Part shown: positions 1 through 41,686 of the stretch, in pieces
Layout of the letters: each line of letters starts with the position of its first letter
How positions within the stretch are numbered: position 1 is the first letter of the stretch
From: Saccoglossus kowalevskii
Lineage: Eukaryota > Hemichordata > Enteropneusta > Harrimaniidae
Assembly (NCBI RefSeq): GCF_000003605.2
Contig: NW_003149770.1
Coordinates: forward strand, 59,391-101,076
Length of the DNA stretch: 41,686 nucleotides
Direction of reading: 5' to 3'
Translations under genes and position numbers: made by a program
Notes under the pieces: model-generated
Told to the model about the DNA's origin: nothing
The model's database searches: none
What the model saw: the letters and a program-made list of their open reading frames with translations, nothing else

Positions 1-135
1 ATTGGACATGGATCCCATGCATCGTGCTGGACATGGGTCCCATACATCGTGTTGGACATGGGTTCCATGCACCGAGTTGGACATGGGTCCCATACATCAG
101 GTTGGACATGGGTCCCATACATCGTGTTGGACATG
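1..135. repeat. 25-bp tandem repeat array, cut by window start
   Basis: About five copies of a 25-bp unit read head to tail. The unit core is ttggacatgggtcccatac followed by atcgtg, with small differences between copies (gatccc, ggttcc, accgag, atcagg). The array ends at ttggacatgtattt near 135. It begins before the window, so its full length is unknown. No coding role is seen. Confidence 0.9.
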
Positions 136-1348
136 TATTTTAAAATAGACAAATATTTAGCCATTACAATTTTTGTAATTGCTATATCTGACAAATCAAT
201 ATAGAATGCCGGGTTTTCACGATGAATATGTGTGTGGCTGACGTTGAGGGCCTACCTACCAGCATAAATCATTTGAGTCGAGTGTTGGCTACACAAATTA
301 TTATTTTGAGATTGAGGGTCACTATCCATAATTTAGAACATAACAACCAAATAAATAATATATCAGCAAATGCGCGTGTATGTTTTTTTCTTCTTTTTTT
401 CAGTGAGTTTACGCTGAGATGGTTTTCAAATGCGGAAAAGAATCAGCTGTGATTGTCCATCGGTGACGCATGGCTGTCAGTGGGCAGTGTTGTACAGGTC
501 AGATTTAAGTCCGACATAGGTGTATGTTCCCTCACAAAATACGGGTTAAACATCCACGATTAAAGGGGTGATATTCGAGTAATTTATTATTGGTTTTCAT
601 GGCAAAAACGTTTTTTTTTTTTATATCTCAAAATTATATTCGGCTACACATGGTACAATAATTATATTGTGGTTTTGTGGTGGGCACTTATAGTGATCAC
701 AAATATTTAAATCTATTTTGCAGACTATTTATTTATTTTGGACTTTTATTATGGATTTTATGGTCATTATTCAAAACATGTATATTTTTGCATTTTGTTT
801 TTCAGGCTTGTTTTCTCCAAAACAATAAATCATACTTTGTGGAAAGAGCACGAAAATTTGAAGACTTGTGATTAATTTGTTTTAACTATTTATTAGTTCG
901 AATGCCCACAAATGCATTCGAACGAGTGGTATAATGGCGTGTGCGCTGTCACAACAACCCGCATAAACGATGCTGCCACAGATTCCCTAAAAAATCAATA
1001 ATACGCTACTCACACAAAGCAAAATATGGAGATTGGTGCCATTTCTGATTTTTGCTATATAAAATCGGAATTTCTAACAGAAACAACATTTAAGGCGAAT
1101 GTCCTTTTGTATTTATTGTCATGGATGTACAGTAACATACGTGTCTTTGTTTAAGTAACGCTCGTGCCGGCAGTATGCAAATTGATTATGTTCCTACATT
1201 ACAATCCCACCGCTGTTGTTTTCAGGACACCCGTACTAGGAATGTTATGCAATCGTTTAATTATTGCACTTCGCATTTTATCGCCCCCTGCCACGTCACT
1301 GTTACGAACGCATACCAAAGACAAATTATTATTAAGATATTACTTTAC
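136..1348. other. No gene seen; probable intron of the K2P channel gene
   Basis: This stretch is AT-rich with scattered stops in every frame. The channel exon at 1349-1772 reads leftward and ends in a splice donor, so this should be the start of its first coding intron. I looked for the next channel exon, which should open with an acceptor followed by the second and third bases of a Gly codon and then Tyr-Gly, and did not find one. The open frames here show no family I recognise. Confidence 0.5.
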
Positions 1349-1772
1349 CGATTGTGCTAATGACCGTCAGACAGAAAAAGCAAGACGAGAAATAATTCCA
1401 GCGGTCATGATTGCTTCGGCCATCCTTGTACAACCACGCATCTTTCTGCACCTCCTTGCGAAATATTGTCAGCTCTTTCATGGCAAACTCGTGCCAATCG
1501 CTCTGCGTCGTGTTGGCAGCGCTGCTCCATAGCTTATTCGCTATTATGATTTCCTTTTCTGTCATATTTGGCCGAACGTCGACCTCTTTGCTGTGTCCCT
1601 CGACGTGATGGAACATGTATCCACCTACCATGACGTATGCGATGGTTGCTATGAACAGAATCGTCGTATTGCGGACTTTCTTTCGAAAAATGTTAAATCG
1701 ACACGCCACATCCCGGACCTTCACAGCACTGGAACGCCGTCGTTTAGCGATGTCCGATACGACCACACTCAT
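1349..1772 (-). CDS. Two-pore-domain K+ channel (KCNK/TWK family), first coding exon
   Basis: This is the N-terminal 141 codons plus one base of a two-pore-domain potassium leak channel, a dimeric plasma-membrane protein that sets resting potential. Residues 1-35 are a basic cytoplasmic N terminus (KRRR at 10-13, RKK at 30-32). Residues 36-57 are hydrophobic M1. Residues 60-124 form the extracellular cap, with N-glycosylation sequons at N69-M-T and N87-T-T. Residues 125-142 are pore helix 1 and the start of the selectivity filter: W125, FF at 132-133 and TVISTIG at 136-142. The exon stops inside the Gly codon of the expected TIGYG filter at a GTAAAG donor (phase 1), a place where an intron makes sense. 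The ATG at 1772 is the first after an in-frame TAG at 1812-1814. M2, pore 2 and M3-M4 lie off the left edge. The FFCLTVISTIG filter recalls TRESK-like or invertebrate TWK members; the subfamily is not certain. Confidence 0.88.
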
Positions 1773-1814
1773 GGCGTTGTTATCGGCGTTACACTGGTGG
1801 GCAGCGATTTTCTA

Positions 1815-3526
1815 ATCGATCGGCTGTTTGTCGGCCACCTCTTCGACTATAACCGTTAAACAATTAACAGTCGTGAGGTGCAAATACTGTTTCCATTTTG
1901 TACAGGCTGTAAACGCAACCAATCTAGTTTAAAATAACACTCTGACGTATCAACACGTGGGCGTTCATGCTATGATTCTGCATACCCAGTGGATACAAAT
2001 ACTGTTGCCATGTTCGTTGCACTGCAGTATTGTGCGTGAACTTGTTGCACCATTTGGATATAACCAGCAACCGTTCACACTCCACGCTCTTCTTACACGA
2101 GTCGTTAAGCTTAATGGAGCGTCATGGCACTGACGCCCGGAAGGAAGTTCGGTGATGCGTTGGACAGCGTTCATAATTAATTCCAAGTTACAGCACTATA
2201 TATAGGCCCCGCCCGTAATTACAAGTATGGTACCATGAATGCCCGGTTGCTCTGCGTGATACAGAATTGATAGTTTGGTGTGTCGATTCTCTGTCGATTA
2301 AAGATGCAATATTGTCAAAAACATGTGTGTTTTAGTATTGGTGGCTGACGGATGCTGCGTGTTGATGACAAAATTGGATTGGAATTTGTCGCAAACTGAA
2401 AATGTTATTTATGCATTGCACAGCTTAGTATCAGTTCGATATCAAAAATGAAAAACAAAAACAAAAAACGAATGCCCCTATGCGATGATTGTTATTGTAT
2501 TCCCAAAAACATATGCGCATGCGCGGAATGGCGTTTTTGCATTTATTCGTCGAACAGCGTTAGTTCCCCCAAAATAAAGCACAGTACAATGTGTTCATCA
2601 AGCAATATTATTATACAATATATGTAATGTTCTCTTCCTCACTACATATGTTATACCTACTGTAACAGTTGTCATTACCACGTGGACATGACAGCCAATC
2701 AGATTCGCGCATTTCAAGTAAACATACTAGTATTCATGTGTCTACCTGCTGACATATTCTTATGTACTTTCTTCCGGGTATCTTCCTCCCGAATTTACCT
2801 GATTTACGCCAATAATCTAGATGAGACAAGATATGCGGTATTATTCATGAAATAACGAGTTTGCTATTCTTGCTTTGAGTATTTGACCATCTTATTCGAT
2901 AGAAATATAGGATTTTGTATCAATTTCGCGTTAATGTAGTCGCGATTGCCTCAAGTTTCGCCGGCGCGCTCGGCTTTGTGCTTTGATCTGTGCTGGCGTG
3001 ATTCGTTTCTTTGTATTTATCTCACTCAGGTTTGTTTCAATAATTGGCGATCGCTGTTGAAATATTACCTTACCGGTCATTACTGATACCAAGTGTACCC
3101 ACCACCAGTGCGATTTGGGACTAGCTTGTCACAAATATTGTTTGACATTAGTTAGATAATACCCCACTAGTCCCAATAGATGCCCACCGGTGTTGCAATA
3201 TATATATATCAGTAAATCTAATGAAAAAAGGGTACAATTTTCTTTGTAAAATAAACACCTGTGGTTGCTGAGTATGCTGGACTCCTCACGAGTGGATACA
3301 AGTTTAAAATTAAAATTGTTATCCATAAAAAAAATGAAACCATCAAAATTCGCCTTATAAACAGCCATTTAATTCATAGTGGGGTGGGAGGAGTAGGCCG
3401 GTGCTTATTTGTTATTATTGTTGACAAGTTTTACCATCCAGTTTGCCTTTCATCATGACATTTCCATATACCAATTCCTGAGTAGTTGTCGACCAGCTGC
3501 AATGTTCTGGACAGCTAGCACGGCTT
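1815..3526. other. No gene seen; 5' flank of the K2P exon
   Basis: No frame holds a recognisable product. The region should contain the 5' UTR or an upstream non-coding exon and the promoter of the leftward channel gene, but I cannot place a start site. The only distinct motif is a GCGCATGCGC palindrome at 2514-2525. Confidence 0.4.
2514..2525. promoter_or_regulatory. NRF1-like palindrome
   Basis: TGCGCATGCGCG fits the NRF1/Erect wing consensus YGCGCAYGCGCR exactly and stands out in AT-rich DNA. It lies 0.74 kb upstream of the channel exon ATG. Function is inference only; similar motifs elsewhere in the window sit inside mobile elements. Confidence 0.35.
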
Positions 3527-3527
3527 A

Positions 3528-3658
3528 CTGTAGAATACTTTATTTTCGATTGAAATTGATTTTCGCTATTTTCGCTGAAGGAAGGATTCAGTGAAAATCA
3601 AATTCAGCGAATAGACCTCTTTTTCCTATATTTTACACTGATATATATATATATATAT
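3528..3658. mobile_element. Truncated TA-flanked MITE (family of 32694-32905)
   Basis: This starts next to a TA with CTGTAGAATACTTTATTTTC, contains TTCGCTGAAGG and TTTTTCCTATATTTTACA, and then runs into a (TA)n stretch instead of the right arm. The same landmarks occur in the same order in the complete copy at 32694-32905. It is a non-coding relic. Confidence 0.65.
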
Positions 3659-5198
3659 AAGGGACTGACCTGTTTTATACATAAGCTCCCTGGTAAATGA
3701 GCCCTATTGTACAAATGTACAAATTTCAAAGTTCTCACCGTAGATCAATATCGGTGGCTACTACGACCCCGCAGGCATATTTCCCTTGTCCACGCATGCG
3801 CGCTACTATTTATATGCGAAATTGTGCATATTATCAGTCAATGGAAAATGACTTCATGTGTGCTCGATAAGTCGCATATGATAGCAATATGTACATTTCC
3901 AACAAAATCAATCAAACCTGGGATGTTAAAAGTTCCACGTTATCGTCGTGGCATTCATTTTCATAATCGCACTGGCATCTCTGAACGACGTGATGTAGAA
4001 AAAACAATTTAAAACGAGGTTTGAATAACTTACGTACACCCAGATGTAAACCGTATGTGCCCGTCTTGTGAGTTGATACGTGTTCATTGTTCGTATTATG
4101 TTTAGTTAGATAATGAGGTATACATGTGCCAACTTATGTGTCTAAATGACCGACATTAATAATTGCTTAAATAATTATGTATTTACCAAATAACAGCTAC
4201 GTTCTAATGATAGACAATCACAAGTCCGACTGGTGGTACTGTAATTGTATGCATATATTCGAAGATGTAACGTTTTTATACTCAATGTATAACACATACC
4301 CGGATGTCTTAATAACATATTTGAAGACTGGTCATTTTTTGGACGATTTTCGGTAAAATTATTATTGGCTAAATTAATCTTATTGTAATATCAAGTTATT
4401 TATCGAATTATAAATGGTATATCCACATGTTTTTAAGATAACACATTCTGTACTAATATATTAAACTTGATGATTGAAAACCTGCCTTTAAACCTACTTC
4501 AAAATGTCGGAAATGTAACAGATAAGGCATTCAGTGTAAACAATATGTTATCAAAAAAAAAATAATACTCTCCGGATATATCACAGTGGTGGGTACTGTA
4601 GCAAACGAGTTTATAAATTACACTCAATCGCCGTGATTTTCGATACAACAACTCCAATTAGCACAATGACGTTAGATAGATTAATAATTAAAAATCAGGT
4701 TTTTAAAAACAACGGACACAAGTTGAATATCTTCACCTAAATCAGCAAGATGTATATCGAAAATCATTTAAATCTAGATTTTTACGACGAAAACCCTCTC
4801 TTTACATTTAAAATTATGGTCACAAGTCATCAACTTTTTATTTTACGCAGTATTATCTATTTTTAATTGGATCGGATTCTAAGAGGAACAATTTTAGATT
4901 ATTAACAAACATTTGATACGTGTTTAATTTACATACAACACTGGTGGCAAGTTCTTGTTGATTTGCGACTATCACCACATTGAAAAAAGTTTCTGCTTCA
5001 TAGTGATGATTGTCGTACTATTTCCTTGACCATTGCTGTTCCTTGAGTCAACAACTTTCTCTCGTATTGACAATATGCTATTTTGGCGTCAACCAGGCTC
5101 ATAACCAGGCCCGGTCGAATACAAGCAATTGCAAGTCGGAACCAAAGTTTCCCCAAAGTTGCATTCGTTTGTGAATGAATCTCGAATCTGTTTTGGTG
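3659..5198. other. No gene seen
   Basis: AT-rich sequence. The longest open frame (3707-4012, plus strand) has no recognisable domain, no splice context and no similarity that I know. I see no repeat structure here. Confidence 0.4.
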
Positions 5199-5330
5199 TT
5201 AAAACGCGATGGTTGTCGCGCAGCGCGTGTTCGAATTTCATCTAAATATACAATGTATTTTACACGCGTTGTATACGTCGCCATGAGCCCATATCGAACA
5301 GGACGCGGCACGACGACTGCCGCCCTTTAA
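5199..5330. mobile_element. TTAA-flanked MITE, 124 bp (Kolobok- or piggyBac-like)
   Basis: The element lies between TTAA copies at 5199-5202 and 5327-5330. Left end AACGCGATGGTTGTCGCGC and right end (reverse complement) AGGGCGGCAGTCGTCGTGC form imperfect inverted repeats. The interior has ATACAATGTATTTTACACG and CATATCGAACAGGACGCGG. A sister copy at 21544-21672 shares the whole interior. A TTAA target is known for piggyBac and Kolobok; an AGG terminus fits Kolobok better, but no transposase is present to decide. Confidence 0.8.
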
Positions 5331-6221
5331 ACAACGTATTCGATTGGGTACTTTACTTTTATAGAAAAAGGTAATTGATGGTAATTGAACTATTTATCAT
5401 TGTCAAGTGTTTGGTGATAGACGTAAGTCGCGTTATCCGTTATTTTGAACGATCTCTTTTTTTCTTTAGTGCACCAAACACACAGTATACACAGAACAGT
5501 GTCACCCACTTGTGGCAAAGTCGCAAATAAGTAAAGAAATAGGTAAACACTCAGCATCTAGAGCTTAACCTCCAAACATCGTCAGAGTTCATTCTTTGAG
5601 CATACATATCTCAATTCCTGTTCGGAAATCAACTAAAAGCGACATTCGAAAATTGAAAATCGCCGTTTAAGATGGGGGGAACGGCCTGTACCACGCTAAC
5701 AAATGACAACAATACCATCTTATCAGTGTTTGGAAGGGGTATCGGCCTCGAGGTATATCATCGGTATGTTAAAATATTTATTAAATGAGTGACAAGTGGA
5801 ACAAAATGATAACGGGGGCAGTTACCTGTGACCAACAAAGCGTGTATCAGATAAGAAATTATCAACACGTCATAGTCGCTTCTAATCAATAACACGTCAG
5901 TCACCAGCGCTGTTCCACCCGGTGATACGTATACTACAAGACCATGTGATCATAGTATTACATCGCGGGACTGATAAACGAAAGACTAGAAAGTCCCTGA
6001 CAATTTGCCATACTATAACTCGAAGTGTTAAACATCTTTACCATGAATAAATTGAAAAATAACATGAAAAGATTAAAAAAAACTGTTTCATTCTTTACCA
6101 TACCAGAATAACCAAGCCTTAGATTTGTCAGTGAAATTTTAACGATAAATCTGGTTCATTTCTGGACGATCACCTGTTTATGCTGTTCACTAAGTTATTT
6201 TAAAACGCTACAGGTTGGATT
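5331..6221. other. No gene seen
   Basis: No coding frame, RNA gene or repeat that I can support. Confidence 0.4.
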
Positions 6222-6684
6222 CATGGCAACGTGTACAATGGTGTCAAATACATTGTTTGTTTACAATTAAATTCGAACACGCGCTGCGCGACACTGTACC
6301 TGATTAAAAACCAGGTACACCATTATTTATTTATTTATTTATTTATTTAATATTTATTTATTTATTCATTATTTTAAATGTTTTGGAGTTTGAAATGCAA
6401 TGACCGTCGTAATGTGCCGTGCTTTTATTTGTGCCTCGTGCGACGTTTACAATCAATGTGTAATGCACGTAAATGTTTGTTTACACGATAATTAAACGCG
6501 CTGCGCGACGACCGCCGTCACGGTAGAAGTCTACGTGTTTAGTGGGGTGTGTCTGATGAGTACGTGGTCATAAATTCAAGGTTTTAAGCATGTAAAATTC
6601 ATATGTGTCCCGTAATACACGTAAATTACTTCGTTTGTTTACACGGTAATTAAACGCGTTGCGTGACGACCGCTGTCACGGCAG
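6222..6684. repeat. Three degenerate end-fragments of the TTAA MITE family in tandem
   Basis: Segments 6222-6293, 6440-6522 and 6605-6684 each read in the same direction: a CAACGTGTACAA or GACGTTTACAA start, a TTGTTTACA block, then TTAAA and a GCGCTGCGCGAC-type end. The first matches the reverse complement of 5207-5290 closely (AATTCGAACACGCGCTGCGC shared). The other two match each other best, including TTTACACG(A/G)TAATTAAACGCG. They look like partial, decayed copies, not complete elements. Confidence 0.65.
6323..6365. repeat. (ATTT)n microsatellite
   Basis: About ten ATTT units, with one interruption (TTTAATA) near 6350. It sits between the first and second fragments of the decayed TTAA repeat cluster. 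Confidence 0.9.
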
Positions 6685-8469
6685 TGCGTGTTCTATGGGG
6701 TGTGTCGGTGGGAATGCCGCCATAATTTTAAGGTTATAAGAAGAGAATTGGTTATGGTTGTGAACCATAACTGCCTCAACACAAAGACTGTTGTGTAATG
6801 GAGGGGATGTAAAGGGAAATGTATTGTAGTGTTAACTCTCTGTAATTTAAAATATATCTGCATCACAGCCAGAACAACGTCAGCTTGGACTTTCAGCTGC
6901 GAGAAATGACAAAACTAACGCAGCAGTGATACATTTCGAGAATAAAAATACCAAATAAACGTAATCAAAGGCGCCGACCACGCGCGCTGGAAATAGATTG
7001 AATACGTAGCAACACTGTGAAAGACAATGTGGGAGTTAACTTAAATAACTTGTAGAAGCAATGCTGGACAAATTTTGCAATATTCGTTAGAATTACCAGA
7101 TACGCAATCGAGACATCGTGGTATATCGAAATATGAATGATAAACAGCAAGTGGCATTTCCAAATACATAGTTAGAATTTAGGCAAAGAAGTGGCCTATT
7201 AATCCATGAAACATACTCACACGTATCCGTTTGCGGAAAGCTGTCATGTACACATTCATAACTTAAAATGGTTTAAGAACAATGAAAACTGAAAATCTGT
7301 GAACCATGACGTTTCTAAAAAGCACAGTGCTGAGATTCACTTCGAGTATACGTGAAATATAATCTTACAATCGCATACGAGTCGTCAAAACTTACAATTT
7401 GGTGACAGTCGGGAATGATACCAAGATTTAACAATTCCATGAAAACATCGCAATGTCCTTTTAACACACGAAACGGATGTGCATAGGTCAAATTTAGGAT
7501 AGTTTCAATACGCAAACAAGCACCCATAAATACTAGTATATTTTGACAATAAACCGCTCTTTCACATTGTCCAAATACGAACACGACATTGAACCTTCCT
7601 GACAGTAACATGTAAGTCGTTAATGTGATGGTAAACCTTTTGTCGGTCCACAAATTTCAGTAATAATGTTGGGCCACGACGGACAAGCTTGTATAAAACT
7701 GACCCTAATATTGTAACATGGTCTGCAGCAGGAGGTTTAAAAATGCTGTCCATTCTACTTAACGGATTATGCTCAATGGCGTATCTTCACTTTTGGACAC
7801 GTTCAAAAACAATGTCTCTACAAGTGTTGTACAAGATAAACGTCCGAAGGTTTTGTTTTTTTTTTACCAGAAGGACATGAATTTAGTAGCATTTTTTGTA
7901 TTAATTTCCATTGCAAAAAAAAAACACGGCAAATACTGTTACTGAAGCACAGAATCTGCATGTATCCCCCCCCGGTCATTCACGCAAACTGCAAATCACG
8001 GCTAATACCGCATCCATAGTTATTGACACTTTGCAGCCGCCATGGTGGATGTAATATGACCGTGACGTATTTTGACCCCCGGAGACTGACCTTGCATTCT
8101 GGCTAATTTTACTGTCCTTTCATACCAGTTAAATTTCCTTTCATTATTTCAACCCGATTTCACGATATTTAAAACCAACCTTCATTTTACAGGCACTCCA
8201 GTTTTCCCTTTTCTAAAATTTTACTGATCAAAAAACTTATCACTCCCATCATGCAATCCCCCATAGTACTTCCGCAGACACAACGACGATCGCCAACATA
8301 AATACAAAGAACCCAGTCGCTCTCGGGAGCTGAAGAACCACTTGAAATTCAGGTATTGAACCTGAGACTCCTTTTCACATAACAGGGTCCACGCATGCCC
8401 CATTTCAACAAGAAAAACTAACAAGAATGAATCGCCTATTCATGCTAGTATATAATTGTAAAATTGGTT
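6685..8469. other. No gene seen
   Basis: Several short overlapping frames exist on both strands around 7315-7880, but none has a recognisable domain, and they conflict with each other in position. No RNA gene or repeat is supported. Confidence 0.4.
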
Positions 8470-8716
8470 TTAAAGGGCGGTAGTCGTCGCGCCACGCATG
8501 CGCGAGATATATGGGTCTAATATAAACAAAGATGGCGACTTTGACTGTTGCGCAGATCAACGAGTACAAACTTAGAAGTTACCAAGCTTTAATTAGGTAT
8601 TTTTTTAGGAGATTTGTAGGTATTGAAGGAGTCACCGGTGGTAAATAGTGCAACAATGTTTACTCGTATCATCAAAAATGTCGCACATGCGCAGCGCGAC
8701 GACCACCACCCTTTAA
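8470..8716. mobile_element. TTAA-flanked MITE, 239 bp, carrying a short ATG-initiated peptide
   Basis: Bounded by TTAA at 8470-8473 and 8713-8716. Left end AGGGCGGTAGTCGTCGCGC and right end (reverse complement) AGGGTGGTGGTCGTCGCGC are near-perfect inverted repeats that continue into CATGCG-rich DNA. From ATG 8532 it encodes MATLTVAQINEY followed by KLRSYQALIR; an almost identical peptide is in the copy at the right window edge (41452-41686), where the reading starts at 41685 on the minus strand. After the peptide, both copies keep the DNA of an (I/V)EGVTGG reading in another frame. The element is probably a non-autonomous derivative that kept the 5' end of a transposon or captured gene. Confidence 0.8.
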
Positions 8717-8888
8717 AGCGTTGGCAAAATATTCACGTGACTGTTCACTATGGAATTCAAATGTATCGACAGTGAGTAGAATTATGTTGTGTGATGCAAC
8801 GGTATCGCTGTATTTTGAAATGTAATACAATTTTATTTATCTATGTTTTTAAATATTAAAATGTTATGTGTGATGTGTTACCATAAGC

Positions 8889-9752
8889 ATGGAGCAAAAA
8901 ATCCTGCATTATATACTTATTAGTCAAGGAGATACGGAACTCGTTCTTGGCACGGTGAGTAATGTTGTCTAATTTATTATGATTGACACGCTCTCAGCGT
9001 TTCTATTAGTTCTACAAATATTTATATATGAAAAAGCTCAGTATGAACGTTGACACTGAGGGCGCTCACACCATAATGTTATACACACCAGGAACCTTGT
9101 GTGGAAGTTATCTTATTTCTTCTATATTCTATTTTGTTTCGAACATCATGATGGCCCACACTGTTTCCGGTGACTTTTTTCGCCAGTTTGCTGGTCATAA
9201 TTGATGGCGTCAATCTATGTATTATTAATGATTGAATAGAGAAAGTTCAACCACTTTGAGCACGTGATAATTTATGCCCGCGATGTTCTCGCTTCGTCAG
9301 TAGTAGTCATTGATGCCTCTTGTTTGTTTGTTTGTTTTTTGAATGGCTGCTACCAGGTTCTTAGTTTGATTTCTCTTCTCTTGCATGTCTTTTAATATTC
9401 TGTTGTTATATTAATGCAAAATATTGTTTTGAATTTGCTATTATGATATGACACACAAAATATAGTTATCACGTTGAAGTTGAACTCCTTGGTTATGAGA
9501 ATGGGAGAGGATTTTTTTTTAAATACGGTGCTCAAGTTGCTGTTTATTCCTCTTTTGTCAAATGTTTGTTGGATTGTTTTTTTATATAAATGAAATAAAA
9601 TAAATTAATTGTGTTTTTTTTTACAGCTGCCATATGAAAGAATCCAATTCCACCTTCCGAGATACAACACTAATATCTGTAGCATGTGGCTGAAAAAAAT
9701 AAGCAGGAATGGCAAATGTTTAAGAAGATTCAGCCATTTACTGAACAATTAA
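8889..9752 (+). CDS. Candidate two-exon small gene, 63 residues, unknown function
   Basis: Exon 1 (8889-8954, 22 codons) starts at an ATG with purine at -3 and G at +4, preceded by an in-frame TGA at 8871-8873. It reads MEQKILHYILISQGDTELV and ends at a strong ACG|GTGAGT donor, phase 0. Exon 2 (9627-9752) follows a T-rich tract and TTTTACAG acceptor, continues in frame for 41 codons (starts LPYERIQFHLPRYN, ends RRFSHLLNN) and stops at TAA. An AATAAA lies 43 bp downstream at 9795-9800. The C-terminal half is basic (KK, RR) with two Cys. I recognise no domain; a truncated or lineage-specific protein is possible. The support is signal concordance (start, donor, acceptor, frame, poly(A) signal), not homology, so it could be chance. 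Confidence 0.42.
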
Positions 9753-9794
9753 ACAAATTATAGTGTATATACAAATATATTAACCTATTGTTTA

Positions 9795-9800
9795 AATAAA
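9795..9800 (+). promoter_or_regulatory. Polyadenylation signal AATAAA
   Basis: Canonical hexamer 43 bp after the stop codon of the candidate two-exon small gene. AT-rich DNA makes chance matches common, so its weight comes from position. Confidence 0.4.
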
Positions 9801-11036
9801 CCATGCTCCCATTCAAGTTTCCAAACGTCTATGGGAGCACCTCTGTACGTTCATAAGCGTCAGTGTGCGCATGCGTCGCACGATATATTCCAACGAAGGT
9901 GACACTGCATTGTCACGACGTCCGACTAATTTTCTGTTTCTGAAGTTGTCCATTTCTTTTCGAGAGTTGCGTTTTGGGCTGCACCATAAGCGTTGCAAGC
10001 TAACATGTCCCTTATAAACCGTATTACTATCCCCCAAGTATGAGGCAGTCAATGTGATTGATCAAAAACGGTCACATGATCGTTTGATAAATATTGATCT
10101 CTCCCACCAGCGTTTTTCTGTTACTGCCCTCTGATGCAATAACACCCGGGACACTTAGATTGTTGCAGACGATAAAAGTATGGAATGCACTTTCGAATGC
10201 ATTTCTCCACTAGGGATAATTTGATTTTTACTCAGAATATTTGCGCTTTGACTCGGTCACAGTCCTCCCTCGCTTAAAGTCTCGTTGATTATTTGTGGGT
10301 TCGGTCAATAACAGCCCCTTTGGGACGATAATTCTTGATATCGGCCTCAGCCGAGGTTAATAACTCTATTATACTTATTATAATACATAGCATGTATTTT
10401 AACTTTCGTCTTTTGATTTGTATTTTAACAAAGTTCCTTAGAACATCTTGGTTATTCAGATTCAGTGTTGTGAATACAGAGAACATTGAGAATTTGTTTA
10501 ATATCAATCGTTTTGACGTGCTGCACTATTAGTGGCGCTGTTGTTATTGATTCACTGAGTAAATAAAAAGCCACTACATATAACGGGAATTGAACCCCTG
10601 TTGTTATTATTATGTGAAATTATATTGTGTAAATTGAATTTATAGTATACATGTATCGTTATGCAATGAGTACACGTAAAAGTTGCCTACACATTGCGCC
10701 CTCTAGTGACAGAGATATTCTATGACGTATATGAGTGACAAAAAGGCCGTTCCGTACCGTTTTTTGTAGACGTGAATATTACTAGCATATTACTATTGTA
10801 CAGCCAAACACGACATTGCCTTCTATCACCTATACATGTCATTTTGAAGCCATATAAGAGTTCCTGGTGTTACAGTATTTTTTTCTTGTGTTATACATAC
10901 ATACAGATAATCGCTCCAGTACGTGGAGGGGGGTGTTTACAGGGGCGGATTCGGGATGTACATTGAGAGGGGCGCCGTATTCTGCCCTCTGTTGGGAGAG
11001 TGCAAACATGCATCAAAACATGTTATGGGTGGAAGG
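9801..11036. other. No gene seen
   Basis: Short overlapping frames only. Near 10919-10990 there is a GC-richer patch (tggaggggggtgtttacagg, ggggcgccgtattctgccc) that may be a decayed repeat, but I could not find a second copy in the window. Confidence 0.4.
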
Positions 11037-11437
11037 GATGGAAGCACAGCTACTTGGGGGCTGAACATTTATAAATACTATTTTTTTTTATACGTATATA
11101 GACGACTTTCCCGGAAGTCGAAGATACGGCATTTCGCATGCGCGCATGCCGTTTTGGGGTGTAACGTAAACATGCACGCGTGATGTTGTGCTTCTGGGTA
11201 TACCAATCGACGTCACAAAAATAAAATTCTCTTCTATCGACTATCAACAAACTGACATGCTGGTATTTTCCGCCATGACAAAGCAGGAGTATTTTTGCAC
11301 CCCAGTATCAGTACTCCCGGGAGAGTGGTCTATAGATAAGCGTTTATATATATATATATATATATACGTATAGCAGATGATTTAAAAAAAAAAATAGTAT
11401 TTATTAATTTTCAGCCCCAAGTGACTGTGGATGGAAG
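11037..11437. mobile_element. hAT-like non-autonomous element, 385 bp, 8-bp target duplication
   Basis: The element 11045-11429 begins CACAGCTACTTGGGGGCTGA and its reverse-complemented right end begins CACAGTCACTTGGGGCTGA. The arms continue into a shared A/T tract (aaatactattttttt). It is flanked by perfect 8-bp direct repeats GATGGAAG at 11037-11044 and 11430-11437. An 8-bp duplication is typical of hAT elements (also of P and some rarer superfamilies). The interior holds the palindromic CGCATGCGCGCATGC, a (TA)n run near 11345 and no transposase frame. Confidence 0.82.
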
Positions 11438-12339
11438 GCGTACTTTAAACTGTCAACAGTCGGTCGTTCCTAATATTAATCTGTTCTTATTATTAAATAT
11501 TGTGTATAAACGTAATAGGTGGCGTTTGAATGTTTAGGATACACAATAACATTAAGCCCGAGCCATCATCGATACAAAAGTTTGTTTGACTAGTGCGCCT
11601 CTAACGGTGACACTTGACTCCGGAAGTGCTCTCCGACAAAGGAACGTTGCTGACCCACTGGTGCATTGTCGAAATTGCTGTTCCACGACCACTTGGCCTT
11701 TGTTGTGGTATTCAGTTGCATCTGTCGTCTGTGATTCCTAATTCGTCGAGGAGCACAACATGCAGCAGGAGATCAAAGAGTGGTAAGTGTGAAGTCGACG
11801 AGATGCAAGTTTCCCCATAACAAATCGTTTTACATCCCCCAACGATCAATCGTGCCATGAACAACATGACCCCACACCAGAGTGACTGTGATGACCCCAA
11901 GGCTTCAAATCAATGCACACCTTTGTTTTGTTCATTATAATCGAATTCCATGCCCTTTAGAAATCAATTATATTATGATCAATATTAGATTTAGCTGTAT
12001 TCGTCTATTAGGCGTGCAGCATAGTGGCATAGCCACACTGCAATGCTGTCGGTCTCGGCGTGCTCGACACTGTACGATATTCAAAAGTATGAATTTATGG
12101 TATTCATAAATTTTCCGGTAACTTAGCAATCGAAGAATGGCAAATCGCGTCATAGAAGCTGCAATCAATATTTTCTGTGTGTGCGTCGTTGTGATTTTTT
12201 TTAGTGGTGATGATGGGGGAGGGAGGGGGTAGTAATTGGTCTCCATGTTTATATGTATATGGTCTGCTAAAATTAACTTATCTTACCAGTATATAAACTG
12301 AGGTGCAAATATTACACTCAACTCAAAATTTGTGTAAAA
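11438..12339. other. No gene seen
   Basis: Short unsupported frames on both strands; no domain, RNA gene or repeat that I recognise. Confidence 0.4.
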
Positions 12340-12530
12340 GGAAAGAGTTCCTTTTTTACCCCCCATCTCTAATCCTAACCCTACCCCTACCCTCCAGCAC
12401 TCCCCATTTAATTGTACATTCTCCTCCTAAGGACATCTATAGTTATCTAGAAGGGGCATTTACAAATGAATTGGGTAACTGGGAGTGAGTGTTAGGGTTA
12501 GGGATGGGGGGTACAAAAGGAACTCTTGCC
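12340..12530. mobile_element. Foldback element, 191 bp, with telomere-like arms
   Basis: Left arm GGAAAGAGTTCCTTTTTTAC and reverse-complemented right arm GGCAAGAGTTCCTTTTGTAC pair for about 40 bp. They pass through CCCCCCAT and into TAACCCTAACA-type sequence. The central loop is about 100 bp. No clear target duplication could be fixed in the flanking A-rich DNA. No coding capacity. Confidence 0.75.
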
Positions 12531-12687
12531 GTATAAAATATGCCATCCCTGAATGCTTATTATGACCAAATGTTTTGTTTCCAGTAACTGCTTCAGATAC
12601 AGAAACTATAATTAAAATAACTTTAACACATTGACAATGAATGTCATTGCAAACATAAACAGAGTTATCGTTTGTCCTAAAATATAT

Positions 12688-12883
12688 TAGGGTAAAATAT
12701 TTTATTTTTGGCTTTTTTTACATGTGACAGTGAAACAGATATATAAAATCCAGCGAATGTATTTTTCCCTATATTTCAAAGTTAACTCATCAAAAAATCA
12801 GTGAAAATAAACTGCATACTGAAAACACTCAAAAAAGTCTTTTCAGCGAAAATTAATTCTAGCTAAAATGAAGTATTTCACAG
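12688..12883. mobile_element. TA-flanked MITE, diverged copy
   Basis: The right half matches the complete copy at 32694-32905: ATCAGTGAAAATAAA, then CAAAAAAGTCTTTTCAGCG, AAAATTAATTCTAGCTAAAA, and the terminal CACAG followed by TA at 12884-12885. The left arm is weaker (GGTAAAATATTTTATTTTTG). It is non-coding. Confidence 0.7.
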
Positions 12884-13567
12884 TAGGTTGGAACTTTTAT
12901 GTGAAATATTTGATGCCTGAATATGCACAAATATGGAAGTTATTATAATATACTAATGTGTACAGATTTCAATGGCTTTCAGCATGACCAAACATTGATT
13001 GTTGTTTTGGATTATGTGATGTTTGATTTTTGTGTTCATATTTGACATGCTATTGCTTTTGAAATGTTTTCCAATGCACATTGATTCTGATCTGAATTAT
13101 TCATGCAATTTGCACATGAAGTTAATCCTGCTGTGAAGCACTTGAAACGATTTTCTAGTGCATCTATAAGTTCAAACATTTTTTTTTTTTTTTTTAACTT
13201 CGCATCTGACACTGGTGGGTTGATATTTTGATATTTTTGGCATTCCAATTTTGAATGAAATAAGTTATAGCAAAGATTAAATTTAAAAACAACATGGTTT
13301 ATTCTTTCAATCTTTGGAGTATTTTCATCGCCTGGTAACCACTACTGATAAAAACAGAGGTAGAAAACTGTCAAAAAACTGTACTTTGGGCTAGTTGTTG
13401 ACACTCTCTTGAACAGTGTAACAAGATTGCCTCTGCATGTGCAACATTTTGTTGTACAGAGTTGTTTCATAATTGAGTCTGTGCTGTTTCCTTGACTTCA
13501 GTTGTTTTCACCAGGTCTTCAACTGGTGTTCCACAGCAGCTCACGCAGAGCCCATAGAAATACATGG
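12884..13567. other. No supported gene
   Basis: A minus-strand open frame at 13036-13176 reads rather protein-like (MFELIDALENRFKCF at its start, four Cys) but has no splice context or known homology, so I do not call it. Nothing else is seen. Confidence 0.35.
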
Positions 13568-13759
13568 CAGGAATTTTATGAAACAAGGGAACAGGGGCGC
13601 AGCGCCCTCATGTCATGGCCATGCGCCCTCTTACCCTGGGGAGCAGATCCTCTGGCAACCATAAAATTCTGATTGACCAGGGATAACATGTGGCCACAGT
13701 CTTCAACTGTGACCTGTCTGATAGTAATTTTGGTCTCAAGGAAGCCATAGAATGCTCCA

Positions 13760-14879
13760 TTTTAACCTCAGACTAGTAATACAACAGACTCGCGACGCCT
13801 ATTGTTTAAGGTGTTAATCGGATTAATTGTATATGCTACGTGTGCCACGCTCTGCAGCATTGGCATAGACACAGTCGAAGTTTACCGAACACTGGATATT
13901 CTGCACACTTCGTGCTTCTTCGGAAATTGCGTATTTCTGCGTAAAACGGATCCGGATATTTTTTAAAAACGGTAGATGCGTTCTGGACATTTTGACCTTT
14001 GCAGCTGTGTAAGAATTTTAAGAATCGACCAAGAATCAGGGGAGTTACAAGTAACTGAATGTGTTAGTGTTTACCTCAAATAGTTTTTGAATATATAATG
14101 AGCAACTTTGAAACGATATTTCTCGCTGTTGCGGAAGGTTTCCAATATTTTTTCGGAGAGAGCATATCGCTGCGTTTTGAACGATCATACCTCTTTGTGT
14201 GTTACCCGTTTTGTTTTCGTGTTCCGGGATGCCGAAACATCAGATAGCTAGTGTCATGTACATACTAATTCTCTCTCGTGATCTGGTAACGGTAAAAACT
14301 GGAGGTGTGTTATTTTTGTCGCGTTCGACTTCATAGTACGCGATTTGCGCGTTGTTCAGTGACTGTTTCAATTTTCTATTGTGTTTCAGTATTGTTGCTA
14401 TTTTCGAGTTTCACTGATTTTGTTTGACTTCTGTCATAGTTTTGTATAAAAATAGCCCAGTATATTTCTTCTTATTCTTAATTTCAGGAAATAAAAAACA
14501 CGAGATCGATCAGGGGTTGCAAAGTTCTACAGAAAAATTGTCATTATCTTCGTCAAAATGTTCTCCTAAAATAGCTTCCCACTCGTAATTATCGTCCTCA
14601 GATTCGGCAAATTTTTCCGTAAATGCCATTTTCGAAGTTTCACTGTCAACTGCTGTCGTCTATGCCACTTCCTGTCTTTATGTCTCGCGATGCATCGCGA
14701 TAGTTGATTGTATTATGAATAGATCTCGCGTTATTTTGTGAAATATAATGAAAATGTTGTTGCTCAGCAACGTTTACTCGGTACGATAAGAACTGATAAC
14801 CTAAACAAACGTGACACGCATTACTTCAAAAGAAAACACCGCGTTGCGAGTCTGTTGTATTACTAGTCTGAGTTTTAAC
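13760..14879. mobile_element. 1106-bp DNA transposon derivative with 27-bp perfect inverted ends, 7-bp target duplication
   Basis: Element 13767-14872. Its left end CTCAGACTAGTAATACAACA and the reverse complement of its right end are identical over 27 bp, and the match extends to about 32 bp with one mismatch. Direct repeats TTTTAAC at 13760-13766 and 14873-14879 flank it, and the sister host repeat at 24.5 kb holds the empty site with one TTTTAAC. The interior has no transposase, only a short acidic minus-strand frame (14510-14629). The 7-bp duplication does not identify a superfamily; Dada-like or an atypical hAT are possible. Confidence 0.88.
14510..14629 (-). pseudogene. Short acidic frame inside the 1.1-kb element, possible transposase N terminus
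   Basis: A 39-codon frame starts at ATG 14629, follows an AAA-rich context and ends at TGA 14510-14512. It reads MAFTEKFAESEDDNYEWEAI, then a further acidic run (FDEDNDN). Acidic N termini of this kind occur in several cut-and-paste transposases, so it may be what is left of the first exon after internal deletion. It is too short to assign. Confidence 0.3.
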
Positions 14880-14987
14880 ATAAAAATTATCAAAAACTCC
14901 ACACCCTGGTAGAGAGAACTCTATCTCCCCCACTAGGTGACGCCGCTGAATTGCAGTGCTCCCTCTTGCAGTTTATTTCTAGAAAAA

Positions 14988-16478
14988 CCCCTGCATGGTA
15001 TAGGGGCGTGCATCTTAGCAACATAGAATGTTCTGTGATGTAGCTCCGCCACGGGAATAAAATTTAAGAAGTGCATCAGTTATTTTGGCTACAAAAATAT
15101 GACCTATATGGCACATTCAGTTGGTATAAGCTCCAATACTACACCATAAATACTGTTAGGAAGTTTATGAGCTAACAGATAATTTTGAGGCTACCCCCAT
15201 GAATGAAATTATTTTCTTACGATTCTCAATTTTAAATATTCAAACGTCACAGCTGTCGCGTAGCATCTGTTGAATAAAATGTCAATTTGTTTACAAAAAA
15301 TGTGAATGTGTGTTTCAAAACTGCCACTTTAAGTCTAATCTTGTTTTACACAGTTTAAAATGTGAAAAAATTAACATATTACACAGTGGTGTTATGTAAC
15401 AATCCCAAGGTGTGATATCTACCCCTTTAAAACCCTCTTCAGTTTTTGCAGTTACCAAACAGGAATTTCAAGGTACATGAGGTGACAGACAACAGATTAT
15501 TGTAAGCCTTGATACCATTCAGTCGATTTGGGATTAATTGAATACATGTGCTTTTACAGGATTACCACACCATCTGTGACATCAGGGATTAGCTTATCCA
15601 AAAAATAAAAAGTACAGAAATATAAAGTTAAGCGCCCGACTCTGATAGTTGCATGTCACAGACAATGTTTCATCGTGCCTTTCTTGTGTTCAAATAAAAA
15701 TGTCTACATTCTAAGAACCATTGTGCGGGTAACGCCGGGTATATGCAAATGAATTCAAGAGATCGTGTGAGCACAGTGCTAAATACTTGGCTAAATATGC
15801 AAGTATATGTTAGGATAGTCTTAATCTGTCTGCCACAGATGTACAGTGTTAAATTCTTTGTGTGGTTTCATTGGTTACCTCATTTGCATACATTGCATAC
15901 ACAAGTTCGTTCCAGATCAATGTGTGCACATGCAAGAATGAACATTTTTAGCTAATAGTTACGGCTACAAAATAACACAATTATGAGTAAGGAATCTCAC
16001 AAAAACTGAAAATTATTTATTAGTCTCTATGTCTGCTTACCACTTGCTGAACATCGCAAAGATTTTGGAAGACATTTAGAATTTTCTCTCTGATTATAGC
16101 AGAAGTACTGCCTTTCATCTGTAAACCAACTTTAACACTTTGAGAGCATACTACAAAATTGATTTTGTATAGTCTGCTTTTTCTCACCTGAAATCTTGAT
16201 AAAAATCGCTGAAAACCTAAACGTAATATCTGAAACTGTCTCCATGGTACATGTACATATAATGATGAATTTCGGGAGGGGGGGGGGGGGACTTTTCAAT
16301 ACTCAATAGGTTAATCATAGTTCAGATTGTAATTGTATACACAATTAGTTAATATCAATATTGTTTATACTAAACTTCCTTGGTTTTCTTGGGACAAGTT
16401 CTAATAATTTATTCATACATTTACCCTAGTTAATTAATAACTCGTTTTTTTTTTTTTTACCATTTTTGTAACCTACAG
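14988..16478. other. No gene seen; probable intron of the RFX-type gene
   Basis: No coding exon could be recognised. The RFX-type exon at 16479 opens with an acceptor and needs an upstream exon ending in two bases of a codon, so at least the right part should be intron. TG|GT donor candidates here (for example near 15119) are in AT-rich sequence with stops close upstream, and I do not call them. Confidence 0.4.
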
Positions 16479-17373
16479 GATTCTACAAAACTACACCCTA
16501 TGTCGGGGGTCGACCGTGACAATTGACGAGATGTTAGAGCATTACATGTGTGAACATAAGTGTACTAACGTGAGATCAACTAGAGTGAATTTTGGATACG
16601 CCATCAATACGCTATGGTCAAGAGACGGGGTGTATGGAAAACGAATTCGTCTACCAGGTAGGAACCGAAGACTGAAAAAATATTACAACATCAAGCGTAT
16701 ACCGTCAGCGAATATGGCAGTCGTTGACAAATTGTCTTGGGAAGATGTTAAGAACTACTCGCCTCCCGGATGGATAAAAGTTCCATCAGATGTCGAAATC
16801 AGAATAACTTGGGTGATGCTAGATAGTCGAATAGACCTTCTGGTGAATGGTGCCAGAATTTTGAGAGAGGTGACTTTTACAAAATCAGGTAGCTTCATCC
16901 ATGGCGAGGCCAAGGTCGGGGTGGCATCTGCACCCCTGTTGAAGGCTAACGTACCATGGAATCCTGGCTGCGTCAAAATTGGTACGTTGAAGGCAGTATT
17001 TGACCTTGTCGCAAATGGCAATCCATGTATTGGAGACATCAAATGCAATGTCTCTTGCGAAGCATTATGCAAAGTTGAAGTTTGGGGGAACCGATTAAAT
17101 GGGATGAATTCTGCCCGGCGATGGCGCAGTAAAAATTGCCACATCTTGTCATGTAAAAACATCTGTCCAAGTTGCCAGCATGCTACAAGGAGTGATAAGT
17201 TTGGTGCTGTGAACACGTCAATCGTGTCCCGCGTTCAAGGATACACCGTAGCTGGAGTGGAAGTGCTACTGAATAAGCTAAGGCAAAAGCGTGCACAGAT
17301 AGGACAGAATGAGTTGATCACTGAATTAAAGGAGCAGAGACCTGAAAATGTCATATGTATAATTGAAGACTAA
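16479..17373 (+). CDS. RFX-type winged-helix domain protein, terminal exon
   Basis: The exon follows a 15-T tract and an ACCTACAG acceptor. It contributes the last base of a split codon and then 297 codons to TAA at 17371-17373. The start ILQNYTLCRGSTVTIDEMLE, a central VNFGYAINTLW and then KRIRLPGRNRRLKKYYNI follow the order of the RFX DNA-binding winged helix (NYE..G..., FGK.IR..F, RRLG.RG..KYHYYGI). If the split codon is TG|G, the exon opens with the Trp that begins that domain. The rest (about residues 85-297 of the exon) is unassigned. It includes a Cys/His cluster (CHILSCKNICPSCQH) that could bind a metal, and an acidic end (ICIIED). A GTG at 16516 is not a start: the frame is open back to the acceptor. 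Upstream exons were not found. This is likely a nuclear DNA-binding protein; the domain call is by eye and divergent from canonical RFX. Confidence 0.68.
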
Positions 17374-18009
17374 AAGCCGCATATTAATCCAGTGTGTCAT
17401 GCTAACATGAACACAATCTTGGAGAATACAGAAGCGAATTCAGGAAAAAAAGAATGTATGTGTATGAGTAAAACTACAGCTTAGAGTTTATGCAACAAAA
17501 GATGGCAACCAGATTTCAGTATGCAAATTGTACTTTGTGATGATGTATCTTGTCTAGAATATTTATAGAATATAACTTCAAAGTCAACATGCAAGTCTTC
17601 AAAATGGCTGTCAATGTCGATGCATACATTAGTATACATGTATGTAGGATATTAGTATCTGGGATAAACAGTAAACATTGGGCGGGCCATTCAAATTTCC
17701 CATGATGCACTGGTGACATTTATGGAATTACAGAGCTACACTATAGGGTTGAAAGGATGATAAACAAAATTGAAACTGCTTGCAAAGACCAATCAGATTA
17801 CTGCGATAATAGAAATTATTACTCAAGACTGTCATGAGATATAAAGTAATATGACATAATGCAACTGTGACATTGCTTTCTTGAAGCAAATTTGTTGTAA
17901 TTGTACATGTTGCATTTTTGCCACAGAAATCGTGTTTGGGGCTACATCTCTCTATCAAATGGCAACTTAATGCACTATCATGCCATCATGAACACACAAG
18001 CACTTGTGG
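17374..18009. other. No gene seen; 3' flank of the RFX-type exon
   Basis: This probably contains the 3' UTR. Short minus-strand frames (17516-17958) have no recognisable domain. The first clear AATAAA on the plus strand is near 18034, inside or beside a SINE-like repeat. Confidence 0.4.
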
Positions 18010-18178
18010 ACATTCAATTCACATTCGTTGGTGAATAAATCTCGGCCAGTGGAATGGGCCTTCCCATTGAGTCTGTGACACGCCAACACTTTTTGTTGTT
18101 CAGCCTAAGGTAGGATTTGAACTTGGGTCCACCGATCACGAGTCTGATGCAACAACCACTATGCTACCAGTGACTTCA
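18010..18178 (-). mobile_element. tRNA-derived SINE, minus strand
   Basis: Read on the minus strand it starts near 18178 with a pol III A-box-like TGGTAGCATAGTGGTT (18154-18169) and has a B box GTTCAAATCC at 18113-18122, at normal tRNA spacing. A unique body follows (GTGTTGGCGTGTCACAGACT, then CCACTGGCCGAGATTTATTC). The anticodon arm does not form a clean 7-base loop, so this is a SINE head, not a functional tRNA. The 3' boundary near 18010 is approximate. Confidence 0.72.
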
Positions 18179-20693
18179 GTCATGGTACCGGTAGTTTGTA
18201 TATTGGTGTCATGTTATATTGCTGAACTGACCTGCTAGGATCTTCATAGCATGCACCTCATATTTTATAAACCCAAAATTCAACAAAAAAACTTAAAATT
18301 ACAAGAGAAAAAAAGGTACTTTGTCACACATAAAAAACGTGGATTCCACTGAGTATATTTTCTGATCAGTAAGGAAATTATTGCTTGCACAACTACACAT
18401 GAATACTAGTACATATTTTTTAATTGTTTTTTTTTAATGACTGGTGCGAGTGTAATGTGAAAATAATAATAGACAGTAGAATGGCATACATTGTATGTTA
18501 GAACTTAATGTAGAACAACAACAAATATAAATAGTTAATGTATATTTTTGAATAATTTAATATATAATTTGGAATACATTACAAAGATGTGAAGCTTTTA
18601 CTCAATAAATATGTTAATTGATGATAGAAGGAAGATTGATGGAGAAGATATTTAGTGAGTATGATGGCTTTGAGTTTCTATGAAAAGTTGGTGAAATATT
18701 CTGGATACATTATGTGTGTAAAATTTTTTGGGGGAATTTTGTTTATCATGAAATTAACATAGTCTGCTCTTATTATTTAAAGAAGGTTGTAATATAACAC
18801 ATGTAGCAAAGTCTGACTTTTATATTGAGAAGTTTTCTGATACAATTAACCATTATGCTAAAAGAAATTAAACTTTAAGCAGCAGTGGTTTTGTATGGGG
18901 AGAGCATAGGCTGTAATTATTCAAATAAAATATTTGGCTGAGAAGATTGCCATAGAAACCATTGTTTCAGTTTTGATGTATGAAACATTTTTTTATTTTT
19001 TTTTATCGTTGTCCATGAATTGGTTTGATATGAAACATTTCAATTTAATAAAGTGTCTGCAATTGACGTGTTGAAAGAAAAGATAGATCAGAGTACTATA
19101 ATGTTGCTATATAAGTATAACCCAGCGATGTTGAATGCGTTTACTGTTCAAAACAAAAACTGTTTTCTGCCAAGCTGTCGCGAATTTAATCCTCCTCAGA
19201 TTATACTCATGATTGAAACCTACTTGGAGATTAACTCTCTGTAAAACTTAAATCCATGGATTTAACAGTGGCGAAATTTTGTTGCATATTATTACCATAG
19301 AGGGCAGTGTAACATTCCTGGAATTATATTTTTAGTAAATTGATGATATACCTGTATGTTTTACTGAATTAAAACAGACACAATTTTGTACACCTTGTCA
19401 AAGATATGGGCTTGGTAAGATTTTTTTTTTTTCAGTTTTTTGGCGGAAACTTTTCAATTACTTTGGAAAACTCAAGATGTTTTGTCTGGAGTAAAAGGAT
19501 GCACATTTACGAAATGATAAAAAAAAGTATCAAATTTTATTCAGCAATGCGTATAAAATTATCTGGTAATGTGTTAAATTTCTTTATAAAAAGGAAAAGG
19601 TATGCATGATTGTAAAATGCTCAATGACAGAAAAATTAAGAGATGGAATTAATAAATCCAAAGCTGATTTTTATTTTACATTACACTCAGTTTCTTTATA
19701 AGTGGAGAGTGTTTTTCTGCACAAGAATGGGACTACAGATAAACCCATATTACTGACAGCTTGAATTTGACAACACTGCATATAGCAATTCCTACTGGTT
19801 TAGGAGGCGCCCTCAATGTTTGGAACCTCAAATTTCCTTTGTTTTAAAAATTAATAGTTCAAACCTAGCAGAGCAAGCTTTGCAATGTACTAGTATACAT
19901 GTATATTACTATTACCGAAACCGTCTTAACATCTCAGCTGAACAACGAAGGATAGGAATGTGGAACTTTCTTATTTAAAACTATCAGCATTATCCAAAAA
20001 ACCTTCTACTGCTGGTCTTGGAAGAAACATTCTCAATAAATTGATATATTTGAAAAGTTGTTTTTTTTAAATAGTAAATGCATTTACATATACCTTGCAC
20101 CACCAGCTTGCTTTAATCTAATTAACAACCTCATTTGCATATAATGTACTGAATTTGTATGCAATATGTCAAATATATTAAATTTGGCAAAAAGTAAACA
20201 GTATGTACAATTAAATGAAATTATAAAAATTACAAATTCATATATACAACTAAATATACAAAAAGTTTTTGATTGACTTATTAATAATACAATCCATTGA
20301 TAAAAATAGTCATAGCTGTATTCATTTTTTGATGAGCACATTGTATCCTGTGCACATTCAAATACAGAAAGTTGATATTTTAATCTAAATAAATCTGGAA
20401 ATAAACAAAAATGTTATACAAAACATTCTTAATTGTCAGATGATTAGTATTCATGGTCACTTGGAAAGCTGACGCAATGTTTTTTGTCTTTATAAATTGA
20501 TTCTACATACAGATATCATCTCTGATACTGCATTTGTGTATTCCTTTTTTGGATTTAGATTCCTATAATATCGACTTTGCCACAAACCCCAGATAATACC
20601 AGTAGTATGGCAAGTTAGTGAATTTCCTACGATGCATTGCAACCCAGCAGCACAATTTGTCGTGTGGTGTCTTTTCCACCAATCACAGCTCAG
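18179..20693. other. No gene seen; 3' flank of the ankyrin-death gene
   Basis: Very AT-rich. The right end should carry the 3' UTR of the leftward ankyrin-death gene; a possible ATTAAA signal for it reads on the minus strand at 20379-20384, about 310 bp past the stop. Open frames here are low-complexity and unsupported. Confidence 0.4.
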
Positions 20694-20788
20694 TTATTTT
20701 CCATTCAGTAAATGTTTCCCAGCAAAGCTGGACATTCTTCTTCCCCTAGCACCTGCACCTTCTGAGGAATCTCCGCCAAACATAACGT
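20694..20788 (-). CDS. Ankyrin-death gene, exon 11 (residues 462-492, C-terminal tail)
   Basis: The acceptor CCTATTTCAG completes a split Asp codon, and 30 codons follow to TAA 20694-20696. The tail is Gly/Ser-rich and then basic: [20 protein letters not shown], ending KHLLNGK. The phase match with exon 10 and the immediate stop support it, but there is no domain to confirm it. Confidence 0.75.
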
Positions 20789-23700
20789 CTGAAATAGGAA
20801 GCCAATATGAAAACTTGTATTTATCACATAATTGAAATCAACATCTTAGAGTAATTGTGATATTTTTACTGAAATGCCTATGACCAAACATTTTAAAAAG
20901 AGAACACGCAAATTGTTCACTTTGATTATATGGAGAAAACTTTGGCATCTAAGTCATGTTAATGTTAACAAAATCTATTCCATAACAATTTTTCTGACAA
21001 TAGTTTCAATTTCCAAACCACCAGTTATTAAACTCAGGTGAAATACAAATGTGTAACATTGTACATTTAATAAGAAAAATAAGATTAAAAGTTGACCAAA
21101 TATCTGACAACCAATTTATTCCAAAAAAGATATCAATTTCATTTACTGTAAACCGCTTTAATTTTCATGAAATTTAACGAGTCAGTGAAAATTTGTAGTA
21201 GTAAAAATTAAAAGGTTCACAATACCTCCTTTTCCAATTTTCTCTATTTTATGCATGGCATCGTCCACTTCCTGTAAATCCGGCCATGCTGATTGGTCAT
21301 CCAACCAGATCTTCAACACGTGTACGCAACTCTTTTTGTATCTGTCATCGGGTTCCTCATCTTTGTACATCTCTTCTATCTTGTCAATATCCTCCTCTGA
21401 AAAGAACAGTGCCAGAGCTAATCTCTTCCACCGTGTTCCGGGGCCGACTCGCTCAGCATATTTCACAAAAAGTTCTTTTATTAGGTACTCCTACGAAAAT
21501 GAAGAAATTAATAATTTGATTACTGGTATATTTTTAATAACATTTAAATCGCAGTGGTCCTCGCGCAATGCGTGTTCAAATTCTAAATAAACAATGTATT
21601 TTACACGCGTTATGTACGTTACTATGAGTCCCATATCGAACAGGACGCGGCGCGACAACTGCCTCCCTTTAAATATACATGTATGCCTGCAGGTTAGAAT
21701 ACAGTCACAAACATGAATGTAAATTTTGATCAGTCTACAGCTGTGTATGGAGTACTGAATTTCACTTCTTAGAGTCTATAGTCACACCGAAGGATTATTG
21801 ATTAAATCAGGTCTTTGTATATTACCAGGACCTGGGTTTGTTTCAGTATCACCACTATAATTCCCATCAAAATGTAGGCCTGACCCCCCGCTACAGTTTC
21901 CACTGAGATTTGTAATGGTACGAACCATCTATCACTGATTCAGATCAAGGTCATGACATCACTACAAACCACAGCATTATAATCTAAGCTAATTATTTTT
22001 TCTGGGCATGCTCAGTTGTTCTCTCAGTGGTGTTGGGCTCTTTTGTGCATTGATCTATTAATTAGGTACCCATATCTCATGCATGCATGCACAACAACCA
22101 CCATCTTTAAGAACACAATGGATATGTACAATCAGATATCTGATGAAAATGAAAAACTTACCCGACATCGTTTCATTATCATTGCAGCTAATTTTGTATT
22201 TTTTCTCTCTTTTGCTATAGCATATGCTGTCTTGCGCTACAATTAAATAAAAAGATGAATTGATTATCACGCCATTTGCAGTCAGTTATATATCGCCTAT
22301 ATGACATAAATCTCAGAGTAAACAGGAATTAACATGAAACATTTTTTAGCACTAATTTGCAGGCAACTCTGTCGAGAAATAAATGTTGTTTTCTGAGAAT
22401 ATTATTTTGTTCATTCAGCTATGAGATGAAAACTACAACTGAGAAGTATATTGAGATTCGTTTCTCTGATGTGACAAAGCGCTTCATTAGTGATTAAAGT
22501 GAACACAATCTTGTCAGCTGTTCGCAATCAACAAATAGAATATTGTTGTGGCTTTTAGCATCCATATTGACAATATTGTTTTGATTGTCACAGAAATCAA
22601 GTTTACTGAACCTGTATGAGCTTTCCAGATTAGTGTTTGCATGGTTTGTTCTACGTGTAGATGCCATTGGAGGAATATCGCCATGGCTTGCATAAACTGA
22701 TGATTTATTTATTCATTCTATGTGACCAGCTCGTTTCTAATCCTCTCCTCCAATCATATCACACCAATATTAAATCCAGCAACGGATTGATACATATTTT
22801 TTAGTAAGAAAAGTAACATGCTAAATAAATCACTCACCTCGGCGTCCTGGGCATACACCTGCACTTTCTTCTTCAGTAAAAGTTTAACAATTGACACATG
22901 ACCACAGAATGTAGCGCAGTGTAACGGTGTACAACTCTCCCATGAATTGTTGAATATAGAACCACACAACTTATCTACTTTCTAATAAAATAATAGAAAT
23001 ACATGATTCTTGATCAAACAATTTTGCAAAGAATTGACTGCATTTACAAGAGGATTGAAAAATGATGATTGAACTCGGCAACATTTTCACTGTACACAAT
23101 TTTCATCTGACTGCCTAAAAAAGGCTTCTAAGGAAATTAAAGTTCAGGTTCTGATGGAATACTTAGAATGCTACACTGATCAGGGTTTTCAAAATCTACA
23201 ATAATGGTCAAAGGTTCCAATCAATTCAGAAGTTAGAAACTACATTATGCTAGTCCTGGTTTTGCATACAAAATTATCACCAGAGTGAATCTACCACAAT
23301 GAGAGAAATTTTAGTTTCCATGGAAACACATATAGTGTAAGGGAGACTTTTTTATTAAAGCATTTTGTCAATCACTAATTGTAAACTAATCACTGTGACA
23401 AACTAATCCTAGCTACTGAGAAAATAAAAACATGTCTGTGCATATAAATATGAATTGACGAAATACTTACCACATCAGCTTTGGCATCAGCATCAACTTT
23501 ACCTTGGAATAAAGCCTGTACAACAGCAAGATGTCCCCTGATACATGCAAGATGCAGAGCTGTGCAACCATACTGAAAAAAAAAAAAAAAAGCAATTAAC
23601 AGCGCCCTCCTGAGTTACTTTTCAATTTTTATTTTGTTTTTATTGAATCAATTTTTAATGCAATTACATACTGATCTACACTATTCTGGAATTCAGTGTC

Positions 23701-26700
23701 AAAGCCACAATATGATTAGTAGTGCTCAACAAATACTGTTTTTAAAAGCGCTAAAATTTTGCACACTTTAAATCTAACTTAGTTGTTTCGATATACCCAA
23801 AAAACACAATTTAATGCTCGGAGAGTCCAATTCAATAAACATGGAAAAACCAGTAAAGAAGTATTTTTAATATAAGTTTAATGTTGCATTCTGAGGTCAT
23901 GAATTGGAATTAATATGATCAAAACGGATAGTCTAAAGAAACTTGGTGAATCAATACATGTTGAAACACTGCAAAATCATCAGAAAATAAAATTCAAATG
24001 CACAAATATGAAGCTGAAACAAATAAATTTGTTTTGGGTTCCCATGAAGGTGTGTAGTTGCTTGGCTACCATGTGTGTGGAGAGGGATTGAATCAACGTA
24101 GATTCACTTGGGTCAGCAGAAATATGCAGTGTTAGACAATTTTCTTTCTGTACCAGCTACAGTTTTGTACGGCAAATTGATTCTGTATTTGTAGAAATCC
24201 AACACTACCATGAAAGCTCACAAACTTTTCATTGAATATAGAAAATGTGTTTTACATTCATACACTCAAAATAAAAAGGGACAAAATATAATTTATATCC
24301 CTACAGGGATTTTTTTTAAACAAGGGAACAGAGCACAGCGCCCTCATGCCATGGCCATGCACCCCCTTACCCTAGGGAGCAGATTTTCTGGCAACCATAA
24401 AATTCTGATTGACCAGGGATCACATGTGGCCACAGTCTTCAACTGTGACCTGTCTGATAGTAGTTTTGGCCCTAAGGAAGCCATAGAATGCTCTATTTTA
24501 ACTTAGAATTATCAAAAACTCCAAACCCGGGTAGGGAGAATTTATCTCCCCAACTTGGTGGCACCACTAAATTGCAGTGCTCTCTCTTGCAGTTTTTTTT
24601 CTAGAAAAGACTCTGTCTCTACATGTATGTTATCTATATGTGGCTTTGTAAAATCTTTCTGGGGAAAACATACAAGCATGCATGTATATTCAACTTACGA
24701 AAAACTGATACAAATAGACCCAGGGATGAATTGGTTGTTAAATTTACCTTCCCTTCTATCGCATGTGCATTCAGTAGTGTGGCAACCACGGAACATGCCC
24801 AGAAACTCAAAACTCGTCAAATTACTTACATTACATGCTTCGCACATTTAATTTGTGCAAATACAGACCATAAAATATTTCACATAATCACAAAGTGCAA
24901 ATTTTAAGTAAAGGTAAGATAACTAACCTCTGACAAATCTACCGCATTGACGTCGACGCCAGCTTTGACCAATGACAAGACCACACCACTGTGTCCCCAG
25001 TACGTGGCACACATCAACGGAGTACAGTTACGCCATGGATTCTGGACGGATGATCCCCATATCATTCCAACTAAAATATCAGCCTCAGCATTAATGTCTG
25101 CTCCAGCTTTTATCAACAGATCAACCACATTCTGGTGACCCTTCAGTGCAGCTAGGTGGAGTGGAGTTCTACCAAGCTACAGATGAATAAAAAATTACAA
25201 GGTAAACAGAAAATATCCATAGGTCTACATTTTATACAGTAATTGTACATAGGAGAAAGAAAAACAGAAAAAAAGTCTTTTGTATACATCAAAAAATTAC
25301 TTGAAAATACATATAATCCCATCAAATCACAGTTTAAAAAATAAAATGATTCTAAATATTATGGAAAGTTATATATACTTATATAACATTTCATCAAAAA
25401 TGTGTAGTGAACAAAAAACGAAAACATTGCATTTAATGTGGTAAAACAGACAGTGTAATAATATATATAGATATTTGGAGACTTTCTGTTAATATATATA
25501 TATACTTAAATTTATAGCATCACTACACATTTGTATCAAACTATTATCTTTGTCCTGTTTTTACGTTCGATTTCATGCATAATATAACAGATTTCATTGC
25601 ATATTGTCAACAAATAACACTTATTACGTAATGATTTTCCATTACCATTATAGTAATTTTTGTTTTAATAAAGCGAAGACACTGAATTTTCTAGTGTCTT
25701 TGGTTTAAACTCTTCTGAAAATTAAGTCTTATGAAAAAGTGAATTGGACAAAAGTTAGACTTATTAATGAATTCATGAGGTTTGAAATTGTGTGAAAGTC
25801 CACACATGCAAACAAACAAATAGCTATGATCATATTTTATGAATATGTTTCGTTTCTCAAAGTAGCGGTAAATTTTTCTCACCACGGTGTCTTTGATATT
25901 GACATTGATCTTGGCTTTCAGTAAGACATCAACCACGCCGGTATGGCCCCAATCACATGCACAATGTAGTGGTGTCAACCCTTTCCATGGATTCTGGTAC
26001 ACTGCTCCGGACTTTTTACCCATGATCTACAGCAAAGATATACCGGGTATATAACAACAACTACTATTTAGTCCAACATACAACGATTTTATTTAGCAAT
26101 GTTGATTATTTTTTCTGTTACATAACGAGTACAGTCGAACCTCGATTATCCAAACCAAGTGGGCGGGGGAAAATTAGTTTGGATACTGTAGTGGAGTTAA
26201 TTATTCACTGGGTTTTAATTTTGCTAATTTTGCTTACTGGAAAATGGGCTAAATTAAAACCCAGTGAATATGTAAAATTTAGCATGGAACACATTATCTA
26301 AATGATAAAACCGTGAATTTAAAATCCACTGAATATGCCTGAAATGGTAAATCAACAAAATTTAAACCCAGTGAAAATTAGTCATTTTACAGTAACTGAT
26401 TCCAACCTTGGAAACAAACATGTACGCAGAAAATAAACACAATTGCCTAAATATTGCTTGCTGTATTTTATTTACACACCAATCGTCATGTAATGTCGAT
26501 AGTGTGATTGTTTGTAATTACATACATGTATGTGATTAAATCTTGGTACAGTCAAATCTGCATCAGTGACCACCTTGATATAAAGACTACCTGTCCATAG
26601 TGATCACCTTGATATAAAGACTACCTGTCCATAGTGATCACCTTGATATAAAGACTACCTGTCCATAGTGACCACCTTGATATAAAGACTACCTGTCCAT

Positions 26701-29700
26701 AGTGACCACCTTGATATAAAGACTACCTGTCCATAGTGACCACCTTTATATTAAGACCACCTGCCCATAGTGACCACCTTTATATAAAGACAACATGCTT
26801 ATAGTGACCACCTTTATATAAAGACTACCTGTCCATAGTGACCACCTTTATATAAAAACTACCTGTCCATAGTGACCACCTTTATATAAAAACTACCTGT
26901 CCATAGTGACTACCTTGATATAAAGACTACCTGTCCATAGTGACCACCTTGATATAAAGACTACCTGTCCATAGTGACCACCTTGATATAAAGACAACAT
27001 GCTTATAGTGACCACCTTTATATAAAGACTACCTGTCCATAGTGACCACCTTTATATAAAAACTACCTGTCCATAGTGACCACCTTGATATAAAGACTAC
27101 CTGTCCATAGTGACCACCTTGATATAAAGACTACCTGTCCATAGTGACCACCTTGATATAAAGACTACCTGTCCATAGTGACCACCTTTATATTAAGACC
27201 ACCTGCCCATAGTGACCACCTTTATATAAAGACAACATGCTTATAGTGACCACCTTTATATAAAGACTACCTGTCCATAGTGACCACCTTTATATAAAGA
27301 CTAACTGTCCATAGTGACCACCTTTATATAAAGACTACCTGTCCATAGTGATCACATTGTTATAAAGACTACCTGTCCATAGTGATCACATTGTTATAAA
27401 GACTACCTGTCCATAGTGATCACATTGTTATAAAGACTACCTGTCCATAGTGATCACATTGTTATAAAGACTACCTGTCCATAGTGACCACCTTTATATA
27501 GACCACCTTCCCATAGTGACCACCTTTATATAAAGACTACCTGTCCATAGTGACCACCTTTATATAAAGACCACCTTCCCATAGTGAACATTTTTATATA
27601 AAGACCATCTGCTCAAACCTGTGTTTCCTGTTGGAAACTGCAGTGATTTTCATCATAGAGCATTTCATGTAACACTGACAGCCATTTTGACTCTGGTGAG
27701 TCAATTTAAAATGAAATATCATCAAATTCAAGACTCCTAAATTGAAATTAGTACCCAATGAATATTTCCAGGCATTCAAAATTCAGTCATGAAAAAATCC
27801 TGCATAGAGAAGGTGTTCTTATCTATCTTATATCCTGCATATTCTAAATAAGGCAAGGCATATCTTGTGTAGCAGTAAAGGGCACCACATGTGGTAGAGC
27901 AGGGAAATGTTTTCTGTTTTCAGAGGATTTTTTGTCGATCCAAATAAACATTTAATAATGTATAGAAAAGGATCGTCTGATAATTGTTAAATACTGAACT
28001 TTCATCTAGCTGTGTTGAGGTGTTAAATAATCTTAATTAAAAAAGATTTAATTGCACCACCACATAATTTTTCCTATTTTCCCCAGGATGCGAGGCAAAA
28101 CCTTTTATTTGTGAGCGATCAACAAATACATGTATTCATGAGACTATCAAATGTTGGCTTAGAGTGAGGGGCAGAATTTATATACTAGTATGTTCATTTG
28201 AAATTTCATGATATTTTTTTAAGGTTTACAACATATAATCAACTCATGATCACTGCGTGCTTAATTAATTTACTTTAAGTTGTACGTGTTTGCAAACTTC
28301 CCAGGACAAATTAACTGAACCAGGTTCATTTAATGCATCAACATAAAGCAACCTTGGTATGTGAAAACAACTTTCAACAAGCAATTTAACATACAATGAA
28401 GAATGGCAAAGAACAACAGAAACTAATACCCCCCCCCCAAAGAGAAAACTCGCCCTGAATGGAAAACATATAAGATCACAAAGGGATCTGTACCATAATA
28501 ATCACCCAAATGGCAGGGTTATTTACATATCCACAATCATTACAATCACAAAAGAAAAAAAAAAGAAAACTGTTCAACAGAGGAGAGTTTAGTGCATACA
28601 ACTAATACCTACCAACAATACAATAGGGCAGTTACTTGAGTGGAGAATTGAGTGTGATTTAAATAACAATAGTGTAACCTGGGGTGAAACTCGTGCCTTT
28701 CATTTCATTACTTGGTTTGACATACATATAGTAATGCAAGTAATACTCACTGATTTATAGTGGTTATTTTCTCAACATAAACACATGTATTTTATAGGTA
28801 AAATGTTCATTCAAGTGGTCAGTAGGAAAACAAAGATAGTGGAATATCTTATAAAAGAGAGCAATTTAGACTTAGACTGCTTATAACTAATTTCACAAGC
28901 CGAGACAAGTTAGTGAAAATTGTAGTATGTTGCAATGTTCAGTGAAAATTTCACTGCGGGTTCTCACAAATGTTATAAGATCTTCAAATGGAAAACATTA
29001 ATAAGGTTTACAGTATTTGCACAAGTACTAATTTTGGAAACTCCGTTGATCAGAAAATTCAATTTTTTGATTTGTATTTTATTTTAAATTTCTCAAAATA
29101 TTTAAAATTTTCGAGGGAAATAAAATAGTTTACTTACATAAAAAAATTATAATTTAAATTAGTCTGGACACTGTTTATATAAAATATATTACATTTCAAG
29201 GCAACAACGAGAATCACTGAATTTTGAAATTAAAAAAAGAATCACCCAAATCTGTGATATATAGAAAAAATTTTCTACATTATCTGAAGGACTAAATACA
29301 GGACAACAGAGGCGCTACAGTTACTAATTATAGTAAAAATGTGCAGTGAAACAATCATGGCTGATGCAGGCAATTTGCTGTTGACAAGGTAGTTTAATTA
29401 ATTGAAACATAGTTTTGCCAACAGGGTTCATGCAATGCAATGCAATGTAATGGGAATATTTAAAAAAAGGTTTTGAACTCAGACATCGACAACTAAGACT
29501 TGTCTATAGAAATTATACTGTATTCTGAATTCATTTAATGTGTATTAATGGCTGTACTTCAAGCCATCCCAATTTGAGACAAAATAATTTTCAGTAAACT
29601 TCACCGGGATTGAGTCGCAATGAATCTGGTGAAATTCACTCTTTGTCAGAAGTTTATTAAAATAATCAAATTGGATAAATTGCTGGAAGGTAAATTTGAC

Positions 29701-32700
29701 AAGTGGTACAGTATACTCACATCGATTGGTACTGCGTTGATTTCCGGTTCTCTTCTCAACAAAACCTCAGCCACAGCTTTGCGCCCGTTAACAGCAGCCA
29801 AGTGTAACGGAGTCCTTCCATACTGTGAAAAACAAGAAATTAACATAAAAACACCAATACAGTCAACATAATTTTTAAATACACAATACAACAGTATTAT
29901 AATTAGTATCGTTGCTTTCTGAAGTGAAAATTCACCTTAGGTCATCGAATTTGTTTACATTTTTTTCAAGCACCGAATGTAAATTTCTGATAACAAATGT
30001 CCCTCATTGACGAGCTCTAGCTTGCTATCCACAGTGACACCATTGCGAATAAGTAGTTTTATTAACAGAACCACATACACATATATTTCATAACGACGAC
30101 AGTGAATGATGAATTCTTGCTCACACACAAAATGTTAAAAATATTTTTGGACACATTCATGCCCAAGAAATTGTCATAAATACATCACTGAAAATTAATA
30201 GTATGTTATCTATAACACAAACAACAACTAATAAATTCAGAAAATGGAGAGGCTCCATTACCTTTGCTTTGTTCTGAAACTTTGGTGGAACTTTCGGTAG
30301 ACAAACTTTGTTTTATATTTCTTTTTTTTATTTCTATCTAGCTGTAAACTATACAGTACATGTAAGGTAAATTTCAGTGACTTAGTAAAAATCAGCCGTG
30401 TAGCCTTGAAAATTACACTTCTATAGTACTAGTTAGGAATTACATTTGTGGAATTAATTTGTCCAAACACAAACAATTTCAGCCAATCACTGAACCATAC
30501 TTGCATCATTTGAAGCACAAATGAAACCAAAATTTATTGTATTTTGGGTCAGCCAAAAAATATGACTTATTTTGACCACTGCAAATATACAGTAATGTAA
30601 AAAGACTCAGTATTGTTTTATTCAAACCACTGTACTGACATATTTATATATTTACAACTTGTAGCGATGCCAAAGTGGATGTTTAAAAGGCGTGAACATT
30701 TAAATCGTTGATCGTTGCCCAGTAACTGACTACGTACCTTATCTCTGGAGTTAACATCAGCATGGATATTTAACAGTGCCTCAGACACGTCTGCATATCC
30801 ATTTTGACAAGCCCAGTGTAAGGGGCTGTAACCGGCCTGTTGATGAATTAATACATGTATGAGGAAGGGGCAGACCATTATTTTTTTAGGAGGGTTGCAA
30901 TCATACAATTTTCAATACAATTTTATACTAGCACCCCCCAAAAAAAAATATTGGTGCACCCCTCTGAATATTACCCAGTTCAGGGTGCCCTCTTATATGA
31001 CTTATTTTGTAGGGTTTTGAGTTAAAAATAAAATCCTTGTAATCAAGTTGGGACAGCTCGTTACTGGGAAGAGAGGTTTTCAAGAATAAATAAAGATCCT
31101 TTACCGGTATATGTGGTTGTATGAAACATCTGAAGTTGTGCACATGGAATATGTTATTTTGTTTACAAAAAAACACAATAATAAAATGTTATTCAAGATC
31201 GCTGTAGGATCATCAATGTAAGATTTTATATTAAGTCAATGACGCAGGAGGGAACTAGCATAATTGGTTGGGTCTTTCGTCTGTAATAAATCAAATAGGC
31301 TTAGAGGAGAAAATGACCTGGTTATAAATCACATTTAATAGCAAGAGGGTTAAGACATTTTAACATTTTCTTAAAAATATGATACATGTAGCTAAGTTTA
31401 AGTACAGTCTTATGAATTTATTAACATTTTGGATTACAGAGCAAGCTGTCAAACCTTGGGGTTGCTACCATTTCAGGCATATTCAGTGGGTTTTAAATTC
31501 ACGGTTTTATCATTTAGATGATGTGTTCTATGCTAAATTTTACATATTCACTAGGTTTTAATTTAGTGCATTTTCCAGCCAGCGAAATAAGCAAAATTAA
31601 AACCCAGTGAGTTTCCTTATTTCAATTTGAATTTCCCCTAGTGAAATATCTGTGAGATTTGACTTGAAGTAAGAGCTACTTATTATTTGTCAATACAATT
31701 ATTATTAGGTTGTAATTTTAAGAGGACTATATCATTATCATATCATTGCATTAGACCATAAAAATTCATAAAGTTTTATAAATTCATCATTTGTTGCAGC
31801 AAAAAAGTTATGAAGGCAGCTACCACTTGTTATTCAATTAACTTCAGGTCAAAGGTTATCATAGCAGCAACAACAGGGTAAAGGTTATATCAAATAGTCA
31901 CCAAGTAAAGCAAAGTTACTCGGCAACCACCACTACCACATAAAGTCACTGTCAAAAAAATAAATCAGGAAGCTGGGTATCAAAAAATCAAGAATAAATT
32001 TTCCTTGATGGATGTTTTCCCGCCAGGTGTTTAGACGATCACATCGTAAGTTATGAACACCCCTACTGGAATTTGTTTTAGCATGTTGTTATAGCAACTA
32101 TTGTGTCAAATCTAAATCGGATATTATATTTATGTCCACAGTCAAAGTCAAGTCCAAATAAGCAGTGCAATGTACACTTGAATACAGAACAATTGTGATT
32201 CTTGTACTGTGTAAAGAGTGTATCATTAAAGGCTGGTGGTCATCGCACTGCACATACAGGAACTAGCATAATTGTTTGCATCAAGAAAAATTTAAATTAG
32301 CAAACTTTGAATTCAACTGATGATAATTTATTCCTAAATTGTTTAATAATTCGTTCTTATTTACAGGGTTGATAAATCACTTTAATATCAACTGTATCGC
32401 TCTGACCTTCCAATTTTACAAATAAAACAAAAAAGGAAAATAATATTTTTCAATCAAGATTATTATTTTCACATATTATAATTAATGAAATATGTCAATA
32501 GAAAGCATCAGCATTTAGAATTAAAAGAATAATAATATCATCACCTTGTCCTTCATATTGGTGTTAGCTCCACAGTCCAATAGTATCTCCACTATTTTGA
32601 TGTGACCGTAGGCGGCTGCTTTGTGTAGTGCAGTTGTGTTGCCCTGCAAGATAAAGTACCAACAGTTGAAAGAACAATAAATTATAATTTAATTACTGTA

Positions 32701-35700
32701 AAATAATTTATTTTCGCTTGGAATTAATTCTCGCTATTGTCGCTGAAGGAATGTGTCAGTGAAAAAAAATCCTGCAAATATATTTTTTTTTTCCTATATT
32801 TTACATTGAACTCGTCAAAAATCAGTGAAAATAAATTCTATAAAAACACCCAAAAAGTCTTCTCAGCGAAAATTAATTCCAGCTAAAATAAAGTATTTAA
32901 CAGTATTGAGAATTTGTATTTTTTTATTTTATGTGCTATAAAGAGAAATCAAAAGAGACGGATTTTTAGAACTTCTGATCATTGGGAAAAAAAACATTTG
33001 TTTTTTGTCGTGTTACTAGAAACATATAAAGAGAAACAATTGCATGTATTTTATACTGAATCACGTCTGCATTTATCATACATGTAAGTGCATACACTAC
33101 TATAATAAACTATACAAAAGTCTGATTCATATAGATTACAAGTATGACAAAATGTCATGGAATTTATGTCAAAATAAAAATTGATATTGCTTCTTATTCA
33201 TAAATGATATACTAACAGAATTTTTTACTCGTAATATTAGACTTGAAAACTATTACAGTTAATAATGTTAAACACTTCCTTCAAAACATAACCTTGAACT
33301 TCAAAGAATTAACAGTAAACATCTGCATGCAACAATATTTGTGTGGGGAAAAAACAGTTGCATTTTACCTGAATTAAATAATTTGATTTGAATGAACAAA
33401 TGGTGGAATAAGCTTTAAATTCTGAGAAAAAAAATCTCGGGAGCAAAAATAATAATAATGGCATTTTAGCATACAATGTATATATCACATTAAACTGCTG
33501 GTGACTGTCATTCTATTTAAATGCAATTCAAAATAGGTCATCACCATGACAACATACGTACACAAGGAAACACTGCAAGACCATTTTAACAATGCAATAA
33601 CAAGTTAATTTAAATGTCTGAAGGCAGGTGTTACAGACTTAATAATTAATAAAGCCCAAATAAGTCAAACAAATCATGTTGATTATAATAATTGCCAACA
33701 GTTATATGTTAATATCATAATAAACTAGAACACTGGAAAATCAGAATCACCATGGCAATAAATATTTCATTACTTTGTTCAGTCTGGCAATTTTAAATGT
33801 AATTGAAATGTAAATGCATGTGCAACTGAAATGAAGCTTAATTTTTTAACTGAATATTTCAATTAATTTGGGGTGTACAATGAACGCACATAGCTGAATT
33901 TAAAAAGCATATTTAACAACCAGTAATTCTGCATTTTTCAAGTAAAATAGTCCAAATATTAATGGATACACTGAGTTAAAAAAATAACATATATATTTGC
34001 TGCTACTGGTAGCGATACGATAAACAGTAATCTTAGATAAGATTTGTATACATTGTATCGTACACTATGGCATTCCACAAATCACTAGAATATTCTTTTT
34101 CTTTATATTATATTTTTATTTAATGTATTCTTTGGTTATTCAATGTAACTTATGTGTGAATGTTTGTTGTGTTGTATTTGCAGAGCCTGTAGTTTAATTC
34201 TGTTGTCCTTGGAATGAATACGAATAAATTATATAAAAAAAAAATGATATTGGGATATAAATCATTATTACACATCTGTCACTGTAATGCCTTAAGTACA
34301 GCATGTCGTAATTTTGCAATATTGCACTGGGCATTTCATCCTACCATATTAGGAAATGAGAATTCAAAATATGGAATGATTACCCGCGTAAGCGTCCTCT
34401 AATAATAAACAAGTCATTGTCAATGACACGTCCCCGTTCCGTTCATATTTGAGTGACATATACATTCAAAGCAGATCATGACCGAAATGCACCTGCATAT
34501 GTACAACACATTGTGCTAAATCTGAACAAAATCCATCCATGCATGACTGAGATCCGGTTCTGGAATTGTGAAAATACGTGATTTTGATGCATTTTCGGCC
34601 TTAAAATGGCCATCATTCCGCTATTGTTAAGCAGATCATGAAACAAATGCACATATCTATTTGTGACATGATGTACCATGTGTGTGTGAAGTTTGAACTT
34701 GATCAATCCAGACATGTCTTGGATACGGATCCAGAACTGAATTCTTTAACAAAATGGCCGCCAGTCGGCTATTTCGAACTTGATCCGAAAAAAAAAATGA
34801 GGTGCATCAAGGTCCTATTATGTTTAATGTATGTACCAAATTTGAATGAAATCCGTCCATGCATAACTGAGATTCGGGTCCGGAATGGTGAAAATGTGCG
34901 ATTTCAATGCATTTTCGGCCTTAAAATGGCCGCTATTCGGCTATCGTTAATCGGATCATGAAAAAAATGCATGTGCATATGTCCCATATAATGTGTGATG
35001 TATGAGTGAAGTTTGAACTTAATCGGTCCATGCATGTTCGAGATACAGGTGATCACGGACGCACGGACGGACGGACGCACACAGGGCAAAACATAAGTCC
35101 CCGTTTTCGGACTGCGTCCGAACGGGGACTAAAAAAAAAACATGACTGCCCCCAGGGTTTGACCGGATTCCACACAAAGAAGTTCGCTAAATATGTTCTA
35201 AACGTTTTCAATTTTGGTATTTCCATGATGCAATCCTTAGGTTATTAAAGGTTACTGCAAAGTATGCACTCAGACAGTACACGGCCACATTGACCTCCGC
35301 TGCGCGTCTGTTGATACTCCCACTGTACTGTCTTTGTGCATAATTTGCAGTATCATCATAATAACCTCATATTACCGTAATTAATATATATCTGACACCA
35401 AAAAAAATGAAATTGACTTGTTCGTAAAACACTGTACGATCACCGTACTCCCTTTGTGCATACTTTGCGGTATTTTTGTGATAAATTCATAATACTTTTT
35501 TTCCAAATAAAAACATTGTTTCTTACATGTTCACTGATGTAGTTGACAGCACAACGGCCACTCTTCATTAAGCGAGCTACCTCATGTGACTTGCCTTCCG
35601 CGGAGGCACTCAATAGTCTCTCATTTATCACAGACTGAAAACAAAAAAAAGAAGTTTTATGTAATATTTATATTATTATTGTATATAGTCATCATTTGAC

Positions 35701-37059
35701 ATATAATAAAATTAACATTGGTTTCATAAGTTCTCAAAATTTGTGCTCCAAATTAAACACCTACAAAAATCACAGAAAACCGCTCAAAGAGCTAAAAGAA
35801 TCTCAAATTTAACTGAGACAAGACAATTACGGTAAGTACATTTTATATTTACATTCTGATTAGAATGGGCAAATAATGAGAGAAAGATGCTTAATTTATA
35901 CTATATTAGCAACAATCTAAATTCTGTAGAAATAGCAGAGATTGGTTTGAAAATAAACAATGCATTTATAATTTGATTTCAAACACAGGGATATCTTGCA
36001 ATCATCAAATTACAGATGCATTTATCGATGTGTGAGATTGCTTTGCTCTGATTACAATATATATCACAGTTGGGCAGGCAATACTTTGGAAGGAAATGCT
36101 GAGAAAACAATACATATACGTACAACATAGATCTCAAGGGTTGATGACATATGTTATACCGAGTACTGCGTGTGTAATGTAAACAGAACAAAAAAAAAAA
36201 AAAAGCCTTTGGCAGTCTACCAATTAACCGACACAAAAAAAGATATCCTGTCATGGTCATTTAGTTGAAATGTGATTCAACACACAATGCGTTGTAGTAT
36301 ATACACACATTGAATGCTCACTAGCAACGCTCTCGGCAGTCGCTCGACTGTGACATACCAATACCGCTAAAGGTGGCCATGCATGTATACTAATGGAAAC
36401 CACGGAAAATCATTCATACAAAACAAATACATGTATGTCTATAGCTGATTTTATAGTTTCTGAGCAGGCCTTGTGTTTTACATTTTTTAAGCACAGTATG
36501 AATGTGAATTAAGAAAACATATATATGTATAGTACCAGAGGTACATTACTTGGGGTTTGCAACTACGGTGACATGATACCAAGATCCCGTTACAATCTCG
36601 CTCTCGCATAAGCGTTCCAACTCAGAAAAATGCGAATGCGCATGCCCGAGGTAACTAGGATACTGGGATGTCCAGGTGGATCAAAATAGCTGCCCAAGAT
36701 ATGACGGATTACGAGAACTATATTTTCTGTACATTTTCGATGTATTACATTTTTCACTACGATAGTGGCAAGAAAAGTTTTATTTTTTCATTACAAACCT
36801 TGAACATTGATATATATCATGTCAGAAGGTCGTAGCCTCAGTCTCGCTATCTACGAGATGAGACTTCAATGGGATCTTGACATGATGTCACCATACAGTA
36901 CTATGCGAGTTGCAAACCCCAAGTAATGTACCTCTGATAGTACATATAGAATCACAGATTTTTCAAGAAAAAGAATGATGTCCTTACCATACTGTGGGAC
37001 TCTCGCAGCGATGCGTTCTTATTCAGATTGGGTCTTTGTAGTATTTTCCCAGTTGTCAT
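20694..37059 (-). CDS. Ankyrin-repeat and death-domain protein, complete, 11 exons, 492 residues (ANKDD1-like)
   Basis: Eleven exons join in one frame: 36988-37059, 35527-35634, 32545-32643, 30738-30836, 29721-29822, 25883-26026, 24928-25176, 23471-23572, 22838-22981, 21226-21490, 20694-20788 (1479 nt including stop). All borders are GT-AG. The ATG at 37059 follows an in-frame TAA at 37075-37077. Residues 1-24 are a polar leader, 25-60 a degenerate first ankyrin repeat, 61-373 eight ankyrin repeats with TPLH-type signatures, 374-450 a death domain with hallmark W394 and W435, and 460-492 a Gly/Ser/Arg tail. Order and length resemble ANKDD1A/B (about 500 residues), probably a cytoplasmic adaptor; partners are unknown. 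Introns between exons 1 and 10 are all phase 0, so exon skipping keeps frame. Repeats 4-9 form three 82-83-residue units. Confidence 0.9.
21226..21490 (-). CDS. Ankyrin-death gene, exon 10 (residues 374-461, death domain)
   Basis: 88 codons plus one base. The core is [20 protein letters not shown], a Cys at 428 and VLKIWL, matching the six-helix death-domain pattern with both conserved Trp. The acceptor ATTTTCGTAG is phase 0 and the donor GGAG|GTATTG is phase 1, the only non-zero phase in the gene. Confidence 0.92.
21544..21672. mobile_element. TTAA-flanked MITE, 121 bp, in intron 9 of the ankyrin-death gene
   Basis: TTAA at 21544-21547 and 21669-21672 bound a sister copy of 5199-5330. Shared blocks: CAATGTATTTTACACGCGTT, and CATATCGAACAGGACGCGGC near the right end. 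The two copies read in the same orientation and differ by scattered substitutions. Confidence 0.82.
22838..22981 (-). CDS. Ankyrin-death gene, exon 9 (residues 326-373, second half of unit 3)
   Basis: 48 codons: extension [16 protein letters not shown] then [24 protein letters not shown] replaces the QNPW of units 1 and 2. The acceptor TTTTATTAG and the donor GAG|GTGAGT are phase 0. It is the last ankyrin repeat before the death domain. Confidence 0.92.
23471..23572 (-). CDS. Ankyrin-death gene, exon 8 (residues 292-325, first half of unit 3)
   Basis: 34 codons: [20 protein letters not shown] then [14 protein letters not shown]. The acceptor follows an extended T tract (TTTTTTTTTCAG) and the donor is GTG|GTAAGT, phase 0. 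Confidence 0.92.
24304..24609. repeat. Dispersed ~306-bp repeat, copy B (uninterrupted), in intron 7 of the ankyrin-death gene
   Basis: Continuous match to the two halves of copy A at 13568-14987, same orientation. It contains a single TTTTAAC at the place where copy A holds the 1.1-kb element, so it is the empty site. An open frame through it (24210-24506) is incidental. Confidence 0.88.
24928..25176 (-). CDS. Ankyrin-death gene, exon 7 (residues 209-291, unit 2 without its internal intron)
   Basis: 83 codons hold both a canonical repeat ([20 protein letters not shown]) and an extended one ([20 protein letters not shown]) that elsewhere lie on separate exons. The acceptor TTCATCTGTAG and the donor GAG|GTTAGT are phase 0. 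The expected intron after NAEAD is absent. Confidence 0.92.
25883..26026 (-). CDS. Ankyrin-death gene, exon 6 (residues 161-208, second half of unit 1)
   Basis: 48 codons: a 15-residue extension [15 protein letters not shown] precedes the repeat [19 protein letters not shown]. The acceptor TTTGCTGTAG and the donor GTG|GTGAGA are phase 0. The NPW extension recurs in exon 7 and, modified, in exon 9. Confidence 0.92.
26130..26190. mobile_element. Pogo/Tigger-like terminal fragment
   Basis: The sequence ACAGTCGAACCTCGATTATC (26132 onward) resembles the ends of pogo-type Tc1/mariner elements in animals. A related string ACAGTCAAATCTGCATCAGT lies at 26549, immediately before the 34-bp minisatellite. 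No transposase is present. Confidence 0.4.
26206..26346 (+). mobile_element. MITE copy in intron 5, partner of 31469-31609
   Basis: It starts CACTGGGTTTTAATTTTGCT, has an internal inverted stretch AAATTAAAACCCAGTGAATA, and ends near CACTGAATATGCCTGAAATG. The reverse complement of 31469-31609 matches along its whole length with few differences. Confidence 0.82.
26562..27612. repeat. 34-bp minisatellite, about 31 units, with a 442-bp higher-order period
   Basis: The unit is CACCTTGATATAAAGACTAC followed by CTGTCCATAGTGAC, repeated head to tail through intron 5 of the ankyrin-death gene. Variant units (TTAAGACCACCTGCCC, then GACAACATGCTT) appear in the same order near 26751 and 27193, exactly 13 units apart. 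The last copies near 27490-27610 are degenerate. It is not CRISPR: there are no unique spacers. Confidence 0.95.
27613..29720. other. Intron 5, left-over part; no gene seen
   Basis: AT-rich intronic DNA between the minisatellite and exon 5, with a poly-C tract near 28430. No exon with a repeat signature, RNA gene or repeat pair is recognised. Confidence 0.45.
29721..29822 (-). CDS. Ankyrin-death gene, exon 5 (residues 127-160, first half of unit 1)
   Basis: 34 codons: [20 protein letters not shown] then [14 protein letters not shown]. The acceptor TTTTTCACAG and the donor GAT|GTGAGT are phase 0. It is the canonical-length member of the first 34+48 pair. Confidence 0.92.
30738..30836 (-). CDS. 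Ankyrin-death gene, exon 4 (residues 94-126, one ankyrin repeat)
   Basis: One 33-residue repeat beginning [20 protein letters not shown] and ending HADVNSRDK. The acceptor CATCAACAG and the donor AAG|GTACGT are phase 0. The conserved intron placement matches exon 3. Confidence 0.92.
31469..31609 (-). mobile_element. MITE copy in intron 3, inverted relative to 26206-26346
   Basis: The reverse complement begins CACTGGGTTTTAATTTTGCT and matches the intron 5 copy to its end (CACTGAATATGCCTGAAATG). With the intron 5 copy it brackets exons 4 and 5. Confidence 0.82.
32545..32643 (-). CDS. Ankyrin-death gene, exon 3 (residues 61-93, one ankyrin repeat)
   Basis: Exactly one 33-residue repeat: [20 protein letters not shown] then [13 protein letters not shown]. 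The acceptor is TTATCTTGCAG and the donor AAG|GTGATG, both phase 0. A TA-flanked MITE ends 50 bp from the acceptor in the preceding intron. Confidence 0.92.
32694..32905. mobile_element. TA-flanked mariner-type MITE, 208 bp, complete, in intron 2
   Basis: Element 32696-32903 with TA on both sides. The left arm CTGTAAAATAATTTATTTTC and the reverse-complemented right arm CTGTTAAATACTTTATTTTA pair for about 45 bp, through GGAATTAATT(C/T)TCGCT. Relatives are at 3528 and 12688. A TA duplication suits Tc1/mariner-type non-autonomous elements. Confidence 0.82.
32906..34412. other. Intron 2, no gene seen
   Basis: Plain AT-rich intron sequence without a recognisable exon or repeat. Confidence 0.45.
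34413..35130 (+). mobile_element. Pearl/Helentron-like element with core repeats, ACGG microsatellite and 3' hairpin
   Basis: The order of parts fits bivalve pearl elements, regarded as Helentron-associated. First comes a short perfect hairpin GTCATTG-T-CAATGAC (34413-34427) and GTCCCCGTTC. Then come four core repeats starting GATC at 34474, 34634, 34782 and 34954, mean period 160 bp. An (ACGG)n tract follows at about 35056-35078, and then a 3' palindrome at 35096-35130 (AGTCCCCGTT and AACGGGGACT arms). Units 1 and 3 are more alike, as are 2 and 4, so the true period is about 310-320 bp. It is non-coding and lies in intron 2 of the ankyrin-death gene. Confidence 0.78.
35239..35497. mobile_element. 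Inverted-repeat element with a duplicated right arm, next to exon 2
   Basis: Left arm AGGTTATTA ... ACTGCAAAGTATGCACTCAG (35239-35281) and right arm (35322-35367, reverse complement TACTGCAAATTATGCACAAA) form a hairpin. A second right-arm-like segment at 35443-35497 (GTACTCCCTTTGTGCATACT, then TTTGCGGTA) repeats it in tandem. The repeat ends about 30 bp from the exon 2 donor. Confidence 0.65.
35527..35634 (-). CDS. Ankyrin-death gene, exon 2 (residues 25-60)
   Basis: The acceptor is TTTTGTTTTCAG and the donor CAT|GTAAGA. It reads [20 protein letters not shown], then RLMKSG and AVNYISEH: a helix-turn-helix of ankyrin shape without the TPLH signature, typical of an N-terminal cap repeat. The internal GTG at 35631 is a Val, not a start. 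Confidence 0.88.
36529..36943. mobile_element. 401-bp inverted-repeat element with 7-bp target duplication, in intron 1
   Basis: Element 36536-36936. The left end CAGAGGTACATTACTTGGGG and the reverse complement of the right end are identical over 29 bp (through TTTGCAACT). More distal matches (GGTGACAT, AAGATCCC) follow after a small indel. Direct repeats ATAGTAC flank it at 36529-36535 and 36937-36943. CAG ends recall hAT, which normally duplicates 8 bp; only 7 match here. Its TACTTGGGG core is shared with the element at 11045. Confidence 0.85.
36988..37059 (-). CDS. Ankyrin-death gene, exon 1 (residues 1-24)
   Basis: It encodes [20 protein letters not shown] plus four more residues and ends AGTATG|GTAAGG, phase 0. 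The polar leader has no signal peptide or membrane segment, which fits an intracellular protein. An inverted-repeat element begins 44 bp past the donor. Confidence 0.85.
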
Positions 37060-40000
37060 ACCAGTAAATATCTTTTATGAGTCAGAGAGAACGCCATGAT
37101 GTCATTCTGATACGCCCGAGTCTCTCTGTATTAAGTCCTATACAAGGGTACACGCGCATGCCATCAGCAAATTAGGAACATTCCATTAATTACGGGGAGG
37201 GCAGGTGATAGGTAACTTTTTGTAAACAAAAATCTGAAATAACATAATTAATGCTTTTGCGACAGTTTTCATTGTTAATGTCCGTGTCTTTTCTGGTCTT
37301 TGTTTTGCGAGGTAGACTTTATTGGTCGATAAAATCAGTTTACAAGACCACCCCTAAAAAAACTACATTATACTTGCAATACAACTTACGTTCATGGGGT
37401 TATAGATGCAAATGTCTCAGAATGACAGTAGATTCACTGTAGCGTACAGCAAGTAAAATCGAATGCCAACGTACACAACCTGTCAGGAGAAACCACGCAA
37501 AACTCGAATTCAGATTCACTCCTCACTTTGGCGCGATCTGGAAACCAGTAACCCGAGGATTCTGCTCAACCTATTTATCGCAGAAAACCGTCACTGTGGA
37601 TACGACGACAGTGTCTCCGTGAATGTAGCCAAAACAGCACGTTCGTCAATGACTTCAGTCAATAACAATATTTTTCACGGACCAACGTTGTATAGCAACA
37701 GGAACGCCGATTCTTTTTGGTGTGTATGAATGACCCCAGTGGCTACTGAGGTCAAACATTGTACTCATGTCAGAGTGAGATGCCGGGACTTGTATGTAAC
37801 CGTGGTCCGTCTTTGCAGCATGTATGAGTTAAGGGCATGGGCATGGTGCATTCTGTTAACGGATAACGCAGAATAAAGTTATTATTACAGCCAACGATTT
37901 GCCAACCCGGAGCAGGAAACACTCTAAATCCTGGAAACTAACTGGCTGTTATTTGAAATATATCAAAGTTCAACCTCAAGAGGGCGTAAATCAGCCGACC
38001 GCAGCGGCCATGCTCGGTGCTTTTGTTTTTTTTCTCGACGTGTGCAAAGAAATGATTTAGAACGGATCAGTCTTGGCAGGATTTTAAAAGTGTGCCGATA
38101 AGATATATCTGTAGGCTTTTCGTGTAAAAAGTGTTATAATACTTTTAGAATGCTGAATCCGAACATGCTATTTTCACTCCAATTTATTAAAAGATTTTCT
38201 CTGAACGGAGTACGGTGACCCCACTTCTTATAACATGAAATGTCAATTTCTGTAATTAAAAAAATCACATTAATTTTACTATTACTATTACTAGTAAGTA
38301 TCATTGTACTTAAAAAAAGAAGATTACCGTCATAGAATAACTATTTTCAGAATATAACTAAAACAGTCAAGGATAGATTGTCATGACATTCTCATTAGAA
38401 TCACAAATGTAAAGAAGTTGACTCGGTTATCATGGAAACAAGAGAATGATTGCAAGTGACAAAACATTTTATCTAGATGGATTATCATGATTTACGCAAA
38501 CTAATTAATAAAGTGTTAAAAGAAGTATGAATCGGGTTTAATGGAAACATAAATTCTAGGAATTAATCTTCATTTAAAATGAGACTGACAAACTGGTATG
38601 ACATCCAACATTTTAAAATTGGTCGCCATTACGTAATCTTTGAACACCAAATGCCCACATGACTTATAATTCCGAAAGGCCTGGCCAGATTATAGAGGTA
38701 CCAGTACTATGAGCTATCACAAAATTCATAACAAAAGTTATTGGAATTGCAGGCGAGTGATTTTTATATATGTTCATATTAATTAGGAACCCTGAATATT
38801 ATATTATTGTATTGGATTGACACCCTCATATATCTGCACATTTGTTTCGTTTGGCGTATTTTAATAAAATTATAATTGTTCGTATACGGCGCCACGTTAA
38901 ACCATTTGATTTAGTAAATTTTTCTGAGCATGCTGTCATTTACCTTCAGCACGCCATCTATATTCGCTAAACCCTTCGTTTCAGGTTTATAATTATTCCT
39001 GTTTGTATTCATGCTTCTATTTTTATAATATATTACACACTAAGGTTCACCTACTGGTATTACCTGCACCTGTGACGCATAGATGTTGGTTTTCGGTAGA
39101 TATATAGGTAATAATCGAAAACTTAAACTTATCACACATCTATAACGTTTTTTCTTCAGCTGATACATAATTTTACATGATTGTATTAACATAACTTATT
39201 CGAGTAATGATCCGATTACCCTGGGTAATGTTAGACGATCACCAGCCATTGGATGGACTCATATCAGTTTTCAGTTATCAGCGAATTGGACGCTGTCACG
39301 TTCTCATAATATCACACATCAATGGAAATACAGGCATGCAGAATAAAAGTTTGTGATGAACGCGTTTATAAATATTAGAAAACTTTTGAGCAAAGATATT
39401 TGCAGGCTAGTTGTAGGCTAGTTTAGCGAAGCTAAGCAAGGAAGTGGTGTAGGAGTACATACAAATGGGGGAATAGACACGGATTCAAGTGTCAGAAAGT
39501 CGTGGTTCCTTCTCGTCAACATAAACACTTTCTCTGTACTTGCTGCGGCGATTGCAGTTGTAACACTTCCCTTGTAATAAAAGATCTGTCAGTTGTTGAC
39601 CGGGGTTTAGTTATCCCAGTGTTTGTACATACTATGTTGAACGCTTACCTTACACTCTTATGTAACACGTAACACATACTTACTACGACATAGTACACAA
39701 AGCAGAGAAAATGTTTGTATTAAGATGTCTCTATACAGTTTCACGAAATTCTTTGAAATCTGAAATACTTTGCGAATAGATTGCTTATTGCTATACAAGA
39801 ATATATGTGAAATTAAAATAGGATACGGATTTTTTTTTATAGATAAACCTGATATTACAGTATGTATAATACGGAGTCAATCGTATGAAACAATGTCTGG
39901 AACTATATTTAAAAAAAATGAGAGGAGGGGGATCTATTTTTAAAGTTAAGTAAATTTCAGTAAATGGTTGTAAGAAGATGGCTAAATACGATTTCACGAA

Positions 40001-40540
40001 CGAACGTGTTCACTCACGAAAACTCCCTCGTGTTCATTTCGAACACACCACGTTCAGGAATTATTGAGCAACGTAAAACAACTTTCACAATTAGTCTCTA
40101 ATTTAAACAGTTTGGCTATATGTGTCATGGCAGTCCGGCGAGACATATAGCTACATTTATGTGCACAGGGTTTGTTCTGATTGAGTTTTGTCGAAACAAA
40201 CATGTGATGAGTACATTTTGCGATTGATCCGACTGCTTTTGTCTGTAAATTATATGTTGACTGAGGTACGCTACGGTGGCTTAAATGCATCAGTGACAAG
40301 ATAGTAAGTGCGTTGAACTTAAGCCACATATGTTAATTTGACATCAATCGGCACAAACATTGTTACAGGTTTACTATGATACTCATGTCGCTATCAAGAA
40401 AACAGTTTTTTCAAGAGATTTTAAACTTCATGATCGGAATCGTTTTAGAAATTTTTTTTTGAAGATTCATGGGAGATAACTTTTAATACTTTTTTAGCAT
40501 TTGTGATGCGCATGCGCCATTACGAGTTAAGACTATCACT
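37060..40540. other. No gene seen; 5' flank of the ankyrin-death gene
   Basis: The 5' UTR and promoter should lie within the first few hundred bases but no TATA box or start signal is clear. Open frames at 37251-37729 have no recognisable domain. A GCGCATGCGC palindrome lies at 40507-40518 just before the retrotransposon relic. Confidence 0.4.
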
Positions 40541-41451
40541 GCAAAAGCTAGCACTAACAAGTGGATCACTAGTGCTATTAAAAATCAATTAATACGAAAC
40601 ACAAACTATATGCAAAATTTGTAGCTAATAATCATGAGCCACTTGCTGTATCCAAGGATAAGTCATATAGAAATGTCCTTACTAGTGTACTCAGAGCTGC
40701 AAACAAGAATTATTATTCCTAAATTGCATACTCAATACTCAAACCGCCCATTTAAATGATGTCCTGCTATGTTGTGATGCCAACAAACTTTCCATAAATA
40801 ACAAGGAAACGAAATATATCGTTTTTAGTAGCAAGCAAAACTTGCATAATGTGGCGAGCTCAATTAGCATCAGAGGAGAATGTGTTCAGGAAGTCAGGGT
40901 AGTTTCATTTGTTGGTGTTTTAATGGATAAACATCTTAATTGGTCATGTCACATCGATCACATCAACAGTATAATTAGAAACAAGTGTGGCCTATTATTT
41001 AAACTTAGACATGTGATACCCCTTAACATTTTAATATTGCTTTATAATTCCCTTATACAGCCGATATTACTTATGGTCTGGAGGTTTGGGGTAATACATA
41101 TCACTCACACTTAAATACCATTTATATGACCCAGAAAATGTTAGTTTGCGCAATGACGATTAGTTCGTTCACTGAACACTCGGCCCCTTTATTCAAAAAA
41201 ATAAACATCCTTTATATATATAAAATGCACAAATTAGTCACCTGTACCTTCATCCATGACTTAATCCACCATAATTCAAACCTATCCATCATTCATATCA
41301 AACCAGACAACCCCACAATCAAAATCTTGTTGTTGAATATACCCGTACAACTTTTGGCAAGTTTTCGATGACATACTCAGGTGCAAAAATATGGAATAAT
41401 ATCCCGACTACAATTAAATCAATTATCTCACGCAGCTCATTCAAAAAATGA
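40541..41451 (+). pseudogene. Non-LTR retrotransposon (Jockey/CR1-like LINE) ORF2 relic with internal deletion
   Basis: Translated fragments follow LINE ORF2 order. First comes the linker after the endonuclease (KWITSAIKNQLI, then YRNVLTSVLRAANKNYYS). Then the part of the reverse transcriptase after the catalytic palm (ANKLSINNKETKYIVFSSK, FVGVLMDKHLNWSCHIDHI, GLLFKLRHVIPLNIL). Then a C-terminal segment in two further frames (YGLEVWGNTYHSH; RTTFGKFSMTYSGAKIWNNI). The stretch between about 40725 and 40750 replaces the catalytic core, which is missing. At least two frameshifts and several stops make it dead. A TTAA MITE begins at its 3' end. Confidence 0.85.
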
Positions 41452-41686
41452 TTAAAGCGCGGTAGTCGTCGCGCTGAGCATGTGCGACATTTGTGTTGAT
41501 AAACATTGATTTTTCCACAATCCAATGCGCTCTTCAAATGGAAATCAGAAGTATGAGGTTTGACCTTGGCGCGACTTGCACTGATTGCCGCCGGTGACTC
41601 CTTCGACACCTTCCAATTACTCAATTAACGCTTGGAAACGTCTCAGTTCGTACTCGTTGATCTGCGCAACAGTCAAAGTCGCCATC
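41452..41686 (-). mobile_element. TTAA MITE, partial, runs off the right edge
   Basis: TTAA at 41452-41455 is followed by AGCGCGGTAGTCGTCGCGCT, GAGCATGTGCGACATT and AAACATTG, matching the reverse complement of the right end of the element at 8470-8716. At the window edge a minus-strand ATG (41685) reads MATLTVAQINEY then ELRRFQALIE, the same peptide as the 8.5-kb copy with a few changes. The interior is longer than in that copy. The other end is outside the window. Confidence 0.8.

What the first reader, a model, noticed from the sequence alone, without database searches (positions are those of the whole stretch)
22838..29822. Three tandem 82-83-residue ankyrin super-repeats built from alternating 34- and 48-codon exons
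Exons 5+6, exon 7 and exons 8+9 each encode a canonical repeat followed by a repeat preceded by a 14-15-residue extension carrying (Q/N)N(P/S)W. The lengths 82, 83 and 82 residues and the matching exon borders indicate duplication of a two-exon block, not of single repeats. The conserved NPW insert before every second repeat is not part of the ankyrin consensus and could form a periodic surface on one side of the solenoid. The fold effect is inference.
Basis: partly seen in the sequence, partly recalled or inferred. Interest (0 to 1): 0.72.

Follow-up and report, generated by a model that had tools for sequence, protein, structure and literature searches.

The report
Duplicated ankyrin repeat pairs, extended loops
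An animal-like gene for an ankyrin-repeat protein with a death domain contains what look like three ancient copies of a two-repeat block, each with a related 14-residue extra loop; this is a tidy example of a well-known way that repeat proteins grow, and what the extra loops do is untested.

Summary
A 12-exon minus-strand model with GT-AG introns encodes a 517-residue ankyrin plus death-domain protein. Exons E5+E6, E7 and E8+E9 encode 82, 83 and 82 residues. In each, a canonical repeat is followed by one with a 14-residue N-terminal extension ending QNPW, QNPW or NNSW. The extensions are related (0 of 100,000 shuffles; 26 of 100,000 random 14-mer triples of the same protein). The extended repeats are the closest of 56 possible triples, and similarity peaks at distance two. 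Duplication of a two-repeat block is the best reading but not proven: bootstrap support is 43% for the extended repeats and 5.7% for the canonical ones. It is old: identical residues share codons no more often than expected. Multi-domain duplication is usual in repeat proteins, and single-domain duplication is rare for ankyrins (PMC1553488). The stacked-face idea could not be tested: structure prediction was off, and none of the collections I could search is of animal genomes or proteomes. Overall: a sound, mostly ordinary finding.

The parts
36988..37059 (-). E1, putative first coding exon, 24 codons (weakest exon: no homology; the longest of three ATG-to-GTRAG candidates within 5 kb)
35527..35634 (-). 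E2, 36 codons, N-terminal ankyrin-like cap (by eye)
32545..32643 (-). E3, 33 codons, one canonical ankyrin repeat
30738..30836 (-). E4, 33 codons, one canonical ankyrin repeat
29721..29822 (-). E5, unit 1 canonical repeat, 34 codons
   Evidence: alignment
25883..26026 (-). E6, unit 1 extended repeat, 48 codons; the first 14 are the extension ending QNPW (25985-26026)
24928..25176 (-). E7, unit 2 complete in one exon, 83 codons: canonical repeat plus extended repeat; extension ending QNPW at 25033-25074
23471..23572 (-). E8, unit 3 canonical repeat, 34 codons
22838..22981 (-). E9, unit 3 extended repeat, 48 codons; extension ending NNSW (22940-22981)
22162..22236 (-). E10, 25 codons, probable C-terminal ankyrin cap (by eye)
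21226..21490 (-). E11, death domain exon
   Evidence: Pfam Death PF00531, 25.9 bits against cut-off 22.6 when E11+E12 are scanned alone; 22.1 bits, just under it, in the whole protein
20694..20788 (-). E12, C-terminal tail and stop; intron E11/E12 is phase 1

Best explanation
This is the middle of an ankyrin plus death-domain gene, by its introns and domains that of an animal. Long ago one 33/34-codon ankyrin exon gained 14 codons at its 5' edge, which lengthened the finger loop between two repeats. A block of two repeats (one canonical, one extended) was then tandemly duplicated to give three, helped by introns that are phase 0 at every border of the ankyrin part. Unit 2 later lost its inner intron. 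The long fingers should point the same way, every second repeat, along the binding side of the solenoid, and most likely form or widen a docking surface for a partner, while the death domain recruits signalling partners. Shown: exon anatomy, relatedness of the extensions, old age of the duplication. Inferred: order of events, intron loss, the stacked face, the docking role. The confidence given is for the block duplication; for the docking role I would say about 0.45.
For: Anatomy and phases. Extensions related. Extended repeats are the best of 56 triples. The canonical/extended split is the best of 10 three-and-three splits. Similarity peak at distance two. By raw score, units 1 and 2 are closest in canonical repeat, core of the extended repeat, and extension alike (78, 79 and 35, the top score in each set). 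Saturated codons: 11 of 23, 8 of 19 and 4 of 21 identical residues share a codon, against 10.3, 8.2 and 8.7 expected. Ankyrin and death domain. Finger loops make the contacts in ankyrin complexes (PMC8229355, passages). Units of two, three and, most of all, four domains are the usual duplication sizes for ankyrins, single ones rare (PMC1553488, section 8).
Against: Core tree: the three canonical repeats group in only 5.7% of bootstraps and the three extended repeats in 43%; within the extended repeats the tree prefers units 2+3 (54%) to units 1+2 (28%), against the raw scores. The distance-two peak is modest (48 of 720 orderings; 0.084 of 20,000 random orderings with eight repeats). No structure, transcript or orthologue evidence was available. 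Unit 2 is not two exons.
Confidence: 0.7

Rival explanations
1. The array grew by single-repeat duplications or conversions, and only the extended exon was copied into two further places between canonical repeats. No two-repeat block was ever duplicated as one piece.
For: The canonical repeats do not form a clade (5.7%), and E8 does not group with the other two; the tree puts E4 with E5 and E7a in 41% of bootstraps. The second-best triple mixes one canonical and two extended repeats.
Against: Needs two separate insertions that each land to give strict alternation. The canonical/extended split beats the nine other splits. Multi-domain duplication is the usual mode for ankyrins (PMC1553488).
Confidence: 0.2
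2. The extensions are tolerated loops without a shared binding role; what conservation is left reflects common descent and packing of the W on its own repeat. (This rival denies the docking role, not the duplication.)
For: Only G, N and W are invariant in the 14 residues. A W at the same turn occurs in a normally spaced ankyrin. Extensions are 4 to 6 of 14 identical.
Against: With synonymous sites saturated, length 14 and G...N.W kept in 3 of 3 units argues for constraint.
Confidence: 0.4
3. Each unit is a spliceable cassette: because every border is phase 0, isoforms with one, two or three units could be made, and the point of the design is array length.
For: All exons E2 to E10 are phase 0 at both ends.
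Against: Phase-0 symmetry is equally expected from an origin by exon duplication; no transcript data.
Confidence: 0.08
4. The extension in unit 2 derives from, or mimics, a bacterial glycosyltransferase loop: it matches penicillin-binding protein 1B over 18 residues.
For: phmmer E 0.025 for unit 2 alone.
Against: Unit 1 and unit 3 alone list no such match, and the three-unit profile weakens it to E 0.47. A chance match.
Confidence: 0.01

Closest known systems
[quoted passage not shown]
   Same: Ankyrin array followed by a C-terminal death domain and nothing else recognised by Pfam. [quoted passage not shown]
   Different: Orthology was not tested: I found no ANKDD1 sequence to compare with. 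Whether orthologues carry the extensions is unknown.
Tandem duplication of multi-domain units in repeat proteins (Bjorklund, Ekman and Elofsson 2006, PMC1553488)
   Same: Highest similarity at repeat distance two, as in their two-domain units; they report that single-domain duplication is rare for ankyrins (section 8).
   Different: Their dominant unit for ankyrins is four domains, and they counted proteins with ten or more domains. Here the unit is also marked by a shared 14-residue extension and by exon borders.
Ankyrin proteins with lengthened finger loops, natural or engineered (LoopDARPins)
   Same: Extra residues in the loop between repeats, on the side used for binding. A 'Loop Designed Ankyrin Repeat Protein' (4k5c_A) is among the matches of E7; that its loop is lengthened is recalled, not read.
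   Different: Here the extension recurs in every second repeat of the stretch, with kept length and G...N.W. Matches of the extended-repeat profile in the PDB begin at position 13 or later in 57 of the 60 rows shown and at position 7 in three DARPin rows (446 rows in all).
Ankyrin-1/2/3
   Same: Ankyrin array and death domain in one protein; W at the same turn in one repeat of chain 1n11_A.
   Different: 24 repeats, ZU5 and UPA domains and much larger size in ankyrins (recalled); no ZU5 match here.

Membership tests
Ankyrin repeat proteins | Tandem ~33-residue repeats matching the ankyrin profile | tested here: met
   PF00023 E 1.1e-65, 214.3 bits, 8 stretches in the 517-residue model
ANKDD1 | C-terminal death domain after the ankyrin array | tested here: met
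   PF00531 25.9 bits (cut-off 22.6) for E11+E12 alone; 22.1 bits, just under the cut-off, in the whole protein
ANKDD1 | No further domains such as ZU5 or kinase | tested here: met
   Of the 9 families listed for the whole protein only ankyrin-type and Death profiles come near or above their cut-off; Flavin_Reduct, 13.3 bits, is far below
ANKDD1 | Sequence orthology to vertebrate ANKDD1A/B | not testable with these tools
   No animal proteome open to me; no ANKDD1 among the PDB rows shown (3 of 3, 60 of 266)
ANKDD1 | Nine ankyrin repeats (human ANKDD1A, PMC6318269) | tested here: inconclusive
   8 Pfam stretches, plus two weak caps (E2, E10) by eye
Two-domain duplication unit (similarity by repeat distance) | Similarity peak at repeat distance two | tested here: met
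   73.0 at distance two against 59.8 at one for the six repeats, but 48 of 720 orderings reach the difference, so the support is modest
Two-domain duplication unit (similarity by repeat distance) | Both halves of the unit group by unit position in a tree | tested here: not met
   43% for the extended repeats, 5.7% for the canonical repeats in 1000 bootstraps of 30 columns
Periodic finger ridge | Extensions fold and lie on one face | not testable with these tools

The most novel reading that the evidence does not exclude
The three tryptophan-bearing fingers, two repeats apart, form a repeating ridge that binds one elongated or repetitive partner, and mark a conserved invertebrate subclass of ankyrin plus death-domain adaptors whose array grows in steps of one finger per two repeats.
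Probability: 0.15. Interest if true: 0.45.

Novelty: new member of a known kind. Interest (0 to 1): 0.22.

Why it matters
It is a clear case of a repeat protein that probably grew by blocks of two repeats marked by a shared loop and by exon borders, and it gives a concrete, testable guess for where such a protein would bind. If the long fingers prove to be a conserved docking ridge, partners of ankyrin plus death-domain proteins of this kind could be looked for by deleting the fingers.

Tried and rejected
Relatives in prokaryotes and viruses. Genome contigs: 43 stretches matched a pattern, 1 was confirmed by tblastn (L001, residues 35-55). It lies in a 145-codon frame that overlaps a 425-codon frame on the other strand, so I read it as chance; my translation was of another frame. 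Viral contigs: 17 stretches, 1 confirmed, covering residues 1-30 only, a plain repeat (L002). With the start of the extended repeats (26 residues): 20 stretches, 0 confirmed. With the death-domain exon: 14 stretches, 0 confirmed. Metagenome contigs, the phage, plasmid and E. coli collections, and the PHROGs, NCBIfam and PADLOC libraries were not searched.

Origin of the extension from a bacterial loop (PBP1B): rejected, because units 1 and 3 and the profile do not support it.

Special DNA-level conservation of the motif. CAGAATCCATGG is identical in units 1 and 2, and 5 of 6 shared residues in the extension keep their codon against 6 of 17 elsewhere, Fisher p 0.059. Not enough.

Exonisation from the intron as source of the extension: the translated intron ends just upstream of seven exons show nothing like it by eye. 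Partial doubling of a repeat's own tail is another possible source: many ankyrin rows match the unit 1 stretch from residue 3 to 20 on, but the single matches printed are weak (best 6.2 bits). Left open.

Rfam on the whole window: 0 matches. A scan for bacterial-type promoters near E1 says nothing about an animal gene.

Judged by titles and abstract openings, none of the rows listed described this feature; most subscription journals are absent from that library. Passages of PMC7826745 gave nothing used here.

Full report
What is there. Reading the minus strand, twelve exons join into one open frame of 517 codons with GT-AG borders. E1 is the least certain: it is the longest of three ATG-to-donor candidates listed and has no homology. 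Pfam sees an ankyrin array (PF00023 E 1.1e-65, 8 stretches) and a death domain (25.9 bits for the last two exons alone, cut-off 22.6; 22.1 bits in the whole protein); the other profiles near their cut-offs are ankyrin types too. The only three PDB matches of the C-terminal part up to E 1 are chains of ankyrin-1, RIPK1 and FADD (E 0.19 to 0.26), death-domain proteins by recall. The layout fits an ANKDD1-like protein. Orthology was not tested.

The three units. E5+E6 give 34+48 residues, E7 gives 83, and E8+E9 give 34+48. MAFFT aligns them over 83 columns with one gap per shorter unit, near the C-terminal end, and 45-46% identity to unit 2. The canonical exons of these units start three residues before the T of T-P/A-L-H; E6 and E9 start seventeen residues before it, so the extension is 14 residues. 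In all three it has a G at position 7, N at 12 and W at 14. The finding's coordinates, lengths and residue numbers are right; its '14-15' should be 14, and its NPW is NSW in unit 3.

Is it more than chance? Aligned at fixed distance from TPLH, the three extensions score 86 (BLOSUM62 sum of pairs). The best of 100,000 joint shuffles is 58. Without the W column it is 0 of 100,000; with only the ten residues before QNPW/NNSW it is 66 of 100,000. Random 14-mers from the rest of the same protein reach 86 in 26 of 100,000 draws. Pairwise shuffles give 2e-5 (units 1-2), 4e-5 (1-3) and 2.4e-4 (2-3).

Block or single-repeat duplication? For: the canonical/extended split is the best of ten three-and-three splits. 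The extended repeats are the top triple of 56 (75.0; the second, 72.7, mixes E7a with two extended repeats). Similarity peaks at distance two (73.0 against 59.8 for neighbours; 48 of 720 orderings do as well). By raw score units 1 and 2 are the nearest pair in canonical repeat, extended core and extension alike. Against: with 30 residues per repeat the tree is weak, 43% for the extended clade and 5.7% for the canonical one, and among the extended repeats it joins units 2 and 3 (54%) rather than 1 and 2 (28%). So the order in which the units arose is not settled. I hold the block reading at about three to one over copying of the extended exon alone.

Age. At residues identical between extended repeats, codons agree 11 of 23, 8 of 19 and 4 of 21 times, against 10.3, 8.2 and 8.7 expected from the exons' codon usage. 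Synonymous sites look saturated, so the duplications are old, and the kept length and G...N.W suggest constraint. Introns at the same place in units 1 and 3 and none in unit 2 are most simply one loss (inference).

Where the extension sits. phmmer lays its last eight or nine residues, without gaps, on the normal inter-repeat loop of ankyrins ([18 protein letters not shown]; GSPHSPAWNGYTPLHIA with a W at the same place). These single matches are weak, 3.5 to 6.2 bits. They suggest that the extra length lies in the finger loop, the part that makes contacts in ankyrin complexes (PMC8229355, passages seen). Fingers two repeats apart point the same way in an ankyrin stack (established geometry, recalled), so three long fingers on one side is a fair inference, not a result.

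Known or new. Multi-domain duplication is the common mode of repeat expansion; for ankyrins single-domain duplication is rare and units of four dominate over two and three (PMC1553488, section 8 read). Long finger loops are known in natural and engineered ankyrins (recalled). In the PDB the profile of the extended repeats matches from position 13 or later in 57 of the 60 rows shown and from position 7 in three DARPin rows (446 rows in all); with the 26-residue profile the only rows that begin before position 11 are three of PBP1B (60 of 87 rows seen), a chance match. So I saw no solved ankyrin with this extension. What might be new is the alternation with a kept motif; with no animal proteomes at hand I cannot say how widespread it is. 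I file it as a new member of a known kind.

A side thread on function. Four places match L-x5-D/E-V/I-N (residues 114, 147, 229, 277), a pattern I loosened from memory of the FIH hydroxylation consensus; the passages I saw give LxxxxxDVH for histidine sites, at positions analogous to the asparagine ones (PMC3569879). Human ANKDD1A binds FIH1 through its ankyrin part (PMC6318269, passages). The motif is close to the general ankyrin consensus, so this is a lead only.

Noticed in passing
window 26565-27605: 34-base tandem array, 30.7 copies, 92% matches, inside the 3694-base intron between E5 and E6.
   Followed up: no
window 1335-1811 minus strand: Open frame with a weak ion-channel match (PF07885, 19.5 bits, cut-off 22.5); by eye like a two-pore potassium channel exon.
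   Followed up: partly
window 16441-17373 plus strand: Uninterrupted 310-codon open frame (stop to stop); the 289-residue part 16504-17370 that was scanned has no Pfam match at E 0.01.
   Followed up: partly
window 40686-41111 plus strand: 142-codon frame that by eye resembles the end of a LINE reverse transcriptase; no Pfam match at E 0.01.
   Followed up: partly
window 24997-25074 minus strand: The unit 2 extension matches penicillin-binding protein 1B over 18 residues ([18 protein letters not shown] against LLVGMVKGASIYNPWRNP, E 0.025); not listed for units 1 and 3, taken as chance.
   Followed up: yes
protein residues 114, 147, 229, 277: Four L-x5-D/E-V/I-N stretches like FIH hydroxylation sites, two of them (147 and 229) in the canonical repeats right before an extension.
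   Followed up: partly
window 2-135: 25-base tandem array, 5.4 copies, at the very edge of the window.
   Followed up: no
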